Part shown: one piece after another, positions 1 through 64,000 of the stretch | How positions within the stretch are numbered: the stretch's first letter is position 1 | Layout of the letters: every line of letters starts with the position of its first letter | Source: an uncultured Nitrospirales bacterium | GTDB taxonomy: Bacteria > Nitrospirota > Nitrospiria > Nitrospirales > UBA8639 | DNA length: 64,000 nucleotides | Reading direction: 5' to 3' | Assembly (NCBI GenBank): GCA_951812745.1 | Contig: OX638327.1 | Location: forward strand, 1,229,914-1,293,913 | Translations under genes and position numbers: made by a program | Notes under the pieces: generated by a model | The model's database searches: none | Seen by the model: the letters and a program-made list of their open reading frames with translations, nothing else | What the model was told of the DNA's origin: nothing

Positions 1-76
1 ATTCCCTCTTCGAAAATACGCCCCTTCCAAAGGGGAGGGAAAGAATGTGGTCGCCATCTACGCAGGCTAACCATTC

Positions 77-103
77 TGTCAACGAATTCCAGAACATTGA
101 CAA
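77..103. repeat. 35-bp dispersed repeat, diverged copy
   Basis: Begins TGTCAACGAAT and ends TTGACA. It is a diverged, slightly short member of the family whose full copies (10009-10043, 60503-60537) are 35 bp with TGTCA/TGACA ends. It lies in the stretch before the DUF433 gene. Confidence 0.5.
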
Positions 104-218
104 TCCGAGCGCAGCGAGGAATCTGCTTTGCGCCGCGTTGCGGCCCGCCCGCGCAGGCGGTATCATCCGGGCAGGCAGGCACTGTCGCCACCACCGAATT
201 GATGGAAGGAGACCGGAG

Positions 219-446
219 ATGGAACGAATTACCGTCAATCCGAGAATACTCGGGGGAAAACCCATCATCGAGGGGACTCGTATATCCGTGGAATTCATCC
301 TTGAGTTGCTCGCATCCGACGTGAGCGAAGAAGACATTCTGGCAGACTATCCACATTTGAACCGGAAAGACATTCGCGCCTGCCTGAGATATGCCGCTCG
401 CTGCCATAGAAACGAGGTGTATCTCGAGGTAAAACCGACAACATGA
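219..446 (+). CDS. DUF433 antitoxin-like protein
   Basis: This 75-residue protein has the DUF433 pattern, with ITVNPRILGGKPIIEGTRI near the N terminus and an SEEDILADYPHL segment after it. The family is a small winged-helix type DNA-binding protein, usually paired with a DUF5615 PIN-like toxin and regarded as the antitoxin. The start at 219 is preferred over the longer frame from 45 because GGAAGGAG lies just upstream and family homology begins there. The stop overlaps the ATG of the next frame (ATGA), the usual coupling in such pairs. The partner carries an in-frame stop, so this antitoxin may be orphaned. Confidence 0.85.
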   Translation: MERITVNPRILGGKPIIEGTRISVEFILELLASDVSEEDILADYPHLNRKDIRACLRYAARCHRNEVYLEVKPTT

Positions 447-829
447 AATTTCATCAGGTGCGAATCCTCGCCGACGAGAACATCTCGCCGAAAGTCGTGG
501 CGTTTCTGAGGGGTCAGGGTATCGACGTGGCGGATACGAAGGAACGAGGATGGCAAGGCAAGAGTGACGATGAATTGCTGGAAACGGCGTAGCAGGAAAA
601 CCGCTGGGTCTTGACCCACGATAGTGATTTTGGTTCGTTAGCCATTCATGAAGACAAGCCTTATTGGGGTGTCGTGTTTTTGAGGCCCCGGGATCTGAAA
701 CCCCACAACGTCGTGAGAGTGTGCAACCGGCTTTTGCAGCATGATGTGGAGATCTCTCAACGCACCCTGGTCGTCGTTGAAGAAGCCCGAATCCGTATTC
801 GTCAGACAGGAGACCGCCGGTCGGAGTAG
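443..829 (+). pseudogene. DUF5615 PIN-like toxin, amber codon interrupted
   Basis: Translation from 443 gives a DUF5615 protein: an N-terminal KFHQVRILADENIS with the acidic LADEN motif, then VLTHDSDFGSLA, the second conserved acidic motif of this PIN-like nuclease family. A TAG at 590-592 (after LLETA, before QENRW) interrupts an otherwise open frame to 829. A CAG-to-TAG transition would explain it. The frame downstream of the stop stays intact, so the lesion looks recent. Alternatives are a sequencing error or a tolerated amber. The cognate antitoxin directly upstream is intact. Confidence 0.8.
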
Positions 830-845
830 CGGTCAACCCTCCCTC

Positions 846-876
846 TGTCATCCTTGTCTGTGTTCAGTCATTCCCT
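846..876. repeat. 35-bp dispersed repeat, reverse copy
   Basis: Reads TGTCATCCTTG followed by TGTGTTCAGTCATTC, the reverse orientation of the repeat seen at 2384, 7304, 10303 and 60503. The TGTCA end is present. The other end is diverged and merges with a TTCGACTTCGCTCAGG-type sequence also seen near 7290 and 10270. Confidence 0.5.
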
Positions 877-942
877 TCGACTTCGCTCAGGGCAGGCGTT
901 GACAATGTTCCCGCTTCCTGTTGTGCCCCTGTGCCCCGCCGT

Positions 943-1042
943 TGGAAGGCAACCCCCTCAATCCCCCTTCTCAGGGGGACGGCAGACCCGCTCTCCCCGG
1001 AGCAGCGAGCCGGCCGCAAGCCTCTCCCCCCTGACAAGGGGG
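943..1042. repeat. CCCCCTCAATCCCCC dispersed repeat, left part
   Basis: Contains AACCCCCTCAATCCCCC, TCAGGGGGACGGCAGA and later CCCCCTGACAAGGGGG. Related copies lie at 10165-10245 and 35498-35575. The IS481-like element is inserted at its right end, and what looks like the rest of the repeat resumes at 2312. Confidence 0.55.
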
Positions 1043-2311
1043 TGTATAGACCGGAGACATCGTGGACGGGTGTTCGGGGACATGGTGGACACATTGTGGG
1101 TTATTCTGCGGGCTGCTGCAAATCAAGCTCGCGGACATACTGGTGACAAAAATAGACCCGCCACCGGCCCTCCTGGAGCGTGGGCCGCAGGGCCACCGGG
1201 TAGCCCCGTAAGGCTTTGGTGAGGTGGAAGCGGCGCCCGCGAAAGGAGATCTCGCCTTTATCTTGCACGCGCCGGACGGGCGCGCTTGAGCCATAGTCAA
1301 TCGGCGGGAGGGCTTCCGGGAACGGGCGGGGACTGGGCGTATAGCGCGTGGCCGGGACCGCGAGGGCTAACGCGTCATGCGGGCGGTCGAGATTAGAGTG
1401 GTCGCGCCAGCGATCAAAGGCTTGTTGGCAGTGGGCCAGATCGCGAAAGGTGCGCTGGTGGAGGAGTTCGGTTTTGAGGGTCCGATGGAAGCGTTCGTCT
1501 TTGCCCAAGGTTTGGGGGTGCGCGGGCCGGGCATGAGTAAGAACAATGCCCAGGCGAATAAGCCAGACGGTCAAGGACGTGAAGGGGCTGAGGGTCAGCG
1601 GCGCGCCCCAGGGCGGGCCATTATCCATTAGCATGCGGACGGGCAAGCCATAGCGGCGGAACGTCTGCGTCAAGGGGGTTTGGACGGTGGCGCCCTGTTC
1701 ATGGGGACAGCCTGGAGGCAGAGGGCGAAGCGGGAACAGTCGTCCAGCACGGTCAGGGGGGGCACCGGCCAGCGGTCACGGGGAAAGGGCCTTTGAAATC
1801 CATTTGCCATAAGGCATTGGGGGTGGGCTGCGCGAAGCGCTGCCAGGCCCGCTGGGGGGCGGCCGCGACAGGCGGGAGCCAGGCGGCGCGGCGGAGGATC
1901 GCGGTGATGGTGCTCGGCGCGGAGACGGTGGCAGAGCCCAGAGCCTGGAGCCGGGCGCCGCCCCACGTGGGGTGCTGGGTGCGCAATGCGAGCACCGCCG
2001 CTTCGAGTGCGGTGGGGGTGCGCTGGGGCAGCTGGTGCGGCCGGCGGGAGTGCTCGGCGAGGCCCGCGAGGCCGGCCGTCGCATAGCGGGCCAGCCATTG
2101 ATAGGCGGTGGTGGGGCTGATCGCGAACCGGCGACAGAGGGCGCGCAGGGAGCCCCCCGGCTGCTGGGCTAAGAGCATGAATTCGTGGCGTTGAGACATG
2201 GTCGACACCTCTTTCCAAGGCATGGCGCTCCTCCGTTTGGGGTGAAGCCATGCAGGGTAACGTGTTCACCATGTCTCCGAACAGGTGTAAACCATGTCCC
2301 CGGTCTATACA
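1043..2311. mobile_element. IS481-family-like insertion sequence, degenerate
   Basis: The element is about 1.27 kb. Its left end begins TGTATAGACCGG and its right end is the reverse complement of the same sequence. Imperfect inverted repeats of about 50 bp (1043-1092 and 2262-2311) each hold two copies of a CGGRGACATGGT-like motif. A run of G at both junctions is compatible with a short target duplication but is too simple to prove one. The transposase frame inside is frameshifted twice, so the copy is probably not autonomous. Confidence 0.85.
1101..2199 (-). pseudogene. IS481-like DDE transposase, two frameshifts
   Basis: The transposase is spread over three frames. The N-terminal part (2199 to about 1755) has a helix-turn-helix region and WQMDFKGPFP with the first catalytic Asp. 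The middle part (about 1765-1705) has LTVLDDCSRF with the second Asp. The C-terminal part (to 1101) has HPQTLGKDERFHRTLK with the catalytic Glu region. The first shift is at a run of seven C in the coding strand near 1755-1762, the second near 1705. Restoring both would give a protein of about 365 residues, normal for IS481. Either the gene is inactivated or the homopolymers were misread. Confidence 0.85.
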
Positions 2312-2582
2312 GGGGGGAAAGGGGGAGTCGGTAGGGGCGGCCCTGCGGGTCCGCCCTCCCTGCTTGTGGGCGGATACTCATGCTGTCAACGAATGACTGA
2401 ACATGTACAAGCCCGAGCGTAGCGAGGAATCTCGTCGTTCCTTCTGTCATTCCCGCAAGTCTTTAGCGGGAATCCAGTGTCGTTCTCCTCACGAATGAAA
2501 AAAGACAAAGACCCTGGATCCGTCCCCCGACATCCTTAATCGGGGATCCAGTTCTTTTTGTCGAGGATGACAGAAGAAAATC
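2312..2582. other. Intergenic, dispersed repeats
   Basis: No gene seen. It holds the apparent right remainder of the repeat split by the IS, a copy of the 35-bp family at 2384-2411 (TGTCAACGAATGACTGAAC), and a TTAATCGGGGATCCAG motif of a kind that recurs at several intergenic sites. Confidence 0.5.
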
Positions 2583-4079
2583 CTAAAACTGCCGCACCCA
2601 GCGCATTTCCACGAGGTTACGTTTGTAGTCGGACAGTCGCGCGTTGGATTCGCGGACCTGGTTGGAAAACGCGATCTGGGGGCTGAAGCCGAACACCGTG
2701 ATCGCGCGGTTCAGCAGCGTGGCCTGCAGGATGCGGGTCTGGTCCTCGCGGGCGGAGCCATCGTCCCTGAAGTGAGAAGGCCACCCGCTCTCGTAATTCG
2801 TCCACCGGAACTCGGCGCTGGTGCCCACGGTAAATCCCCACGGCAACATCACGTTCGTCCCCACCCGGGTCCAATACCCGGCACTGTTCCAGTGGTGCGC
2901 TTTCGTCTCCTGCTGCTGATAGCCCACCAGCGCGTTGACCTGCACGGTCGGGAAGAGCACGTAGTTGGCGCCCAGGGAGAACACCATGAGCGACCCTTCC
3001 AGGAACCGCTGCTGTTGGTAGGTTCGGTCCTGCCAGGTCGCCCGGCCGTTCAGCCACAGGCCCGCAAAGACCCGGTGCTGGACTTCCAGGCGCGCGCCGA
3101 TATCGTAGTTGAAGGGGGAGCCGCCCCACCAGCGTTGGTTGGCGGCGGCCAGCAGGCTCATCTCGGTGTTCCGGTCGAGCAACCAGCGCGGCCCCACATA
3201 GACCCCGGTAAACGTCTGGTCGAACTGGCCTCCCTTGTATTCCCGGTGGTTGACGTCGAACCCCGTGCGCAAGCGCCAGCGCTCGGCCAGTGGGAACTGG
3301 TATTCGACGCCGCCCCAGCTCACGAGCCCGATACCGGAACTGGCCCCCCTCGTGGTGAACTCCAGGAGCCGGCCGTTGACGTTGATGTAGATGGCTTCCG
3401 CGTTCGACGCGGCGCTGATGTTGGTGTCCGGGGCCAGGGAAAAGCCGAAATATCCACGCCAGCGACGCCGGGCCCGCATGATGTTCAAAAACCGGCTGAC
3501 GTTGGCAATTATGGGGGCCGGCGGGCGGCCGGCCAGGACCCGCTCGAAGTGGTTCCGCGCCAGGTCGTCCTCCTCCTTGAGGAAAAAGGCGAGGGCCAGT
3601 TCCAGGCGCACGCGCACCAGACCGGGCTCGTGAATCAGGATGGAGCGGTAGGCGGCGATGGCCCCATCCAGCAGGGTCTCACGGTCCTCCTCGGCCAGAC
3701 CGGACTGCTGCGAGGCGCGGGTCGAAGCGAGACCGATGAGAAAGAGCACATCCGTTTCGATCGGGCCGCCTTCCAAGAACGGCTGCAACAGGACCAGCGC
3801 TTCGGTGAACCGCCGGTCTTTGATCAGGGCCCGGGCCTCGGAAACGCTGCCTTCGGAAGGCTGGTTGGCGGGTGCCGACGATGACGACCCTTCTTCTGGG
3901 AACGTTAGCGCGTCCCCAGCGGATATCGGCCCGCCCTCTGCGGATGCAGGCGCGTCATCAGCGGGTGGCGGCGCTTCTTCGACTACGGACGACGGCGCGT
4001 CCTCTGCGCTCCAGGCGGGAGCGCAGAGGAACAAGAAGGCAGCGGTCGCGAGGGTGAAGAGGATGGGATTGATCGCCAT
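2583..4079 (-). CDS. Slam-like surface lipoprotein assembly modifier (TPR + DUF560 barrel)
   Basis: About 498 residues from the ATG at 4079. A signal peptide (ILFTLATAAFLFLCAPAWSA) is followed by an acidic Pro/Ala/Ser-rich linker, TPR-like helices to about residue 220, and a beta-barrel domain starting near RRRWRGYFGFSLAPDTN and ending in an aromatic residue (RWVRQF). Slam proteins (DUF560) move lipoproteins across the outer membrane to the cell surface. The start at 4079 is chosen because the signal peptide follows it directly. The neighbouring upstream gene encodes a lipoprotein with a barrel-like C terminus, the expected substrate type. Function is inferred from fold features. Confidence 0.8.
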   Translation of the reverse strand: MAINPILFTLATAAFLFLCAPAWSAEDAPSSVVEEAPPPADDAPASAEGGPISAGDALTFPEEGSSSSAPANQPSEGSVSEARALIKDRRFTEALVLLQPFLEGGPIETDVLFLIGLASTRASQQSGLAEEDRETLLDGAIAAYRSILIHEPGLVRVRLELALAFFLKEEDDLARNHFERVLAGRPPAPIIANVSRFLNIMRARRRWRGYFGFSLAPDTNISAASNAEAIYINVNGRLLEFTTRGASSGIGLVSWGGVEYQFPLAERWRLRTGFDVNHREYKGGQFDQTFTGVYVGPRWLLDRNTEMSLLAAANQRWWGGSPFNYDIGARLEVQHRVFAGLWLNGRATWQDRTYQQQRFLEGSLMVFSLGANYVLFPTVQVNALVGYQQQETKAHHWNSAGYWTRVGTNVMLPWGFTVGTSAEFRWTNYESGWPSHFRDDGSAREDQTRILQATLLNRAITVFGFSPQIAFSNQVRESNARLSDYKRNLVEMRWVRQF

Positions 4080-4294
4080 AGTGCCAAACCTATTGTGAAC
4101 TCGGTGGAAGCCTGGCCCATGCACGTGTCGCGCCCGGCGCGGCGGGCGCACCGTTTCTCACAGGACCGGTGATGGAAAACATCATGCAGGGACGGGCCGG
4201 CCAAGGCCGGCGGCTTCGCCAAGCCTTGCGGGCTCGCCCGAAGGCGGTTCCGCCGTATCGACACGCACCCTGCTGTGCGTCCCGATCTCCATCG

Positions 4295-4333
4295 TGGCAA
4301 AAAGAAAGGGCGGCACGTGAGGCCGCCCTTTCG
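4295..4333 (-). terminator. Rho-independent terminator
   Basis: On the minus strand an AAAGGGCGGC stem pairs with GCCGCCCTTT around a short loop and is followed by CTTTCTTTTT. It lies between the lipoprotein gene and the Slam-like gene, so it may reduce readthrough and keep the translocator below its substrate. Confidence 0.7.
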
Positions 4334-4372
4334 ATGAAACAGGGGGTGGAGCACCCTCTCGAACTAACGATA

Positions 4373-6415
4373 TTATTCTCTGGCGGCGTACGCCCCGGCG
4401 GCATGGCCGTCCGTGAAGTGGGCGTCGAAGCCACCGAAGAAGCCGGTCGGACGCTCAGAATCGGCGCCATAGACCTGCGCCGTCCAGACGCCGCTCTGGG
4501 CCTGGAGGCCGGTACTCGTGGCGCCATCCGAAAAGTTGCCACTTGATAGCACCTGGGACGCAAGGTCGACGGACCAAGTCGAATCGACCGCGGGGCCGGC
4601 GAAGTTATCGATGGTGCCGGTAAGACTGGGATTGGTGTCATCGAAGGTCGCCATCAAGTTGACCGTGGCGGTGAACGCACCGGAAGCCATATTCATAACG
4701 ACGTTATCCTCATCGGTGGTCCATGTGCTGGACATGCCGGCGGCTTTCCCGCTATACGTGGCCGTCAGATCCGTAAAGTTGGTGGTCGCCAGGTCGACGT
4801 TAGACGTATTGCCACCGGTCATCGCGTAGGTGTTGACCGCAGTATTGCCGGTATCTTCAGTCAGCCAGTGGCCAAACTGCGCGTACAGGGTTTCCGGCGC
4901 ATACGTCGTGACGTTCATATCATCTGTGGTCCCGACGTACTCAGCTTCCACGTCAGTCGGCGTGAAGTACCAACTGCCGGTCAGATTGCTGTCATCGTCC
5001 ACACTACAATCGCTACCGGCGCAGAAAGACCTACCTGCGATGCCCATATAGCTGGCGTCGGTATACTCCGTGCCATAGTCCACGGGGCCGGTCGGCGTTG
5101 TGCCGGAGCTCGCGGCGGCGGCGGCCATGCCGGCAAACGAAGCCGCGTCAACAAGTTCGGTTCCGCCGCCCGTCGCGGTGACCGGCAATGACTCGAGAAC
5201 CTTACCTGCGTCCGTGACGATTTCGGCCCAGGTCATGCCCACGGCGTTATCCATCATGACCGCGTCTGGGAAGGCCGTCGCGTCGGGTGCCGTGGTTCCA
5301 TGGTCGCCCCTCGCTCGGGAGCCGTCGGTAGCGGACGTAGGCTCGAGCGCAGCGGTAATGTCTTCCGCCACCAGCCGTCCGTAGTCCTCGGGGGTCATCG
5401 GGTTGTCCTCGGTACCCGTGACTGCTTGAACAGCGGTTGTCAAAGCTGGGTCATTGGCAGACGCCTGGGCCGCTGCGAGCTGCGTGTTTGCAACCGCGAT
5501 CGCCGCGTTAAGCGCCCTGGTCAGAGCGTCTGTCGTGTCGGCATCGGCATCGGGAGCCAAGGCAGCCACCGCATCCACCGCATCCTGGGCAGCCACAACA
5601 GCAGCGTCCCCAGCCTCTTTGGCAGTCAGCACTGACCGGGCGTTCTCCGTCGCTTTTGCGGAGTTTCCAGCAACGCCCGCCGCACGCGTGGTGATCAGCG
5701 ACATGTTGGTTGTTGCCGTCGTCAAGGCCTCATCCGCGGCCATCGCGGCGCCAGTGGCGTTGTCTCTCGCGTTCTGCGCCGTCTCGAAATGGGTGATCCG
5801 GTCCTTCAGCCCCTGGACCTCTGCCGGCGTGATGTCCTCCCGGCCCATCAGGTCCGTGATCTCTGCCAGCGTGAGAGTCGTATCCGGCCGACCCATCAGA
5901 GCCGTGATCTCTGCCAGCGTGAGATTCGTATCCGGCCGACCCATCAGAGCCATGATCTCTACCAGCGTGAGATCCGTATCCGGCCGACCCATCAGGTCCG
6001 TGATCTCTGCCAGCGTGAGAGTCGTATCCGGCCGACCCGTCAGAGCCGTGATCTCTGCCAGCGTGAGATCCGTATCCGGCCGACCCATCAGAGCCGTGAT
6101 CTCTGCCAGCGTGAGATCCGTATCCGGCCGACCCATCAGAGCCGTGATCTCTGCCAGCGTGAGATCCGTATCCGGCCGACCCATCAGAGCCATGATCTCT
6201 ACCAGCGTGAGATCCGTATCCGGCCGACCCATCAGAGCCGTGATCTCTGCCAGCGTGAGAGTCGTATCCGGCCGGGCCTCTAATGCATCGATGGCGTCCT
6301 GCGTCGCTCGATCGCCCCCAACCATCAGGCTCGTTCCGCCACCTCCACCGCATCCGGCTAACAACGCCACTGCGGCAATCGTAAAAAATCCCCACACGAG
6401 TCGTTTCATCTTCAT
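4373..6415 (-). CDS. Repeat-bearing surface lipoprotein, probable Slam substrate
   Basis: 680 residues. A lipobox (VALLAGC, Cys at about 22) is followed by a Gly stretch, then nine tandem 16-residue units of the type GRPDTDLTLAEITALM and a degenerate tenth. An Ala-rich helical region with likely coiled coil follows. The C-terminal part is beta-rich and ends GFFGGFDAHFTDGHAAGAY, resembling the small barrel of TbpB-like Slam substrates. AAGGAG stands before the first ATG. The gene next downstream is the Slam-like translocator. The ligand is unknown. The repeats are nearly identical at DNA level, so copy number may vary between strains. Confidence 0.75.
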   Translation of the reverse strand: MKMKRLVWGFFTIAAVALLAGCGGGGGTSLMVGGDRATQDAIDALEARPDTTLTLAEITALMGRPDTDLTLVEIMALMGRPDTDLTLAEITALMGRPDTDLTLAEITALMGRPDTDLTLAEITALTGRPDTTLTLAEITDLMGRPDTDLTLVEIMALMGRPDTNLTLAEITALMGRPDTTLTLAEITDLMGREDITPAEVQGLKDRITHFETAQNARDNATGAAMAADEALTTATTNMSLITTRAAGVAGNSAKATENARSVLTAKEAGDAAVVAAQDAVDAVAALAPDADADTTDALTRALNAAIAVANTQLAAAQASANDPALTTAVQAVTGTEDNPMTPEDYGRLVAEDITAALEPTSATDGSRARGDHGTTAPDATAFPDAVMMDNAVGMTWAEIVTDAGKVLESLPVTATGGGTELVDAASFAGMAAAAASSGTTPTGPVDYGTEYTDASYMGIAGRSFCAGSDCSVDDDSNLTGSWYFTPTDVEAEYVGTTDDMNVTTYAPETLYAQFGHWLTEDTGNTAVNTYAMTGGNTSNVDLATTNFTDLTATYSGKAAGMSSTWTTDEDNVVMNMASGAFTATVNLMATFDDTNPSLTGTIDNFAGPAVDSTWSVDLASQVLSSGNFSDGATSTGLQAQSGVWTAQVYGADSERPTGFFGGFDAHFTDGHAAGAYAARE
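5834..6274 (-). repeat. 48-bp in-frame tandem repeat array, 9 units
   Basis: Nine occurrences of TATCCGGCCG at exact 48-bp spacing (5881, 5929, 5977, 6025, 6073, 6121, 6169, 6217, 6265). Units fall into sub-types such as AEITALM, VEIMALM and AEITDLM. The block VEIM-AEIT appears twice in similar order, suggesting segmental duplication of several units at once. Confidence 0.95.
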
Positions 6416-7339
6416 GTTGTCTCGTCTCCTTTATTGAGAGTTATAAGTCAATACGTAAAGCGTAAAGCAAAAAAAAATTTGCGAGTTTATTCCGCAGGAT
6501 TGTACGGATAGCGGGTTGGTAAGTCAAGCCTCAGTCTCTTTGAATTTTTATTTATTTGATTGCTGGAGATCAGCAGAACAAACACGAGCGAAATAGATTG
6601 AGATAATTGTACGAATGGTGTGGAAGTCTGTCAAGCTTTTTCTCCGGGACTTATCCGGAATCGTTGACGTCCTCTCCTTATTGGAGCCGCGGGATCGTAT
6701 GGCGCCGTTTTCCTGGCCGCATAAGATGCGGCGGCGACAAATTAAGACATTTTTCTATGAAGAACAATCGTTGTCAATTATTTTATAGACTTCCCTTTTC
6801 TCTTTCTTCCTGGTGTGTCGTTCGGGGTCTGCGGGAACGAATTGGGCGTCAAGCTGCAAGACGTACGACACGTTTTGGAGGCTCTCCCTCACCCGCATTT
6901 CCTCTTCGGAAAGGCGCCCCCTGACAAAGGGGAAGACCCGTCCCTCTCACCCCAACCCTCTCCCGCAAGGGCGAGGGAGTTGTCGTGTGGAAACGGGTAA
7001 CGAATGACTGGATATTGGCAATCCCCAACCGGATCGGGGCTCCAGGGGGCCTGTGTCGTTGTCGCCGCGCGCTCTGATCGCGCGGTCTTCTGGTGGCCGC
7101 ATTGTCGGCGCCCTGAGATGGCGCGGCTACAACGACGTTGACCATGCGGTCACCGCAAATGCCTCGACCTCGGATGAATCCCCGATCAAGAATGTCGAGG
7201 ACAGGGTCCGGGGCACGCCTAATACCCCCTCGCCCTTTCTGACACAGGAGGGGGCAAGGAAAAACAGAAAGTATCAACGCCTGTCCTGAGCGCAGTCGAA
7301 GGAAATGAGTGAACACATACAGGGATGACAATTGCCGCC
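6416..7339. other. Intergenic, AT-rich leader then repeats
   Basis: From 6437 to about 6800 the sequence is AT-rich and probably holds the promoter of the lipoprotein gene on the minus strand. From 6880 it holds dispersed material: a CCAACCCTCTCCCGCAAGGG hairpin repeat (6950-6985), a CGATCAAGAATGTCGAGGAC motif (7180-7210) and a copy of the 35-bp family at 7304-7331. No supported gene. Confidence 0.5.
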
Positions 7340-8353
7340 TTATCCGAACAGGTCGGGGTCGCCCTTGCTGCGGCCGAAGTGTTGGAAGGCTTTGGCGGTG
7401 AGTTGGCGGCCGCGGGCGGTGCGGTCCAAATAGCCGGCCTGGAGGAGGAAGGGTTCGTACACGTCTTCGAGCGTGGCCTTTTCTTCGCGGACCGCGGTGG
7501 CCAGGGCTTCGACGCCCACCGGGCCGCCGTTGAATTTTTCGAGGATGGTCAGGAGGATTTTGCGGTCCATGTCGTCGAACCCCGCGTCGTCCACGCCCAG
7601 CCAATGCAGGGCCTCCTGCGCCACCGTTTGGGTGATGACGCCTTGGGCCTTGACGTCGGCGAAGTCCCGGACCCGCCGGATGAGCCGGTTGGCGATGCGG
7701 GGCGTGCCGCGCGCGCGCCGGCTGATTTCCGCGGCGCCGCCCGGTTCGAGGGCCACGTGCAACAGGCCGGCCGACCGGGTGACGATGGTTTCCAGTTCCT
7801 CCGGCGTATAGAAGTCCAGCCGGTACACCAGCCCGAACCGTTCCCGCAACGGGGAGGTGAGCGCGCCCGCCTTGGTCGTGGCTCCCACCAGGGTGAACGG
7901 CGGCAGGTCCAGTTTCATGGTGCGGGTGGCCGGGCCCTGGCCGATGACGAGGTCGATCTGGAAATCCTCCATGGCCGGGTACAGGGCTTCTTCTACGGCC
8001 GCGGGCAGGCGGTGGATTTCGTCGATGAACAGCACGTCGTGGGCCTGCAGGTTCGCCAGGATCGCGGCCAGGTCGCCGGCGTGGTTCAGGACGAGCCCGG
8101 AGGTCGAGCGGATACCGCCGCCCATTTCCCTGGCGATGACGTGTGCGATGGTGGTCTTGCCCAGGCCGGGCGGGCCGTAGAAGATGGCGTGGTCCAGGGG
8201 TTCGTGGCGGCGCTGCGCCGCTTCGATGCAGACCCGCAACGATTCTTTCATGCGCTCCTGACCGGTGTAGGCGTCCAGGGTTTGCGGGCGCAGGGTGCCT
8301 TCGGTGTGCTGTTCTTCTTCCAGGAGGTGGTCGGTGACGATGCGGTCTTCCAT
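7340..8353 (-). CDS. ruvB: Holliday junction branch migration helicase RuvB
   Basis: RuvB is the AAA+ motor that, with RuvA, drives branch migration in recombinational repair. Seen here are Walker A (GPPGLGKTT), Walker B (LFIDEIHRL), sensor 1 (LVGATTKAG), the arginine-finger region ([10 protein letters not shown]) and the C-terminal winged helix ([19 protein letters not shown]). From the ATG at 8353 the protein has 337 residues, the usual RuvB size, beginning MEDRIV. An upstream GTG at 8419 would add 22 residues unlike RuvB. ruvA and ruvC are not adjacent. The exported-protein gene lies immediately upstream on the same strand. Confidence 0.97.
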
Positions 8354-8444
8354 GAAGGGGGTCGGTTCCGGGCTCGACACGGCATGGGGCCGTTCCCCGG
8401 GGGTGAGCGCCGTCCCCACCCCGTGGCCGGTTCGCGGATAGGGA

Positions 8445-8981
8445 TTACGGGAGCGTGAATTCGACGTTGATGTCCCGCCCCAGGTAGTTCACGAGAAAGC
8501 CTTTGCTCTGGTAGTTCAACATGGCCCCCATGACGTTTTCGTCCCCGAAGTCTTCGGGGCCCAGCAGTTCCCGGATTTCCTTCGCGCTCTGGGCCGTGAG
8601 GACGCGCCGGAAGATGCCCCGGGTTTTATGCACGAACCGGTTGTTGATGAAGATGAGCGTGACGCGACCGTCCATGATCTGGACCCCGGCCATGGCGCCG
8701 GTGGGGTTCGATTGATCCCACAGCAGCACGAAGACGCCTTCCTGTTCGGCGCGGACCCCGGAAATTTTTTCGTTGATCAGCATTTCCACGGCTTCGATTT
8801 CCGGGTCGCCCAAACGAACGCCGTACAGGGACACGGTGGCGCTGTCGACGTCCTCGGGTTTTTGCACGTTGTTTCGCGTGAGTTCGTATTTCTTGACCTT
8901 GGCCACGGCGTCGGTGGTGACGGTCATGGTCCCCCCGATGCCCACCAACAGGGCCAACGCCATTATGGACAGTATGCGCAT
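8445..8981 (-). CDS. Exported protein of unknown function
   Basis: 178 residues with an N-terminal signal-like hydrophobic stretch ([17 protein letters not shown]) and GGAGGAG just before the ATG. The mature part is a mixed alpha/beta protein without cysteines. It contains the segments [19 protein letters not shown] and [15 protein letters not shown], which hint at a repeated small fold like those of periplasmic BamE or SmpA-type proteins, but I do not recognise the family. It precedes ruvB on the same strand, with about 90 bp before the preferred ruvB start. Confidence 0.7.
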
Positions 8982-9305
8982 GGAATTCTCCTCCCCCAGT
9001 CTGATAAACGCCCTTCTCTGGCACCATCAACGGGAATAGGCATCATGAGTGCCGGATGCTTCTGTGGCGACATTTCCTGCTCTTTGCCGCCGCCACATTA
9101 CTGTGATTGTAACGAACGGTCTGCGCAGAATCAAATAGTCTTGTGTGTTGCCGTTCCAGTCCGTCGGCGCATGATTGCACCCATACCAAGCCGGCAGAAA
9201 AAAGAATGCGCCCTTGTCTTGGCGGGCTCTGGTCCTTGACCAGGGGCGTGGCCCCGTCTCCGAACCGGGCCTGCCCTCGACCTTCTTCATCGGGAGATCG
9301 CGCGG
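8982..9305. other. Intergenic, nothing recognised
   Basis: Short overlapping frames occur on both strands, but none has a ribosome binding site or family resemblance. No clear terminator. Confidence 0.4.
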
Positions 9306-9749
9306 CTACCAAGACCATCGCGTAGCCTGTGTCGAGGGGAGGTTCGCCATCCGGATCCAGAAATATTCAAGGGCTTTGACCACGGCGATAAAGGCTTCGA
9401 AGTTTGCCGGTTTGGTCAAATAACAGTTGGCGTGCAGATCATACGCCTTGGCCACGTCTTCCGGATTTTGTGAAGAGCTGAGGACAATGACGGGAACCCG
9501 CTTCAGCGTCTCATCACGTTTCACGAACTGTAATACTTCAAAGCCACTTTTTTTCGGCAGATTCAGATCGAGGACAATCAGCTCCGGGCAACCATCCCGT
9601 TTGCTGGTTTCCAAAAAGTGAGCGGCTTCGTCCCCATCACGGACAAAGTAGAGGGTGTGGTCCATGGAAGACGTTTTGAGTGCCTCCTTGATCAGGCGAA
9701 CGTCTCCAGGATTATCTTCGACGATCAAAATAACGGGGGATTTCTTCAT
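9306..9749 (-). CDS. Rcp1-type single-domain response regulator
   Basis: 147 residues from the ATG at 9749 (GGAG six bases upstream). It has the receiver fold: acidic pair in ILIVEDNPGD, phospho-acceptor Asp in LIVLDLNLP, the switch Ser in VIVLSSS and the conserved Lys in YLTKPAN. The long insert and C terminus (EALKTSS, ALEYFW) match the Rcp1 subgroup that pairs with phytochrome-like kinases. The LOV kinase at 12251-14023 has the kinase core of that type (SHDLQEPLR), so this regulator is its likely partner. It lies about 690 bp beyond the sigma54 regulator, perhaps as its own transcript. Confidence 0.9.
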   Translation of the reverse strand: MKKSPVILIVEDNPGDVRLIKEALKTSSMDHTLYFVRDGDEAAHFLETSKRDGCPELIVLDLNLPKKSGFEVLQFVKRDETLKRVPVIVLSSSQNPEDVAKAYDLHANCYLTKPANFEAFIAVVKALEYFWIRMANLPSTQATRWSW

Positions 9750-10439
9750 TGATGCTCCGCAGGGAACCTTACTCCCCGCCTTGCGTTCTTTGATTCTTTT
9801 AATATTATTCAAAGATTGTGCCAAAAGTCACCTTGGAAAAACCCAACAGAATGTCTTGTCGATTCAACTGGTTATGATTCCATGGCGGTCGCCGGCATTC
9901 TTCTTGGCTGTCTCATTAGTGTCTCATGGCTGTCTTATTGACGAGACTTTCATGCAGGCTTGCCCCTGCACACCAAGAAATGAAAAGGAGACGCCTCTAT
10001 CCAATTGCTGTCATCCTTGTATGTGTTCAGTCATTCGTTGACAGCATGCAGGGCTGACTCCAAGAGGGAAACTCGGAAAAAAGGGCCAGCTTGTTTCTGA
10101 TGCCGCCCTGAGCCTCTTCTGCTCGTGGCGTCGTAGCTGGCGAAGCGGTCGGTCGGCGGAAGAGCTGAACTCCCCTGCCCCCCCCTTATCAGGGGGACGG
10201 CAGAGCCCCTGAGAAGGGGGATTGAGGGGGTTGTCTGACCAAGGCAAGGCACTGGGGCACAAAAGCCTGTTCTGAGCCCGTCGAAGGGGAAGCGGTGAAA
10301 ACTGTCAACGAATACGTGAACACATACAGGGATGACGGAAGGAGAAAAACCAGCATGACAGATTCGGACTACGGTCCTACCAATGACCAATTCGGGGTAT
10401 CGTTGGCTATTTTCATGTCAGGCCCAAAAGAGAGTCGGC
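9750..10439. other. Intergenic mosaic of dispersed repeats
   Basis: Holds a CAGGCTTGCCCCTGCACACC repeat (9951-10008; relatives at 20733 and 43128), a perfect 35-bp TGTCA/TGACA repeat (10009-10043), a CCCCCTTATCAGGGGGACGG repeat (10165-10245) and a second 35-bp family copy in opposite orientation (10303-10336). The two 35-bp copies face each other across 260 bp. No gene. Confidence 0.6.
10009..10043 (-). repeat. 35-bp dispersed repeat, full copy
   Basis: Exactly 35 bp, beginning TGTCATCCTTG and ending CATTCGTTGACA, so the terminal five bases form an inverted repeat. The copy at 60503-60537 is the same length in the other orientation. Confidence 0.8.
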
Positions 10440-12176
10440 TTACGAGCGATCGTGTTTGGAAATGTTCAAATCATCCAACCAGCGATAGAAGGTGGCACGA
10501 CTGATGCCGAGCAGGTGAGCCGCCCTGGCTCGATTCCCGTTGGTTGCTTTGAGCGCACCTAACAGACGATCCCGATCCTTGACGGTTGAGGTCGGGTCTG
10601 CGGCGGGAACCGCAGGGTCGGATGATTCGAGCAGTTCCGGAGGAAAATGCCCGGGTTGGATGGTGTCTCCGTCGCATTGGAGCACGGCATATTCGATCAC
10701 ACTTTTCAGTTCGCGAATATTACCCGGCCAGTGATACCGGTTCAGACGTTGCAAGGCCTCGGCGCTGACGTCCTGCACGAACAGTTTTCCCATCGCCTTC
10801 CGGCATTGGCCGACAAACGCCCAAATCAACAGGGGAAGATCCTCGTATCGTTCCCGGAGCGGCGGCAAATGGATGCGGCCCACCCGAATGCGGTACAGCA
10901 GGTCGGCCCGGAAGGTCTGCCGGGCCACCTGTGCCTGTAAGTCGTGATGCGTGGCGCAGATAATGCGGACGTCCACCTTTCTCGGCTGCGATTCGCCCAG
11001 CCGGGTAATTTCTTTTTCCTGGAGCACCCTGAGCAGACTCGTTTGCACGGGAGCCGGCATGTCGCCGATTTCGTCCAGGAACAGCGTGCCCCCGTGCGCG
11101 GCTTCAAAGAAGCCCCGGTGGTCACTGTGGGCTCCGGTAAAGGCGCCTTTCTTATGACCGAATAATTGACTGCCCAGCAGGGATTCGGTCAGGCCGGCGC
11201 AATTCACCGCGAGAAAGGGGTGGTCTTTTCTCGGGCTGGAATCGTGCAGGGCCCGGGCCACGAGTTCCTTGCCCGTCCCGGTTTCCCCTTCGATGATGAC
11301 CGTCGAGTCGACCGGGGCGAGATTGCGAATCTGCCGGTACACGTCCTGCATGGGCCGGCACTTCCCGATCAGATCGTGGAATTGGGACTTGGCCTCCAGT
11401 TGTCTGCGGAGCGTATGAATTTCCGTGACGTCGTAGAGAAAGAACATTTTGGCGCGCGGGTCACGCGGGTCCTCGTGAATATCGATCTCCAGCCAACGTG
11501 CTGAATGGCCCGGGGGCGTAAACCGGACGAGAAATTTTTTTCGTTCGTCCTGCTGCATGAGCCGTTCCAGGGCGTGGACGTCCTGGTCGGCGAACCCCAC
11601 GGCGTCCTGCCACGGTCGGCCTTCCGGTATGGTTCCGTTCTTGCCCAGTAACCGAAAGGCGGACACGCTCATGTGGAGAATCCGGCCGTCAGGACCGATC
11701 AAAATCGTCCCAATGTGCAGTTGATTCAGAATGGAATGGAGATCCTCCGCGCTTTTTCGGAGCCGGGTATTCGCGGCTTCCAATTCGGCTTGGATGCGTT
11801 TCCGCTCGATGGCATAATCAACGGCCCGCATCAGGATTGGCCCGTCCACCTCGCCTTTGATCAGATAATCCTGCGCCCCTTCTCGCACGGCCTGGATGGC
11901 GGTGTCTTGGTCATTCAGGCCGGTGAGCAGGACTTGTGGGAGCGAGGGATAGCCTGCGGCGAGGTTCCGAAACGTGTCCAATCCCTGGCTGTCGGGCAAG
12001 AACAGATCGACCAAGGCGAGGTCCACGTTGCGTGCTTTCAACCGTTCATACGCCTCCCGGAAGGATGCGGCGGTGACGAGGTCGAAGGATCGCCCTTGCA
12101 GGTCACGAAAGAGTTCCCGAATCAGACCGGCATCGCCGGGATTATCTTCCACTAAGAGAATGGTCGTCGTGTTCAT
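10440..12176 (-). CDS. Sigma54-dependent response regulator with PAS domain
   Basis: 578 residues. Receiver domain (residues 1-125; acidic pair in LLVEDNPGD, acceptor Asp57 in [10 protein letters not shown]), a PAS-like segment (about 145-270), a sigma54-activation AAA+ domain (Walker A GETGTGKE; the GAFTGA loop that contacts sigma54; LFLDEIGDM) and a Fis-type helix-turn-helix ([20 protein letters not shown]). It should activate sigma54 promoters when phosphorylated. It starts 75 bp after the LOV kinase on the same strand, which makes the two a likely operon and signalling pair. Target genes cannot be told from the sequence. Confidence 0.95.
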
Positions 12177-12250
12177 GTGCCTGGGTTCTCCGGCTCTTTG
12201 CCAAGAGATTGTAGCAGATTTCGAAAAGCCGGTCGTTTATGGCAAAGACT

Positions 12251-14023
12251 TCATGGCCTCCCGAGGGTGATCAGGGTGAAAAAAAAGATCGATCCCGTGC
12301 CGGGTTCGGATTCCACCCGGATTTTCCCGCCGTATTTTTCCACGATTCTTTTGCAGATGGCCAGGCCGATCCCCGTGCCCGGGTATTCGCTTTGACCGTG
12401 TAATCGTTGAAAGATCGAAAAGATGCGACCGAGTTGATCGGCCGGCATGCCGACCCCATTGTCACGGACCGAGAATTCCCACCCGTCCGGAAGCGCCCTG
12501 ACCCCCACGTGAATGCGGGCGGGGGCGTCTCCTTGGAATTTCAGCGCGTTGCCGATCAGGTTTTGAAAGAGTTGCATCAGGTGCGTCGGGTTGGCATGGA
12601 CGGTGGGGAGCGGATCGTGGGTCACCTCGGCGTGCCGTTCCCGGATCGACGCGGAGAGATTATCCAGGACCTGTCGAAACACGAGTTCACAGTCGGTTGG
12701 TTCAAACGATTTGTTCTCCGCCCCGACGCGCGAGTATTCCAGCAGGTCACGAATGAGTCGTTGCATGCGGGTGGCTCCATCCACGGCGTACCCGATAAAT
12801 TCGTCGGCGTCTTTGTCCAGCTTGCCCTGATACCGTTTGCCCAATAACTGGGTGTAACTCGCCACCATGCGGAGGGGTTCTTGCAGGTCGTGGGACGCCA
12901 CGTAGGCAAACTGCTGAAGTTCCGCGTTGGATTCGGCTAATTCCCTCGTTTTGTGCGCCAATTCAGTCTCCTGGTGTTTGCGTTGGGTCACGTCCGTTTG
13001 AATCCCGATGAAATGCGTCAGCCGGCCCTGGTGGTCCTTCACCGGCGCGATGTAGAGTTCGTTCCAAAACAGGCTGCCGTCCTTGCGATAATTGCGGAGT
13101 TCCGCTTTGCCCTCGGTGCCCTGCCGAATCGCTTGACGTATGGCGTCGAGCCCGGGTTGCTGATGGTCCGTCCCCTGGAGAAACCGGCAATTCTGGCCGA
13201 GCACCTCCGCCGGGGTATAGCCCGTGATTTTTTCAAACGCGGCGTTACAATAGACCGTGGGCATGTCGGGTTGACGAGCATCGGCAATGAGAATGCCGTT
13301 CGTCGCCGAATTGATCGAGCGGTCGCGTAAGACCAGTTCTTCTTCGGCTTTTTTTCGCTGCTCGATTTCCCGTTCGAGCCTGCGGCTGGAGGACACCACC
13401 TGTCGGGCCAGGACCATACTCAAGAGAATGACCAGGATGCCGATGACCGGTTCGCTTCTCAGGAGATCCACGATGTTTTGACGGGAATGGGCGCTGAATA
13501 ATTTGAACACGGTGCCGGCGTTGAGTTGCAGTTCACGTTGGAGTTGATTGAGTACGGCAAACGATTCCGACGACGGGAAGTGATCGGGATCTTCGAGGAG
13601 TAGAGTTCTGGTTTTGGCGAAAAATCGTTCAAGCAGGGAACGTTGTTGCTCCAGGAGATCCCGTATCCGGGCGGTCGGGGCCGCGGGAATCGAGCGCCGT
13701 TCGTTGGTGTCCAGGTTCACCACCACGTCGCCCCCGTGTTGCAAGGCATCGATGGAGTGCAATAACACCCGTTGGGTTCGTTGCAGGTCCATGCGAATCC
13801 CATGAGACGCCAACAGCATTTCATTGAGGTGCCGTTGAATCATCATGCGTTGGCGGCCCGCCACGTCCATGACCACTACGTCGATCTCGAGCGTTTTCAC
13901 CGCGTCATGGGTAAAGGCCAGGATGGCACCCAGCGCCAGCATGAAGATGCCCACCATGGCAAGCAGGCGTTGCCCAATGGTCAATGGAAACGTCATCCCC
14001 GATCTGGACGATGCATTCATCAT
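12251..14023 (-). CDS. Membrane LOV-domain histidine kinase
   Basis: 590 residues: TM1 (about 21-38), a periplasmic PilJ/NarX-type helical sensor with DVAGRQRMMIQR (53-64), TM2 (about 192-208), a PAS domain at 235-345, a HisKA box (SHDLQEPLRM, His378) and a HATPase with GTGIGLAICKRIVEKYGG. The PAS domain has the LOV signature GQNCRFLQG with the flavin-adduct Cys279, plus NYRKDG, FWNEL and FIGIQTDVT, so the flavin-contacting Asn and Gln positions are present. LOV domains sense blue light through a cysteinyl-FMN bond. It is followed by a sigma54 regulator and an Rcp1-like regulator. What it controls is unknown. Confidence 0.93.
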   Translation of the reverse strand: MMNASSRSGMTFPLTIGQRLLAMVGIFMLALGAILAFTHDAVKTLEIDVVVMDVAGRQRMMIQRHLNEMLLASHGIRMDLQRTQRVLLHSIDALQHGGDVVVNLDTNERRSIPAAPTARIRDLLEQQRSLLERFFAKTRTLLLEDPDHFPSSESFAVLNQLQRELQLNAGTVFKLFSAHSRQNIVDLLRSEPVIGILVILLSMVLARQVVSSSRRLEREIEQRKKAEEELVLRDRSINSATNGILIADARQPDMPTVYCNAAFEKITGYTPAEVLGQNCRFLQGTDHQQPGLDAIRQAIRQGTEGKAELRNYRKDGSLFWNELYIAPVKDHQGRLTHFIGIQTDVTQRKHQETELAHKTRELAESNAELQQFAYVASHDLQEPLRMVASYTQLLGKRYQGKLDKDADEFIGYAVDGATRMQRLIRDLLEYSRVGAENKSFEPTDCELVFRQVLDNLSASIRERHAEVTHDPLPTVHANPTHLMQLFQNLIGNALKFQGDAPARIHVGVRALPDGWEFSVRDNGVGMPADQLGRIFSIFQRLHGQSEYPGTGIGLAICKRIVEKYGGKIRVESEPGTGSIFFFTLITLGRP

Positions 14024-14354
14024 TCACTCCCCTCCTGAGGCCACCCTACTTCCCTTGAGAAGTCGAGGAAAATCGTGCGTGGTTGCGAAAGACGCGACAT
14101 GTGCGGAGATGGGATGCCGGCGGCGCGCATAGTGTTCCCTTTTCCCTCATTATGGGTTGTCACAATGTCTGACACAACCACGGCGCCCCCTCATCCCTCT
14201 CCTCTGTGGGAGGGGACAGAGAGGGGGCATCCAGGGTCGTTCTATGCCCCTCCTTTGTTTGTAGGGACAGGCCCTTCGTTCAGGATGACCACTAGGGGGC
14301 ATAGTAGACTCATACGCTCCCTTGACAAACCGAGAAAAGTATGGTTAACTCCGC

Positions 14355-14453
14355 TTCGAGAATGACAAAGTCGTCATTTTCCTGAAACAGAGAAGTTGTG
14401 TGAGGACAATGAACGTCCTTCCCCAACGCAGGTTGGGAAAGGGCGTTTTTTTT
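14355..14453 (+). ncRNA. Candidate small RNA or attenuating leader
   Basis: A hairpin AATGAC/GTCATT (14361-14378) is followed by a strong terminator (14413-14453). A TTGACA-like box lies at 14322. An alternative is a 23-codon leader frame from 14410 (ATGAACGTCC) that runs through the terminator. Either way transcription on the plus strand seems to end before the NifA-like gene. No known RNA family recognised. Confidence 0.3.
14413..14453 (+). terminator. Rho-independent terminator
   Basis: Stem CGTCCTTCCCCAAC against GTTGGGAAAGGGCG with a short loop, then nine T. No plus-strand gene ends just upstream, so it serves either a small RNA or the leader of the activator gene. Confidence 0.75.
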
Positions 14454-14616
14454 TGCCGAGGAGAACAGTTGGCGTAAATCCGTCGCGCAGGGCGTCAGTA
14501 CAGGGGAAGCGTTCTTATTCAGGCCGTCGATCACGTACCCAGGCACAGGCATCGGGGCAGTCACGGCGAAGCGTTTTCTCACGTGTCCAGACCGAGGCTT
14601 TTTGTTTTTTGGCACC

Positions 14617-15828
14617 ATGAAACGGGAGCTTTCACAGAACGACGACAAGCTCATCACCCAACTGTGGGCTATTCTGGATGGAAAGGATGCTCCTGAAACA
14701 CGAATCGGCCAAGCCTTGACGTTGCTGGAGCGAAAAGCTGAAACGGGAATGACGCAAGGCCGTTCTTCCGACGCGTCCGGGGTATCCCTGCGCCTTACGC
14801 AAGTGGGTGACGCGCCGAACCCTTTGAGTGCCGCCAGGAACACGAAGCCGGCGCCGATGCTTATTGGACACAGCCCGGCGATGCAAGCGGTCCACGCGGC
14901 CATTCGGCGGATTTCGAACACCTCGGCCACGGTTCTGCTCCGCGGCGAAAGTGGGACGGGCAAGGAGTTGGTTGCGCAGCGGATTCACCTCTCCGGCCCG
15001 CGTGCCGGTCAACCGTTTGTGGCGGTGCATTGTGCGGCGGTTCCGGACCCCCTGATTGAAACGACCCTGTTCGGGCATGAACGGGGCGCCTTCACGGGAG
15101 CGACTCAGGCCAGAAAAGGACGACTGGAGCACGCCCATGGCGGAACGTTGTTCCTTGACGAGGTCGGGGACATTCCCTTGTCAACCCAGATCAAGCTCCT
15201 TCGCGTGCTTCAGGATAAAGAATTCGAGCGAGTCGGGAGTGGGCAGACACTCTGCGTGGACGTCCGGGTGATTGCCGCGACGCATCGCCATCTCGAGGCC
15301 ATGGTCCGTTCAGGCGAGTTTCGAGAAGATTTGTATTATCGGCTGAACGTCGTGCCGCTCACGCTTCCTCCCTTACGCGTCCGGCGGGACGACGTGCGCC
15401 CGCTGATTACGCATTTTCTGGACACGTTTAATCGCGCCAATAACCGGGACGTTCACTTAGGGACGGACCTGGTTGATCTGATGAGCGTTTACCATTGGCC
15501 CGGAAACATTCGCGAGTTACAGAATTGCATTGAACGCTTAGTCGTCCTGGCGGAGACGCCGTTGATCGATGTCCCGTCCATTCCCGAATCACTCGCGCCC
15601 TATTTTGACCACATGCGAACCGTTCATTCCCGGTCCGCTCCCTGGTCGAGCAGCCCTGCCTCCCCCCACACGCTCCCTGCGCGGTTGGACGCGATCGAAC
15701 GGGACCGTCTTCGAGAAGCCCTCAGGCAAGCCGGATGGGTCAAGGCGAAGGCAGCCAGGCTATTGGGCATGACGCCACGTCAAATCGCCTATCGAATCGA
15801 AAAGTATCAGTTGATCGAGAAAGCCTGA
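14617..15828 (+). CDS. NifA-like sigma54-dependent activator without sensor domain
   Basis: About 403 residues. A short N-terminal region (about 75 residues) has no receiver or GAF domain. It is followed by the sigma54 AAA+ module (Walker A GESGTGKE, GAFTGA loop in GHERGAFTGA, LFLDEVGDIPL, arginine segment YYRLNVVPL) and a Fis-type helix-turn-helix (KAKAARLLGMTPRQIAYRI) very like NifA. Start could be 14602 (five residues longer). Lacking a sensory domain, it may act when expressed or through a partner. The formate/nitrite channel begins about 330 bp downstream on the same strand. I found no convincing -24/-12 box by eye. Confidence 0.9.
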   Translation: MKRELSQNDDKLITQLWAILDGKDAPETRIGQALTLLERKAETGMTQGRSSDASGVSLRLTQVGDAPNPLSAARNTKPAPMLIGHSPAMQAVHAAIRRISNTSATVLLRGESGTGKELVAQRIHLSGPRAGQPFVAVHCAAVPDPLIETTLFGHERGAFTGATQARKGRLEHAHGGTLFLDEVGDIPLSTQIKLLRVLQDKEFERVGSGQTLCVDVRVIAATHRHLEAMVRSGEFREDLYYRLNVVPLTLPPLRVRRDDVRPLITHFLDTFNRANNRDVHLGTDLVDLMSVYHWPGNIRELQNCIERLVVLAETPLIDVPSIPESLAPYFDHMRTVHSRSAPWSSSPASPHTLPARLDAIERDRLREALRQAGWVKAKAARLLGMTPRQIAYRIEKYQLIEKA

Positions 15829-16154
15829 GTGCCGGGATCCGCTGGAATTGTCGGGTTACGCTACGCTACCCTGGGCTACTCGACCTTTCTCCTTCTGGCA
15901 TCCCCGACCCGATCGGGGATCCAGGGTCTTTTGTCTTAACCCGACCCACCCGATCTTGAGATTTCTGAAAAATGTGTCTTTCCGTGTTTCTTTCGGCGCC
16001 ATCTCTCTATACTATAGAGAGCGAAAATTTCCCGGCGAATGGCTTGCCTGCCTCGCCGTAACGACCGAGCCCCACGTCCCTTCACCCGGTCTGAGTCACG
16101 ATGGCCCCGACGATCATTTGCGTCTAACTTCCACAACGAGAAGAGGTGCGAATC
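15829..16154. other. Intergenic before the formate/nitrite channel
   Basis: Contains a diverged copy of the GTCGGGTTACGCTACGC palindrome (15850-15885), a CCGATCGGGGATCCAGGG repeat fragment and the palindrome at 16003-16021 listed separately. Confidence 0.5.
16003..16021. promoter_or_regulatory. Perfect 9-bp inverted repeat upstream of the channel gene
   Basis: CTCTCTATA, one central C, then TATAGAGAG. It lies 134 bp before the formate/nitrite channel start. A symmetric site like this fits a dimeric regulator. The regulator is not known. Confidence 0.5.
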
Positions 16155-16967
16155 ATGTATCGAGAAGACTTGAAGCACATGTCGGACGTTTCACGAAAAA
16201 AAGTGGACTATATCCTCCACTCGCCCGGAGGCTATTTCATCTTGTCGGCCCTCGCGGGAATTTATTTGGGATTTGGCGTCTGTTTGATCTTTAGCGTGGG
16301 GGCCCCCTTCTACGCTGAAGGGTCGGCTGCCCTGAACCTGGTGATGGGCGTGTCATTCGGCGTCGGCCTGACGCTGGTCATCTTTGCCGGATCGGAATTG
16401 TTCACGGGTAACACGATGGTCTGCACGATCGGCGCGCTTTCCCGGGCGATCGCCTGGAAATACGTGGGTTGGATTTTCGTCTGGTCCTTCATCGGGAATC
16501 TGGCCGGCTCGTTAGCCGTCGCCTGGTTGGTTGCGCAATCCGGGGTGGTGGCCCAAGCCCCGCAGATGGATCTGTTCCTGAACGTGGCTGAAGCGAAAAT
16601 GTCCGTCCCGGCCTGGGAACTCTTCAGCAGGGGAGTGCTCTGCAACATGCTGGTGTGCCTGGCCGTATGGATGGCGGCCCGGACCACGAATGAAACCGCA
16701 AAAATCATGGTGCTCTTCTGGGGCGTGTTTGCATTCGTGGGGAGCGGATTCGAGCACAGCATTGCGAATCAATCGGCGTTGGGCATCGCGCTGTTCCTTC
16801 CTCACGGCGAAGCGATTTCGTGGGAAGGATTCATGTGGAATCAAATCTTCGTCGGACTGGGGAACATTGTCGGCGGAGCCCTGCTCGTCGGGGCGGCGTA
16901 TTGGCTGAGCAGCCCTTATCGCGTGACCCAGGAAGACCATCCAAGAGAAGTGTTCACCCGTCCGTAG
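16155..16967 (+). CDS. Formate/nitrite transporter family channel (FocA/NirC type)
   Basis: 270 residues with about six membrane segments, matching the pentameric FocA/NirC channel family. The conserved segments SELFTGNTM and ARTTNETAK are present, and FEHSIANQ fits the family's second half. In a nitrifier it would more likely carry nitrite (NirC-like) than formate, but the sequence alone does not decide. The ATG at 16155 is preferred to GTG 16146 because GAGG lies eight bases upstream. The NifA-like activator is the preceding gene and a palindrome lies in the upstream region, suggesting regulated expression. Confidence 0.9.
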   Translation: MYREDLKHMSDVSRKKVDYILHSPGGYFILSALAGIYLGFGVCLIFSVGAPFYAEGSAALNLVMGVSFGVGLTLVIFAGSELFTGNTMVCTIGALSRAIAWKYVGWIFVWSFIGNLAGSLAVAWLVAQSGVVAQAPQMDLFLNVAEAKMSVPAWELFSRGVLCNMLVCLAVWMAARTTNETAKIMVLFWGVFAFVGSGFEHSIANQSALGIALFLPHGEAISWEGFMWNQIFVGLGNIVGGALLVGAAYWLSSPYRVTQEDHPREVFTRP

Positions 16968-17016
16968 ACGGGGGATTGAAAAATGAGTCAAGGTCTCAAT
17001 AAGATATTCCCCGGCT

Positions 17017-17427
17017 ATGCAGACACTCGACGTCGATAATCCCGGACTGCCGGACCTGCAATTCGTGCTCATGGTGGCGGCCTTGTGTACCGCCGACATG
17101 CCGAGCCTGAACGTGCCGGAAGACGTTCGACGAACGGTCTTTGACCGCTGTTGGGCGTTGCTGCACGACACGTCCCCGCCAACGGAACCGTCCCTACGCG
17201 TGTTGGATCTGCGGGAGGGGGACGACGTGACCCTTGACGCGCTCGTCGCCGTCATCCGCAACACCCTGCATGCCCATGGCTACGCCAACATGACCTGGGA
17301 CCATGGGCCCAGTGAACCCACTCAATCGACCAGCCCGGATGCTCACCCCCTAACCGATCGCTTACAGTATTGGGACCCGGTTCATCCGCCACCGGTTGAC
17401 GGGCCACCCGAGTCGAGTCACAACTGA
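17017..17427 (+). CDS. Hypothetical protein
   Basis: 136 residues with a hydrophobic patch (LQFVLMVAALCTADM), an acidic middle (LDLREGDDVTLDALVAVI) and a Pro-rich tail. No family recognised and no clear ribosome binding site, so the start is uncertain. It follows the channel gene by about 50 bp on the same strand and may be co-transcribed. Confidence 0.5.
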   Translation: MQTLDVDNPGLPDLQFVLMVAALCTADMPSLNVPEDVRRTVFDRCWALLHDTSPPTEPSLRVLDLREGDDVTLDALVAVIRNTLHAHGYANMTWDHGPSEPTQSTSPDAHPLTDRLQYWDPVHPPPVDGPPESSHN

Positions 17428-17428
17428 T

Positions 17429-17623
17429 TTACGGCCATTCCTCATCGCATTTCTTGCAGGCAAGCGTTTCTCCCAACTTCTGTGCTCTCCCGTGTGGCGT
17501 CACCACCCATGGTCTTTCGCTCCACGGTGGCGCGTGGCGGACGTGTTGCCCGTGGCCGCATTCAAGATCGGCGACCCAATCACCGTGTTCGTCTTGATGG
17601 AAACCGATGATGCGTCGTTTCAT
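17429..17623 (-). CDS. DUF3565 small protein
   Basis: 64 residues with the DUF3565 layout: RRIIGFHQDEHGDWVADL at the start, CGHGQHVRH, then PPWSERPWV and a C-terminal CKKCDE. The paired Cys/His positions suggest metal binding. Role unknown. It converges with the preceding hypothetical gene, the stop codons being only two bases apart. Confidence 0.85.
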   Translation of the reverse strand: MKRRIIGFHQDEHGDWVADLECGHGQHVRHAPPWSERPWVVTPHGRAQKLGETLACKKCDEEWP

Positions 17624-17653
17624 GGTTTTTCCGTGACGGATCGTGGGTGACGT

Positions 17654-17683
17654 TGTCGGGTTACGCTGCGCTAACCCGACCTC
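17654..17683. repeat. GTCGGGTTACGC...GCTAACCCGAC palindrome
   Basis: REP-like palindromic intergenic repeat. Other copies at 18093, 20790, 22035 and 35620, with variants at 15850 and 35402. Both arms are intact here. Confidence 0.85.
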
Positions 17684-17786
17684 GTCGCTGAATTCTCACG
17701 CTTCACTGAGCCATCCGACTCTCGCAGGGATAACCGGGTCTGGCGGCTGCGAGGTTGGTATACACGTAGATGGAACAAATGCGCTT

Positions 17787-18035
17787 CTATGCCGAGGCCG
17801 GGTGTTTCATGTTCATGTAGACGCCGCCTCTTTCGAGTTCTTCCAGCATCTGGCGTAGCCGTTTTTCTTTTGTCTCCTGGCGCTTGGCGCGGTTGATCCA
17901 ACCGACGTAGTCATTCTGTTGATACGCAGGGCGCTTATGATAGGCTTCCATCAAGCCACTCTCATCCAAAGCTTGTTTGACAAAATCCGGCATCGGGGAT
18001 CGCGGTCGCTTCAGTTTGGAAACGTCCCTACCCAT
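17787..18035 (-). CDS. YdeI/OmpD-associated-type small protein, copy 1
   Basis: 82 residues corresponding to the C-terminal half of the YdeI/OmdA family: a PRSPMPDFV start, then YVGWINRAKRQETKEKRL and LERGGVYMNMKH. A nearly identical paralogue sits at 20330-20578 on the same strand; the two differ at only a handful of positions. Function of the domain is unclear (linked to bacteriocin protection by name only). The pair bounds the ATPase, VapBC remnant and MBL gene. Confidence 0.8.
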   Translation of the reverse strand: MGRDVSKLKRPRSPMPDFVKQALDESGLMEAYHKRPAYQQNDYVGWINRAKRQETKEKRLRQMLEELERGGVYMNMKHPASA

Positions 18036-18092
18036 CTTTCTGTCTCCTCACCAGCACGCAACTATTAATCAGGTTGCCCGCTTTAGCCTCGC

Positions 18093-18121
18093 AGGTCAGG
18101 TTAGCGAAGCGTAACCTGACA
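18093..18121. repeat. REP-like palindrome, variant
   Basis: AGGTCAGGTTAGCGAAGCG followed by TAACCTGACA, a variant of the same family with compensating changes in both arms (GTCAGGTTA/TAACCTGAC). The matched change suggests the folded form is maintained. Confidence 0.8.
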
Positions 18122-18189
18122 TCTTCCTAATCCGACCTACTCTTCTGAGGCCGTACCATGCAAACGATAGGCGTGATTCACGGCATGGC

Positions 18190-19380
18190 TTATTTTTGAA
18201 GCAGGACCTCTATGCCTTTCTGCCATGGCAAAACCTGTATCGGACCAAGGGTATATTTGCGTGGCGTTTGACAGAGACAAAACAAATTCGCTTTGTTGTT
18301 TTCTGACGCGAATGCAATGAGCCCTTTCAGGTCTGATTCTTTGGGCGAGGCTTGTGATTTGATTTCAACCGCTCTGGGCACGTCGTTTGGACCACGTGCC
18401 AGCACCAGATCGACTTCCATGCCGGTATTGGTACGCCAGTAATGGAAACGATAGCCGGACTCGTCGTAGTCGTTGGCCCTGATCAGTTCGTTGACGATAA
18501 ACGTTTCAAACAGCTTCCCATACCGATAGCTGCTTGACTTCAATTCAGTCTGTAGTTCCCCTCTCACCGCGTTCAAAACGCCACAATCAAAGAAATAATA
18601 CTTGGGGCTTTGGCGTAATTGCTTGCGTACCGAATAACTCCACCCATCGATACGAAAGGCAATCAACGTATCCGCCAGTATGTCGAAATATTCCTGAACC
18701 GTCTTCACGCTGACGCCGGTGTCCCTGGCAATGGCCGTACAGTTGAGGGGCTCACCATTCACCTGTCCGGCAACGTCAAGTAAACGAATAAAATGATCGA
18801 TCTTCCTGACCAACGATTCCTGCATCACCTCTTCCCTGAGATAGGTTTCCACGTAGGCCTTCAATGACCGCTTTGCCGATGATGAGGTTTCCTGATAAAT
18901 GCCGGGTAACGTCCCAATGGTCAGTGCCTTGCGTAGATCAGGTACAAGCTCCTGTGAGCTTAACGGATGTAACTTTAGTGTCCATGCCCGTCCGGCCAGA
19001 AGATTGGCGCCCGAACGCTTGAGTTTTCTGGCACTGGAACCGGTCAGCAGAAATTGAACCTGACCTTTGTGCCGCTCAATCAGGTAATGCACTTCATCAA
19101 GCAGCCTAGGCAACTTTTGCACTTCATCGACGAAAACGGTGAGTGTCTCTTTTGCGGGTATATCCCGCAGTCGTTGCTCGATTTCAAGACGAAACAGCCC
19201 GGGTTCGGCGACGTAGCGCCGATAGACTTCCAAACTCAACAAGTCGATGCTTTCCGCATGTTGGACGAGGCTGAGATAATCTTGCGCCAACACGGTCTTA
19301 CCCACACCTCTGGGACCGAACAGAAAAGCGGATTTCCCCTGTTTCAACAGGCCTGACAGGTTGAGCTTTCTCTTATACAT
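18190..19380 (-). CDS. AAA ATPase with DUF4143 nuclease-like C terminus
   Basis: 396 residues. AAA_14-type ATPase (Walker A FGPRGVGKT, Walker B LTVFVDEVQKLP, sensor FLLTGSSARKLK), a winged-helix segment (CTAIARDTGVSVKTVQEYFDIL) and a DUF4143 PD-(D/E)XK-like region with the elements TGMEVDLVLARG and RAVEIKSQ. These proteins are common in accessory regions and their role is not established. Both flanks are AT-rich compared with the rest of the window, and the gene lies between the two YdeI-type copies, which fits acquisition by transfer. Confidence 0.9.
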   Translation of the reverse strand: MYKRKLNLSGLLKQGKSAFLFGPRGVGKTVLAQDYLSLVQHAESIDLLSLEVYRRYVAEPGLFRLEIEQRLRDIPAKETLTVFVDEVQKLPRLLDEVHYLIERHKGQVQFLLTGSSARKLKRSGANLLAGRAWTLKLHPLSSQELVPDLRKALTIGTLPGIYQETSSSAKRSLKAYVETYLREEVMQESLVRKIDHFIRLLDVAGQVNGEPLNCTAIARDTGVSVKTVQEYFDILADTLIAFRIDGWSYSVRKQLRQSPKYYFFDCGVLNAVRGELQTELKSSSYRYGKLFETFIVNELIRANDYDESGYRFHYWRTNTGMEVDLVLARGPNDVPRAVEIKSQASPKESDLKGLIAFASENNKANLFCLCQTPRKYTLGPIQVLPWQKGIEVLLQK

Positions 19381-19382
19381 AT

Positions 19383-19440
19383 TCCATATATATATTATAA
19401 ATATGGAGTATAGTCAATATATTTAAAACATTCCATATGG
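19383..19440. promoter_or_regulatory. AT-rich promoter region of the ATPase gene
   Basis: The 58 bp directly upstream contain TATATATATTATAAATAT and a repeated ATTCCATAT motif (19381 and 19431), which could be an operator for self-regulation. Inferred from composition and repeats only. Confidence 0.4.
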
Positions 19441-19448
19441 GAAACACA

Positions 19449-19615
19449 TGTCCGAGGTCCCCGATCAAGGCGTGGCGCGCAACGCGGAAAGGCATTGACA
19501 CGTCCATCGAGGAGCTTCTCGCCGCTTGCCACGAAGGGCATCGCTATTGAGCGCCTTGGTTCTTGATGCGTCCGTCACTCTGTCGTGGTTCCTCGACGAT
19601 GAAATAGATCCGTGA
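19449..19615 (+). pseudogene. VapBC toxin-antitoxin remnant
   Basis: Two scraps in the right order. The first frame ends RKGIDTSIEELLAACHEGH plus RY and a stop at 19548-19550, the usual C terminus of VapB antitoxins. Overlapping it, a frame from TTG 19547 reads LSALVLDASVTLSWFLDDE, the N terminus of a PIN-domain VapC with its first catalytic Asp, then stops at 19615. The rest of both genes is gone. Confidence 0.7.
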
Positions 19616-19654
19616 GCCGGCGTTGCACAATCCCATCTTACAAAGATTTGGTGG

Positions 19655-20293
19655 TCAGGACTGTTTCAGCAATCGCCTGACGTTGTCATCGATGGCTTGA
19701 GCCCATTCGTCGCCGGTGATTTCCACGAACGACACGTCACCGACGAAAGCACTGCTCATGACAATGTCGGGATTGAGGTCCCGAAGCCGCAACAGACTGT
19801 CGGCAAGCGACGCCTTGCTGCCACCTGCCTGAGGGAGTACGAACGTCGCCCACTTCGCGTTCGACTGGAATATCGTATCACCGGTAAAGAGGTAGGACTT
19901 TCCGTACGGCGACTTGTAGAAAAAACAAATACTGCCGGCGGTATGACCGGGGGTATGGATGATCTCAATGTCGCCAAGATGATGGTCCCTGAGCTGAAAA
20001 GTGACATCAATCTGCGCATCTTTGCCGATCATCGGGGCTTCCAAGGCACTACAGCATAACTTGGAACCAAACCGTTCCTTTATGCGGTTCAACGACGAAC
20101 CCGATTCATCCCGGTGGCTGAGAAGTTGGAACTGGATACCTCCCAACTCAGCTATTTGCTCGAGATTGTCATCGTTGCCGGTATTGTAAAAGAGCACGTT
20201 ACCTTCCGGTCGCCGGAGGAAGTAGGCATGGGTATTCAACATGCCCATGTTGTGGATCGTGCTTTGCCATAAATCTTCTTGTAACTGTTTCAT
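19655..20293 (-). CDS. MBL-fold metallo-hydrolase
   Basis: 212 residues of the metallo-beta-lactamase fold: HTPGHTAGSICFF (third motif), LFTGDTIF (metal-bridging Asp). The first metal motif is altered; where HxHxDH is expected it reads LLSHRDESGS, with fewer ligands. Hydrolases with this pattern are related to glyoxalase II-like or flavin-free MBL proteins. Substrate unknown. Its stop is just beyond the VapBC remnant, and the second YdeI-type copy lies immediately upstream in the transcription direction. Confidence 0.85.
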   Translation of the reverse strand: MKQLQEDLWQSTIHNMGMLNTHAYFLRRPEGNVLFYNTGNDDNLEQIAELGGIQFQLLSHRDESGSSLNRIKERFGSKLCCSALEAPMIGKDAQIDVTFQLRDHHLGDIEIIHTPGHTAGSICFFYKSPYGKSYLFTGDTIFQSNAKWATFVLPQAGGSKASLADSLLRLRDLNPDIVMSSAFVGDVSFVEITGDEWAQAIDDNVRRLLKQS

Positions 20294-20329
20294 AGACGTT
20301 ATTCTAGTCGCTGGGGCTCATTCGCTTTT

Positions 20330-20578
20330 CTATGCCGATGCCCCGTGTTTCATGTTCATGTAGACGCCGCCTCTTTCGAGTTCTTCCAGCATCTGGCGTA
20401 GCCGTTTTTCTTTTGTCTCCTGGCGCTTGGCTCGGTTGATCCAGCCGATGTAGTCATTCTGCTGATACGCAGGGCGCTTATGATAGGCTTCCATCAAGCC
20501 ACTCTCATACAGGGCCTGTCTGACAAAATCCGGCATCGGGGATCGCGGTCGTTTCAGTTTGGAAAAGTCGCTGTCCAT
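20330..20578 (-). CDS. YdeI/OmpD-associated-type small protein, copy 2
   Basis: 82 residues, nearly identical to the protein at 17787-18035 (first residues MDSDFSKLK instead of MGRDVSKLK). DNA similarity extends slightly past the gene ends, so this is a recent segmental duplication of about 250 bp in direct orientation. Confidence 0.8.
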   Translation of the reverse strand: MDSDFSKLKRPRSPMPDFVRQALYESGLMEAYHKRPAYQQNDYIGWINRAKRQETKEKRLRQMLEELERGGVYMNMKHGASA

Positions 20579-20893
20579 CTTTCTGCTTCTATTTTCTTCT
20601 GCTGCAACAGGCTTGAGTTTTTATACATACGCCATTTCTATATTTTAAATGCGGAATAGGATTAACATATGCATCGATAATAGAAAAGTCCGTCAGACAG
20701 ATCTCCAAACAACGCATTAAACAAGGTTCAAAAGCAGGCTTGCCACCTGCACACCAAGGGATGAAAATGGGACGCTTCGCCCCGCTCGCTGTCGGGTTAC
20801 GCTACGCTAACCCGACCTACGGTCTCTGCCTGATTTTTTGGGGCAGAATTGTTATTTTTTTATCAAAGAGTATCTCAACAGGAGGCATTCGCA
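20579..20893. other. Intergenic with repeats and promoter of the XRE gene
   Basis: Contains an AT-rich stretch (20620-20690), a GCAGGCTTGCCACCTGCACACC repeat (20733-20789) directly abutting a REP-like palindrome (20790-20820), then the leader of the XRE gene. No gene; in particular no RelE/HigB toxin precedes the antitoxin. Confidence 0.5.
20790..20820. repeat. REP-like palindrome, perfect copy
   Basis: TGTCGGGTTACGC then TACGCTAACCCGACC. Both arms of the hairpin match exactly. Confidence 0.85.
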
Positions 20894-21169
20894 ATGAGTG
20901 ATCTTAAAGCCTACATCCGTAAAAGGAAGAAATCTGACGTTGAATTCAGAGATGGATTTGATGAAGGCTACAAAGCGTTCAAAATCGGGGTACTGCTCAA
21001 GGAGGCTCGTGAGGCTTCAGGTTTCACGCAAGACAAAATGGCTGAGAAACTGCGTACCCGGAAATCGGCCATTTCCAGAATTGAAAACCATGCCGAAGAC
21101 ATTCGCCTGTCCACTTTGGAAAAATTTGCCTCCGCACTGGGACGCAGCCTTGAAATATCAATACGGTGA
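20894..21169 (+). CDS. XRE-family antitoxin-like regulator (HigA type)
   Basis: About 91 residues from ATG 20894 (ACAGGAGG upstream). After a charged N terminus it has a helix-turn-helix of the XRE family (LLKEAREASGFTQDKMAEKL, RKSAISRIENH) and ends RSLEISIR, typical of HigA-like antitoxins. No toxin gene is found on either side, so it is either orphaned or acts as a stand-alone repressor. Confidence 0.8.
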   Translation: MSDLKAYIRKRKKSDVEFRDGFDEGYKAFKIGVLLKEAREASGFTQDKMAEKLRTRKSAISRIENHAEDIRLSTLEKFASALGRSLEISIR

Positions 21170-21509
21170 AGTCTGCGAGGAGTCATAATCGTTCTACCGG
21201 TAGTACGGTAAGGGGGCAGGTTTTTGATTTATGATGATGATTGCGAAAGCCTAGTGCCGGGTTAGCTCCTTAAATTGCTCTTGTGGCCAGCCCCCTCCGC
21301 TTAGGATTCGCTGATGCTATCTATCACGGCAGCCCGCGCGGCGACCAGCGGAAGCTTATCTATGAATCTGGTCGTGACCGCACGCTGTTCCTTGCCACGA
21401 CAGGCAAGGTCTGTGACTGATTTAATTGGGAATGCGATGCTTATTGCCTGATAAATGTGATCCTTTATTTGTCCTTGACGTTATAACGCTAAGACGCTAG
21501 TATTAGACG
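21170..21509. other. Intergenic, one unassigned short frame
   Basis: A plus-strand frame near 21311-21420 reads ADAIYHGSPRGDQRKLIYES before stopping, with no start or binding site. It may be debris of a lost gene; I do not recognise the family. Nothing else seen. Confidence 0.35.
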
Positions 21510-21746
21510 ATGGCTGAATCCACACAAAAGCGGGCGACTGTTTATTTCGAGCCCTCCCTCCACCGAGCCCTGCGACTGAAAGCCGCGGAGATCGACAGCA
21601 GCGTTTCCGAACTGGTGAATGAAGCGGTTCGGGAAGCCCTGGCGGAAGACGCGGAAGATCTTGCCGCGTTCGAAGCTCGCAAGAAAGAGCCCGAGCTGAT
21701 GTTTGAAAATGTCGTAAAAGATTTACGGCGACGTGGCAAGATATAA
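21510..21746 (+). CDS. Ribbon-helix-helix antitoxin
   Basis: 78 residues. An N-terminal ribbon-helix-helix (KRATVYFEPSLHRALRLKAA, SSVSELVNEAVREAL) is followed by an acidic helix and a basic tail. It overlaps the toxin start by 14 bp, the standard arrangement of a RelBE/ParDE module. It probably binds its own promoter and neutralises the toxin encoded next to it. Confidence 0.88.
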   Translation: MAESTQKRATVYFEPSLHRALRLKAAEIDSSVSELVNEAVREALAEDAEDLAAFEARKKEPELMFENVVKDLRRRGKI

Positions 21747-21999
21747 AGTACGCATCAAGCAATCAGCGGCAAAAGAACTGGAGGCCATTCCTCGGAAGTC
21801 GGACCGCCAACGAATCGTTGCCCGTATCACGGCCTTGGCGGACAACCCTCGTCCTGCCGGATGCAAAAAGCTGTCTGGATTCGAACGCTATCGAATCCGT
21901 CAGGGAGCTTATCGCATTGTCTATGCGATTGAAGATGATCGGCTTGTCGTTTACGTTGTGAAGATCGCCGATCGCAAGAGTGTTTATCGCGCCCTCTAA
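21733..21999 (+). CDS. RelE/ParE-family toxin
   Basis: 88 residues from a GTG at 21733: YKVRIKQSAAKELEAIPRK, then KKLSGFERYRIRQGAYRIVY and VVYVVKIADRKSVYR. This is the compact RelE fold with the basic residues of ribosome-dependent mRNases. It is complete and paired with the RHH antitoxin, the only fully intact toxin-antitoxin pair in the window. Confidence 0.9.
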   Translation: MARYKVRIKQSAAKELEAIPRKSDRQRIVARITALADNPRPAGCKKLSGFERYRIRQGAYRIVYAIEDDRLVVYVVKIADRKSVYRAL

Positions 22000-22034
22000 C
22001 CAGTCAAAGAGAAGGCCCCTACCGCACAGTTCTT

Positions 22035-22066
22035 GTAGGTCGGGTTAGCCGTAGCGTAACCCGACA
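22035..22066. repeat. REP-like palindrome
   Basis: GTAGGTCGGGTTAGCC then GTAGCGTAACCCGACA. It lies between relE and the end of nuoN and may help shield converging transcripts. A CCCTCTCCCACCAGGGGCGAGGG hairpin with a following TTTTC (22145-22170) lies just beyond and could terminate relE transcription. Confidence 0.8.
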
Positions 22067-22192
22067 GTGTAGTTTGAACCGCCTCATCCCTGCTCAAGGG
22101 CAGGGCCATGCCTCATGACGCCTCCCATCCCCCCTCACCCTACCCTCTCCCACCAGGGGCGAGGGTTTTCTTGTCAACGAATGATTGAGGCG

Positions 22193-23692
22193 TTATCCGC
22201 CCGCCAGGGACGTCAGGACGGCAGGGGCTGAAGCCGCGGGGGTATTCAGATTGGAAAACATCAAGGTGGCGGCGACGGCCCAGTCGATGAAGGGTTTGGG
22301 GTAGATGCCGAGCAGCAGGGTGCCGGCGATGCCGACGAAGATGACGGTTTTCAGTGAGCCTGACACCGAAAGCGGCGTGGGATCATGGGGTTCGTTGATG
22401 TACATCTTCTTGACCACGACCAGGTAGTAGTACATGGAGATCACAATGTTGATCAGCCCGACGATCAACAGCGTGTAAAGTTCCTGTTCGATCGCCGCGA
22501 CGAAGATATAGAGTTTGCCGATGAATCCCGCGAGCGGCGGCACGCCGGCGAGCGACAACAGAAAGAGCAGCATGGCGGCCGCGAGAAACGGCGACCGTCG
22601 ATTCAACCCGTTGTAATCTTCGATTTCATCGCTCTTGATCCGATTGCTGACGCCGATGACGACGGCAAAGGCGCCCAGGTTGGCAAACAGATAGGTCAGC
22701 AAATAAAAGAGTATCGCGTCACTGCCCCGTTTGGTTCCGGCCGCCAGGCCGATCATGACGTTGCCGATTTGCGCGATGCCGGAATAGGCAAGTAACCGTT
22801 TGATGTTTTTCTGGGCGATGGCCACGATGTTGCCGTAGGTCATGGACAGGATGGAGGCCACGACGAACAGGAGGACCCACGCGGGTTTAAACGTCGCGAG
22901 CGCGACGTAGAACATTCTGATGAGAATGGCTAACGCCGCACCTTTGGGCGCGATCGACAGAAAGGCGGTGACCGGCGTGGGGGCCCCCTGGTAGGTATCG
23001 GGAATCCAGGAGTGAAACGGGACGGCCCCGATTTTAAAGCCCAGGGCGGCGAAGATCATGATGAAGCCGATGGCCAGCCCATAGCTGCCGGGCACCGACA
23101 CCATTTCGGAAAATATCAGCGTTCCCGTTTCGCCATAGACGAGACTGATTCCATACGCGAGCAACCCCGCGGCGAACACGCCCAGGATGAAGAACTTGAG
23201 CCCCGCTTCGCTGGATTTCTGATCTTCGCGCAGATAGGCCACCAGCACGTAAAAGCCGAAGGTGGAGAATTCCAACGTGACGAATACGGAGAGCAGGTCC
23301 TGGGCCGAAGCCATGAACATCATGCCCAGGGCCGACATCATGACCAGGAAATAATATTCGCCCCTGAAAAACTTGAACGATTTGACGTAGTCGATCGAAG
23401 CCAGCAGGACCATCGCCGTGGCGATCAACACGAAAATCTTGAAGAAGATCGCCACCCCATCCAGGACAAACATGTCTTTGAACAATGCGCCCTGGACGCC
23501 GGTGTAATCGAACCAGATCAGGTTGATCAGCGTGGCGACGACGCCCCCCACGCTCAAGTAGGCCAGTTTTTCGTGGTCGATCTGTCTAAAGGTAAAGTCA
23601 ACGGCCAACACCACGCACAACCAGATGGTGAGGAAAATCTCGGGCGCCAGGAGGAGGAGGTCCGCACTTGATAGGGTAAGGTCGAAAGTCAT
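22193..23692 (-). CDS. nuoN: NADH-quinone oxidoreductase subunit N
   Basis: 499 residues, about 14 membrane helices. One of the antiporter-like proton-pumping subunits of complex I. Conserved features include FVTLEFSTFGFYVLVA (TM5 Glu), GFKIGAVPFHSWIPDTYQGAP (TM7 Lys) and FLLSLAGVPPLAGFIGK. Last gene of the operon, starting six bases after the second nuoM stop, so it is surely co-transcribed and translationally linked. The C terminus ends without a clear terminator before the intergenic repeat block. Confidence 0.96.
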   Translation of the reverse strand: MTFDLTLSSADLLLLAPEIFLTIWLCVVLAVDFTFRQIDHEKLAYLSVGGVVATLINLIWFDYTGVQGALFKDMFVLDGVAIFFKIFVLIATAMVLLASIDYVKSFKFFRGEYYFLVMMSALGMMFMASAQDLLSVFVTLEFSTFGFYVLVAYLREDQKSSEAGLKFFILGVFAAGLLAYGISLVYGETGTLIFSEMVSVPGSYGLAIGFIMIFAALGFKIGAVPFHSWIPDTYQGAPTPVTAFLSIAPKGAALAILIRMFYVALATFKPAWVLLFVVASILSMTYGNIVAIAQKNIKRLLAYSGIAQIGNVMIGLAAGTKRGSDAILFYLLTYLFANLGAFAVVIGVSNRIKSDEIEDYNGLNRRSPFLAAAMLLFLLSLAGVPPLAGFIGKLYIFVAAIEQELYTLLIVGLINIVISMYYYLVVVKKMYINEPHDPTPLSVSGSLKTVIFVGIAGTLLLGIYPKPFIDWAVAATLMFSNLNTPAASAPAVLTSLAGG

Positions 23693-23698
23693 GACGGG

Positions 23699-25294
23699 TT
23701 ACGGCAACAGCCCCGTGGTATTTTGGGTGACCACCGGAGCCACCTGGTTGATTCGATCCAACATCGGCACGACCGTCGAGCGCACGACGTTGTAGAAGTG
23801 CATGGGGAAGATGCCGAAGAAGATGCTGCACCCGATCATCACGAGCAGCGGGAGGCGATCCACCCATTGCGACGTGTCACGGGCATCCGCATATTCGGGC
23901 GACATGTTCCCATAGAACAACCCGCGCATCATTTTAAAGAGATAGGCCATGGTCAACACGATCCCCAGCACGGCCACCACCACCTGGAACGGATATTTCT
24001 CCCATGCGCCGACGATAATCATGATTTCGGCGATGAAGTTCACGGTGCCGGGCATCCCGACCGATGCCATACAGGCGATGACAAAGGCCCCGGCCAGGAA
24101 CGGCATGTTCTTGACCAGTCCTCCCAGGGACGGAATGTCCCGTGTATGGGTCTGATCATAGACCCAGCCCGCCATGGCGAAGAGCATGCCCGTGGCCAGG
24201 GCGTGCGCGAACATGTATATCACCGCGCCGGTCAGGCTGATGTAATCCAAGGCGGCCATGCCCAAGAACACGTAGCCCATGTGACTGGAACTGGAATAGC
24301 CGATGACGTACTTCGTGTCCTTGGCGAAATACGCGACGAACCCGCCGTAGATGATGCTGAACACGCACAACACCGCGGCGATGGGCATGAGTTCCCGCGT
24401 GGTTTCGGGAAGGATTTCATACGCCACGCGGATGATGGAGAAATGGCCGAGTTTCATGAGCACGCCGGCGTGCAACATGCTGGTCGCGGCCGGAGCCGCG
24501 GCGTGGCCGACTGGAGACCAGGAATGCAACGGCCAGATCGGCGCAATGGACGCAAAGCCGAAAAAGACCAACAGCCAAATAATTATGGCGAGCGTGCCGT
24601 CAAAATCGGCCACTTCCCGCAGCACCAGAATGTCGAACGTCTGGACGGGCGAGAAATGGTAAATCAGCAGGATGCCCATCAACGCGAACACCGCTCCCGC
24701 CGAGAGGAACAGCGTGAGCTTCATCGCGGCGTATTCCTTGCTGTTCGCCCCGAAGTTCAGGATGAACCCGACCGAATCACGGAGCTTTTGGCCTTCGGAA
24801 TCGGTCATGCTCAAATAACCTTTGGTATGACTCCCCCACACGCCCAGCAACACGTACATGGGCAACACCGACATTTCATAAAAGAAGTAGAGGAAGAACA
24901 GGTCCAGCGACATGAAGACCCCGATGGTCGCCGCTGCCAGGATCAACAGAAAGATGTAAAACTCCTTGGTGCGATCCTTGATGTGCCACGAAATGAAGAT
25001 GCCCGCGAACAGCAGGATGGCCGAGGCAAAGACCAACGGGGCCCCGATTCCATCCACCCCGATGTGAAATCCGATGCCCAGTTCCTCGGACCACGCCCAC
25101 TTGGTGATGAATTGGAAGCCGCCCTGGTCGGGATCATAGGCCATGAAGACGTACAGCGAGGCGAGCAGCGCCGTCCCGGCGGAGGTCGCGGCCACGGCCC
25201 GCACCAGCAGCGGCTCGCGATTGGGAACAAACAGCAACGCGATGGCCCCGAGGAACGGGGCAAACAGGGTTGCCAGTAAAGCCAATTGACCCAT
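23699..25294 (-). CDS. nuoM: Divergent second NuoM (2M-type complex I)
   Basis: 531 residues, about 14 membrane helices. NuoM family by FFYEMSVLPMYVLLGVWG (TM5, Glu140) and the later MASVGMPGTVNFIAE. The TM7 region reads GFASIAPIWPLHSWSPVGH instead of the usual pattern FAVK-P-FPFHTWLPDAH. The TM7 lysine is Ile here (about residue 250), while the TM8 lysine (LMKLG, Lys281) is kept. The loop between TM5 and TM6 is about 25 residues longer than normal. Three bases separate it from the first nuoM. It is probably the extra antiporter-like subunit of a two-NuoM complex. Confidence 0.92.
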   Translation of the reverse strand: MGQLALLATLFAPFLGAIALLFVPNREPLLVRAVAATSAGTALLASLYVFMAYDPDQGGFQFITKWAWSEELGIGFHIGVDGIGAPLVFASAILLFAGIFISWHIKDRTKEFYIFLLILAAATIGVFMSLDLFFLYFFYEMSVLPMYVLLGVWGSHTKGYLSMTDSEGQKLRDSVGFILNFGANSKEYAAMKLTLFLSAGAVFALMGILLIYHFSPVQTFDILVLREVADFDGTLAIIIWLLVFFGFASIAPIWPLHSWSPVGHAAAPAATSMLHAGVLMKLGHFSIIRVAYEILPETTRELMPIAAVLCVFSIIYGGFVAYFAKDTKYVIGYSSSSHMGYVFLGMAALDYISLTGAVIYMFAHALATGMLFAMAGWVYDQTHTRDIPSLGGLVKNMPFLAGAFVIACMASVGMPGTVNFIAEIMIIVGAWEKYPFQVVVAVLGIVLTMAYLFKMMRGLFYGNMSPEYADARDTSQWVDRLPLLVMIGCSIFFGIFPMHFYNVVRSTVVPMLDRINQVAPVVTQNTTGLLP

Positions 25295-25297
25295 CGC

Positions 25298-26872
25298 TCA
25301 GTCCTTCCCTCCGGGCTCAGGGGCCAAGGCATGAGACAGCAGCGTCCGGTCCCGCTCAACGCTCGCGAGCGACCCGCGGTCCAACCGGTCCATCACGGCC
25401 TGCAGCGATCCGTTGACCATTCGCAAGAAAGGTGAGGGGTACAACCCGATCCAGAAAATCATCACGCACAGGGACACGGCAATGAACGATTCGCGTCGAG
25501 TCAGGTCCTTGAGTACCTGCGGGACTCGCTCGCCGATGGGTCCGAAAATCGCCCGCTCGTAGTACCACAGGAAATAGGCGGCGGCGAAGATCACCCCGGA
25601 GACGGCGACGACCCCATACACCCAATGCGCCTGAAACGCGCCCAGCAGGATCAGAAATTCGCCGATAAAGCCATTCGTTCCGGGCAATCCTATCGAGGCC
25701 ATCCCGATGATCAGGAAGAACGTGGCCAAGAGGGGCATCTTCGAGGCAATGCCTCCGCAATTTTCGAGGAGCGTATTGCCGAGCCGGTCATAGAGAAACC
25801 CGGCCAGGAAAAAGAGCCCCGCGGTCGTAAAGCCCAGATTGATCATTTGCAGCAGGCTGCCTTGGAGACCCTGGAAGTTCAAGGCAAACAAGCCCAATAC
25901 GACGAACCCCAAGTGACTGATGCTGCTGAAGACGAGCAGGCGCCTGAAGTCCGCTTGCATAATGGCGATGATCGCGCCCCAGACGATGGCGGCCAAAGCC
26001 AAACCCATGACGATCGCCACCACGGTGGCGTTGGTCGAGGCTTCCGGCAGCAACGGGAAGCTGAACCGCAGGAACCCGTAGGTTCCCAACTTGACGCCCG
26101 CCAACACCACGGACATGCCGATGGGCCCTTGTACGAGCGCATCCGGCAACCACGTGTGGAACGGAAAGACCGGAGCCTTGAAGGCCAATCCCATGAAGAT
26201 GAGCCAAAAGATCAAAATCTGATCCCCGACCGGAACGGGCACCTGCAACAGGTCCAACAAGTCGAAACTGTAGGTGTTCGTGACCTCGTGGTAATTCAGA
26301 CTCAACAGGGCGAAACCGACCAACATGAACACGCTGCCCAACAGGGTGTACAACACGTACTTGAGCGCGGCGTATTCTTTCTCCTCGCCCACACCCCACA
26401 GTTTAATCAGGAAATAGCTGGGCACGAGCATGAGTTCCCAGAACACGAAGAAGAGGATCAGGTCGATGGAAACGAAAATCCCCATAATCGTCGTTTCCAA
26501 CGCGAGGATACTCATGAAGTACGCTTTGGGCCTGTCCTGAACGGCATCCCAGGAATAGAGAATGATCAGGACCGTGATGAAGGCCGAGAGGCCGACGAAC
26601 AGGACGCTGATGCCGTCCACGGCGAGGTGATAGGAAATGCCGAGCGCCGGAATCCAATTCACCTGTTCGCTGAATTGCATAGCCGCGGATTCCGGTATGA
26701 ACCGGAGCAACACCAGGACGGCGAGGCCCAACTCGAGAAGCGCGACGCCCAGCGCGGACTTTTTGATCAGGTCGGTATCCCGTTGCGTCCACAACCCGAT
26801 CGCCCCGAGAAGCGGGAGAAAGAGCAGTATCGACAAAATCGGGAATCCAAATTCCAGTTCTTCAAGCATCAC
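25298..26872 (-). CDS. nuoM: Canonical NADH-quinone oxidoreductase subunit M
   Basis: 524 residues, about 14 membrane helices. Proton-pumping antiporter-like subunit with all key residues: FFVFWELMLVPSYFLI (TM5 Glu146), GLAFKAPVFPFHTWLPDA (TM7 Lys232), VVLAGVKLGTYGFLR (TM8 Lys) and IGMASIGLPGTNGFIGEF. Compared with the second copy it is the standard one. It lies between nuoL and the divergent copy, with spacings of a few bases on both sides. Confidence 0.96.
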   Translation of the reverse strand: MMLEELEFGFPILSILLFLPLLGAIGLWTQRDTDLIKKSALGVALLELGLAVLVLLRFIPESAAMQFSEQVNWIPALGISYHLAVDGISVLFVGLSAFITVLIILYSWDAVQDRPKAYFMSILALETTIMGIFVSIDLILFFVFWELMLVPSYFLIKLWGVGEEKEYAALKYVLYTLLGSVFMLVGFALLSLNYHEVTNTYSFDLLDLLQVPVPVGDQILIFWLIFMGLAFKAPVFPFHTWLPDALVQGPIGMSVVLAGVKLGTYGFLRFSFPLLPEASTNATVVAIVMGLALAAIVWGAIIAIMQADFRRLLVFSSISHLGFVVLGLFALNFQGLQGSLLQMINLGFTTAGLFFLAGFLYDRLGNTLLENCGGIASKMPLLATFFLIIGMASIGLPGTNGFIGEFLILLGAFQAHWVYGVVAVSGVIFAAAYFLWYYERAIFGPIGERVPQVLKDLTRRESFIAVSLCVMIFWIGLYPSPFLRMVNGSLQAVMDRLDRGSLASVERDRTLLSHALAPEPGGKD

Positions 26873-26878
26873 TCAACC

Positions 26879-28861
26879 CTACAACAGAGAACTTCCGGTC
26901 AACCACACCAGCAGAAAATGCGTCACAAGAAAAAGGCCGATGACGATGACGGCGGCGTAATGGTTGACCAACCCGGTCTGCAATTTCCGCCATGACCAGG
27001 CCGCCAGATGATTGGCGTACCCGATCACGTTAATCCCCCCGTATATGATGTGTTTCTCGGTCCAGGTCGCTCCGGCCGCACTGATGTCGGCCCCGTGCCC
27101 GATCCCCCTGATGAAGCGATCGATCACGTGTTGATCGATCCAATCCCATAGCCGGGCAAGCCGTTTACAGGGCTCGACGAAAACGGCGTCGTACAGTTCG
27201 TCCACGTAGTATTTGTTCAACAGAGTCCGATACGCCCCGGCATACCGCGCCGACCAGTTATCCGCGGTCCCCGGTTTGATCGCGTACAGGTAGTGCGCCA
27301 ATCCCCAACCACTCAACGCGATCCCGATGGCCACCGCCATCAATCCGATGATAGTCCCCATGGCTACGTCATGCGTCACCACGTCCACGGGCGCGGCCAC
27401 GGATTCCAAAAAGCCATGGAACCAGCCATGTTCCGGCGGCACACCCAGGAACCCGCCCAGCACGGAGAGCCCGGCCAGGATCATCAGCGGCACGGTCATG
27501 ACCGGCGGAGACTCATGAATATGATGTTCCACCTTCGGATCGACCCGGGACTGCCCGTAGAACGTTACATAGGTGAGACGGAACATGTAAAACGACGTCA
27601 GGAACGCCCCGACCGCCGCAAAGGAATACAGCACGTAATAGTGATGCACAAAGGCATGGGCCATGATTTCGTCTTTGCTCCAGAACCCCGCCAACGGAGG
27701 AATACCGGCAATGGCCAGCGTGCCGATGAGAAACACGGCGTGCGTCACGGGAATTTTCTTGGAAAGCCCGCCCATCTTTCGGATGTCCTGTTCCCCTTCG
27801 AGCGAATGGATCACCGCGCCCGCGGACAGGAACAGGAGCGCCTTGAAAAACGCGTGGGTCACGAGATGGAAAATGGCGGCCATGTACGCCCCGACCCCAC
27901 AGGCCAGAAACATGTACCCCAATTGACTGACGGTCGAATAGGCCAGCACCCGTTTGATGTCGTTTTGCACCAGCCCGATCGTGGCGGCAAACAACGCGGT
28001 CAGGCCGCCGATGATCCCCACCGTCGCCATGGACACGGGAGCCATGTCGTATAACACGTGAGTGCGCACCACCATGTACACCCCGGCCGTGACCATCGTC
28101 GCGGCGTGGATCAACGCGCTCACCGGCGTCGGGCCTTCCATGGCGTCGGGCAGCCACGTATACAACGGAATTTGGGCGGACTTTCCAATCGCGCCCACCA
28201 ACAGGCACAGCGTAATGACCGTGGCCATTTCGACGGAGAGCTGGTTCGCGTTTTCGAAGACCTTCAAGTAATCCAGGGTCTTGAAATTGACGAAGACCAA
28301 GAAGATCGCCAGCAGGAACCCGGCGTCGCCGATCCGGTTGACCACAAACGCCTTGGTGGCGGCCTTGGCCGCGGAGACCTTGTTAAAGTAGTACCCGATC
28401 AAAAGATAGGAGCAGAGGCCGACCCCTTCCCATCCGATGAAGAGCACCAGGAAATTGTTCCCCATGACGAGCAACAGCATGGAGACCATGAACAGATTCA
28501 TGTACACGAAGAAGCGGGTAAACCCGTCTTCGCCATGCATGTACCCGATGGAATAGACGTGAATCAGAAACCCGACCCCCGTCACCACCATCAACATCAC
28601 GGCAGTCAGCGGATCGATCAGAAATCCGAAATTGACGTGCAGATCGCCCCCGAAAATCCACGAATAGGCAATGACTTCGCGGGGCGTGGGATCGGCAAGC
28701 ACTCCGGCGACCACCGCGACGGCACACAGAAATGAAAGCCCGACGGACCCGACCGCAATACGACCGGCCAGGTCAACGGCATAGCGATGACCGAGCAGGC
28801 CGTTCACCAGCACCGCAATGAGAGGGAAGACCGGGATCAGAATGACGAGAAGATCGGACAC
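26879..28861 (-). CDS. nuoL: NADH-quinone oxidoreductase subunit L, extended lateral helix
   Basis: 660 residues from GTG 28861; about 16 membrane helices plus the long C-terminal lateral helix. Conserved motifs include FIGWEGVGLCSYLLIG, GKSAQIPLYTWLPDAMEGP and PLAGFWSKDE. Between VDELYDA and LQTG I count 67 residues, against about 43 in ordinary NuoL as I remember it, so the lateral helix is longer by roughly 24 residues. That is the expected adaptation to span a second NuoM. Starts one base after nuoK. Confidence 0.96.
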   Translation of the reverse strand: MSDLLVILIPVFPLIAVLVNGLLGHRYAVDLAGRIAVGSVGLSFLCAVAVVAGVLADPTPREVIAYSWIFGGDLHVNFGFLIDPLTAVMLMVVTGVGFLIHVYSIGYMHGEDGFTRFFVYMNLFMVSMLLLVMGNNFLVLFIGWEGVGLCSYLLIGYYFNKVSAAKAATKAFVVNRIGDAGFLLAIFLVFVNFKTLDYLKVFENANQLSVEMATVITLCLLVGAIGKSAQIPLYTWLPDAMEGPTPVSALIHAATMVTAGVYMVVRTHVLYDMAPVSMATVGIIGGLTALFAATIGLVQNDIKRVLAYSTVSQLGYMFLACGVGAYMAAIFHLVTHAFFKALLFLSAGAVIHSLEGEQDIRKMGGLSKKIPVTHAVFLIGTLAIAGIPPLAGFWSKDEIMAHAFVHHYYVLYSFAAVGAFLTSFYMFRLTYVTFYGQSRVDPKVEHHIHESPPVMTVPLMILAGLSVLGGFLGVPPEHGWFHGFLESVAAPVDVVTHDVAMGTIIGLMAVAIGIALSGWGLAHYLYAIKPGTADNWSARYAGAYRTLLNKYYVDELYDAVFVEPCKRLARLWDWIDQHVIDRFIRGIGHGADISAAGATWTEKHIIYGGINVIGYANHLAAWSWRKLQTGLVNHYAAVIVIGLFLVTHFLLVWLTGSSLL

Positions 28862-28862
28862 G

Positions 28863-29165
28863 TTACCACTTCAACAGATTAATCTGGTCGACGTTCGTCG
28901 CAATTTTTCCACGGAACACCACGATAATGATCGCCAGGCCCACGGCGGCCTCCCCGGCCGCGATCGCGATCACGAACAACGCCGCCATTTGGCCGGCCAT
29001 CGACGAGAGGTAATGGGAGAACGCCACAAGATTGATATTCGCCGCATTCAACATGATTTCGACCGACATCAGGACAATGATGAAATTCCGGCGGATCAGG
29101 ACGCCCAACAGGCCCGTCATGAACAGGATGAAACTCAACCCCACGTATGCCGACAAAGGAATCAT
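28863..29165 (-). CDS. nuoK: NADH-quinone oxidoreductase subunit K
   Basis: 100 residues, three membrane helices. Conserved acidic residues in [16 protein letters not shown] and [13 protein letters not shown] belong to the proton path beside the quinone module. ATG 29165 gives the usual length; a GTG three bases earlier is also possible. Tightly packed between nuoJ and nuoL. Confidence 0.96.
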
Positions 29166-29175
29166 CACGTACCGC

Positions 29176-29700
29176 TTACCCGTCAGCCCCGGCAGTCGGG
29201 GCAGTCGGGGTTTTGGCCAAGACGATCGCCCCGATAATGGCGCCTAAGAGAAAGACTCCCACAATTTCGAACAACAACAAATAGTCGCTGAACATGGTGA
29301 TGCCCACGGCGTGACTGGGCCTGGTCTGCAACACGACCTCCGGGGTCGCGACCCCTTTGGCCCCGCCGTAGGGGGTTTGAAACACCAGAATGAGCAATTC
29401 GCCGAGAATCGCGACGCCGGCGAACAGGAAGAAAGGATATTTTTTATGCAGATACTGTTCTTCGGTTTTCAGGTTGAGCAACATCAGGACGAAGAGATAG
29501 AGCACGAGGATGGCCCCGGCGTAGACGATGATCTGCACGGCAAACAGAAACTCGGCGTTGAGTAACACGAAAAGCCCGGCCACGTGCAGGAGCAACGACA
29601 GCAGGCTCAGGCCGCAATGGACAGGATTCTTCAGGGCGATCGTGAAAATACCGGACAGGATACTCACGGTCGCAAAGTACCCGAACAATAAATAGATCAT
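29176..29700 (-). CDS. nuoJ: NADH-quinone oxidoreductase subunit J
   Basis: 174 residues, five membrane helices. [20 protein letters not shown] and [19 protein letters not shown] (TM3, with the pi-bulge segment that couples quinone reduction to proton transfer) are clear. Ends with a short Ala/Thr/Pro tail. Nine bases after nuoI. Confidence 0.96.
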
Positions 29701-29709
29701 CGTGAAAGA

Positions 29710-30285
29710 CTACGAGTCGGGAGCCTCGGTTTTTCCTATGGGTTGCGGGAAGTGGTACCGGTAGGCGCGACTCTCCTCGTCATCGTCTTCCTGATTATGG
29801 GCATAGAGATATTTTTTCGCGTCTTCCAGATGCTGTTCACCGATGTCGTAGAGTCGCTCTTTGTCGAACAGGAGGGTCCGTTTATCATGGGTCGAATACT
29901 CGTACATCTTCGTCATGGCCAACGCATTGACCGGGCAGGCCTCCACGCAATATCCGCAAAACACGCATTTGGTGATATCGATGTAAAACTCGCTCGCATA
30001 CCGTTGCAGCGGCAGGGACTTGTCCTCCTCACTGATGACCTTGATGCACCGGGACGGACAGGCTACCTCGCAGAGGTCGCACCCGACACACCGTTCCTGC
30101 CCGTTGTCGTACCGCAACAAGCCCAAGGCTCCGCGATGCGCGTCGGGGATCGTCCGCTTTTCACGGGGATACTGGAAAGTCATCGGACGATGAAGCATGT
30201 GCTTGAACGTGACCTTCATCGCCTTCCAGATTTCGCGGAACAGGACCGCGTCCAGGAATCTTTTCGTTTGAGCTGGAGTATCCAT
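29710..30285 (-). CDS. nuoI: NADH-quinone oxidoreductase subunit I
   Basis: 191 residues. Peripheral-arm protein with two [4Fe-4S] clusters (N6a and N6b): CVGCDLCEVACPSRC and CVFCGYCVEACPVNA. The N-terminal FKHMLHRPMTFQYPREKR helix docks to the membrane arm. GGAG precedes the ATG. It directly follows nuoG, where nuoH would normally lie; nuoH is not in this window. Confidence 0.96.
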   Translation of the reverse strand: MDTPAQTKRFLDAVLFREIWKAMKVTFKHMLHRPMTFQYPREKRTIPDAHRGALGLLRYDNGQERCVGCDLCEVACPSRCIKVISEEDKSLPLQRYASEFYIDITKCVFCGYCVEACPVNALAMTKMYEYSTHDKRTLLFDKERLYDIGEQHLEDAKKYLYAHNQEDDDEESRAYRYHFPQPIGKTEAPDS

Positions 30286-30292
30286 AGATCTC

Positions 30293-32986
30293 CTACAGTT
30301 TTTCGATCGTCACCTGCGTGGATTTGAAATAGGGAACGCGCGTCACGGGGTCCACGACGACCCGGACCAGATCCTTGACCGGAGGATCATTGAAATGTTC
30401 AGGAAACGCGCAGGTTCCCGGCAACATGTTGACGTCTGCTTGCACTCCCAACTCCAGGCTTCCCTGATCCGAAGTCACGCGAACGCGCCCGCCTTCGGCG
30501 ATGCCCAACCGTTCGCATTCTTCCAGGGACATGCGTAACGCGCCGGTGTTCGGCGAAATATCCATCAACCCGGAAGCTTTCGTGGACAATTTCCCCGAAT
30601 GATAAATGAGCTGGATCAATTTCAATCCATAGGGCCGGCCTGACTCTTGCGTGCGACCACGTACGCCATACCGGGCATCCACCGACTCCGCATAGCCGTT
30701 CCGAAGATACGCCGTGGGATCCGGGGCGACGGGCCGGGGTTGACCGAGGTTATAGTAGCCGGGGAGCAGCCTTCGAATTTCCGCTTGAATGTCCTGCGTC
30801 GTTTCATAGGGAAGCGCATGCCCCATGCCGTTGGCCAGTCCCACCATGATGTGCCAATCCAACGCGCTCTCACCCAACGGGTCCAACGCCGGCCTGACGA
30901 ATTGGACCATCCCCTCCTGGTTGGTGACGGTGCCGTCTTTTTCCGCAAACGTACACGCCGGGAACACCACGTGCGCATGCTGCGCCGTCTCCGTCATGAA
31001 GGGATCCTGACAGATCAACAATTCCAATTGGCTCAGGGCCTCCTCCACGCCGAATGATTTCGGAAGCGTGGCCAACGGATTTTCCCCTACCACGTAGAGG
31101 GCTTTGATCTTGCCGGTGCGGCAATCCTCCAAAATTTCGACGAGGGATTTGCCGGCCTGTGCGTCCGGCAACGTCGAGCCCCACGCTTCGGAAAATTTCT
31201 GCCGTGCCGTGGCCTGCTCATAAGCCTCGGGTCCCGGGAGGAATTCGGGGGCGACTCCCATATCCACGGCACCCTGCTCGTTCCCCTCTTCGGCGAACGT
31301 GTTGATTCCACACCCGGGCTTGTTCAATTTTCCCGTCACCCAAGCCAAATCGATCAGGGATAACGTATGGTCATAGCCGTCGTGCTGGCGCAGGATTCCT
31401 TCTCCACACACGATGACGGAGCGCGGGGCTTCCGCAAACACCCTGGCAGCCTCCTGTATCATCTCGACCGGGACTCCCGTTTCCTCGGCCACGGTCTCGA
31501 GCGAAATAGTATGGGCCGCGGCTTTCAAAGCAGCCAACGCCTGAGGATCCTGAGAGGCGAGGTCCGGATCGATGAGATCCTGCTCCAGGACCGATTTGAC
31601 CAATCCCTTGACGAATGTTCCCTCCGTTCCCGGTTTGACCATTGCCGGATGCGACGCCAACTTGGCCAGGTTCGTTTGCATGGAATCCACCACGATGGCC
31701 GATGCCTTATAGGTGCCGATCGCGGCCTTCACCCGCAGGCTGGCCACGGGATTCGTTTCCGTCACGTTCGCCCCCACCACCAGGATGGCCTTGGCTTTCG
31801 TAATGTCCGCCGACGTGTTCATCATACGGTTGATTCCGAGGGCGTGATGAACCGCCCGCACGAAATTCATATGACCGTACCGCGCGCTGCTGTCGAGATT
31901 GTTCGTTCCGAGCACGGTCCGCATGAATCGCTGGAAGACGTAGAGTTCTTCATTCGTGCACCGCGCCGTCATCAGGCCCGCGATGGCTTCAGACCCGTAT
32001 CGACTCTTGACGTGCGCCAGCCGCTCGGCGGTCGTGTCCAGGGCTTCAATCCACGGCGTGGGGACCAGACCCGTCTCTTTGCGAATGAGCGGCTCCTTCA
32101 GTCGATCTTTACTGTCGATAAACTGGAAGCCGAACCGCCCACGCACGCAGAGCCCACTATGACCGTTGATCGTATCCACCCGGTCGCCCCATTTATTTTT
32201 CCAGGACAAGGGAGAGGTCACCCGCACGACTTCCGTATCCTTGGTTTCCACGTACATTTGACAGCCGTCGCCGCAGTAATTGCAGGTGGTTGTGGTTTTC
32301 CGGAGCTGCCAGGGCTTATACACGTATTTCGAAAATTTGTTGGTGATCGCTCCCACGGGACAGACCGCGAGGCAATCGCCGCAAAATTCGCAGTCCAGGG
32401 CGTGATCGCCCTTCGCCACGACCTGCGTAAACCCGCCCTTTTTCATGAACTGCAAGGCGTCGATGCGCTGGACGTCCTTGCAGATATTGATGCATTCCCC
32501 GCACGCAATGCAGCGGTTCATATTGAAGTCGAGCACCAGGCTGCGCGTATCCTCCGGAATATGTTTCTGTTTGGCGTTGGCCAGGTCGGTGACCTGGTGC
32601 TCGAAGGCCATGTCCTGCAGCTCGCAATGCCCGTCCGCGTCGCAGACCGGACAATCCAGGGGATGCACGGAGAGGTGTTTTTCAACGGCTTTTTTCCGCG
32701 CCGCGAACAGATCGTCCCCATCCGTACGGATCACCATCCCTTCGGTGGCCTTGGCGGTGCAGGAACGCACCGGCGACTTCTTTCCTTCCTGCAGCACCAG
32801 ACACATGCCGCAGGAACCGAAGGGATCGAACGTATAGTGATAACACATGGCCGGGACGATTTTCCCCATGCTGGAAATCACGTCATATAGCGAAACCCCT
32901 TCTTTCGCGGTAACGGTTTCGCCGTCGATACTTAGAGAAATCGTCGCGGCTTCAGTATCGGGTGTCGTGACCGGTTTGAGTGCCAT
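30293..32986 (-). CDS. nuoG: NADH-quinone oxidoreductase subunit G
   Basis: 897 residues. An N-terminal ferredoxin domain (CYHYTFDPFGSCGMC), the His-Cys cluster segment (CDADGHCELQDMAFEH), two 4Fe-4S motifs (CIACGECINICKD, CEFCGDCLAVCPVG), an extra cluster motif (CNYCGDGCQMYVE) and a long molybdopterin-oxidoreductase-like domain without obvious catalytic role. It is the largest peripheral subunit and passes electrons towards quinone. The usual neighbours nuoE and nuoF (NADH and FMN module) are absent, so electrons may enter from elsewhere or those genes lie outside the window. Confidence 0.95.
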   Translation of the reverse strand: MALKPVTTPDTEAATISLSIDGETVTAKEGVSLYDVISSMGKIVPAMCYHYTFDPFGSCGMCLVLQEGKKSPVRSCTAKATEGMVIRTDGDDLFAARKKAVEKHLSVHPLDCPVCDADGHCELQDMAFEHQVTDLANAKQKHIPEDTRSLVLDFNMNRCIACGECINICKDVQRIDALQFMKKGGFTQVVAKGDHALDCEFCGDCLAVCPVGAITNKFSKYVYKPWQLRKTTTTCNYCGDGCQMYVETKDTEVVRVTSPLSWKNKWGDRVDTINGHSGLCVRGRFGFQFIDSKDRLKEPLIRKETGLVPTPWIEALDTTAERLAHVKSRYGSEAIAGLMTARCTNEELYVFQRFMRTVLGTNNLDSSARYGHMNFVRAVHHALGINRMMNTSADITKAKAILVVGANVTETNPVASLRVKAAIGTYKASAIVVDSMQTNLAKLASHPAMVKPGTEGTFVKGLVKSVLEQDLIDPDLASQDPQALAALKAAAHTISLETVAEETGVPVEMIQEAARVFAEAPRSVIVCGEGILRQHDGYDHTLSLIDLAWVTGKLNKPGCGINTFAEEGNEQGAVDMGVAPEFLPGPEAYEQATARQKFSEAWGSTLPDAQAGKSLVEILEDCRTGKIKALYVVGENPLATLPKSFGVEEALSQLELLICQDPFMTETAQHAHVVFPACTFAEKDGTVTNQEGMVQFVRPALDPLGESALDWHIMVGLANGMGHALPYETTQDIQAEIRRLLPGYYNLGQPRPVAPDPTAYLRNGYAESVDARYGVRGRTQESGRPYGLKLIQLIYHSGKLSTKASGLMDISPNTGALRMSLEECERLGIAEGGRVRVTSDQGSLELGVQADVNMLPGTCAFPEHFNDPPVKDLVRVVVDPVTRVPYFKSTQVTIEKL

Positions 32987-33054
32987 CTATCTCTCCCGCT
33001 CCTGCATTCAGGAGCTCATCAAGTTTTTTCAATTGCCCCCAACTCCACAGGCTG

Positions 33055-34305
33055 TTACCTGTCGCATTCTCCCATGACGATGTCGTACGACCCGAAAATC
33101 GTGACCGCATCGGCGATCATGTACCCTTTAGCCATAAAATCAAACGCCCCCATGTGGATAAAGGACGGAGACCGGATCTTCAGGCGATACGGGTTCCCTC
33201 CCCCCGTACTCACGATATAAAACCCCAGCTCACCTTTATGCGCTTCGGTTCCGCAATAAATCTCTCCGGGCGGCGCATCGAACCCCTGGGAAAACAGTTT
33301 GAACTGCTGGATCATGGATTCGAGATTCGTAAACACCCGGTTCTTGGGCGGCAGGGTGACGCTGGGCACGTCGGCCATCACCGGCCCTTCCTTCGGCATC
33401 TGGTCCATGCATTGACGAATGATCTTGATGCTCTCGCGCATTTCTTCAATGCGGATCCAATACCGGTCATAGGTGTCGCCGTTTTTGCCGACCGGCACGC
33501 TGAACTCGCACTTGGGATAGGCGCCATACGACTCGTATTTGCGCAAGTCGTAATCGACGCCCGACCCACGTAGCGTCGGCCCGCTCAACCCATAACCCAA
33601 GGCGTCCTCCGCCGAGATGACCGCCACGCCCACGGTCCGAGCCAGCCAGATACGGTTCTTTTCCAGGAACACCACGTATTCGTCGATCTTGGGAGGAAAG
33701 TACGCCAGAAAGTCCCGGATCTTGGTCTCCAGCGAAGCGGTCAAGTCCCGTTCCACGCCGCCGATCCGATACCAACTGGTGGTCAGCCGCGCCCCGCACA
33801 GTTCATCGAACCAGTCAAGCAGAATCTCACGGTCACGAAACGTGTAGAAGAACACGGTCATCGCCCCGATATCGAGCGCCTGCGTCCCCAACCAAAACAG
33901 ATGCCCGATAATCCGTTGGATTTCCGCCACGATGGTGCGCAAATATTCCGCCCGCTCGGGCACGGTCACGTTCATCAATTTCTCGACGGCCCGGCAATAG
34001 GCAAAGTTGTTATACATCGCGCAGACGTAGTCGAGACGATCCGTATGAGGAATAAATTGATGATAGGTCCCGTGTTCGGCGAGTTTTTCCACTCCCCGAT
34101 GGAGAAAGCCCATGACCACCGTGGATTTGGTAATCCGCTCCCCTTCCAGATCGAGGATCACTTTCAGCACCCCATGCGTCGCGGGATGCTGCGGCCCCAT
34201 GTTCAACAACAGTTCCTCGGTCCGCAGGATCGGCAGATCCCTGGTCTCCGGATGGGCCGGATCGACTTTATAGATGGTTTCGCGTTGGTCTTCTAAATGC
34301 GCCAT
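33055..34305 (-). CDS. nuoD: NADH-quinone oxidoreductase subunit D
   Basis: 416 residues. The 49-kDa subunit that helps form the quinone site: LLLNMGPQHPATHGVL with the key His, VVMGFLHRGVEKLAE, GLSGPTLRGSGV and a C terminus ending in FGSYDIVMGECDR. It is separate from nuoC, as in most non-enteric bacteria. Stop is 68 bp before nuoG. Confidence 0.97.
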   Translation of the reverse strand: MAHLEDQRETIYKVDPAHPETRDLPILRTEELLLNMGPQHPATHGVLKVILDLEGERITKSTVVMGFLHRGVEKLAEHGTYHQFIPHTDRLDYVCAMYNNFAYCRAVEKLMNVTVPERAEYLRTIVAEIQRIIGHLFWLGTQALDIGAMTVFFYTFRDREILLDWFDELCGARLTTSWYRIGGVERDLTASLETKIRDFLAYFPPKIDEYVVFLEKNRIWLARTVGVAVISAEDALGYGLSGPTLRGSGVDYDLRKYESYGAYPKCEFSVPVGKNGDTYDRYWIRIEEMRESIKIIRQCMDQMPKEGPVMADVPSVTLPPKNRVFTNLESMIQQFKLFSQGFDAPPGEIYCGTEAHKGELGFYIVSTGGGNPYRLKIRSPSFIHMGAFDFMAKGYMIADAVTIFGSYDIVMGECDR

Positions 34306-34334
34306 GGTTGCTCTCGAAAGGGGTCTCCTGCTCG

Positions 34335-34835
34335 TCAGGAGGCCGAACCCTCATTCAGAAACTCGAACGTATCGCGCCAGCCCTTGCCCTGCAGAGGAAA
34401 ATCCTTTCGTAGCGGATAGCCTTCGGGAAAGTCGTCCGGCATCAGAATCCGCCGCATGTCCGGGTGGTTGTTGAAACGAATGCCCATCATGTCGAACACT
34501 TCCCGCTCCATGAACTCCGCGCCCGGCCAAATATCCGTCAACGAATCCACGAAACAGTCGTGTTCCGGCACCCGCGTTTTCACGCGGATGCGATGGCGAT
34601 GGCGGATGGAATAGACTTCATAGACGACTTCAAAGCGCTCCTCCTCGTCCGGCCAATCCACCGAACTGACGAGGACGATGTAATCGCAATCCATGGACGG
34701 GTCATCCTTCAGGAACCGGCCGATCGCGTGCAGGGCGTCGCGCTTCACCGTCACGGCCAGATCACCCCGCCATTCATGGGCACTCAGGAACCCATCGGCA
34801 AATCGGGCTTGAATGGTTTCGGCAAGAGGATGCAT
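34335..34835 (-). CDS. nuoC: NADH-quinone oxidoreductase subunit C
   Basis: 166 residues from ATG 34835, whose first base is also the last base of the nuoB stop (TAATG), a coupling signal that decides this start over one at 34958. It contains YIVLVSSVDWPDE and the family signature AEFMEREVFDMMGIRFNNHPD. Structural 30-kDa subunit beside nuoD. Confidence 0.95.
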   Translation of the reverse strand: MHPLAETIQARFADGFLSAHEWRGDLAVTVKRDALHAIGRFLKDDPSMDCDYIVLVSSVDWPDEEERFEVVYEVYSIRHRHRIRVKTRVPEHDCFVDSLTDIWPGAEFMEREVFDMMGIRFNNHPDMRRILMPDDFPEGYPLRKDFPLQGKGWRDTFEFLNEGSAS

Positions 34836-35371
34836 TACCCGATGGCCTTGTCCCGGGGCCTGACCTGTTCGGGCTGTTTGGTAAAGACCCGCTTCTGCAT
34901 AATCTGATCCTGAAGCTTCAAAATCCCGTCGAACAGGGCTTCGGGGGTGGGGGGACACCCGGGCACGTAAATATCGACCGGCACGAAGCGGTCCACGCCT
35001 TGCACCACGCTGTAACTATCGTAAATGTTCCCGGACGTGGCGCAGGACCCCATGGAAATGACGTACTTGGGTTCGGGCATCTGGTCGTAGATTTTTCGAA
35101 TGACCGGAGCCATACGCCGACACACCGTACCCGCCACGATCATCAAATCGGATTGGCGAGGAGAACCACGAAACACGCCGGCCCCGTACCGGTCCACGTC
35201 ATACCGGGAGGAGACCGCGGCAATCATCTCAATCGCGCAACAGGCCAACCCGAACGTCATCGGCCAGAGCGATCCTTTCCGCGCCCAATTCGCGGCCTTT
35301 TCCAGAGTCAGCGTGATAACCCCGATATCGCCGTCCTTCTCGTGCTTTTTCCCTATTTGTATCAGCCCCAT
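34835..35371 (-). CDS. nuoB: NADH-quinone oxidoreductase subunit B
   Basis: 178 residues. It carries terminal cluster N2: [12 protein letters not shown] with the adjacent cysteines, [11 protein letters not shown] and [15 protein letters not shown]. Nearest cluster to quinone. Normally it follows nuoA by a few bases, but here about 285 bp of repeat sequence lie between them. Confidence 0.97.
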
Positions 35372-35655
35372 GGATACCTCATTTTCCGTCGTCCTTTCAC
35401 CAAGTAGGTCGGATTAGACATTGGGGCTCCACATATGCTCCAGTTCCACGCCTTTGGTGTAGGGACAGGCCTGTGTGCCTGTCCGAGCCTCAGTAAGACA
35501 ACCCCCTCAATCCCCCTTATCAGGGGGACGGCAGAGCCCCTATCCCCCCTGATAAGGGGGGCCAGGGGGGTTCATCTCTTACGCCAAGCCACCGCCGACC
35601 GACCGCTTCGCCAGCGCCGTAGGTCGGATTAGCGTAGCGTAATCCGACATTGGGG
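35372..35655. repeat. Repeat block between nuoA and nuoB
   Basis: A truncated REP-like palindrome (35402-35425, GTAGGTCGGATTAGACATTG), a CCCCCTCAATCCCCC and TATCAGGGGGACGG repeat (35498-35575) and a full palindrome (35620-35649) with the same ACATTGGGGCT tail. The two palindromes are direct copies bracketing the middle repeat. No gene. Confidence 0.8.
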
Positions 35656-36042
35656 CTAATCCCACTCCAACGCGCCTTTTCTCCACGCGTACACGTAGGC
35701 CACGACAAACAGACCGATGAAAATCATCATTTCAATGAGGCCGATCACGCCGAGTTGGTCAAAGGTGACGGCCCAGGGATAGAGAAAAATGACTTCGATA
35801 TCGAAAATAACGAACAACATCGCGATGACGTAATACCGGACGGGAAACGGCATCCGAGAATCGGAAAACGGCTCACTGCCGCATTCATAGACGCTGAGTT
35901 TTTCAGCTTCGGGATACTTCGGTTGGACGAGATAACTCAGGAGGAGCGTCACCACGCCAAATCCCAACGCCAGGATAATAAACACGACTATTGGCGAATA
36001 TTTCGCGAGATAGTCCAAAAACAGATCAAGGTCACTGACCAT
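35656..36042 (-). CDS. nuoA: NADH-quinone oxidoreductase subunit A
   Basis: About 128 residues from ATG 36042 (GAGG ten bases upstream; an ATG at 36066 would add eight residues). Three membrane helices with YECGSEPFSDSRMPFPVRYY and FVIFDIEVIFLYPWA, the conserved loop and TM2 acidic residues near the quinone tunnel. First gene of the operon, separated from nuoB by the repeat block. Confidence 0.96.
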   Translation of the reverse strand: MVSDLDLFLDYLAKYSPIVVFIILALGFGVVTLLLSYLVQPKYPEAEKLSVYECGSEPFSDSRMPFPVRYYVIAMLFVIFDIEVIFLYPWAVTFDQLGVIGLIEMMIFIGLFVVAYVYAWRKGALEWD

Positions 36043-36653
36043 CAGGATTTGACCTCGCAAGAGCATGTCCCCGATCCCCGATTAAAGATGTCGAGGACAG
36101 GCTCTGATCGGGGATCTTATCGGGGATCAAAAACTTCAATCTTTTCGCATAATTCTGGATCGTAGCACCGCATTTTCCAACGAATCAAGAGAACAAAAGA
36201 CCTACCGTCGCGTTTCAAAAGGCCCAATTCCGTAATTCCCTTGGGGAAACAATCGGGACATCCCCGCGAAACGGGAATCTGCAGACACCATTTTCCGGAA
36301 CACGGGAAGAGAGCATTTCAGCCCCCAACGGGTCCGATGGATCTCATGATGACCCTGAAAGACGCGAAGTGACGTTGCTCATACGCTGCTTCCCGGAATG
36401 GAGCTTATCCTGCGGAACGTGACGTCACGTGACCCAGCCAACGCTCGTTGCAAAGGGTCGTCAGCTTCTTTTATGGTGGCTCTTGCAAAACTCGTCTTTA
36501 CAGCCTACACAACCGCTACCCCGGATTGATCCCCGATTAAGAATGTCGAGGACAGGGGCCGGGGCAAGCCTCATGCCCCCTCACCTCTCTGGATAATGGA
36601 GTGGAAGGGAGGCAACGAAGTCGTGAACACGTGGATGACAAAAAAGGAGCATC
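36043..36653. other. Divergent intergenic region nuoA/glk
   Basis: Should hold the nuo promoter on the minus strand and the glk leader on the plus strand. It contains two CCCCGATTAA(G)A-type repeat fragments ending GTCGAGGACAGG (36068-36125, 36525-36590) and a diverged copy of the 35-bp family (36611-36640). No gene; no clear promoter boxes by eye. Confidence 0.45.
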
Positions 36654-37709
36654 ATGATTGTAGCGGGAGACATTGGCGGAACCAAAACCTATCTGGGCTT
36701 GTTTGACTGGCAGGAGACACGCGTCGCCCCCATTCGGGAGGAGAAGTTCTGGAATGCGGATTTCGAGTCGTTCGAGGACGTCCTCGAAGAATTCCTACAG
36801 CCCCCGGCCTCTGCCGACGAGGGCGATGGAGAAGAAGCTGACGACACGGGCGTTGACGAAGACGCTCCTCAGATTTCCCCGACCATGCCTCTCCGCGCGG
36901 CCTGCTTCGGCGTCGCCGGCCCCATCGTGGACAACCGCTGCCGCGCCACGAATCTCCCGTGGACCATCGACGGGCACGCCCTGACCGAAACCCTGAACAC
37001 CTCCTGCGTGCACTTGCTGAACGACGTCGAGGCCATGGCCTACGGCGTGCTGATCCTCGAGCCGGAAGAAACCGAAGTGGTTCATGGCGAACGGCAGGAA
37101 GACGGCACAAAAGTCCTGATCGCCCCTGGTACCGGACTGGGCGAGGCCGTGCTGTATTGGGACGGGGAACGGTATCACGCCTTGCCGTCCGAAGGCGGGC
37201 ATGCCAGCTTTGCTCCGACGACCGATCTCGAGATCGACCTGCTCCGGTACCTGCGCACGAGTTTTCTGCACGTCAGTTTCGAACGGGTGTTATCGGGAAA
37301 CGGCCTGCACGGCATCTATCAGTTTCTTCGGGACACCAAGAAGAATGAGCCGACCTGGTTCGCCGAACGTCTTCCCACCGGAGACCCAGCGGCGTTGATC
37401 GCCGAAGCCGGGCTTGCCGGCAAGCCTGATATTTGCGTCCAGGCGTTAGACGTGTTCGTCTCCGTCCTGGCCGAGGAAGCCGGGAATTTCGCCCTGAAAA
37501 CACTGGCGCGGGGCGGGGTGTATCTCGGCGGAGGAATCCCTCCCAAAATTATCGACAAGCTCCGCGATCAACGTTTTTCGCAGGCGTTCATCAGCAAAGG
37601 ACGGTACAAACGGCTGCTGTCATCGATTCCGGTCCACGTCATCACGAACGATAAAGCCGCGCTGCTCGGCGCGGCGTCCGTGGCCGCACGCCTGGACGCG
37701 GCTTCGTAA
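36654..37709 (+). CDS. glk: Glucokinase
   Basis: 351 residues of the bacterial hexokinase (Glk) family: VAGDIGGTKTYLGLF (ATP loop), FGVAGPIVDNRC, LNDVEAMAYGV, IAPGTGLGEAVLY and LPSEGGHASFAP. It phosphorylates glucose to glucose-6-phosphate. An acidic insertion of about 20 residues (near 52-74) is unusual and should be a surface loop. AAGGAG precedes the ATG. rpiA follows eight bases after the stop, forming a small sugar-phosphate operon. Confidence 0.93.
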   Translation: MIVAGDIGGTKTYLGLFDWQETRVAPIREEKFWNADFESFEDVLEEFLQPPASADEGDGEEADDTGVDEDAPQISPTMPLRAACFGVAGPIVDNRCRATNLPWTIDGHALTETLNTSCVHLLNDVEAMAYGVLILEPEETEVVHGERQEDGTKVLIAPGTGLGEAVLYWDGERYHALPSEGGHASFAPTTDLEIDLLRYLRTSFLHVSFERVLSGNGLHGIYQFLRDTKKNEPTWFAERLPTGDPAALIAEAGLAGKPDICVQALDVFVSVLAEEAGNFALKTLARGGVYLGGGIPPKIIDKLRDQRFSQAFISKGRYKRLLSSIPVHVITNDKAALLGAASVAARLDAAS

Positions 37710-37716
37710 GCCATCC

Positions 37717-38436
37717 ATGACGCTTTCTCCACCATCACCCGATCCGCAGGAAAACGGCAAACGCTCGGCCGGCGAGGCCGCCCTGGACTTCATCCAGGAC
37801 GGGGCGCGCGTGGGCCTGGGGACCGGCTCGACCGTGAAATATTTTCTTCTGGCCCTCGGCGAACGCGTGCAAGCCGGACTACGGGTGCACGGTGTGCCCA
37901 CGTCTCGTGAAACCGCGGAATTGGCCAGGCAATTGCGGATTCCGCTTCTCCCGGAACAGGCAGAGTGGACCTTGGACGTGGCGGTGGATGGAGCGGATCA
38001 GGTCGATCCCCACTTTCATTTGATCAAAGGTGGAGGGGGAGCCTTACTGCGGGAAAAAATCGTGGCCGCCGCGGCGCGCACGTTCATCGTGCTGGTTGAT
38101 CACACGAAATGCGTGCCGGTGCTGGGCAAACCCATGCCCCTTCCCGTGGAAGTGACGCCGTTCGGCTGGCCGCAGTCCGCCAAACAGCTTCAGGCGTTGG
38201 GAGGCGTTCCGACGCTCAGGGAAAAACAAGGAACGGTGTTTGAGACCGATGGAGGCCATTATATTCTCGATTTGTTGGTAGACTCGATCGAGGATCCCGT
38301 TCAGTTCGAAGCGCGTCTCAATCGCATACCGGGCGTCGTGGAGAACGGGCTCTTCGTCAACCGAACCTCGACGTTAATCATCGGATCGCCCGACGGCGTT
38401 CACATCACACATTGCTCTTCTCGATCGGTTTCTTGA
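37717..38436 (+). CDS. rpiA: Ribose-5-phosphate isomerase A
   Basis: 239 residues. RpiA motifs: GLGTGSTVKYFL, VPTSRETAELAR, DVAVDGADQVDP, LIKGGGGALLREKIVA and LVDHTKCVPVLG with the catalytic acidic residues. Interconverts ribose-5-phosphate and ribulose-5-phosphate for the pentose phosphate and Calvin-type pathways. Directly downstream of glk. Confidence 0.95.
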   Translation: MTLSPPSPDPQENGKRSAGEAALDFIQDGARVGLGTGSTVKYFLLALGERVQAGLRVHGVPTSRETAELARQLRIPLLPEQAEWTLDVAVDGADQVDPHFHLIKGGGGALLREKIVAAAARTFIVLVDHTKCVPVLGKPMPLPVEVTPFGWPQSAKQLQALGGVPTLREKQGTVFETDGGHYILDLLVDSIEDPVQFEARLNRIPGVVENGLFVNRTSTLIIGSPDGVHITHCSSRSVS

Positions 38437-38533
38437 TTGGCGACCGACACCGGCTTTTGAGACACTTTGTCCCGGTGCGCGATGCGAACCGTCAACGTTC
38501 TCTCATTCGTTGACAGCAGCAGGCTGACGACAA

Positions 38534-39070
38534 CTATTCCCCAGACCGGATAAAAATGGCGTTCTCGATTCTTTCGAAGGCGTTGGTGTAAATCCTGACG
38601 TCCAGAATCGGGGTGTCTCTTCGGCTGTTCTGGCCGTGTGTTGAGGACGATTGTCTCGTCACCACAAAATTCAATCGCACCCGCGCCCTGTTCCCGATTT
38701 CTTCTATGAACGCGGTCGCGACCGTCTGTTCAACGCTCTGAGTCGTTGTAGTTGGTTGCCCCCCTAAGACACCCCCTATGACGCCGATGAAGATTTCCGC
38801 TTCCGGGCCGATCGACGTGTTCTGCGACGCACTTTCCGCATTGATGAATCCGGTGTTCAGGTCTGCGTTTTTGATCGTGTACCCCAAATCCTGAAAGACC
38901 GAGACGACGCTGGCGAACACGATCTTCTTGGGAGATTCAAATTCCCGTGTCTGGATGCTTTGAATTTCCAGCGGGGTCATGGGAGGTTTCTGTTGTTGGA
39001 CTGCGCATCCGGCAAGGGTGAGACCGACGGCGGTCAGCATGAGCCATACGTTGGTCAAAAACACGTTCAC
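38534..39070 (-). CDS. Lipoprotein of unknown function
   Basis: 178 residues with a lipobox (TAVGLTLAGC). The middle has VVSVFQDLGYTIKNADLNTG and FINAESAS, a pattern seen in periplasmic lipoproteins that measure small beta domains, and a Gly-rich IGVIGGVLGG stretch. No family assigned. The next gene upstream on the same strand (39130) is also a small lipoprotein, 60 bp away, so they probably form an operon. Confidence 0.75.
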   Translation of the reverse strand: MNVFLTNVWLMLTAVGLTLAGCAVQQQKPPMTPLEIQSIQTREFESPKKIVFASVVSVFQDLGYTIKNADLNTGFINAESASQNTSIGPEAEIFIGVIGGVLGGQPTTTTQSVEQTVATAFIEEIGNRARVRLNFVVTRQSSSTHGQNSRRDTPILDVRIYTNAFERIENAIFIRSGE

Positions 39071-39129
39071 GTGGTCCTCCTGCGAATGTATCAGCGTGGT
39101 CGATGGCGATGTGGTCGGAGTTCTGTCAA

Positions 39130-39531
39130 TTAGAACTTGGATGTCCGGCTTCGAAAATCACTCACGACGTCGTTTTGATCGAATTTGATGATCAGGGTAA
39201 TCATGCTCGAACTGCTTTCGAACCCTGATGAACGTGAATTTTGGCCGGCGAGAATAATCGTCCAATAGCCCGATTGGCTTGAGGATTGAGAGACCTGCGC
39301 CGCTCGTTGGTACGTCCAGACTTCGCGTTCCGCTCCGTCACGGGTAGTGATGTTCGGCGCTCCGAAATGTTCCAAGACCTGGGCTTTCGTTGTCTGACCG
39401 ACGATCAGGTTCATCTGGACGTTTCCCTGTGTAAGCTGGGAATTGCGCTGGGTTACTGGTTCAGGGGGCGCCACACATGCCCCCAGGGTCATGACGACAC
39501 CGAGGATAAGCGGCAGTTTGCGTATGTGCAT
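39130..39531 (-). CDS. BamE/SmpA-like lipoprotein
   Basis: 133 residues from ATG 39531 (GGAG nine bases upstream). Lipobox VMTLGAC, then NLIVGQTTKAQVLEHFGAP, the SmpA/OmlA pattern in which a conserved turn precedes a small helix, and REVWTYQ. Ser-rich loop near residue 100. BamE helps beta-barrel assembly, but many similar lipoproteins do other things, so only the fold is suggested. Confidence 0.8.
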   Translation of the reverse strand: MHIRKLPLILGVVMTLGACVAPPEPVTQRNSQLTQGNVQMNLIVGQTTKAQVLEHFGAPNITTRDGAEREVWTYQRAAQVSQSSSQSGYWTIILAGQNSRSSGFESSSSMITLIIKFDQNDVVSDFRSRTSKF

Positions 39532-39560
39532 GATCATTTTCTCCATATCTCAGTTCGGGA

Positions 39561-39773
39561 TGGTGCCGAAGCCGGTGACTCGAAGTCGCATGAGCTGAAG
39601 CCCGCTCATGCTCCCACTAGGGGGCCACGCCCCCTCGTGCCTCGCCTGCGGCTCGGTCACCCCATGAAGGGGGAACACCCCCTTCAAAACCCCCTGTTCG
39701 AGTCCCGCCTTTACGCCTATTGTCGATGGTGTTGCCTCTAGTGGGTAATACCGCTTATCGCTTGTCAAGCTTA
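39561..39773 (-). repeat. tRNA-tail element at tRNA-Leu, single unit
   Basis: On the minus strand, directly after the tRNA-Leu CCA, 213 bp end with a second copy of the tRNA 3' tail (TTCGAGTC, AC, CGGCTTCGGCACCA). The core (39609-39685) has a hairpin GAAGGGGG-TGTT-CCCCCTTC and a second GAGGGGGCGTGGCCCCCT, then CTAGTGGGAG and a third hairpin CATGAGC/GCTCATG. The core matches the tRNA-Gly units at 50531-51093 at about four of five positions. Confidence 0.8.
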
Positions 39774-39858
39774 TGGTGCCGAAGCCGGGACTCGAACCCG
39801 GATGGGTTGCCCCACACGCCCCTCAAACGTGCGTGTCTACCAGTTCCACCACTTCGGC
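39774..39858 (-). tRNA. tRNA-Leu (GAG)
   Basis: 85 nt including encoded CCA. Acceptor GCCGAAG/CTTCGGC, anticodon loop TTGAGGG with anticodon GAG, a long class II variable arm, and T arm CCGGGTTCGAGTCCCGG. A sharp promoter (TTGACA, 18 bp, TATAAT) lies upstream. Confidence 0.95.
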
Positions 39859-39866
39859 ATGACAGG

Positions 39867-39896
39867 ATTATAGGTAGGGGTTCAAATGCTTGTCAA
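39867..39896 (-). promoter_or_regulatory. Sigma70-type promoter of tRNA-Leu
   Basis: On the minus strand TTGACA (39896-39891) and TATAAT (39872-39867) with an 18-bp spacer, eight bases before the tRNA 5' end. Near-perfect match to consensus. Confidence 0.85.
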
Positions 39897-39954
39897 TCAA
39901 TGGAACCTTCGGTACAATTGATTGATTCCACTGGTGATGGCGCCAACATTGTTC

Positions 39955-40650
39955 ATGTCTGATTCTTCTCACCACACGACTCCCGAGAGTGCTCCCCCCA
40001 GCAAAATTGCGGCATTTTTTGACGTCGATAATACCCTAATCCCCGGGCAATCCATTGAAATTCATTTTGTTCGGTACCTATGGAAAACCGGCTTGTTATC
40101 CAATCGCGTGTTGATCGACAGCGCCCTGTATTTACTCTTCAATATTCTCGAGCTTTCCCTGAGGCCGCTGCGGGAACGAAAGATTTACCTGACCAATAAA
40201 CGACCGGAAGGGGTCGAGCCCCTGGCGAAATGGTTTGTACGCTCGGAGATCTGTCCCCGACTGTCCCTGCAAGGCACCGCGGCCTTGGCCCAGCATCAAC
40301 AAGCCGGCCATCAGGTGGCCCTAGTCAGCGGCACGCCGGAGTTTCTGATCAAACCTCTGGCGCATTATCTGGACGTGCCGAACGTCCTCGCGGCCCAATT
40401 GGAAACCAATGAGGACGGCTACACGTGTCGGGTCCTTTCACCCTACCCGTACGGTGAAGGCAAACGGCGGCTGCTCCAGACGTTCGCGGACAGTCACGGG
40501 GTGGATCTTGCCCAAAGTTACGCGTATGGCGACAGCCCGGGCGACATTCAGGCCCTGGAGTCCGTGGGGCATCCCCTCGTGGTCAATCCCATTCGCGGGA
40601 TGGCGAGGATTGCACGGCGGCACCGGTGGCCCACGACCCTTTGGGCGTAA
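39955..40650 (+). CDS. HAD-superfamily IB phosphatase (SerB-like)
   Basis: 231 residues from ATG 39955. Motif I AFFDVDNTLIPG (nucleophile and acid Asp), motif II LVSGTPEFL, a Lys in GEGKRRLL and motif III YAYGDSPGDIQAL place it in HAD subclass IB with phosphoserine phosphatase and PhoC-like enzymes. Exact substrate unknown. The stretch upstream to the tRNA-Leu promoter has no strong ribosome binding site, so the start is uncertain (39937 or 39922 possible). Confidence 0.9.
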   Translation: MSDSSHHTTPESAPPSKIAAFFDVDNTLIPGQSIEIHFVRYLWKTGLLSNRVLIDSALYLLFNILELSLRPLRERKIYLTNKRPEGVEPLAKWFVRSEICPRLSLQGTAALAQHQQAGHQVALVSGTPEFLIKPLAHYLDVPNVLAAQLETNEDGYTCRVLSPYPYGEGKRRLLQTFADSHGVDLAQSYAYGDSPGDIQALESVGHPLVVNPIRGMARIARRHRWPTTLWA

Positions 40651-40759
40651 CGACCGACGCGAAGTCATGCAGAACGTGCTGAAGCCATGACGACGCGGCC
40701 TCTCCGTTGCTGTCCGCCACGCAGCCTCATCTCCTCGTGATGGAGCGAGACCTCAACGT

Positions 40760-41503
40760 ATGAAAGCTTCATCGGTGAGACCGACCCCTCACCCTGACCC
40801 TCTCCCCGAGGGAGAGGGAAGACGCGCGAACGCCCCACCCGCTTCCCTGCGCGTCACGGAAATTTTTCATAGTATTCAAGGGGAATCCACCCGCGCGGGA
40901 GAACCGTGTGTGTTCGTCCGCTTAACGGGCTGTCCGCTCCGGTGCACGTGGTGCGATACGGCCTATGCGTTTGACGGAGGCACCGACATGAGTCTGGAGG
41001 CCGTCGTGGATCAGGTCAAAGGGTACGGCTGTCCGTTGGTCGAAGTCACGGGTGGGGAGCCGCTGGCTCAAGCGGCGGCGTTTGAGCTGATTACGCGTTT
41101 ATGTGAGGAACGCTTTGACGTGTTGATCGAAACGAGTGGGGCCCTCGACATCGCGCCGGTGGATTCCCGGGCGAGCATCATTCTGGATGTCAAATGTCCC
41201 GGCAGTGAGATGGACGACCGGATGCGCTGGGACAATCTCCAGTGCATTCGTCACAAAGATCAGGTGAAATTCATCATCGGCGACCGCCGCGATTACGAGT
41301 GGGCCGTTGACGTGGTCAAGCGGTATCGACTCACGGAGACGTGCCCCGTGTTGTTCAGTCCGGTATTTGGACTAGAAGGGAACGATGAACGGCATCCCGT
41401 CCTGCGACCGTTGGCGGAATGGATTCTTCAGGACCGGTTGCCCGTGCGCTTGCAGGTTCAATTGCATAAGTTCATATGGGATCCCGACATGAGAGGGGTC
41501 TAG
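40760..41503 (+). CDS. queE: 7-carboxy-7-deazaguanine synthase
   Basis: 247 residues. Radical SAM enzyme with CRCTWCDT-type motif (here CPLRCTWCDTAYAF), EIFHSIQGEST and VTGGEPLAQ. It makes the deazaguanine core of queuosine from CPH4. The first 20-odd residues (PHPDPLPEGEGRR) come from a CCCTCACCCTGACC / CTCTCCC repeat and are not part of the family; I see no in-frame ATG or GTG between the repeat and EIFHS, so translation must start in or before the repeat. Other que genes are not here. Confidence 0.93.
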   Translation: MKASSVRPTPHPDPLPEGEGRRANAPPASLRVTEIFHSIQGESTRAGEPCVFVRLTGCPLRCTWCDTAYAFDGGTDMSLEAVVDQVKGYGCPLVEVTGGEPLAQAAAFELITRLCEERFDVLIETSGALDIAPVDSRASIILDVKCPGSEMDDRMRWDNLQCIRHKDQVKFIIGDRRDYEWAVDVVKRYRLTETCPVLFSPVFGLEGNDERHPVLRPLAEWILQDRLPVRLQVQLHKFIWDPDMRGV

Positions 41504-41612
41504 CTGCTGCTGGTGGTGTTCAATGATCCCCTGAGTTGGAAGAGATAAGGGAGAGGCGCACCAAACTTCTCAGGATAGTGTTATCTTCATTCAGGAGGGA
41601 GAGGAGAGTCGT

Positions 41613-43115
41613 ATGAAGTGTCAGGTCAAGGAAGGGCATCTTGCCCAGGGAGCCACGGACGTGCTCGTGATCAGTGGTTATGAAGACGAGAACACGTTGC
41701 CCAAGGCCCATCAGGCATTGGATGACGCGTTGGGCGGGCAACTCCGGGAGTTGAGAAGCAATGGAGAGTTTTCAGGCAAGAATCAAGAGTCGGCGTTGAT
41801 TCATACGCGAAAAACTCTTCCGGCCAAGCGAATTCTGTGGCTGGGGTTGGGGAAGAAGAAAGACGTGACCTTGGACCGCGTTCGACAAGCCATGGGCACG
41901 GCGTTCAAAAAGGTTCGGCAGACCGGGGCGGAAACGTTTTCCGCGCCGGTGTTCGCAACCGATACGGTAAAGGCACCTGCATCTGACATTGCCCAAGCGA
42001 TGGTGGAAGGAGCCATGCTCGGAGGGTACCGGTTCACCCACTATCGGTCTGAGAATGAGGAACCGTCTAAAGAGATTCGGACCATGACCCTGCTGGCGAA
42101 CCGCGCGAATCAAGTGAGTGGCATGAAAACGGGAGTCCGGCGCGGAGAGGCCAGTGCCCACGCCACGTCGTTCGCCCGTGACCTGTGCAATCACCCGGCC
42201 AACGTCATGACGCCCTCTCGCGTGGCGCAGGAAGCGCAAAGCATAGCCGAAGACTTTGGCATCACATTGACGGTGCTGGAGAGCAAGGACCAGGAGAAAT
42301 TGGGAATGGGCGGGATGCTGGGCGTCGCACGGGGAAGCCAGGAGCCGCCGAAATTCATCGTCCTGGAATATGCGGGGGGCAGGAAGAAAGACCGGCCCGT
42401 GGTGCTGGTCGGGAAAACGATTACCTTCGATTCCGGTGGCATTTCCCTGAAGCCTTCGGAAAACATGGAACAGATGAAGGCGGACATGACGGGTGGGGCC
42501 GAAGTGTTGGGCGCGGTCAGGGCTGCGGCGCAATTGCGTCTGCGCGTCAACGTCGTGGGCATCCTGCCGGCCACGGAAAACATGCCGGGCGGGCGAGCCA
42601 CGAAGCCGGGGGATATCCTGCGCATGCTCAACGGCAAAACCGTGGAGGTCCAAAATACCGACGCCGAGGGCCGGCTGGTTCTGGCCGATGGGCTGGCCTA
42701 TGCCGCCCGGTTCAACCCACAGTGTATCGTCGATGTTGCCACGTTAACCGGTGCATGCATCGTGGCCCTGGGTCAGTTTGCGATCGGGATGCTCGGGAAT
42801 GATGACGCGCTCAAGGCCGATTTAAAGAAAGCCGGGGAACAAGCCGGGGAACGCGTGTGGGAGATGCCGCTCTGGGAAGAATATTTCGAACAACTCAAAA
42901 GCGACGTGGCGGACATGCGCAATATCGGTGGGCGTGGAGGCGGCATGATTACGGCCGGCATGTTTTTGAGCAAGTTTGTTGACGATTGTCCCTGGGTGCA
43001 TCTCGACATTGCCAGCACCGATTGGAGTTCATCCGAGCGTCCGTATATCAGCAAAGGACCGACGGCCATTGGCACGCGATTGTTGGTGCAATGGTTGATC
43101 AATCGCTCGGGTTAA
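41613..43115 (+). CDS. pepA: Leucyl aminopeptidase
   Basis: 500 residues, M17 family. The C-terminal catalytic half carries the metal ligands: VGKTITFDSGGISLKPS, MKADMTGGAEVLGA and NTDAEGRLVLADGLAYA (signature), plus bicarbonate-site Arg nearby. GGGAGAGGAG precedes the ATG. Cleaves N-terminal leucine and other residues; some PepA proteins also bind DNA at recombination sites. A degraded fragment of this gene lies at 60568-60745. Confidence 0.96.
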   Translation: MKCQVKEGHLAQGATDVLVISGYEDENTLPKAHQALDDALGGQLRELRSNGEFSGKNQESALIHTRKTLPAKRILWLGLGKKKDVTLDRVRQAMGTAFKKVRQTGAETFSAPVFATDTVKAPASDIAQAMVEGAMLGGYRFTHYRSENEEPSKEIRTMTLLANRANQVSGMKTGVRRGEASAHATSFARDLCNHPANVMTPSRVAQEAQSIAEDFGITLTVLESKDQEKLGMGGMLGVARGSQEPPKFIVLEYAGGRKKDRPVVLVGKTITFDSGGISLKPSENMEQMKADMTGGAEVLGAVRAAAQLRLRVNVVGILPATENMPGGRATKPGDILRMLNGKTVEVQNTDAEGRLVLADGLAYAARFNPQCIVDVATLTGACIVALGQFAIGMLGNDDALKADLKKAGEQAGERVWEMPLWEEYFEQLKSDVADMRNIGGRGGGMITAGMFLSKFVDDCPWVHLDIASTDWSSSERPYISKGPTAIGTRLLVQWLINRSG

Positions 43116-43127
43116 TAGGGAATCCCT

Positions 43128-43185
43128 CATGCAGGCTGACGCCTGCACCCCAAGGGATGAAAATGGGACGCCTCTCTCCAATCTG
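43128..43185. repeat. CAGGCTTGCCCCTGCACACC-type repeat, copy 3
   Basis: CATGCAGGCTGACGCCTGCA then CCCCAAGGGATGAAAATGGG and ACGCCTCTCTCC. Copies at 9951-10008 and 20733-20789 share the CACCAAG-GATGAAAA core. It starts with a GCAGGC...GCCTGC hairpin. Confidence 0.75.
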
Positions 43186-43373
43186 TTATCCTCGATCCCT
43201 GATTAAGAACGTCAGGGACAGGCTATTTTTAATCGAGGATCCAGGGGGTTTTCGTTCCAGGTGGGGCTGCACGACTGGAGGGGTGGACGAGAAAAACCCT
43301 GGATTCCTGCTTCCGCAGGAAAGACAGAAGGGGAAAGCAAGGATGACAGAACGAGAATGAAGCCCGTGCTGTT

Positions 43374-43709
43374 TCAACCGCGATTGATGAGGGCCAGCAG
43401 GGCCAGCGTGCCCAGCATGTAGGGAATCATGCACGCATACACGACCATGTGCAGCGGGGCGATGCCCGTGACGGCCGCATGGCGGGTTTGATGCTCTTTG
43501 TAGATGAATTCGTAGACCAGGATGATGACCGCGCAGGTGAGGGTCACCACGCGACTCGACCGGGGCCACGTATAGATCCCGCTGAGCAGGAAGTCCATGG
43601 TGAAGAACCCGCTCCAGGCCGACAGGAGCACGGCCAGCACGAGGTTGACGATCGCCGAGATGGGCAGTTTCCCGAATCCTGTGGCTCGTGCGTCCGGAAT
43701 GGGGTTCAC
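43374..43709 (-). CDS. Small membrane protein
   Basis: 111 residues with three or four hydrophobic segments (ISAIVNLVLAVLLSAWSGFF, RVVTLTCAVIILVYEFIY, MVVYACMIPYMLGTLALLAL). No family recognised. It follows a zinc-ribbon gene by 18 bp and probably forms an operon with it. Confidence 0.75.
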   Translation of the reverse strand: MNPIPDARATGFGKLPISAIVNLVLAVLLSAWSGFFTMDFLLSGIYTWPRSSRVVTLTCAVIILVYEFIYKEHQTRHAAVTGIAPLHMVVYACMIPYMLGTLALLALINRG

Positions 43710-43727
43710 CGCTGTGGAGGTCTATGT

Positions 43728-43976
43728 CTATTGTGCGGATTTTGCGAGCGTGTGCTCGCAATTGAGACACACGCGGGGCCGTCGTTTGAGGAATTGCACC
43801 TTGCCGCTGACGAGACAGGCATAGTGGACGAACCGGTTGCACACGGAACAGCGTTCCCAGCCCCCTTTGAGCATGGTGGTGTTGCGATACAGGACCTGAT
43901 TACATACCCCGCAGTGCTCGGGCTCGATGCCCAGGAGCAGAGGTTCCCATTGGCCCGCGCGATTCCGGATACTCAT
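43728..43976 (-). CDS. Zinc-ribbon-like protein
   Basis: 82 residues with CGVCNQVLY, CSVCNRFVHYAC and CLNCEH: four cysteine pairs or singles plus His, typical of a two-zinc treble-clef or ribbon. No catalytic motif. Upstream gene of the small membrane protein. Confidence 0.75.
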   Translation of the reverse strand: MSIRNRAGQWEPLLLGIEPEHCGVCNQVLYRNTTMLKGGWERCSVCNRFVHYACLVSGKVQFLKRRPRVCLNCEHTLAKSAQ

Positions 43977-44408
43977 GGCCGCGAAGTATAGCCGGAGGAT
44001 CGAGGGAATTACAAATGTCGTGTTCTTTCATGCGGGGTTTCGTCCCCACACGACGAGGTCCTTTTGTTTCGGCAAAAGGACCCAAAACCATTGGCGCCCG
44101 GGCGTGGCCCCAGGGGGTGCCTTTGCCCCAGTCCCGATTGCTTGGGCTGCGGAACTCGCTTCGCTCAGACAGTCCTCGCCCCCATGTAGAATCTTCGGGC
44201 CTGGGTCGCAGCCACGCCCGAAGGCGCCGGTCCATGGCGGCATGAGATGCCGCCGCTACAACTAATCGGTCATCCTCGACATTTGCAATCGGAGATCCAG
44301 GGCTTTTCTCTTTTCCCTCCGTTCGCTATGATACGGACTCTGGATTCCTGCTTTCGCGGAAATGACAGAAAGAGAAAAACGGGAATGATGCAAGAAGAAA
44401 GGCGCTGC
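43977..44408. other. Intergenic, mainly a long dispersed repeat
   Basis: Contains the roughly 215-bp repeat at 44029-44245 and then a GATCCAGGG-type fragment before the synthase start. A long frame through this stretch is a shadow and is not supported. Confidence 0.6.
44029..44245. repeat. 215-bp dispersed repeat, copy 1
   Basis: Begins CATGCGGGGTTTCGTCCCC, has CGACGAGGTCCTTTTGT, CAAAAGGACCCAAAACC (a hairpin) and ends near GGCGCCGGTCCATGG. Copy 2 at 48231-48436 matches over most of its length; a shortened copy is at 46480-46561. Confidence 0.85.
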
Positions 44409-45305
44409 ATGGCCCTGGATATCAAGACCTACCTCGAAGATAAACGGAACGTGGTCGACCGGTATCTGGAGGCCCATCTGCCCGATCCGCGGACGCCGCC
44501 GGCGATCCTGCACGAGGCGATCCGGTACAGCCTGTTGGCCGGGGGCAAACGGGTCCGGCCCATCCTCACGATTGCCACGGCGGAGGCGATCGGGCCGTGC
44601 CCGGCGTCGCTGTTGCCCGTGGCCTGCGCATTCGAGTTCATCCATACGTATTCGCTGATCCATGACGATTTACCGTCGATGGATAACGATGACTTTCGCC
44701 GCGGGCGTCCCACGAACCATAAAGTCTATGGCGAAGCCATGGCGATTCTGGCGGGCGACGGGTTGCACGCCATGGCGTTTGAATGGTGCAGCCGGGCCGA
44801 TCTCGTGACGGACCTGGACCCGCAGTGTCAGGTGCAGATTGTCGCGGAGCTGGCGCTGGGGGCCGGGCACGGGGGCATGGTGGGAGGCCAGGTGCTGGAT
44901 ATTCAGGCTGAGAACCGGCAGGTGGACCTGGCGGAATTGCAACAGATTCACGTGCACAAAACGGGCAAGCTGATTCGCGCCGCGGTGCGGGTCGGGGCGC
45001 TTCTCTCCGGCGCCGGGATGACGCAGTTCGAGCACCTGACCGGGTATGCCGAGGATATCGGGTTGGCGTTCCAAATTGCGGATGACGTGTTGAACGTGAC
45101 GGGCACGCGGGAGGAGTTGGGAAAAGATGCCGGGACGGACGATGAACGGGGCAAGCAGACGTATCCCGCGATTTACGGGCTGGAGGGCGCGCAACGGCTC
45201 GCGCAGGACTGCGCCGCCCGCGCCATCGCACGGCTCGACGGGTTTGACGGAAAGGCGGACCCGTTGCGCGGGATTGCCGGGTATATCGTGGACCGCAAAA
45301 ACTGA
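44409..45305 (+). CDS. ispA: Farnesyl/geranylgeranyl diphosphate synthase (IspA type)
   Basis: 298 residues from ATG 44409 (AAAGG upstream; longer frame starts are repeat sequence). Class I prenyl synthase motifs: GGKRVRP, first Asp-rich LIHDDLPSMDNDD, GGQVLDI, and second Asp-rich FQIADDVLNVTG. Makes C15 or C20 diphosphate from IPP. The short chain-length region fits FPP synthase. It lies next to hpnA, so it may feed squalene and hopanoid synthesis. Confidence 0.92.
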   Translation: MALDIKTYLEDKRNVVDRYLEAHLPDPRTPPAILHEAIRYSLLAGGKRVRPILTIATAEAIGPCPASLLPVACAFEFIHTYSLIHDDLPSMDNDDFRRGRPTNHKVYGEAMAILAGDGLHAMAFEWCSRADLVTDLDPQCQVQIVAELALGAGHGGMVGGQVLDIQAENRQVDLAELQQIHVHKTGKLIRAAVRVGALLSGAGMTQFEHLTGYAEDIGLAFQIADDVLNVTGTREELGKDAGTDDERGKQTYPAIYGLEGAQRLAQDCAARAIARLDGFDGKADPLRGIAGYIVDRKN

Positions 45306-45478
45306 CGATTCAATGTCTCCAAAAGTGTCATGAAAAGATCCAAAAGGCACTAAAATAGAATATATATAGATCATAAATAGATCCAAATAGCATCTAAACG
45401 TCATCTTGATGGTTTCGCATCGCAGCCCGTGACGCCCCGATCCTCTTCATTCGCATCCGTTTCGCTCATTTTTTCATC

Positions 45479-46465
45479 ATGAAAGCCTTGGTCACAGGGG
45501 TCACGGGGTTTGTCGGGTCCGCCGTGGCGCGGGCCGTGGTCCAAACCGGCACGGAGGTCCGGGGGCTGGTCCGGCCCGGCGCGGACCTGCGGGCCCTGGA
45601 CGGGCTGTCCATCGAAACCGTAGCTGGCGATTTGCACGATGCCGCGTCGCTCCGGTCGGCGCTGCACGGCTGCCGGCAGGTGTACCACGTGGCGGCGCAT
45701 TATGCCCTGTGGGCGCGCGACCCGTCGGTGTTCTACAAGGTGAACGTCGACGGCACGAGGACGTTGCTCGCCGCGGCGCGCGAGTCGGGCGTCGACCGAG
45801 TCGTGTACACGAGTACGATCGGCGCCATCGGGTTGCCCGACGGCGGTGGGCCGGGCACGGAGGAGACCCCGGTGTCCCTGGCGCAGATGACCGGGGATTA
45901 CAAGCGCTCCAAGTATCTGGCCGAGCAGGAGGTCTTGAAAGCGGCGGACGCGGGGTTGCCCGTGGTGATCGTGAATCCCTCGGCGCCGGTGGGGGTGTGT
46001 GACGTGAAGCCGACGCCGACCGGGCAGATCGTCGTCGATTTTATGAAGGGACGCATGGTGGCCTACGTGGAAACCGGCCTGAATCTCATCGACGTGGATG
46101 ACGTGGCCGTGGGCCACGTCCGGGCCATGGAGCGCGGGCGGACCGGTGAGCGGTACATCCTGGGGTCTTGCAACCTCATGCTGAAAGAGGTGTTCGAGAT
46201 CCTGGCGGGGTTGACCGGCGTCAAGGCGCCCAAGTTGAAGCTCCCCCGTGGGCTGATCCTGCCCCTCGCCCACGTCGACAAGTGGCTGGCCGATTACGTG
46301 ACGCATCGCCCCCCGCGCATCCCGCTCGACGGCGTCCGCATGGCCAAGTACGTGATGCACTATGATTGCTCCAAAGCCGTCCGGGAACTGAGCTTGCCCC
46401 AGACGCCGCCGGAGGTGGCCCTGGAAAAAGCGGTGCGCTGGTTCCGCGATCATGGGTACGCATAA
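45479..46465 (+). CDS. hpnA: Hopanoid-associated sugar epimerase-like protein (HpnA)
   Basis: 328 residues of the NAD-dependent epimerase/SDR family: TGVTGFVGSAVARAV (NAD loop), VYHVAAHYALWA, VYTSTIGAIGLP, YKRSKYLAEQEV (catalytic Tyr-x3-Lys) and IVNPSAPVG. The pattern (AHYALWA, NPSAPVG) is that of HpnA from hopanoid clusters. Other hpn genes are not seen. The upstream region is AT-rich. A shortened dispersed repeat follows its stop. Confidence 0.9.
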   Translation: MKALVTGVTGFVGSAVARAVVQTGTEVRGLVRPGADLRALDGLSIETVAGDLHDAASLRSALHGCRQVYHVAAHYALWARDPSVFYKVNVDGTRTLLAAARESGVDRVVYTSTIGAIGLPDGGGPGTEETPVSLAQMTGDYKRSKYLAEQEVLKAADAGLPVVIVNPSAPVGVCDVKPTPTGQIVVDFMKGRMVAYVETGLNLIDVDDVAVGHVRAMERGRTGERYILGSCNLMLKEVFEILAGLTGVKAPKLKLPRGLILPLAHVDKWLADYVTHRPPRIPLDGVRMAKYVMHYDCSKAVRELSLPQTPPEVALEKAVRWFRDHGYA

Positions 46466-46479
46466 AGGGGGGAAAGAGA

Positions 46480-46561
46480 ATGCGGGGTTTCGTCCCCGCA
46501 CGACGAGGTCCTTTTGCTTCGACAAAAGGACCTCGGCGTGCGGGGCCGACACCCCGCATTG
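46480..46561. repeat. Short copy of the 215-bp repeat
   Basis: AATGCGGGGTTTCGTCCCC to CACCCCGCATT, a shortened form in which the outer parts are inverted repeats of each other, making an 80-bp hairpin with the GGTCC/GGACC hairpin inside. It may act as a terminator for hpnA. Confidence 0.8.
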
Positions 46562-46704
46562 CATTCCTCACCGTGCATCGAATCAAGGCTTGTATGGAAC
46601 CGGCGAGCCGGGTAAGATATACTTAGATGTCCTTTCACGATGTACCCTTTCCCCTGAACGATCAATGAAGCGCACCTTTCTCCTCCTTCCGAGATGAGGT
46701 TTAC

Positions 46705-47784
46705 ATGTCTGCGAGCATGAAAAAGATCGCGGTGGCCGCCGTGCTGGCCGTTTCGGCCTGGTTCGGGAGCGGGGCCCTGGGGTTCCCCCACGTGTTCCAG
46801 GCGATGTTCGTGGCGTACGTGACGTTGGGCCTGGCGGTGTTTCTGCTTCTGGATGCCCCGCCCATGAAACGGCTGTCGGGGTGGACTGCCGGTGCGGCGC
46901 TGGTGGGGTTCTATCTCGTGCTGTCCGCGATTTATATCGTGGGCGCGTCGTCCTGGCCGCAATATGATCCGGACGTGGAAAAGGGCAAGATCGAAAAGAT
47001 TCTCAAACGCAAGCGCGCCCTGGTCATGGCCGAGCAAAGCCAGGTGGACGCGTTGCTCGAACGCGTGCAGGCGCTGCAGGATAATTCGCAGACCGTGATC
47101 GCGCGGCTCGGCCGGTTCGCCCCGGCGGTCGAGGTGGCGGAGACCGCTCAGGATCAGGGCGCTCTCACGGTGGTGGAACGCGGGGCCGAGGTCTATGATT
47201 TGTACGAGTGTTACAACTGCCACAAGATCGGGGGCAAGGGGAGCGTCAAGAAACGCGGGCCGATCCTGGACAACATCGGCAGTTTGTTGACGGTCAACGA
47301 TATCAAGCGGAAAATTTTCGATCCGACGTACCTGTATGCGAAGGGGTTCGAGAAAGAGCATAAAAAGGGCCGGATGCCGGATAAGTACAAGGACTTGATG
47401 ACGGACGAAGAGGTGACGGCGCTCGCGACGTATTTGTCCACGCTGAAGGATCCCACGGCCGAGACCCCGAAACCCGTTTTTGTGAAGGCCAACGTGGAAC
47501 ACGGGTTTACGGTGTTCGGGTACGTCCGGGATCCATCGGGCCGGGCGCTGCCCGGTACGGAGGTGCATGCCATGCCCCAGGTCAAGGGCGGGCACGGGGC
47601 CTCCGGCAAGACGAACGAGGCCGGGTATTTTGAAATTTTCCTGCACATGCATAATGAAAACGCGGGCGCGACGGTCGAGGTGGCGGCTCAAGGCGTGAAG
47701 AAAACGTTTGTGGCCGACTATGATCCCGGTGATACAATCACCAGGCGGCAGCAGTCCCTGGATTTGACGGTGGCTGCGCAATAG
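46705..47784 (+). CDS. Membrane-anchored cytochrome c with C-terminal Ig-like domain
   Basis: 359 residues. Two or three N-terminal membrane segments (to about 90), a coiled-coil stretch, a mono-heme motif CYNCH with a distal Met in KKGRMPDKYKDL, then a carboxypeptidase-regulatory/Ig-like beta domain (GFTVFGYVRDPSGRALPG) at the C terminus. The heme domain should face the periplasm and pass electrons. GAGG stands before the ATG. The combination is not one I can name; it could serve a nitrite- or quinol-linked chain. Confidence 0.85.
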   Translation: MSASMKKIAVAAVLAVSAWFGSGALGFPHVFQAMFVAYVTLGLAVFLLLDAPPMKRLSGWTAGAALVGFYLVLSAIYIVGASSWPQYDPDVEKGKIEKILKRKRALVMAEQSQVDALLERVQALQDNSQTVIARLGRFAPAVEVAETAQDQGALTVVERGAEVYDLYECYNCHKIGGKGSVKKRGPILDNIGSLLTVNDIKRKIFDPTYLYAKGFEKEHKKGRMPDKYKDLMTDEEVTALATYLSTLKDPTAETPKPVFVKANVEHGFTVFGYVRDPSGRALPGTEVHAMPQVKGGHGASGKTNEAGYFEIFLHMHNENAGATVEVAAQGVKKTFVADYDPGDTITRRQQSLDLTVAAQ

Positions 47785-47813
47785 GGGATCATGGCCGGGA
47801 TGGAGTGGCGTGT

Positions 47814-48215
47814 ATGAGAGGGTTTGTGCTTCGCTTCATCGTCACGGGGGTGGCGGTGGTGGTCGCGGCCCAGATTATTCCGGGCCTGGCCATCGATTCG
47901 TTCGCCGCGGGCGTGGTCGGCGTGCTGGTGTTGGCGGTCCTGAACGCCGTGGTCCGGCCACTCCTGTATTTGCTTTCGGCGCCCTTCATCGTCGTGACGC
48001 TCGGCCTGTTCATGATCGTGATCAATGCCTTCCTGCTGCACGTGGTTTCCGTGCTGGTGAAAGGGTTTTACGTGGCGGGATTCTGGCCGGCGGTCGGCGG
48101 GGCGGTGTTGATCAGCCTCGTCAGTGCGACGGTGAACGTGATGGTCTCCAATCGCGGCCACGTGCAGGTGGTCGCATCTCCGTCCCGGCAACGAAAGATC
48201 CGGCATATCAATTGA
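47814..48215 (+). CDS. YvlD/phage-holin-4-superfamily membrane protein
   Basis: 133 residues from ATG 47814 (GGAG eight bases upstream). Four membrane helices with VLNAVVRPLLYLLSAPF and VVTLGLFMIVINAFLLH, the pattern of the YvlD family. Role unknown. Thirty bases after the cytochrome gene. Confidence 0.88.
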   Translation: MRGFVLRFIVTGVAVVVAAQIIPGLAIDSFAAGVVGVLVLAVLNAVVRPLLYLLSAPFIVVTLGLFMIVINAFLLHVVSVLVKGFYVAGFWPAVGGAVLISLVSATVNVMVSNRGHVQVVASPSRQRKIRHIN

Positions 48216-48230
48216 AGTCATTCTTTTTTT

Positions 48231-48436
48231 CATGCGGGGTTTCGCCCCCGCACGACGAGGTCCTTTTGTTTCGGCAAAAGAACCCAAAACCATTGGCGCC
48301 CGGGCGTGGCCCCAGGGGTGCCTTTGCCCCAGTCCCGCTTGCGTGGGCTGCGGAACTCGCTTCGCTCAGACAGTCCTCGCCCCCAAAAAGGTGTCGGGAC
48401 CGGGGCGCAGCCACGCCCGCAGGCGCCGGGACATGG
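48231..48436. repeat. 215-bp dispersed repeat, copy 2
   Basis: Same sequence as 44029-44245 with few changes; both run in the same direction. Followed by a CTCGCCCTCTGGGAGAGGG and TTGGGGTGAGGG hairpin repeat (48462-48500). Confidence 0.85.
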
Positions 48437-48541
48437 CTCGATAAGATAGCGCGTTTCTCCCTCGCCCTCTGGGAGAGGGTTGGGGTGAGGGTGGGTTTGT
48501 CATTAAAATGAGCCAACATCTACAATGCGACGGTTGTGACG

Positions 48542-50338
48542 ATGACTAAAAAGAAAACGCAAGACCCGGTTCGGCCTTCCAAGCAGACGACGCTTCAACG
48601 GATCTTAAACACGACGGTCAATGACCTGGGCATGGATGCGACGGTGGCCATCCTGAACCACCCCAAAGGCCCGTTGGTGCCGCAGGCGTCCAAAGGGTTT
48701 TCAGCCCGTGAGGTTCGCGCCGTGCTTCGGACGCTTTCGGGAGGAGACGGGCCACACAGTCGTCACCTCTGGAGTCTCGAAGAGAAGGATGGGAACGGGG
48801 CGATCCAGCTTCGCATGATGACGCCCGGTTCGAAGAATCTCCTGGCGAGGCTCCTCCACAACGGGAAAGTGGTCTATGGGGCGCTGGTCGCGGGGAAACA
48901 AGAGAAGCGGCCGTTTACCAAGCGTGAAAAAACCGCGGTGGACTCGGCCGGTCACCGGATCACCGAGCAATTGCGGGAAGCGAACCTGTTCGATCAGTCC
49001 GTGCTCCTGACGCGCCCCTGGGTCCTGCCGGATCCGTCGGCCGAGGAACCCGAGGCGGAGGCTGCCGACGCGACCACGCGCGCCTATACCTCACCCCGGG
49101 TCCAGGAACGAGTCGCCGAGCGTTTGACCGAGGCGCAGTCCCTGGTGGCGTTCGAGCGGGCATGGGTCATGCTGTATGATCCGTTAGCCGCATCCCTGGA
49201 AGTCCTGGGCTGTGTGGCCGGGCATAAGAAAGACCTGCTGCCGGGGCAACGGTTGTCTTTGAACGAATCCGCGTCGGGTTGGGCCGTGCGGCATCGCAAG
49301 CCCCGTATCGATCAGAACCTGGCCTCCACGCAAGGCCGCTTTCAGGATTACAAACAGTTGTACCGCGAACGGTTCCGGTGCACGCTCGTGGTGCCCTTTT
49401 TCGTCAGGGGACGCGTGGCCGGGACGCTCACCCTGGCGTCCAAGACGGCTGCCGCATATGAATCCGCGGAAGCCGAGTCCGGCAAACTCGAACCGGTCAC
49501 CACGCAATTGGCCCGGCTGTTTGAAGAACCTTCCTTGAATCTCCTTTCTTCGCCGGAGGTGGCGGTCCCGCCGACGCCGGCGTCGGCGGAATCCGGCGTC
49601 TCGGAGCCGGCGATCCGGCGCCAGGAACGGCAATCGGCCTTGAATGAAGTCAGCTCCTTTCTCGCCACCGAGATTCGTGAGCCCATGGGCTATATTCGGG
49701 CTCAATTGGAGGAGGTGACGGGTGACGGCACCCTCGATTTCGAATCCCAAACCTCCATTGAAGCGGCCATGCGTGACCTGATGCGGATGGAAAGCCTGCT
49801 GAACGACATTTTGGATTTCGCCAAACCCCTCGCCTTAGACCGGCGTCCGTGCCACGTCACCGCCTTGATCGAAGACGCCCTCGCGTTGGTGGCCACGGAC
49901 CTGAAAGTGAATCGGATCGAGGTCACGAAAGAGTCTCCTGCGCGTCTGGGGGAGGTGCGATGGGATCAAGAGAAAATCCAACACGCGTTCCTCAGTATTT
50001 TCACGAATGCCCTGGAGGCGATGTCGCCGGGCGGGCATTTGGGAATCGCCGTGTCGCAGAAACGCGGGCGTCAGTCTGAAATGGTCATCTGCATCCACAA
50101 CGACGGCGCCCCGATTCCCGAAGAATTGAGTGAGAGAATTTTTGAACCCTATTTCACGACGAAACGGTCGGGCACGGGGTTGGGCTTGGCGATGGTGAAA
50201 AAAATCGTGGACGAACACGGCGGGCACATCGCCATCGACAGTCGCCCGGAGAAAGGAACGCTGGTTACCATCACGTTGCCGGCCATGCGTCCCAGGCGCC
50301 CCTATCGAGGGAGAGGCCGGCCGCCAAGGCGGCGATAA
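48542..50338 (+). CDS. GAF-domain sensor with HATPase but no H-box histidine
   Basis: About 599 residues. A region with GAF-like folds (about 20-140 and 190-330: FERAWVMLYDPLAASLEV, GWAVRHRKPRI), then a helical region where the phospho-acceptor box would be (LATEIREPMGYI): Thr sits where His is expected. The HATPase is intact (NALEAMSPGG, NDGAPIPEELSERIFEPYF, SGTGLGLAMVKKIV). It may bind ATP and act by protein contact, or pass phosphate another way. Start could also be GTG 48536. No response regulator is adjacent. Confidence 0.85.
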   Translation: MTKKKTQDPVRPSKQTTLQRILNTTVNDLGMDATVAILNHPKGPLVPQASKGFSAREVRAVLRTLSGGDGPHSRHLWSLEEKDGNGAIQLRMMTPGSKNLLARLLHNGKVVYGALVAGKQEKRPFTKREKTAVDSAGHRITEQLREANLFDQSVLLTRPWVLPDPSAEEPEAEAADATTRAYTSPRVQERVAERLTEAQSLVAFERAWVMLYDPLAASLEVLGCVAGHKKDLLPGQRLSLNESASGWAVRHRKPRIDQNLASTQGRFQDYKQLYRERFRCTLVVPFFVRGRVAGTLTLASKTAAAYESAEAESGKLEPVTTQLARLFEEPSLNLLSSPEVAVPPTPASAESGVSEPAIRRQERQSALNEVSSFLATEIREPMGYIRAQLEEVTGDGTLDFESQTSIEAAMRDLMRMESLLNDILDFAKPLALDRRPCHVTALIEDALALVATDLKVNRIEVTKESPARLGEVRWDQEKIQHAFLSIFTNALEAMSPGGHLGIAVSQKRGRQSEMVICIHNDGAPIPEELSERIFEPYFTTKRSGTGLGLAMVKKIVDEHGGHIAIDSRPEKGTLVTITLPAMRPRRPYRGRGRPPRRR

Positions 50339-50402
50339 CCAATAGAGGCTCTGCAACGACCTGCGGCTGAAGTAGGCCCCCTGGTGTCCCCCATGCCTTT
50401 TC

Positions 50403-50431
50403 TTGACAGAGTCCCATACGCGACCTAGAAT
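50403..50431 (+). promoter_or_regulatory. Sigma70-type promoter of tRNA-Gly
   Basis: TTGACA at 50403-50408, 17-bp spacer, TAGAAT at 50426-50431, 24 bases before the tRNA 5' end. Confidence 0.85.
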
Positions 50432-50455
50432 CAATAGGGAATCTCCTTCCCAAGA

Positions 50456-50530
50456 GCGGGAATAGCTCAGTGGTAGAGCATCGCCTTGCCAAGGCGAGGG
50501 TCGGGGGTTCAAATCCCCTTTCCCGCTCCA
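50456..50530 (+). tRNA. tRNA-Gly (GCC)
   Basis: 75 nt with encoded CCA. Acceptor GCGGGAA/TTTCCCGC, D arm with TAGCTCAGTGGTAGAGCA, anticodon loop TTGCCAA (GCC), T arm GGGGGTTCAAATCCCC. Its 3' part from 50503 is repeated three times downstream. Confidence 0.97.
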
Positions 50531-50720
50531 ACTTTCCCCACAACGCAGCCGATGGATTTGACCTCCCGACCGGGGATTCCGAAAGGGGTGTGCCCCTTTC
50601 GCGGGGTGACCGGAGCGGAGCGCAGGCGCGAGGGGGCATGGCCCCCTAGCGGGAGCCGGCAAAGACGGATTTCTGTCTGCGCCGGCGACGGAGGGGGTTC
50701 AAATCCCCTTTCCCGCTCCA
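50531..50720 (+). repeat. tRNA-tail element unit 1 (190 bp)
   Basis: Starts ACTTTCCCCACAACGCAG and has hairpin GAAAGGGG-TGTG-CCCCTTTC, then GGGGTGACCGGAGCGG, hairpin GAGGGGGCATGGCCCCCT, CTAGCGGGAG, hairpin GCCGGC...GCCGGC, and an exact 28-nt copy of the tRNA-Gly tail (50693-50720). No frame in it is credible as a protein. Confidence 0.9.
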
Positions 50721-50904
50721 ACTTTCCCCACAACGCAGCCGATGGATTTGACCTCCCGACCGGGGATTCCGAAAGGGGTGTGCCCCTTTCGCGGGGTGAC
50801 CGGAGCGGAGCGCAGGCGCGAGGGGGCATGGCCCCCTAGCGGGAGCCGGCAAAGATCTGTCTACGCCGGCGACGGAGGGGGTTCAAATCCCCTTTCCCGC
50901 TCCA
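50721..50904 (+). repeat. tRNA-tail element unit 2 (184 bp)
   Basis: As unit 1 but with a shorter apical part in the third hairpin (AAGATCTGTCTACG), so its GCCGGC stem still closes. Ends with the tail copy at 50877-50904. Confidence 0.9.
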
Positions 50905-51093
50905 ACTTTCCCCCAATGCAGCCGATGGATTTGACCTCCCGACCGGGGATTCCGAAAGGGGTGTGCCCCTTTCGCGGGGTGACCGGAGCGGAGCGCAGGC
51001 GCGAGGGGGCGTGGCCCCCTAGCGGGAGCCGGCAAAGACGGATTTCTGTCTGCGCCGGCGACGGAGGGGGTTCAAATCCCCTTTCCCGCTCCA
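50905..51093 (+). repeat. tRNA-tail element unit 3 (189 bp)
   Basis: Very close to unit 1, with GGGGGCGTGGCC in the second hairpin and a two-base change at its start (ACTTTCCCCCAATGCAG). Ends with the tail copy at 51066-51093, then ACTTTCTACAAAG, where the shared ACTTTC stops. Confidence 0.9.
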
Positions 51094-51143
51094 ACTTTCT
51101 ACAAAGTCGCAGGGATCCATTTTTAGATGGCAATGAAGAAAAT

Positions 51144-52334
51144 TTAGCCTTCCTGTCTCCTAATGAATGGCAGGAAAGCCAAGAGCTTTTCTTTCTTTAC
51201 CTCATACCCGTCAGGTGACTGCCGAACCAAATCCATTTGGACAACGGCATTAAGATCTCTTATTAATGTTCTGATATGAAGAGACCCATATTCTGAAGCT
51301 ATTTTGGGGCTAAGGCCGCGAATCAAATTTAATGGAACGGGGTTCGGCGATAGAGTCAGCGCTAGAACTAATTCACGACGCCGTTTATGCGTTTTCGTCG
51401 CCTTTGTTGCCTGAAACGCCTCATGCACGAAATTATGCCACGCGATATTCCACTGATGGAATTTAATAGTCTCCAATTGTTCTTCCAGCCCATCTACAAA
51501 TCCCTCAAGAGCATATCGCAAAAATGGCAGTGTGGCACCGCCAGATTTACTAGCAAGATCTAACTGCCTATAGTAATCCCCCCTTGTCGTATTGTAATGA
51601 TTGCTCAACAAATGGGCAGCTATGTCTGGCACACCAGAACTAAATAAAATGAAGAACTCGATTAATCGAGCCGTTCTGCCGTTCCCATCTCCAAATGGAT
51701 GAATCCAGGCAATATAGAGATGAGCGATCACCGCTTTAATCATGGCGGAGACGATTTTTGAGTCTCTCCCATAATAAGGGAGTGAAAAGTGATCACTGTT
51801 TAACCACTCACAAAGACGCTCAAGGAGATAGGCACAGTCTTCTCTTGGGGCTCCGCGATATTGAAAAACCCCTACTTGAAATTTTGGTATTTCACCTGGA
51901 GTAACCCCCTCTTCAAGGTTTAAATTGTTCAACACTTGCCTGTTGAAGTGTTTAATTAAATTGGCTGTGAGCCTTTGGGGGCCTTGGTTCTTGATTGCCT
52001 GAGCAATTTCATTCAACGCCATTACGATATTATCGACTTCTTGTCCTAAATATTCTTGCGAGGGGGGAAGCGTGAGCTTTCCTTCTATTCTTTTTCGGAC
52101 TTGTTCTTCTGTGAGGGAATTTCCTTCTATTGCCGTGGTTCCCTTCACGCCTTTAGTCAGATAAATTCCGGCAAGCCGATCTGCGATGGCAGGTTTGAGG
52201 GGCAGAGCTGCAATCTGTTCGCACTTAGCCTTTGCTTCTCCCGCCAATGTCCAGATTCCCATATCAGCATGGTCTAAGTTTAATTTAAAACTTATCCAGG
52301 GATGTGTCCCAGTATATTTCAATTTTTTTGTCAT
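51144..52334 (-). CDS. Fic-family protein
   Basis: 396 residues. Fic motif HPFGDGNGRTARLIEF (catalytic His) and the inhibitory-helix pattern TTAIEGNSL near the N terminus. C-terminal winged-helix (RTLIRDLNAVVQMDLVRQS). Fic enzymes usually transfer AMP to proteins, and the inhibitory motif in the same chain points to the self-inhibited class. The gene is clearly more AT-rich than its neighbours and lies just beyond the tRNA-Gly element, consistent with horizontal entry at the tRNA. Confidence 0.93.
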   Translation of the reverse strand: MTKKLKYTGTHPWISFKLNLDHADMGIWTLAGEAKAKCEQIAALPLKPAIADRLAGIYLTKGVKGTTAIEGNSLTEEQVRKRIEGKLTLPPSQEYLGQEVDNIVMALNEIAQAIKNQGPQRLTANLIKHFNRQVLNNLNLEEGVTPGEIPKFQVGVFQYRGAPREDCAYLLERLCEWLNSDHFSLPYYGRDSKIVSAMIKAVIAHLYIAWIHPFGDGNGRTARLIEFFILFSSGVPDIAAHLLSNHYNTTRGDYYRQLDLASKSGGATLPFLRYALEGFVDGLEEQLETIKFHQWNIAWHNFVHEAFQATKATKTHKRRRELVLALTLSPNPVPLNLIRGLSPKIASEYGSLHIRTLIRDLNAVVQMDLVRQSPDGYEVKKEKLLAFLPFIRRQEG

Positions 52335-52481
52335 CTATTTTATGGTTATTTTATTATATATATTAACATATTATAGTAAATTTCATAAAATTTGTCTTAT
52401 TTTTTGTCATTAGTTATGTCATCTATGATAGAAGTGGTCAATGGCAAGCCACGACTTCTCCCTTCCACAAGACCGTTGTTT
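52335..52481. other. AT-rich leader of the fic gene
   Basis: Strongly AT-rich (TTATTATATATATTAACATA), probably the promoter of the fic gene on the minus strand. No gene. Confidence 0.5.
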
Positions 52482-53870
52482 TTACCGTGCCGGCACCTGT
52501 TCCGGGACGAGCACGAGATGCCAGGGAGGCACTTCTTCGCTCATCTGACGAAATTGTCGAGCGGTAAAGCCGGCTGGTATGCCGGGAAAGACGGCGCCAC
52601 GGCGGATTTCCACAAAACGGAAACGGAAGGTCGGGGGCTTCCGCTTCCCGGAACTTGACTCAGCGGGGATCGTCCGTCGAAGCGCGGTCAGGTCCGCGAG
52701 GGAACAACGTGCTCCAACGTCAAGTGCAGCCAGGGTTTGATGAACGTGCCCGAAGATCTCCGGAAGAACGTCCGGAGTGAAGACGACGTCCGTGGGGCGC
52801 ATGCCGGGATCTTCAACCAGTTGTGCGAGGATTTCCCAAAACACTTCGTCATCAATGGCAGCGAGCACACAGAGGGCTCCGCGACGAGCCGCAAGGTTCA
52901 AAAGCGCCAGCGGACCTTGAATCACGAATTTCCAGGCAGGAAAGGTCAAGCACTGGCCCCGATGCATGACTTCCAGGGCCTCTTCTTCGTGAACGCGAAC
53001 CGTCCGGTATTCGCCTTTGGTTTCGATGAGGTGCGAGCGGATGGTGGTTGGCGATAACCGCGTGGGCTCATAGGCAAAGGTCGGCGTGGCCGGCGCGTGA
53101 CAGGTCACCATAGTGTAATGAGCAAGCAGGTGGGGTTGCGCCGAAAGATCCATCATATCGACGCCGCCCCCAAACCGGAATCGAAAATTGTCCGGAGGAT
53201 ATTGGGCAAAGCGGCGCAGGCGTTCCGGGTCGGCGTGGTACGCGCCGCCCAATTGTGAGCCGGGCTGCAGACGATCCACGGCATGAAGCGTGAGCGTTTT
53301 CCCGCTTTGTTGAAATGAAGGGAGATAGTGCTTCAGTAATTCTTCTTCGAACGATAAATCTCCCGCGCCCAAATCGAGCAAAGACGGCTTCTCCACCTGA
53401 AGAAGAAGGTCATACGGCGATGGGTTCTGTTGCACGAAGGCTTCGACGTTATGAGGAGCGGGCCCGAACGACGAGGGTGCTTTTTCCTGGACGAGGGCGA
53501 AGTACACACACAACGCTCGAATCGCCTTTGTGGGCGGGAGCCCCGTTAATTCTTTGAGCCGGACAGGGTCGATCCCCTCCGCCGAGGCAGGGGTTGTCCC
53601 AAGGCCGGCGACCAACCCTTCCTGAAGCGTGCGTGGTAATGGGCTTTGTTGGATGCGTTCCATGAGTCGATCCAGTGTGTGGGCCAGTCTGGAGCGATGG
53701 ACCAGTTTCCTGGCAGACTCCCATTCAGCGGGATTCGCGGATTTGCTTTCCTTCAGGAGTTGGCGAAGTTGAGCAGGGTTTTGTGGCGTCGCCGGTGCAT
53801 TCGACTGTACGGGCATGGAAGGAGTGCTCGACACCGGGAAAGCGTAGCTTTCGATTTCGTCACGCGTCAA
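52482..53870 (-). CDS. Methyltransferase-like protein
   Basis: 462 residues if TTG 53870 is used; an ATG at 53816 would give 444. The middle has LLDLGAGDLSFEEELLKHYL, the SAM-binding glycine motif of class I methyltransferases, with LHAVDRLQPGS as the likely acidic strand. The flanking regions do not match a family I know. Helical N terminus with charged repeats. No clear ribosome binding site at either start. Substrate unknown. Confidence 0.65.
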   Translation of the reverse strand: MTRDEIESYAFPVSSTPSMPVQSNAPATPQNPAQLRQLLKESKSANPAEWESARKLVHRSRLAHTLDRLMERIQQSPLPRTLQEGLVAGLGTTPASAEGIDPVRLKELTGLPPTKAIRALCVYFALVQEKAPSSFGPAPHNVEAFVQQNPSPYDLLLQVEKPSLLDLGAGDLSFEEELLKHYLPSFQQSGKTLTLHAVDRLQPGSQLGGAYHADPERLRRFAQYPPDNFRFRFGGGVDMMDLSAQPHLLAHYTMVTCHAPATPTFAYEPTRLSPTTIRSHLIETKGEYRTVRVHEEEALEVMHRGQCLTFPAWKFVIQGPLALLNLAARRGALCVLAAIDDEVFWEILAQLVEDPGMRPTDVVFTPDVLPEIFGHVHQTLAALDVGARCSLADLTALRRTIPAESSSGKRKPPTFRFRFVEIRRGAVFPGIPAGFTARQFRQMSEEVPPWHLVLVPEQVPAR

Positions 53871-53919
53871 GATTTGCCCGAGGCGATAAGTTGCGGTCAG
53901 ACACCCCCTGTGCTACATC

Positions 53920-54900
53920 ATGCGCATGCCGCAATCCGTCGCTTGCCGTTCACGTAAGACGTTGGTGTTCGTGGGGTTTGCCTGTGGGATGCTGGTCGCA
54001 ACCACGGCCTCTGCCACCGTCCCTTCCCCCGTCCACTATCGAGTCGGCCAGATCATCGAGCCGAAAAACAACACCACCCTTTCGGACCTGGAATTCCGCG
54101 CAATGCTTCAATCGGTCGATATCATCTACATCGGTGAAGCGCATTACACGCCTTCTCACGTCGCTGCCGCGCTAGAGGTACTCCAAAGCGTGATCGGCGG
54201 AGGCCGCCAACCGATCCTGGGAATGGAAATGTTCAGTTGGGACGGGCAAGCCGGGCTTGATCGTTACCTCAAGGGAACGGTCACGTCGACGGAGGATTTT
54301 TTAGCCGAATCCCAATGGAAGAACAATTGGGGCGGGAAATACGCGGATTACTCACCACTTGTTGATTTTGCGAAAACGCATGGCTTAACGTTGCTGGGCC
54401 TCAATCCGCCTCGTCCTCTTGTCAGAAACGTGGCGAAACAAGGACTCGCGGCCATAGGAAACGATCCGGAGGGGCAACAATGGACCATTCCCGTCCCGTT
54501 CCCTGCCGACGACCCTGAGTATCGACGCGTCATTTATGAGCAAATAGAACAATGTCATGCAGGTTTATCACAGGAGGTCTATCAGAAAATCTATGAAGCG
54601 TCCGTGTTTCGGGATGAGGGGATGGCGTCCGTCATTACGACGACGGTTCGGTCAGATGCGCCTGGACCCACGACCTTCGTCAGTTATACCGGTGCCGGAC
54701 ATATCCAATATAGGCTTCCTATTCCTAAACGGGTCAACCGGCAATTAGGCGTTCCCATCAAAGACGTGACGGTGTATCTCCACGCACTGGACCCTGAACA
54801 CCCGGAAGACGTCGATGATTTGATCGACGAACGCATTGCGGATTACGTGTGGCTCACGGCATTAGGCCCTCAAGGGAGACAACCCCGGTGCGGGGAATAG
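53920..54900 (+). CDS. ChaN-like heme/iron-regulated protein
   Basis: 326 residues with an N-terminal hydrophobic signal (TLVFVGFACGMLVATTASA). The ChaN (DUF399) pattern follows: DIIYIGEAHYTPSHVAAALEV, LGMEMFSWDGQAGLDRYL and GLNPPRPLVRNVAKQGL. ChaN binds heme at a dimer face. Exported, perhaps periplasmic. Possible starts at 53920 or 53926. Confidence 0.88.
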   Translation: MRMPQSVACRSRKTLVFVGFACGMLVATTASATVPSPVHYRVGQIIEPKNNTTLSDLEFRAMLQSVDIIYIGEAHYTPSHVAAALEVLQSVIGGGRQPILGMEMFSWDGQAGLDRYLKGTVTSTEDFLAESQWKNNWGGKYADYSPLVDFAKTHGLTLLGLNPPRPLVRNVAKQGLAAIGNDPEGQQWTIPVPFPADDPEYRRVIYEQIEQCHAGLSQEVYQKIYEASVFRDEGMASVITTTVRSDAPGPTTFVSYTGAGHIQYRLPIPKRVNRQLGVPIKDVTVYLHALDPEHPEDVDDLIDERIADYVWLTALGPQGRQPRCGE

Positions 54901-54978
54901 AAGCGTATCGTGCGCCCGTAAAGGACGAGGGGGGAAACGAGGAATCGTCGTCACGAAGCAACCACAAGGAGGAAAAGC

Positions 54979-55224
54979 ATGGAAGACCCGGTCAAGATTG
55001 CCCAACGGATGCCTTACGTGCTGGAGATGGAGCCCGGTAAGTATTATTGGTGTCGGTGCGGTCGCTCCGAGACGCAACCCTTTTGCGATGGGTCACACAC
55101 GGGCACGGAACATTCCCCGGTGGAAGTCGAACTCACCGAGAAAAAACGAGTGGCATGGTGTGGATGTAAGCATACGAACAAACAACCGTTTTGTGATGGA
55201 ACCCATTCCGACCTGGAGCAATAA
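54979..55224 (+). CDS. CDGSH iron-sulfur protein with two clusters
   Basis: 81 residues. Two CDGSH motifs: CRCGRSETQPFCDGSH and CGCKHTNKQPFCDGTH, each with the three Cys and one His that hold a [2Fe-2S] cluster. AAGGAGG precedes the ATG. Soluble protein; role in redox or iron homeostasis is inferred from the family. Confidence 0.95.
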   Translation: MEDPVKIAQRMPYVLEMEPGKYYWCRCGRSETQPFCDGSHTGTEHSPVEVELTEKKRVAWCGCKHTNKQPFCDGTHSDLEQ

Positions 55225-55242
55225 CTCGGGAACAATCCCCTC

Positions 55243-55272
55243 TTGCCTCTTTTGTGAGCGTTTTTATATAAT
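55243..55272 (+). promoter_or_regulatory. Promoter of the small membrane protein
   Basis: TTGCCT, 18 bp, TATAAT about 50 bases before the start at 55326. Confidence 0.6.
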
Positions 55273-55325
55273 TTAGTCCTGTTCGAACGAAATCTTGTAT
55301 TCTGCCTGATAAGGAGGATGAGACG

Positions 55326-55499
55326 ATGAAGAAGACCTTGCAAGGGATTTTGGGGGCGGCTTTCCTGGTTGTGGGAGCTTCACCTGTTTTCGCCAACGAA
55401 CCGAGTGGCGGATATGAAGGTATCACCGCCATGTACTATTCGATGATCGTACTGGTTCTGGTCTATGGTGCGTGGGATATTTTCTTCAAAAAGGACTGA
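55326..55499 (+). CDS. 57-residue exported membrane protein
   Basis: A frame of 58 codons with AAGGAGG seven bases upstream and its own promoter. N-terminal signal (TLQGILGAAFLVVGASPVFA), a short polar loop and one membrane segment (MYYSMIVLVLVYGAWDIFF) with a basic end. No family recognised. It lies alone, between the CDGSH gene and the arylesterase on the opposite strand, and looks well expressed. Confidence 0.8.
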   Translation: MKKTLQGILGAAFLVVGASPVFANEPSGGYEGITAMYYSMIVLVLVYGAWDIFFKKD

Positions 55500-55530
55500 T
55501 GCGTCTCCGAACGTCGCCTCCTTTCAGGCC

Positions 55531-56328
55531 CTACTGAGGCTGTGAAAGGGGGCGCTCCTTTTTGAGTAACGGTTCGATCACGTCAAAAACCGTCTCTGCG
55601 ACGATCCGGTACCCCTCTCCGGTAGGATGGATGCCGTCGGCTTGGTTCAATGCTTTCCGCGCCGCCACACCCTCAAGAAAAAAGGGAATGAGGGTCACTC
55701 CATGGTCTTGGGCTAAACGCTCAAACACGACGGCAAAGCCCGTGGTATACGCCAGACCGTAATTCGGAGGGATCTGCATCCCTGCCAGCACAACCTCGAC
55801 GCCTGCTTTCTGTAATCCGTCAATGATTTCCGTTAAATTCGCAGCCATGAGGGGCAAGGGCTTTCCTCGTAAGCCGTCGTTCGCGCCCAATTCGAGAATC
55901 ACCATCGACGGCCGGCTCTTGAGAATCCAGGAGAGGCGTCTCACCCCGCCCGCCGTGGTGTCACCACTGACCCCGGCATTAATGACTTCATAGTGATACC
56001 CTGCTTCGAGCAGGCGACGTTGCAGTTGAGCGGGATACGATTGGTCGGGAGAGACTCCAAGCCCGGCGGTAAGGCTGTCCCCAAACGCGACGATTCGTGG
56101 GGCGGCTTCGACAACGGGACCCGAAGCACTCGACGCGCTGGAAGACGAAGCGTGGCGAGCAGGTTGCGTTTCATCTGACGAGAGCGCAGGCTCTTTGGGT
56201 TCACATCCTCCGACTCCCGAGACGAGCAGGAAAACGCATACGGCTATCCGGAGCCATCGCCCCGATTGACTGTATTGTTGGGTTGCGAAACGGCAGAGAA
56301 CGTCAGCGTCAGGGGTATTCGGAACCAT
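55531..56328 (-). CDS. tesA: TesA-like arylesterase (GDSL), lipoprotein
   Basis: 265 residues from ATG 56328. Lipobox VSGVGGC, Ser/Ala-rich linker, then the SGNH hydrolase blocks: VAFGDSLTAG (nucleophile Ser), NAGVSGDTT, LELGANDGLRG and DGIHPTGEGY (Asp-His). In E. coli tesA stands divergent to ybbAP, exactly the arrangement here. Start 56364 is possible but would place the signal far inside. Confidence 0.92.
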   Translation of the reverse strand: MVPNTPDADVLCRFATQQYSQSGRWLRIAVCVFLLVSGVGGCEPKEPALSSDETQPARHASSSSASSASGPVVEAAPRIVAFGDSLTAGLGVSPDQSYPAQLQRRLLEAGYHYEVINAGVSGDTTAGGVRRLSWILKSRPSMVILELGANDGLRGKPLPLMAANLTEIIDGLQKAGVEVVLAGMQIPPNYGLAYTTGFAVVFERLAQDHGVTLIPFFLEGVAARKALNQADGIHPTGEGYRIVAETVFDVIEPLLKKERPLSQPQ

Positions 56329-56386
56329 AGTGTATAATAGACTGCTTTGATGAAGATTTTCCAATAGAGAAGAGACGGTTCAGGCA

Positions 56387-57064
56387 ATGATCCGCGTTGA
56401 GAATCTGACCATGCAGCTCCGGGGTGGCGGCCACGTGGTGTCCATCCTCAAGGGGTTGAACTTTGAGGTACCGCGCAAGCAGATGCTCTCCATCATCGGC
56501 CCATCGGGGAGCGGAAAATCCACCTTGCTGGGCCTGTTGGCCGGATTGGATAAACCCACCGCCGGCTCCATCCAATTGAACGGCCAGGAGATCACGACGT
56601 GGACAGAATATCAACTGGCTCATTTTCGACGTCAAAACGTCGGGTATCTGTTTCAGTCGTTTCATTTGATCCCCACGTTGACGGCCCTGGAAAACGTCAT
56701 GCTTCCCCTGGAACTGAGCAGCGATGGGGCTGCGAAGGCTCGCGCCAGGGAGCTGTTGGAAGCCGTAGGGCTACAAGACCGTCAGGACCACTATCCCACC
56801 CAGCTCTCAGGAGGCGAGCAACAGCGCGTGGCGGTGGCGCGAGCCTTTTCCTGCCGCCCTCCCATTTTGCTGGCGGACGAACCCACCGGGAATCTGGACA
56901 GTGCGACCGGGCAACTCGTGATTGATTTGTTGCTCAGGCTCCATCGCGACCAGGGCAGCACGTTGATCCTCGTGACGCACGATCCCACGCTCGCCGAACA
57001 AACGGAAAGAGTCATCACGCTCCACGATGGCACGATCGCGTCGGACGAGCCGATTCGGTCTTAA
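56387..57064 (+). CDS. ybbA: ABC transporter ATP-binding protein (YbbA/LolD type)
   Basis: 225 residues. Walker A IGPSGSGKSTLLG, signature LSGGEQQRVAVARAF, Walker B ILLADEPTGNLDS and the His switch LVTHDP. MacB/LolD subfamily, paired with the FtsX-type permease three bases downstream. Divergent from the esterase gene with 58 bp between starts. Confidence 0.95.
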   Translation: MIRVENLTMQLRGGGHVVSILKGLNFEVPRKQMLSIIGPSGSGKSTLLGLLAGLDKPTAGSIQLNGQEITTWTEYQLAHFRRQNVGYLFQSFHLIPTLTALENVMLPLELSSDGAAKARARELLEAVGLQDRQDHYPTQLSGGEQQRVAVARAFSCRPPILLADEPTGNLDSATGQLVIDLLLRLHRDQGSTLILVTHDPTLAEQTERVITLHDGTIASDEPIRS

Positions 57065-57067
57065 CTC

Positions 57068-59734
57068 ATGCAGCACGCACGATTACCAATTGCCTTCCTG
57101 ATGGCGTGGCGGGAAATCCGTGGCAGTTGGCGCCAGTTTGTCTTCTTCCTGGCGTGTTTGGCCGTTGGGGTCGGAGCCGTGGTGGGTATTGAACTGTTTG
57201 CGACGAACGTGGAAACCCTCATCCTCCGCGACGCCAGAAGTCTCCTGGGCGGGGATTTGGAGATTCGCGCAGCCCATCCATTGAGTGAATCCGGGAGAGA
57301 GACGCTGGATGCGCTCCGGGACCGCAACGTCGAGGTCACGCACGTGAAGGAACTCGTGGCCATGGCGGCTGCTCCTTCGGTGGGACAGTCTCAAACACCC
57401 AACGCTCAAGCCACGCAATTGGTTGAACTCAAAGCCGTTGAAGAACCGTACCCGTTGTATGGGCACGTGGAACTGACTCCCCGCCAGCCTCTCCATTCCG
57501 CCCTTGCCCCCATCGAATCCTCCTGTCCGGCACGCCCCTGTTTCGGTGCCGTGGTGCAGGAATCCCTACTGATCAGTCTCGGGCTTCAGCTTCACGATTA
57601 CGTCAAGATCGGGCAGACGTGGTTTGCCGTGACCGGAATCCTCGTCAAAGAGCCGGACCGCGTGGCCAGTGCCTTCAGCCTTGGCCCACGAGTCCTGATT
57701 GCCCGGCAGGCGTTAAAGGCGACGGATCTGGTGAAGCCGGGAAGCCGCATTCGGGAGCGGTACCTGCTGCGCGTTCCGGACTCACTGGCCCTCGGCCCGC
57801 TCAGGGGCGAATTGCAAGGACGACTGGGCCCGGAGGGGGCCGGCGTCTCATCGTATCGTGACGCCCAACCGCGGATTCGGCGATTTCTGGATCAGCTCAC
57901 CGTCTATCTGGGACTCATCGGCCTGACCTCACTGTTTGTGGGTGGGATCGGTATAGCCTGCACCATTCACGGATTCATGCGACACAAACTCACGACCGTG
58001 GCGATTCTGAAGACCCTGGGAGCCGACGCCGGCCTGCTGATGAGGGTGTACCTGTTCCAGAGCCTGTTCATGGGATGCCTCGGCAGTCTGGGCGGCGTGG
58101 CGTTGGGCGTTGGACTACAACGGCTGTTGCCCGCGCTTCTGGGTGAACTCATTCCCCTTGCCGTCACCAGCCACGTCACCGCATTGCCCCTCGCCAAAGG
58201 ACTGCTCGTGGGGGCGTTGACGACGTTCTGTTTTACGATTTGGCCGTTACTCGCAATCAGGGAGATCCCGCCCGCATTGGTCTTTCGGCGTGACGTGGAG
58301 CAGCATCACACTCCGATCGCAGGTTCACGATTCAGATGGATGGGGAACGCATTGCTGGAGATCGTGCGGGACCGCCATCGGCTCGGCACGGCCTTGATGA
58401 TGGGGGGCGGCCTCGTCGTCCTGGCCGCGTGGCAGGCACGCTCGCTTACCTTGGGGGCGCTTTTTCTCCTTGCCTTTGGAGCCGCCGTGGTGCTGCTTCA
58501 GGCTGGCGCGTGGGCGTTGCTGCACGGTCTGCGCAAACTTCCCCGTCCCCGATCATTCGTGGTCAGGCAAGCGCTGGGCAACGTGCAACGCCCGGGCAAC
58601 TACACGCGGGGCATGGCCGTGGCAATCGGCGTCGGCGTCATGGTCATCATGACGGTTGCCCTGGTGAAATCGTCGTTGCTGGTCGCCCTTGGAGAACGCA
58701 TTCCGAAGGATGCCCCGACGTTTTTCTTCATCGACATTCAACCGGATCAACGAGAGCCGTTTGAAGAGATCGTGCAACGGGAAGCCCATCACTCTCCGTA
58801 CCGGCTCACTCCCGTGGTTCGGACGCGGTTGCGGGCGCTTGACGGGCACGTGATTGACCCCGAAGAGCACAAAGGCAAAAAGAATGGATGGTACTTCACC
58901 CGGGAATACGCGCTCACGGCTCTCTCGACGCTTCCTCGGGACAATGTCGTGGTGAAAGGGACGTGGTGGACGGCTGATTCGGAAGCCATGAGGAAAGAGG
59001 ATCACGAGAACCAGGACGTCTCCATTGGCGTGTCGCTTGAGGAGGAGGCTGCCCACAACCTTGGCGTGGATCTGGGGTCCATGATCGAGTTCACCGTTCA
59101 AGGAGCTCCCGTGTCCGCGGTCGTCCAAAGTATGAGGAAGGTTGACTGGGGAAGTTTCTCTATGAACTTTTTCATGATTCTTTCGCCGGGCGCGCTGGAC
59201 GAGGCGCCGATGACCTACATTGCCTCGGCGAAGGTCGAAGCCGAAGAAGAAATGCCACTCCAGCGAGCGCTCGTTCGAGCCCTTCCCAACGTGACGGCAA
59301 TCAAGGTCGGCGACGTGCTGGCCAACGTGGCGAGGTTGTTGGAACAGTTGGCCTGGGCGATTCAAGGCATTGCGCTGTTAAGTATGGTGAGTGGCGCCGT
59401 CGTCATGACCGCGGCCTTATCTTCGACGCGGTACCGTCGCCTGTATGAGTCGGCCATTCTCAAGGCGATCGGCGGGACGCGACGGATCGTCGTGGAATCA
59501 TTCGCCGTGGAGTTTGCCCTGATTGGGGGGCTGGCGGGTCTCATCGGCGTGGGGTTGGCCAGTGCGCTCTCCTGGGCCATTCTGCATTTTTTCCTGGACC
59601 TCTCCTGGACGTTTCAACCCCTGGTGCTGGGTTGGGGACTGCTGGCGACCGTGGGCCTGGCCGTGACCGTGGGATTGCTGAGCACCTTTAAAATTCTCGG
59701 CGAACCGCCTTTGGCCGTGTTACGGCAGGAATAG
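57068..59734 (+). CDS. ybbP: FtsX-like permease (YbbP type)
   Basis: 888 residues. One N-terminal helix, a large periplasmic domain, a block of four membrane helices (about 280-400), more helices in the middle, a second periplasmic domain and a C-terminal four-helix FtsX block (about 780-888; AGLIGVGLASALSWAILHFF). Two FtsX domains in one chain. With YbbA it probably acts mechanically on envelope substrates rather than as a classical importer. Confidence 0.93.
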   Translation: MQHARLPIAFLMAWREIRGSWRQFVFFLACLAVGVGAVVGIELFATNVETLILRDARSLLGGDLEIRAAHPLSESGRETLDALRDRNVEVTHVKELVAMAAAPSVGQSQTPNAQATQLVELKAVEEPYPLYGHVELTPRQPLHSALAPIESSCPARPCFGAVVQESLLISLGLQLHDYVKIGQTWFAVTGILVKEPDRVASAFSLGPRVLIARQALKATDLVKPGSRIRERYLLRVPDSLALGPLRGELQGRLGPEGAGVSSYRDAQPRIRRFLDQLTVYLGLIGLTSLFVGGIGIACTIHGFMRHKLTTVAILKTLGADAGLLMRVYLFQSLFMGCLGSLGGVALGVGLQRLLPALLGELIPLAVTSHVTALPLAKGLLVGALTTFCFTIWPLLAIREIPPALVFRRDVEQHHTPIAGSRFRWMGNALLEIVRDRHRLGTALMMGGGLVVLAAWQARSLTLGALFLLAFGAAVVLLQAGAWALLHGLRKLPRPRSFVVRQALGNVQRPGNYTRGMAVAIGVGVMVIMTVALVKSSLLVALGERIPKDAPTFFFIDIQPDQREPFEEIVQREAHHSPYRLTPVVRTRLRALDGHVIDPEEHKGKKNGWYFTREYALTALSTLPRDNVVVKGTWWTADSEAMRKEDHENQDVSIGVSLEEEAAHNLGVDLGSMIEFTVQGAPVSAVVQSMRKVDWGSFSMNFFMILSPGALDEAPMTYIASAKVEAEEEMPLQRALVRALPNVTAIKVGDVLANVARLLEQLAWAIQGIALLSMVSGAVVMTAALSSTRYRRLYESAILKAIGGTRRIVVESFAVEFALIGGLAGLIGVGLASALSWAILHFFLDLSWTFQPLVLGWGLLATVGLAVTVGLLSTFKILGEPPLAVLRQE

Positions 59735-59833
59735 GAGAAGGATGTGTCACCAAAGCCTAAGCCAAAGGGTGAATTGACAAGAAAGGGAAATTCCAACATC
59801 ATTGACCAGAAAGTAAATATTCAGGTGTAAAAG

Positions 59834-60052
59834 ATGCGCGTCACCGAAAAAGGACAAGTTCCCATACCCATGTCACTGCGAAAACGTTATGGGGTTCAAC
59901 CAAACGTCGAAGTGGAGTTTCTCGCCGAGGCTGACGGCATTCGAATACAGAAACGGGGAACCGGTTCCTCGAACCCGTTTCGTGCGCTGAGGGACGTCGT
60001 GAAGAAACGACTGGCGGTTGACCGGTCTATCGAAGAGATTCGAGGGCGATGA
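59834..60052 (+). CDS. AbrB/MazE-type antitoxin
   Basis: 72 residues. SpoVT-AbrB swapped-hairpin domain (MRVTEKGQVPIPMSLRKRYG) followed by VEVEFLAEADGIRI and a basic tail. Stop overlaps the start of a PIN-domain frame (ATGATGA). The toxin is truncated, so this antitoxin may now be free. Confidence 0.88.
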   Translation: MRVTEKGQVPIPMSLRKRYGVQPNVEVEFLAEADGIRIQKRGTGSSNPFRALRDVVKKRLAVDRSIEEIRGR

Positions 60053-60189
60053 TGACGGCGGTGGATACCAGCATCCTCCTCGATGTCTTCGTTGATGCTG
60101 ATGACACCGATCAATCAGAAGCATTGCTGACGCCAGCCTACGAACGAGGATGCCTTATCATTTTTCGTATGTGTTCAGTAGTTCGTTGA
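60049..60189 (+). pseudogene. VapC PIN toxin, truncated by a dispersed repeat
   Basis: The frame starts MMTAVDTSILLDVFVDADDT with the PIN Asp and TSILLD motif, keeps family sequence to about ERGCLII, then runs into the 35-bp repeat (60156-60191), whose TCGTTGACA supplies the stop. Only 46 of about 130 residues remain, so the nuclease is dead. Confidence 0.85.
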
Positions 60190-60502
60190 CAATTTCTGCC
60201 TTTTCTTTGCCCTCCTTTGTCAGGAGGGGGTGAGAGGAGATTGAGATAGGTGGCGCTACGGCCTCTCCGTCGTTGTAGCGGCGGCATCCCGGGTCAAAGC
60301 CTAGGGCATGCCTTATGCCGCGTGGAGAGGTTGTCTGGAAGAAAACGCGATAAGGCATGTCCCTGCCTCCGAACAGGGATCGCGCGGCTACAACTATTGG
60401 AGGCTCTACCCCACTCCGCCTTCGCGGGGGCAAGCCTAGCTCGGCCTTCCTTACAAAGGGAAAGGAAAAACTACGGTCACTCCCTACTCAGGCTCACCAC
60501 AT

Positions 60503-60537
60503 TGTCAACGAATTATTGAACCCATACAGGAATGACA
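60503..60537 (+). repeat. 35-bp dispersed repeat, full copy
   Basis: TGTCAACGAATTATTGAACC ... GGAATGACA, 35 bp with TGTCA/TGACA ends. Opposite orientation to the copy at 60156-60191. Confidence 0.8.
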
Positions 60538-60567
60538 AATCGGGGTGCATTGGTTATTTTCATGCCA

Positions 60568-60745
60568 ATGCCGTGACCTTGGATCGCGTGCGACAAGCCC
60601 TGGGCACGGCGTGCAAAAAAGTTCGACAAATCGGGGCGGAAACGTTTTCCGCGCTGGTGTTGGCAACCGATACCGTAACGGCGCCGGTCGGACAATGTCA
60701 TGACGCCTTCTCGCGTGACGCAAAAAGCCCAAAAGCATCCGCGGC
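60568..60745 (+). pseudogene. pepA fragment
   Basis: Similar to pepA at 41870-41990: VTLDRVRQALGTACKKVRQ and GAETFSALVLATDTV correspond to the pepA segments VTLDRVRQAMGTAFKKVRQ and GAETFSAPVFATDTV. After a deletion of about 200 bp it continues with a piece (GTCATGACGCC...) matching pepA near 42205-42240. It is a decayed partial copy 18 kb from the intact gene. Confidence 0.85.
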
Positions 60746-60832
60746 ACAACGCCTTGTTGCCGACGATGCCACATGGTTGCGAGGGCCCCGACGTTCAATC
60801 AGTGCCGGTATCGTGTTTGTACGGAGGAAAGC

Positions 60833-61219
60833 ATGGGGTTAAAAAAAGGCGACATCATTGATGAACACAAACGCCACCCGGAGAGTTGCGGCTTGATGAT
60901 CAAAGTCATGGCCGGGGGGGCGGGGTTTGAAAAAGTCGTGTGCTGCGGGCATGAGTTGACGGAAGAAGACGTGACTCCGGCATTTTCACGCGGCAGAGGA
61001 CGGAAACGCGGGACACTCCCGCCGGCAGTGCTTTTGGATGAGAAAAAACTGCACCAGGATTCCTGTGGGCTCCGGGTCATGATTCTGGACGGGGGGAAAG
61101 GGTTTCAAGAAATCAGGTGTTGCGGTCATTCGCTCAGGCTCAATTCGATGAAAGAATTTCAATACGGCGAGGAACAACGAGGGGCCTTGCCCGAAACAGG
61201 ACCGGCCGGTCACGCCTGA
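60833..61219 (+). CDS. Protein with two Cys-rich CCGH repeats
   Basis: 128 residues from ATG 60833 (GGAGG upstream). Two tandem copies of one motif: ESCGLMIKVMAGGAGFEKVV then CCGHEL, and DSCGLRVMILDGGKGFQEIR then CCGHSL, each about 30 residues with Cys, Cys-Cys and His in constant positions. They should form two metal sites (zinc or iron). No family known to me. Alone on the plus strand after the repeat block. Confidence 0.75.
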   Translation: MGLKKGDIIDEHKRHPESCGLMIKVMAGGAGFEKVVCCGHELTEEDVTPAFSRGRGRKRGTLPPAVLLDEKKLHQDSCGLRVMILDGGKGFQEIRCCGHSLRLNSMKEFQYGEEQRGALPETGPAGHA

Positions 61220-61568
61220 AGGCCATTGTCGAAGCCTTCAATAACCAGCCCGGTCATTCTGTACATTTAAGATCGTAAATCCTATAATACTCTCCGCCCA
61301 CGGTCGATCAATTGTCTAGACCGCTCTCGGCCTTTATCAGCCGTTCAGCCCTTCGGGTTGTTTTGGGAGTGGGTAAGAGAGCCAATGAAGCGGTCAAGAG
61401 ATTTGTGATTTGCTGACTCTCCGAGTCGGTCGCGCTATTCTCGCCGTCAGCGGTTTTGATCAGCTTATCTCGACTTATGAATCCCAGACCACAACAAGTA
61501 ACGACATCAAGAATCGTTTAGCGGAAAGCGATGCATCAACAAAACCAAATCGGAAAGGAGTAAGAAAG
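61220..61568. other. Intergenic, nothing recognised
   Basis: A TATAATACTC box at 61283 is a possible promoter for the next gene. No repeats or genes seen. Confidence 0.4.
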
Positions 61569-61853
61569 ATGGCTGGCAATGACGAAGAAAAAATGGGATC
61601 GATTAAAAGTGTAGTCGATCTCACGATCGTGGGGGATAACATAAGCGATATTGCGGCGTTCACACTTGAGAAATATGAATTCAAGAATAACAGCACACTC
61701 TCTCCCGAGGCACGTGAGGAGGGGGACGCCAAGATCAAGGACGTCTTGTGGAAGCGGGTGGAGGAATTGAAAAAACGGCGCATGCAGATTCTGGCGGAGA
61801 TGTTCACTCTGGCGGAAACGACGCTTGAAGAAGTCATCAATAAAGGGAAATAG
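61569..61853 (+). CDS. Small helical protein, unassigned
   Basis: 94 residues from ATG 61569 (AAAGGAG upstream). Sequence is charged and mainly helical: VVDLTIVGDNISDIAAFTLE, then KDVLWKRVEELKKRRMQI and ETTLEEVINKGK. Likely a coiled-coil dimer. No family recognised. Confidence 0.7.
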   Translation: MAGNDEEKMGSIKSVVDLTIVGDNISDIAAFTLEKYEFKNNSTLSPEAREEGDAKIKDVLWKRVEELKKRRMQILAEMFTLAETTLEEVINKGK

Positions 61854-62229
61854 CATCTGGTCGCTCTCTGAAGAGACCGGCGCCCAGGCTGGGCAGCATC
61901 AACGAATGAACGACCGTGGCGGGCAAAGTTCTGCCCCGGGGCTGGTTCAGCATTCTTCATATTTGCGAAGCAACGCCGTCGCCGCTTAGGCTCAAGAAGA
62001 CTCTGGACAGGCTGGGCCCGGCGAAGCGTTCATGCATCTCGCCAATGCCAGATTGCTCAGTTGGTGGTCTGGCTTGCATGAATGGCTACTCGGACCCAGC
62101 GAGCGTACCGATTGATGCCCACAACCACAGTTTCCCCCATCGCCTGAACGGGCTGTTTCTTCTCGTTTTTCCAGACTATAAGTATTTCTTGCCGGTTGAG
62201 AGCATTCCAGGCCAGCAGCAAGCTCCGGG
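61854..62229. other. Decayed region before the ketosynthase scrap
   Basis: A frame near 62000-62115 reads GEAFMHLANARLLSWWSGLH and stops; it resembles the end of a transposase but I cannot assign it. No complete gene. Confidence 0.35.
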
Positions 62230-62415
62230 GTGCCGAGTATACTGGAGAGAAACACGAGTAAGCCGGAAAACCCTGTTGCCATCGTCGGATACAGTTACCG
62301 AATGCCGGGCGGTTTCCTCACCGACGATGCCTTCTGGCGTCTGCTCAGCGAACGCGAGACCGTGCAGGAGTCGATAACCGCCCGCTACGGTCAAAGGGTG
62401 CATATGCCACGGTAG
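62230..62415 (+). pseudogene. Ketosynthase N-terminal scrap
   Basis: From a GTG at 62230 the frame reads PENPVAIVGYSYRMPGG and DDAFWRLLSERE, the unmistakable N terminus of a polyketide-synthase beta-ketoacyl synthase, then stops at 62415. The active-site Cys and the rest are missing. It is followed, in another frame, by a truncated sulfotransferase, so a deletion has joined two genes of a lost biosynthetic cluster. Confidence 0.75.
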
Positions 62416-62456
62416 GGGGCACACCGGACGACCCCCGCCGGGCGCAGATCGAGGAA

Positions 62457-63233
62457 ATGCTCAACGCACCCAAAATCGTCGAGCTTTTCGAGGGTGTTCA
62501 CGACTTCAACGTTGACGAACCGGAGGAGGATTTCCCGATCTTGAGGATGGCCTTCGCGTCATGGACCACGACCGCCCGATTCCATATCCCGGAATTCGGT
62601 CGTTGGCTGGCTGCCAGCGGTTCGCGGAATGTCTATGCCTTTCACCGTCGCACCGTTCAGCATTTTTCCTGGCGTCGCCGGCAGCGTCAGCCTGAACACC
62701 AGGGGCAGTGGGTATTCAAGATGCCCTTTCATCTCATGGAGTTGGAAGCCCTGATCAAGACCTACCCGGATGCCGTGTTCATCCAGACCCACCGCGAACC
62801 CTCGCAGTTCATGGGGTCCTGGAACAGCCTGGTGGAGCGGGGACGCTCCCTTTTCAGCGAGCCGTACCCGCCGCACGAACTCGGCGCCGAGCAGTTGGCC
62901 TTCATGAGCGGCATGCTCGACAGGGCAGTGGATTTTCGGACAGCCCATCCCGAACTGGAGCACCGCTGGGTGGACGTGAACTACTTCGAGCTGGTCGAGG
63001 ATCCGTTTGGAGTCGTTCGCCGCATTTATCAGCACTTCGGCTGGACGCTCGAGCAGGAGGCTCTCGACGCCATGGAAGAGTGGCAATTCCAGCAGGCAGA
63101 GAAACGACGCACCGAGAAGCGGCATCGCTACGCCCTGGAGGAATACGGTCTCACGCCGGAGGCGGTCAATGCCGCATTCAAACGGTATCGGGACTTTCTC
63201 ACCACACGCGGCATTCGGACATCCCGTTCGTGA
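62457..63233 (+). CDS. Sulfotransferase-family protein, N-terminally truncated
   Basis: 258 residues from ATG 62457; family sequence (TPDDPRRAQIEEML) already begins upstream at about 62421. The C-terminal part of a Sulfotransfer_3-type enzyme is clear: RWLAASGSRNVYAFHRRTVQ, WVFKMPFHLMELEALIKTYP and FIQTHREPSQFMGSW. The N-terminal 5'-phosphosulfate (P-loop) region of about 100-130 residues is absent, so activity is doubtful. Downstream of the ketosynthase scrap. Confidence 0.75.
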   Translation: MLNAPKIVELFEGVHDFNVDEPEEDFPILRMAFASWTTTARFHIPEFGRWLAASGSRNVYAFHRRTVQHFSWRRRQRQPEHQGQWVFKMPFHLMELEALIKTYPDAVFIQTHREPSQFMGSWNSLVERGRSLFSEPYPPHELGAEQLAFMSGMLDRAVDFRTAHPELEHRWVDVNYFELVEDPFGVVRRIYQHFGWTLEQEALDAMEEWQFQQAEKRRTEKRHRYALEEYGLTPEAVNAAFKRYRDFLTTRGIRTSRS

Positions 63234-63541
63234 TTCGGATCGACCCGAACTCGTCGAGGTCATCCGTCTAAGTGTTTATTAATCCGTTAACAGAATCAGG
63301 AAGTGCCTACACCAGAATGGTCATTCCGAGCTTGTCCTGAGCAAAGCGAAGGACCTCGCGAGGCATCGTTCGTTCAACCACTACACGCTTGGGGAAACAG
63401 ATCCTTCTCTAGGCCCTTCGCGTTGTCGCGCCGCTTTCAGATCCTGGTTCTTTTCCTCGAACGTCCTGCTGCCTGCTGATTGCATCGGCCTCCAATCTTT
63501 GGCATAGTTACGTATCGATTTCAGGCAAGCAGGAAAGCAGA
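63234..63541. other. Intergenic, nothing recognised
   Basis: A TCATTCCGAGC and GAGCAAAGCGAAGGACC stretch resembles common intergenic repeats. No gene. Confidence 0.4.
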
Positions 63542-64000
63542 ATGCAGGACATCAAGATCCCTACAGCGTATAAGGCCGGATACGAGAAAGCGGCTGCCCT
63601 CAATCCGGATCTTGCCGCGAAGTATATGGAGTACACGGTCGTCGACGATCCGGTGGCCGATGCCGTGATCGAGGCGTTGGCGCCGTTCCAGCATCGAGAA
63701 GTCGAGCGATTCATCAATGCCGGTATGGAGCGGGACGCGAAGACTCTCGCGGAAGCGCCGCGTCTGTTGCGCGACCTCTTCGAAGCACTCGAACCCCCGC
63801 CGGCGTGGTTCGATCGGGACGCGGTGCTTCCCGGCCGCCAAGCTTTCCACGACTATTCGGATCTGTTCATCCCAGCGTTCTTCGTGGCCACTGTGCAAAA
63901 CGCCACCACGTTGATCAGCAAGGCGTTCTACGCCACGGGCCGGGTCGTGAGCGGGTTCGCCCCCCGGCGAATCAAGCAGAATACCCGGCACTTTATCGAG
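63542..64000 (+). CDS. MpaB/DUF2236 oxygenase-like protein, partial
   Basis: The first 153 residues of a gene that continues past the window edge. GGAAAGC precedes the ATG. MQDIKIPTAYKAGYEKAAAL, then PPPAWFDRDAVLPG, FHDYSDLFIPAFFVATVQN and the family hallmark ATGRVVSGFAPRRIKQNTRH. DUF2236 proteins are heme enzymes related to the ER-bound oxygenase MpaB and latex-clearing protein. Substrate unknown. Confidence 0.85.
   Translation, partial: MQDIKIPTAYKAGYEKAAALNPDLAAKYMEYTVVDDPVADAVIEALAPFQHREVERFINAGMERDAKTLAEAPRLLRDLFEALEPPPAWFDRDAVLPGRQAFHDYSDLFIPAFFVATVQNATTLISKAFYATGRVVSGFAPRRIKQNTRHFIE

What the first reader, a model, noticed from the sequence alone, without database searches (positions are those of the whole stretch)
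23699..28861. Two-NuoM complex I with a lengthened NuoL lateral helix
Two complete but very different nuoM genes are adjacent, and NuoL has about 24 extra residues in its C-terminal lateral helix by my count. Together these match the published 2M-type complex I (described in Nitrospira and some other groups), expected to pump more protons per turn or to run in reverse for ferredoxin reduction. The combination strengthens the lineage guess and the idea that the enzyme works against a high proton-motive force.
Basis: partly seen in the sequence, partly recalled or inferred. Interest (0 to 1): 0.75.

Follow-up and report, generated by a model that had tools for sequence, protein, structure and literature searches.

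The report
Four-pump complex I with altered pump
A Nitrospira-like bacterium carries the already described enlarged respiratory complex I with two NuoM proton-pump subunits, but the extra one has, in every relative checked, lost two amino acids that an ordinary complex I cannot work without, so the common claim that it adds a fifth pumped proton is doubtful and can be tested.

Summary
Window 22193-36066 (minus strand) is a nuoABCDGIJKL-M1-M2-N cassette with two complete, very different nuoM genes. NuoL carries 25 more lateral-helix residues than the same genome's canonical NuoL and 29 more than E. coli NuoL. The cassette lacks nuoE, nuoF and nuoH. That matches clade 3 of the 2M complex I already described in Nitrospira, so it is a new member of a known kind. 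The genome belongs to order Nitrospirales. Trees place both NuoMs inside NuoM, not with Mrp or hydrogenase subunits.

In 128 of 128 NuoM2 sequences across class Nitrospiria, the TM7 lysine (E. coli K234) is Ile and the gating leucine (L244) is Ser. Changing either position abolishes catalysis in canonical NuoM. NuoM2 is nevertheless under strong purifying selection and has gained two TM8 histidines and a ~28-residue loop. A fifth canonical pump is therefore not supported by sequence; a modified or non-pumping fourth unit is more likely. The genome has only one NuoH gene, in the canonical operon, so the 2M enzyme probably shares it. I could not read the founding 2M paper.

The parts
22193..23692 (-). 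nuoN (499 aa); TM5 Glu, TM7 Lys, TM8 Lys and TM12 Lys kept in 138/138 relatives
23699..25294 (-). nuoM2 (531 aa), the extra, highly diverged NuoM
24545..24547 (-). NuoM2 Ile250, at the position of E. coli NuoM Lys234 (TM7 lysine); Ile in 128/128 NuoM2
   Evidence: coordinate worked out from gene start 25294
24515..24517 (-). NuoM2 Ser260, at the position of E. coli NuoM Leu244 (P. denitrificans L242); Ser in 128/128
24470..24472 (-). NuoM2 His275, new TM8 histidine six residues before TM8 Lys281, the spacing reported for H273/K279 in MrpA
24443..24445 (-). NuoM2 His284, second TM8 histidine (127/128)
24746..24829 (-). approximate TM5-TM6 loop insertion of NuoM2 (39 residues against 11 in canonical NuoM)
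25298..26872 (-). nuoM1 (524 aa); TM7 Lys kept, His at E. coli positions 248 and 348 lost, two residues missing just before the TM8 Lys
26879..28861 (-). nuoL (660 aa) with lengthened lateral helix; seven key polar residues checked are all kept in 95/95 relatives
27008..27091 (-). approximate extra lateral-helix segment of NuoL (residues about 591-618)
28863..29168 (-). nuoK
29176..29700 (-). nuoJ
29710..30285 (-). nuoI (4Fe-4S ferredoxin domains)
30293..32986 (-). nuoG (897 aa; 2Fe-2S, 4Fe-4S and molybdopterin-type domains)
33055..34305 (-). nuoD, separate from nuoC; HPATHG and LDYV motifs of the quinone site present
34335..34958 (-). nuoC (the true start is probably internal, since the ORF overlaps nuoB)
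34835..35371 (-). nuoB
35656..36066 (-). nuoA

Best explanation
The cassette encodes a clade-3 '2M' complex I (shown by anatomy and relatives; about 0.95). Its membrane arm probably holds four antiporter-like subunits in the order L-M1-M2-N, spanned by a lateral helix of NuoL that is 25-29 residues longer, about 37-43 A if helical (inferred; about 0.85). It lacks the NADH module and has no NuoH of its own, so it most likely borrows the single NuoH of the canonical operon and runs backwards: proton-motive force drives electrons from quinol out through NuoB/I/G to a low-potential carrier, probably ferredoxin (inferred; about 0.65). The extra subunit, NuoM2, is not a plain fourth pump. The TM7 lysine of its coupling point and the gating leucine of its proton-uptake channel are replaced in every relative. 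It therefore either only relays energy and protons along the arm without ejecting its own proton, or moves one by a rebuilt TM8 His-Lys route (inferred; about 0.65 for 'not canonical'). A ratio of five protons per two electrons cannot be assumed.
For: Gene content and order. No NuoH or NuoF in any of 115 related 2M loci, and one NuoH in the whole genome, in the canonical operon. Clade-3 definition from PMC6606698. NuoL insertion fixed at 85 residues in 95/95. Order L-M1-M2-N in 161/161. Tree: NuoM2 is a 100/100 clade inside NuoM (100/99), sister to all other NuoMs sampled (99/95). K234->Ile and L244->Ser in 128/128 NuoM2 (48 clusters at 90% identity), against Lys and Leu in 30/30 canonical NuoMs. 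New TM8 His in 128/128. Mutating the equivalents K232 and L242 abolished catalysis in P. denitrificans (PMC9802314). Purifying selection on NuoM2: dN/dS 0.04-0.07. Natural precedent: HycC of E. [quoted passage not shown]
Against: In canonical enzymes the lysine change stops all turnover, not just one proton, so NuoM2 must differ in more than one step and the mutant data may not carry over. Long retention of a whole extra subunit and the matching helix extension argues that it earns something, possibly a proton. NuoM2 keeps TM5 Glu, TM8 Lys, TM10 His and TM12 Glu, so a modified pump is plausible. There are no biochemical data and no structure. The AlphaFold models were weak exactly in the TM7-8 break and in the lateral helix.
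Confidence: 0.65

Rival explanations
1. NuoM2 is a full fourth proton pump, as usually assumed, and the enzyme moves five protons per two electrons; a water chain or the new TM8 histidines stand in for the missing TM7 lysine.
For: Most of the canonical axis residues remain in NuoM2, plus two new TM8 histidines with MrpA-like His-Lys spacing; the subunit is strongly conserved.
Against: The lysine and the gating leucine are required in the complex I enzymes studied by mutation and both are gone in 128/128.
Confidence: 0.35
2. The 2M genes do not form a separate ferredoxin-linked enzyme; they combine with NuoE, NuoF and NuoH of the canonical operon into an NADH-linked variant with a longer membrane arm.
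For: All three missing subunits can be supplied by a canonical operon in the genome, and NuoH must be borrowed in any case.
Against: The cassette has its own A, B, C, D, G, I, J and K, so the NADH module would have to dock on a diverged NuoG. The operons are about 980 kb apart, and published work treats them as functionally separate.
Confidence: 0.2
3. NuoM2 belongs to the Mrp or hydrogenase branch and was annotated NuoM by default.
For: It is very diverged and has an MrpA-like TM8 His-Lys spacing.
Against: Two trees and profile scores place it inside NuoM.
Confidence: 0.03
4. NuoM2 is a decaying duplicate.
For: Loss of two residues thought essential.
Against: Intact in 128 sequences, dN/dS 0.04-0.07, altered motif nearly invariant.
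Confidence: 0.01

Closest known systems
Clade-3 2M complex I of Nitrospira (Chadwick et al. 2018, not readable here; described in PMC6606698 and PMC12342949)
   Same: Two NuoMs, lengthened NuoL, separate nuoC and nuoD, no nuoE/F/H, and a canonical operon with fused CD elsewhere in the genome
   Different: No difference in gene content found. The residue losses in NuoM2 are shared by the whole clade sampled here; the papers I could read do not mention them.
Complex_I_3 of Ca. Manganitrophaceae (PMC9040806)
   Same: Homologous M1, M2 and N; in clusters of this type (L172-L176) NuoM2 also has Ile at the TM7 lysine site
   Different: NuoL is replaced by two MrpD-like subunits; M1 keeps both histidines; M2 has Asp in place of the TM11 His
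Canonical complex I (E. coli; own genome L012)
   Same: Same subunit families and the same charged axis in L, M1 and N
   Different: Three antiporter-like subunits, shorter lateral helix, has NuoE/F/H, all pump residues present
HycC of E. coli formate hydrogenlyase
   Same: Naturally lacks the TM7 lysine (Leu) and the gating Leu (Val) while keeping the TM5 Glu
   Different: A hydrogenase subunit, not a NuoM by tree; the only antiporter-like subunit of its complex

Membership tests
Clade-3 2M complex I | Two adjacent nuoM genes in a nuo cassette | tested here: met
Clade-3 2M complex I | Insertion in the NuoL lateral helix | tested here: met
   85 against 60 and 56 residues, 95/95 relatives
Clade-3 2M complex I | Lacks nuoE, nuoF and nuoH | tested here: met
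Clade-3 2M complex I | Enlarged NuoG | tested here: inconclusive
   897 aa, against 889 in the own canonical NuoG and 908 in E. coli; same Fe-S motif layout as the own canonical NuoG
Clade-3 2M complex I | NuoMs of the Nitrospira 2M lineage | tested here: met
   NuoM2 78% identical to that of Ca. Nitrospira defluvii, L090; trees
Clade-3 2M complex I | Four antiporter-like subunits in one assembled complex | not testable with these tools
   needs a structure
Functional proton-pumping NuoM (applied to NuoM2) | TM5 Glu-TM7 Lys pair | tested here: not met
   Lys is Ile in 128/128
Functional proton-pumping NuoM (applied to NuoM2) | Gating Leu after the TM7 His-x-Trp motif | tested here: not met
   Ser in 128/128
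Functional proton-pumping NuoM (applied to NuoM2) | TM8 Lys and TM12 Glu | tested here: met
   128/128 each
Mrp or hydrogenase antiporter-like subunit (applied to NuoM2) | Groups with those families in a tree | tested here: not met

The most novel reading that the evidence does not exclude
The extra NuoM of clade-3 2M complex I is not a canonical fourth proton pump. It is an anciently re-engineered unit that lost the TM7 lysine switch and the gating leucine and gained a TM8 His-x5-Lys path, so the enzyme either still moves four protons or moves a fifth by an undescribed mechanism; and it shares one NuoH with the canonical complex.
Probability: 0.6. Interest if true: 0.7.

Novelty: new member of a known kind. 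Interest (0 to 1): 0.5.

Why it matters
The 2M complex I is used in models of how nitrite- and manganese-oxidising bacteria reach ferredoxin potential for CO2 fixation, with five (or, in Manganitrophaceae, six) protons per turn assumed. If NuoM2 does not pump canonically, those energy budgets need revision. It would also be a natural complex I antiporter-like subunit that survives without a lysine treated as essential for coupling, which gives a direct test of coupling models. A single NuoH serving two different complexes would be unusual as well.

Tried and rejected
NuoM2 as an Mrp or hydrogenase subunit: rejected by trees and profile scores. NuoM2 as a pseudogene: rejected by dN/dS and invariance. 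A displaced TM7 lysine: none; between residues 233 and 256 NuoM2 has no K, R, H, D or E, and the site is anchored without gaps seven residues before the TM7 His. A second NuoH elsewhere in the genome: none. AlphaFold models of NuoM2 and NuoL had low confidence in the regions that matter, so no geometry was taken from them. Enlarged NuoG with an extra Fe-S cluster: not distinguishable from the own canonical NuoG. The primary 2M paper (PMC6194058) is not in the library.

Full report
On the minus strand the window carries nuoA (35656-36066), nuoB, nuoC, nuoD, nuoG, nuoI, nuoJ, nuoK, nuoL (26879-28861), nuoM1 (25298-26872), nuoM2 (23699-25294) and nuoN (22193-23692). Both NuoMs pass the NCBIfam NuoM cut-off. 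The two NuoMs are not a recent duplication: in a careful tree M1 groups with ordinary NuoMs, while M2 is a fully supported, long-stemmed clade inside NuoM and sister to all other NuoMs sampled (the wider quick tree agrees).

The lateral-helix insertion is real and fixed in length. Between the anchors NKYYVDELYD and HYAAVIVIG, NuoL has 85 residues, against 60 in the canonical NuoL of the same genome and 56 in E. coli, and 85 in all 95 relatives measured. Twenty-five to 29 extra residues would be about 37-43 A of helix (1.5 A per residue, textbook value), roughly one antiporter-like subunit. The AlphaFold model has very low confidence there and adds nothing.

The host is a complete 2.35-Mb genome of order Nitrospirales. 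Its nearest named relatives are 'Nitrospira sp.' MAGs such as SB0662_bin_26 and CO36405bin_1 (97% identical NuoM2); that these are from marine sponges is my recollection, not tested. The genome also has a full canonical nuo operon (L012, with fused CD and its own F, G and H) and an Mrp cluster with extra NuoL- and NuoM-like genes (L011), as described for lineage IV Nitrospirales (PMC12342949).

The cassette is the known clade-3 2M complex I. PMC6606698 describes clade 3 as having a NuoM duplication, a lengthened NuoL, and no NuoE, NuoF or NuoH. All of these were tested and met here. NuoH is the telling absence: the whole genome has one NuoH, in the canonical operon. No NuoH or NuoF was found in any of 115 related 2M loci (some loci are cut by contig ends). 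Across 59 Nitrospirales genomes, strong NuoH matches occur once in nearly all; of the four genomes with two, the three that could be checked have a second canonical-type NuoM near the second NuoH. Since NuoD keeps the HPATHG and LDYV motifs of the quinone site (that these carry the quinone ligands is textbook knowledge), the enzyme most likely works on quinone and borrows NuoH. A stand-alone NuoF-like gene lies at G000:1621994-1623301, as reported for N. moscoviensis.

The NuoM2 profile was found in 109 of 295 genomes drawn from the phylum, all of them in class Nitrospiria (109 of 113 there, 0 of 182 elsewhere).

The new point concerns NuoM2. Aligned without gaps through the TM7 motif, E. coli NuoM Lys234 corresponds to Ile250. 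It is Ile in all 128 NuoM2 sequences, which form 48 clusters at 90% identity and span at least nine families of the class. All 30 canonical NuoMs from the phylum have Lys, as do the other nine antiporter-like subunits of this genome. The gating leucine (E. coli 244) is Ser in 128/128, and Asp246 is Val in 128/128. In P. denitrificans ND4, K232Q, L242A and H246F (E. coli numbers are two higher) lost catalysis although the complexes assembled (PMC9802314); mutation of the lysine in E. coli L, M or N also loses function (PMC3046159). The structure-based model of PMC7419157 calls this lysine absolutely conserved and part of the coupling point between neighbouring antiporter-like subunits.

NuoM2 is not decaying. 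dN/dS against congeners is 0.04-0.07, with the TM7-8 stretch at 0.00-0.05, and the altered motif is invariant across most of the class. It has gained a TM8 histidine at E. coli position 259 (128/128) and another at 268 (127/128). The first lies six residues before the TM8 lysine, the spacing of H273/K279 in MrpA, where that histidine is proposed to link to the cytoplasm. It also has a TM5-TM6 loop of about 39 residues against 11. NuoM1 keeps the lysine and nearly always the leucine but has lost His248 (Leu in 141/151) and His348 (Leu in 144/151), with two residues deleted just before its TM8 lysine. In the Manganitrophaceae-type hybrid clusters M1 is canonical while M2 still has Ile, so the NuoM2 change is probably older than the split between the two arrangements.

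A natural parallel is HycC of E. coli formate hydrogenlyase: Leu at the lysine site and Val at the leucine site. [quoted passage not shown]

Mechanism: shown here are gene content, order, the helix extension and the residue changes. Inferred are the in-line four-subunit arm, the shared NuoH, reverse flow to ferredoxin, and a non-canonical role for NuoM2. I put the chance that NuoM2 works as a full fourth pump at about one in three.

Limits: the 128 sequences share one ancestor, so the change is one event kept by selection, not 128 events. The founding paper could not be read, so I cannot say that the lysine loss is unreported; the papers citing it that I searched do not mention it in the passages found. 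Other 2M clades were not sampled.

Noticed in passing
G000:1621994-1623301 (L215:4995-6302): A stand-alone NuoF-like gene without NuoE next to it; a similar highly expressed gene in N. moscoviensis was proposed as a partner of the 2M complex.
   Followed up: partly
L011:8548-15376 (G000 about 1130.5-1137.4 kb): Mrp antiporter cluster with an extra 713-aa NuoL-like and a 500-aa NuoM-like gene; by tree the NuoM-like one groups with canonical NuoM and keeps the pump residues checked.
   Followed up: partly
L054, L055, L056 and L171-L176, L180: Homologous 2M clusters where NuoL is replaced by weakly similar MrpD-like subunits, possibly including a family within order Nitrospirales (L054-L056; cut by contig ends). 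This may widen the range of the Manganitrophaceae-type five-subunit arm.
   Followed up: no
17787-18035 and 20330-20578: Two nearly identical 82-aa ORFs on the same strand about 2.3 kb apart, flanking an ATPase gene and a metallo-beta-lactamase-fold gene.
   Followed up: no
60357-60842: ORF that contains a piece resembling the N-terminal part of the leucyl aminopeptidase-like gene at 41613-43115, apparently a degraded partial copy.
   Followed up: no
4373-6415: ORF of 680 aa with tandem repeats of about 16 residues (MGRPDTDLTLAEITAL) behind a lipoprotein-like start.
   Followed up: no
20849-21169 and 21733-21999: Helix-turn-helix protein and a RelE/HigB-like small protein, possible toxin-antitoxin genes beside the nuo cassette.
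   Followed up: no
16146-16967: Formate/nitrite transporter-like gene near the cassette, in keeping with a nitrite oxidiser.
   Followed up: no

Follow-up and report, generated by a model that had tools for sequence, protein, structure and literature searches.

A family of tRNA-linked repeats in Nitrospirota with inverted and direct copies of the adjacent tRNA end

The tRNA-Gly(GCC) gene in the stretch of DNA analysed here (64,000 nucleotides from an uncultured Nitrospirales bacterium, hereafter the window) is followed by three tandem units, each of which carries an inverted and a direct copy of the tRNA end around a hairpin-rich core. The pattern at this locus is real, chance being excluded, and it is one instance of a wider set. 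We consider it reasonably probable that each unit is an RNA module of the type represented by the tRNA-linked repeats (TLRs) of Escherichia coli.

The units behind tRNA-Gly and their relatives

The tRNA-Gly(GCC) gene, with its CCA encoded, occupies positions 50456..50530 of the + strand (ARAGORN; Rfam RF00005, 74.3 bits). The promoter-like, sigma-70-like site TTGACA-17-TAGAAT lies 5' of it (50403..50431, +; 11 of 12 consensus matches), and transcription from this site would run through the units. As the sequence-only reading of this DNA had described, units of 190, 184 and 189 bp follow on the same strand, at 50531..50720, 50721..50904 and 50905..51093. All three end in GGGGGTTCAAATCCCCTTTCCCGCTCCA, 28 nt that are the same as the 3' end of tRNA-Gly and comprise its T arm, 3' acceptor strand, discriminator and CCA, and then continue with ACTTTC. 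Unit 1 contains a left arm (LA; GGATTTGACCTCCCGACC, 50554..50571, +), which repeats the tRNA variable loop and T arm in inverted orientation and is identical to the tRNA reverse complement at 16 of 18 positions; a conserved core (50572..50656, +; L001:1617-1701 in covariance model R1) with the hairpins H1 (GAAAGGGG/CCCCTTTC) and H3 (GAGGGGGC/GCCCCCT); a hairpin H4 (GCCGGC/GCCGGC, 50655..50686, +) that keeps its pairing among copies with variable sequence; and a right arm (RA, 50693..50720, +), the exact 28-nt copy of the tRNA 3' end including the CCA. Unit 2 is built in the same way (LA 50744-50761, core 50762-50846, H4 50845-50870, RA 50877-50904), as is unit 3 (LA 50927-50944, core 50945-51029, H4 51028-51059, RA 51066-51093), so that every Gly unit has the inverted variable-loop and T-arm copy to the left of its hairpins. 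Tandem Repeats Finder reports a period of 190 with 3.2 copies, 95% matches and a score of 1124, and the folding energy of a single unit is -98.1 kcal/mol, where shuffled sequences average -83.7 (z = -3.1; 1 of 200 shuffles equally good). The three hairpins per unit named in the sequence-only reading were all found, and its view that no protein frame is credible holds as well: the long frames over the units are merely the same GC-rich repeat DNA, on both strands. Elsewhere in the window, positions 5840-6274 hold another tandem repeat, with a 48-bp unit, 9.1 copies and 93% matches.

The host genome is a single contig of 2.35 Mb, 100% complete, and has the 85-nt core at four other sites, each closely 3' of a tRNA: Ser(CGA), Ser(GGA), Ser(TGA) and Leu(GAG). 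The last of these lies on the - strand of the window and is the fourth copy there, with tRNA-Leu(GAG) at 39774..39858 (ARAGORN), an LA that inverts the tRNA-Leu T arm at 39695..39712, the core (L004) at 39610..39694 (94.2 bits with the covariance model) and an RA that copies the tRNA-Leu 3' end with one extra base at 39561..39585. The covariance-model scan of Nitrospirota that had been proposed from the sequence alone was run with R1, the model of the 85-nt core built from 20 cores, and found the family in 55 of 396 sampled Nitrospirota genomes, all 55 within the window's order; 33 of the 49 genomes of the window's taxonomic family have cores. An exact-pattern scan of 84,980 species genomes returned 49 stretches, 34 of them behind a tRNA, and all in Nitrospirota apart from one chance match (Janibacter). 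Carriage by phages or plasmids was rejected, as viral, phage and plasmid collections gave zero matches to the units. In Rfam, only tRNA passed the gathering threshold, and relaxing the cut-off to E up to 1 brought no credible match over the units (four loci). A description of such elements in Nitrospirota was not found in the literature covered, from which subscription journals are mostly missing.

A same-strand tRNA lies upstream of 89 of the 103 inspected copies (42 Ser, 20 Gly, 13 Leu, 7 Thr, 3 Ala, 2 Met, 1 Asp and 1 unassigned). Units that stand singly begin mostly 20-125 nt from the tRNA, about 36-53 nt for Gly, Thr and Ala and 75-85 nt for Ser and Leu. The sequence-only reading had named a core often away from tRNA genes as what would refute it; 14 of the 103 lack a recognised upstream tRNA. 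Five of these have tRNA remnants or a tRNA at a contig edge, and six sit in a MITE-like palindrome in one genome group. This element, found in some Nitrospira, is a palindrome of ~330 bp with ends (TIR) CTAGCCCGCATTATTCACGA that holds the short core in its middle and has no tRNA (loci L086, L087, L093, L109, L115, L123, L137, L145, L151, L155 and L159). Two orphan units, L128 and L129, have a Ser-type RA (L128 also a Ser-type LA) and no recognisable upstream tRNA. The cores fall into two subfamilies, one of 85 nt (typical of Ser and Leu copies, plus the Gly copies of f1/f2) and one of 69 nt (short-variable-loop tRNAs, in the family that contains Nitrospira). A core tree of 85 rows has too few columns for resolution and implies 15 changes of tRNA isotype; since such changes are few, most copies seem to have been inherited in place or exchanged among loci of one isotype.

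Arms matched to the tRNA and a conserved RNA structure

In the sense of the tRNA, a unit runs from a spacer through the LA, the core with H1 and H3, and H4 to the RA and its CCA; the spacer between tRNA and LA is roughly 20-60 nt long and unconserved. Both arms fit the tRNA next to them, with a mean alignment score of 28.8 for the LA against its own tRNA versus 17.0 against tRNAs for other amino acids, and of 41.2 versus 17.4 for the RA. With tRNA coordinates counted back from the terminal A, the core-proximal end of the LA is at -24 or -25 in essentially all Ser and Leu copies and at about -32 in short-variable-loop tRNAs. Most Ser copies have an RA that begins at -23, and in short-loop copies it mostly begins at -28 or -32; the RA alignment extends to -29 or -32 in several Leu and a few Ser copies. 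LA and RA start at about the same tRNA nucleotide, which varies with the tRNA. In most full copies the RA reproduces 22 nt or more of the tRNA 3' end, with minor changes at most, the 28 nt in the window being exact. By inspection, most Ser RAs have 1-2 nt added between positions 60 and 61; in Gly(CCC/TCC), Thr, Asp and Ala(GGC) copies, most RAs have one extra nucleotide between 51 and 52. Each site is 7 nt away from the junction, which base is present varies, and the window's Gly units are without it. Because the RA often has this extra nucleotide, the LA sometimes fits the tRNA better than the RA does. The longest LA:RA helix (P1) is 9.2 for own arms versus 7.6 for swapped ones, and the changes seen in LAs comprise 20 that keep a G-U pair, 14 that break it as A-C and 25 transversions.

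It had been proposed from the sequence alone that AGCGGGA can pair with TCCCGCT and that each unit could thereby fold into a mini-tRNA of acceptor and T arm. The pairing is present in the window's units but is coincidental, as the pairing in other copies does not track the tRNA. The mini-tRNA itself was rejected: acceptor pairing with the own tRNA is no better than with shuffled or swapped sequences, the Ser RA is without the 5' T-stem strand, and many RAs have an extra T-arm nucleotide. The proposal fails because the acceptor-like helix is independent of the host tRNA.

The hairpins show the structural covariation that the sequence-only reading expected of a structured RNA. Two-sided Watson-Crick changes affect 12 pairs of H1, H3 and H4 in the Ser/Leu set (38 sequences) and, in the short-loop set (26 sequences), 20 pairs that include some of P1; both counts are inflated by the relatedness of the sequences. 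H4 differs in sequence from locus to locus and is still paired (GCGCGG/CCGCGC, GCATGAGC/GCTCATGC, GCTGGC/GCCAGC, ATCGGT/ACCGAT and others). Among stem mismatches in H1, H3 and H4, read on the tRNA-sense strand, 51 are GU versus 20 AC (symmetric scoring; binomial p 0.0003, a test that ignores kinship and is likewise inflated by it), and in the short-loop set 22 cells are GU versus 3 AC. Since G-U outnumbers A-C in the stems, selection on the sense-strand RNA is suggested, with the reservation that C-to-T changes on the non-template strand act in the same direction. This bias suggests that the conserved hairpins act as RNA of the tRNA-sense strand. Among the Gly(CCC) copies of nine genomes, identity is 0.98 in the RA, 0.88 in H4 and 0.85 in the core, versus 0.57 in the spacer, 0.50 downstream and 0.48 for random sequence. 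Constraint at an old locus is favoured over recent transfer of the whole stretch, because the spacer and downstream sequence are near random and RA, H4 and core are conserved.

Conservation at fixed loci would also be expected of a host regulatory switch, in which an antisense LA blocks folding of the tRNA through its variable loop and T arm and the RA, as a sense decoy, frees the tRNA and tunes its supply. The tRNA:LA and LA:RA pairings that such a switch needs are possible and mutually exclusive, and the LA matches the tRNA at variable-loop bases that are unpaired with the RA (GACAA in Gly(CCC), GACAG in Gly(TCC)). We nevertheless regard a switch as quite unlikely: units are frequently lost, or reduced to the LA at the Leu loci of two genomes (G001 and G007), decayed copies are common, the seven isotypes have no common physiology, and a terminator-like or ligand-sensing feature is absent.

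The most likely scenario is that the units are TLR-type modules that exploit the maturation of the tRNA. A unit would be transcribed together with the tRNA, and its RA, by mimicking the tRNA 3' end, would recruit the same 3'-processing enzymes, which would free an RNA of ~187 nt ending at or near the CCA; the P1 stem between LA and RA would keep the false 3' end off the tRNA 5' half. In the minimum-energy fold of the tRNA with unit 1, it is the RA, not the tRNA's own 3' end, that pairs with the acceptor 5' strand, so the LA does not fully neutralise the RA in silico. The presence of the core in the tRNA-less MITE-like palindrome of some Nitrospira also counts against the reading as TLR-type modules. 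The broader proposal of the sequence-only reading, a structured RNA co-transcribed with the tRNA, appears likely given the promoter-like site, the compensatory pairing, the G-U bias of the sense strand and the precedent in E. coli (PMC8144298).

Gain, loss and the origin of the units

The number of units at tRNA-Gly(GCC), which the sequence-only reading had suggested comparing among relatives, is 0 in G001, 1 in G009, 2 in G011 and 3 in the window. Over 523-709 nt the downstream flanks of G001 and G009/G011 agree at 96-97%, and the sites differ by whole units (186 and 374 nt). L197 and L198 form a second pair of empty and filled sites, at tRNA-Ser(GGA). Whole units are thus gained or lost precisely. 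Tandem number would change through recombination between direct repeats, and the Gly triplet may have arisen by unequal recombination between direct repeats of 28 nt or more. Truncated or decayed copies are numerous, and at the Leu loci of G001 and G007 the core and RA are deleted and the LA alone remains. Because it is often lost, the family is probably semi-selfish or accessory. G307 has a single tRNA-Gly(CCC) gene, which is disrupted, with LA, core and RA following directly on its 5' half (1-39) (L104/L247, G307:C104:21002-21193). Since the gene is interrupted after position 39, the RA is the only 3' end of this tRNA-Gly(CCC); the genome still has tRNA-Gly(TCC). The Ser(GGA) copy of the host genome has a diverged second core nested within it (L003:1590-1676, 34.6 bits), and a similar one occurs in L018. 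The nested core has hairpins around GTCCTAGGGGC...GCCCCTGGGAAAGC, and a related version lies within a tRNA-Gly unit of G015.

Some junctions point to rearrangement. The flank of the Ser(GGA) element in the host genome is 98.6% identical over 570 nt to the flank directly behind tRNA-Ser(CGA) in G006 (L199 and L193); since one flank is common to different tRNA-Ser genes, tRNA 3' ends and RAs are rearrangement junctions. The flank TTTACACAGTCTCACG follows tRNA-Ser(CGA), tRNA-Ser(GGA) and an RA in different genomes (L184, L197, L198), and in L184 and L197 it precedes a frame resembling the start of a P4-type integrase, as if islands could use an RA as an alternative attachment site.

It is possible, though unlikely, that the units are non-autonomous integrative elements for which the tRNA 3' end is the att site, a recombinase is supplied by other islands and the RA is the displaced original end. 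Insertion at the tRNA 3' end as att site had been one of two proposals of the sequence-only reading, and the precise empty sites, the patchy presence and the tandem arrays, together with the direct repeats of the tRNA end, support it in part. The 7-nt spacing between the junction and the extra RA base resembles a recombinase overlap, and within the genus the flank TTTACACAGTC is found after tRNA-Ser(CGA), tRNA-Ser(GGA) and an RA (L184, L197, L198). However, the only tyrosine recombinases of the complete host genome are of the XerD and XerC type: there are two, XerD above its cut-off and a XerC-like one above the general Xer subfamily cut-off. This survey, which covered tyrosine recombinases, found no cognate integrase beyond the Xer type in the complete genome. 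Integrases normally serve one tRNA sequence each, whereas the arms match seven or more isotypes. Inverted tRNA copies are foreign to att sites, the spacer, part of the supposed mobile unit, is randomised where LA, core and RA are conserved, and the viral, phage and plasmid collections are again without a match. The units thus resemble integrative elements and islands at tRNA att sites in their duplicated tRNA 3' end and precise empty sites, and differ from them in having no integrase, an inverted arm, RNA-like structure and many isotypes.

Other classes of mobile element fare no better. A tRNA-primed or tRNA-targeted retroelement was rejected, as an RVT_1 reverse transcriptase that could act in trans is absent from the complete host genome. 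A REP/BIME with a REP-associated transposase (RAYT) was rejected as well, the same genome having no Y1 HUH transposase (PF01797). Like MITE and BIME palindromic repeats, the units are short, non-coding, palindromic and dispersed, and the core is shared with a MITE-like palindrome; unlike them, they take their terminal arms from the host tRNA, are placed 3' of tRNA genes and occur in a host without a Y1 transposase.

Because the two arms share their start coordinate, we argue that the tRNA end was copied in two directions: new units would arise when it is copied in both orientations around a pre-existing core. A path of forward, reverse and forward copying, which would start the arms at about the same tRNA coordinate, could also make the units a mere by-product, in that template switching during replication at tRNA genes copies inverted and direct sequence around a hairpin and the result persists by chance, without function. 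The shared downstream flank of L199 and L193 (98.6%), which marks tRNA ends and RAs as recombination junctions, fits this account. However, neutral units are not expected to keep their core sequence in three families or to undergo compensatory evolution in H1, H3 and H4, and the RA, including its extra base, is 98% conserved where the flanks are random; we consider a functionless by-product highly improbable.

Relation to the E. coli repeats and wider meaning

The tRNA-linked repeats of E. coli were first described in 1978, and we know of no explanation for their origin. TLRs are defined by 3'-terminal 18-19 bp that are the same as those of the upstream tRNA or 5S rRNA, and 22 units at ten loci have been listed, including the tyrT/tyrV RtT (RttR) RNA and the 5S-linked sRNAs RrA, RrB and RrF (PMC8144298). 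Transcription and processing are demonstrated for RrA, RrB and RrF, with RrB being processed out of a tRNA/rRNA precursor; the function of the TLRs of tRNA operons is still not known, and the claim that the tyrT unit acts in recovery from starvation has been retracted (PMC8144298). RNAs of the RtT family are detected in Actinobacillus too (PMC4986893).

In our comparison with twelve K-12 loci, the direct copy starts at -18 or -19 in every unit of lysT, W, Y, Z, Q, lysV, argQ, Z, V, tyrT and tyrV. An inverted copy lies to the left of the core in the Lys, Arg and Tyr units, with 7 to 10 of 10 bases matching the own tRNA, and its arm starts at -18 in the Lys and Arg units and at about -18 in Tyr. 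The inverted arm of the Tyr TLR is significant alone (0 of 500 shuffles), whereas the short inverted arms of Lys and Arg are mostly below significance (p 0.01-0.65); in lysQ and lysV the inverted stretch is a different one (0 of 500 shuffles), and in the K-12 5S unit the same shuffle test found no inverted arm. An inverted arm from the same tRNA coordinate is thus also a feature of E. coli TLRs, clear for Tyr and weaker for Lys and Arg. Nitrospirota units and TLRs further share their position directly 3' of a tRNA on the same strand (in TLRs, of a tRNA or 5S gene in the same operon), an RA-type copy of the tRNA 3' end with CCA, a tandem arrangement (one to five units in TLRs; 1, 2 or 3 in Nitrospirota) and a hairpin-rich core. 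They differ in phylum, tRNAs and core, in the start of the arms (-24 or -32 in Nitrospirota, -18 in TLRs) and in the linkage to 5S rRNA, which is seen in E. coli alone; processing, shown for E. coli RrB, is predicted in Nitrospirota.

Sequence homology with the E. coli TLRs was rejected, as there was no significant covariance-model match in either direction. The Rfam model of RtT RNA (RF00391), which resembles the Nitrospirota units in position and layout, gave no match to the units of the window with E up to 1 (four loci), and model R1 scored at chance level on the E. coli TLR loci (best E 1.8). Three of eleven weak R1 matches in E. coli fall on TLR units (L232, L233, L237), and there may be a very deep relation between the cores of the two groups. 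As far as comparison of the sequences goes, the layout is common to both phyla and the sequence is not; we call the units TLR-like and do not claim homology.

It is tempting to go further and propose that the TLR-type modules of Enterobacterales and Nitrospirota represent one general class of element, both ends of which are built from the adjacent tRNA (inverted and direct, from one start nucleotide), which is copied without a host reverse transcriptase or a dedicated integrase and whose RNA product exploits tRNA 3' processing. We hold this only tentatively, as a generalisation with a modest chance of being correct.

The Nitrospirota units provide a second, apparently unrelated TLR-like set from a different phylum, comprising some 100 copies at seven isotypes (Ser, Leu, Gly, Thr, Ala, Met and Asp). 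That inverted and direct arms should match the tRNA at all seven, in a layout that matches E. coli, came as a surprise. The set yields rules that were beyond the reach of E. coli alone, namely tRNA-matched arms, a common start nucleotide, an extra RA base 7 nt from the junction and compensation on the sense strand. Because of these rules for arms and structure, both the proposed origin, by two-way copying of the tRNA end, and the proposed function, in the processing of pre-tRNA 3' ends, become directly testable.
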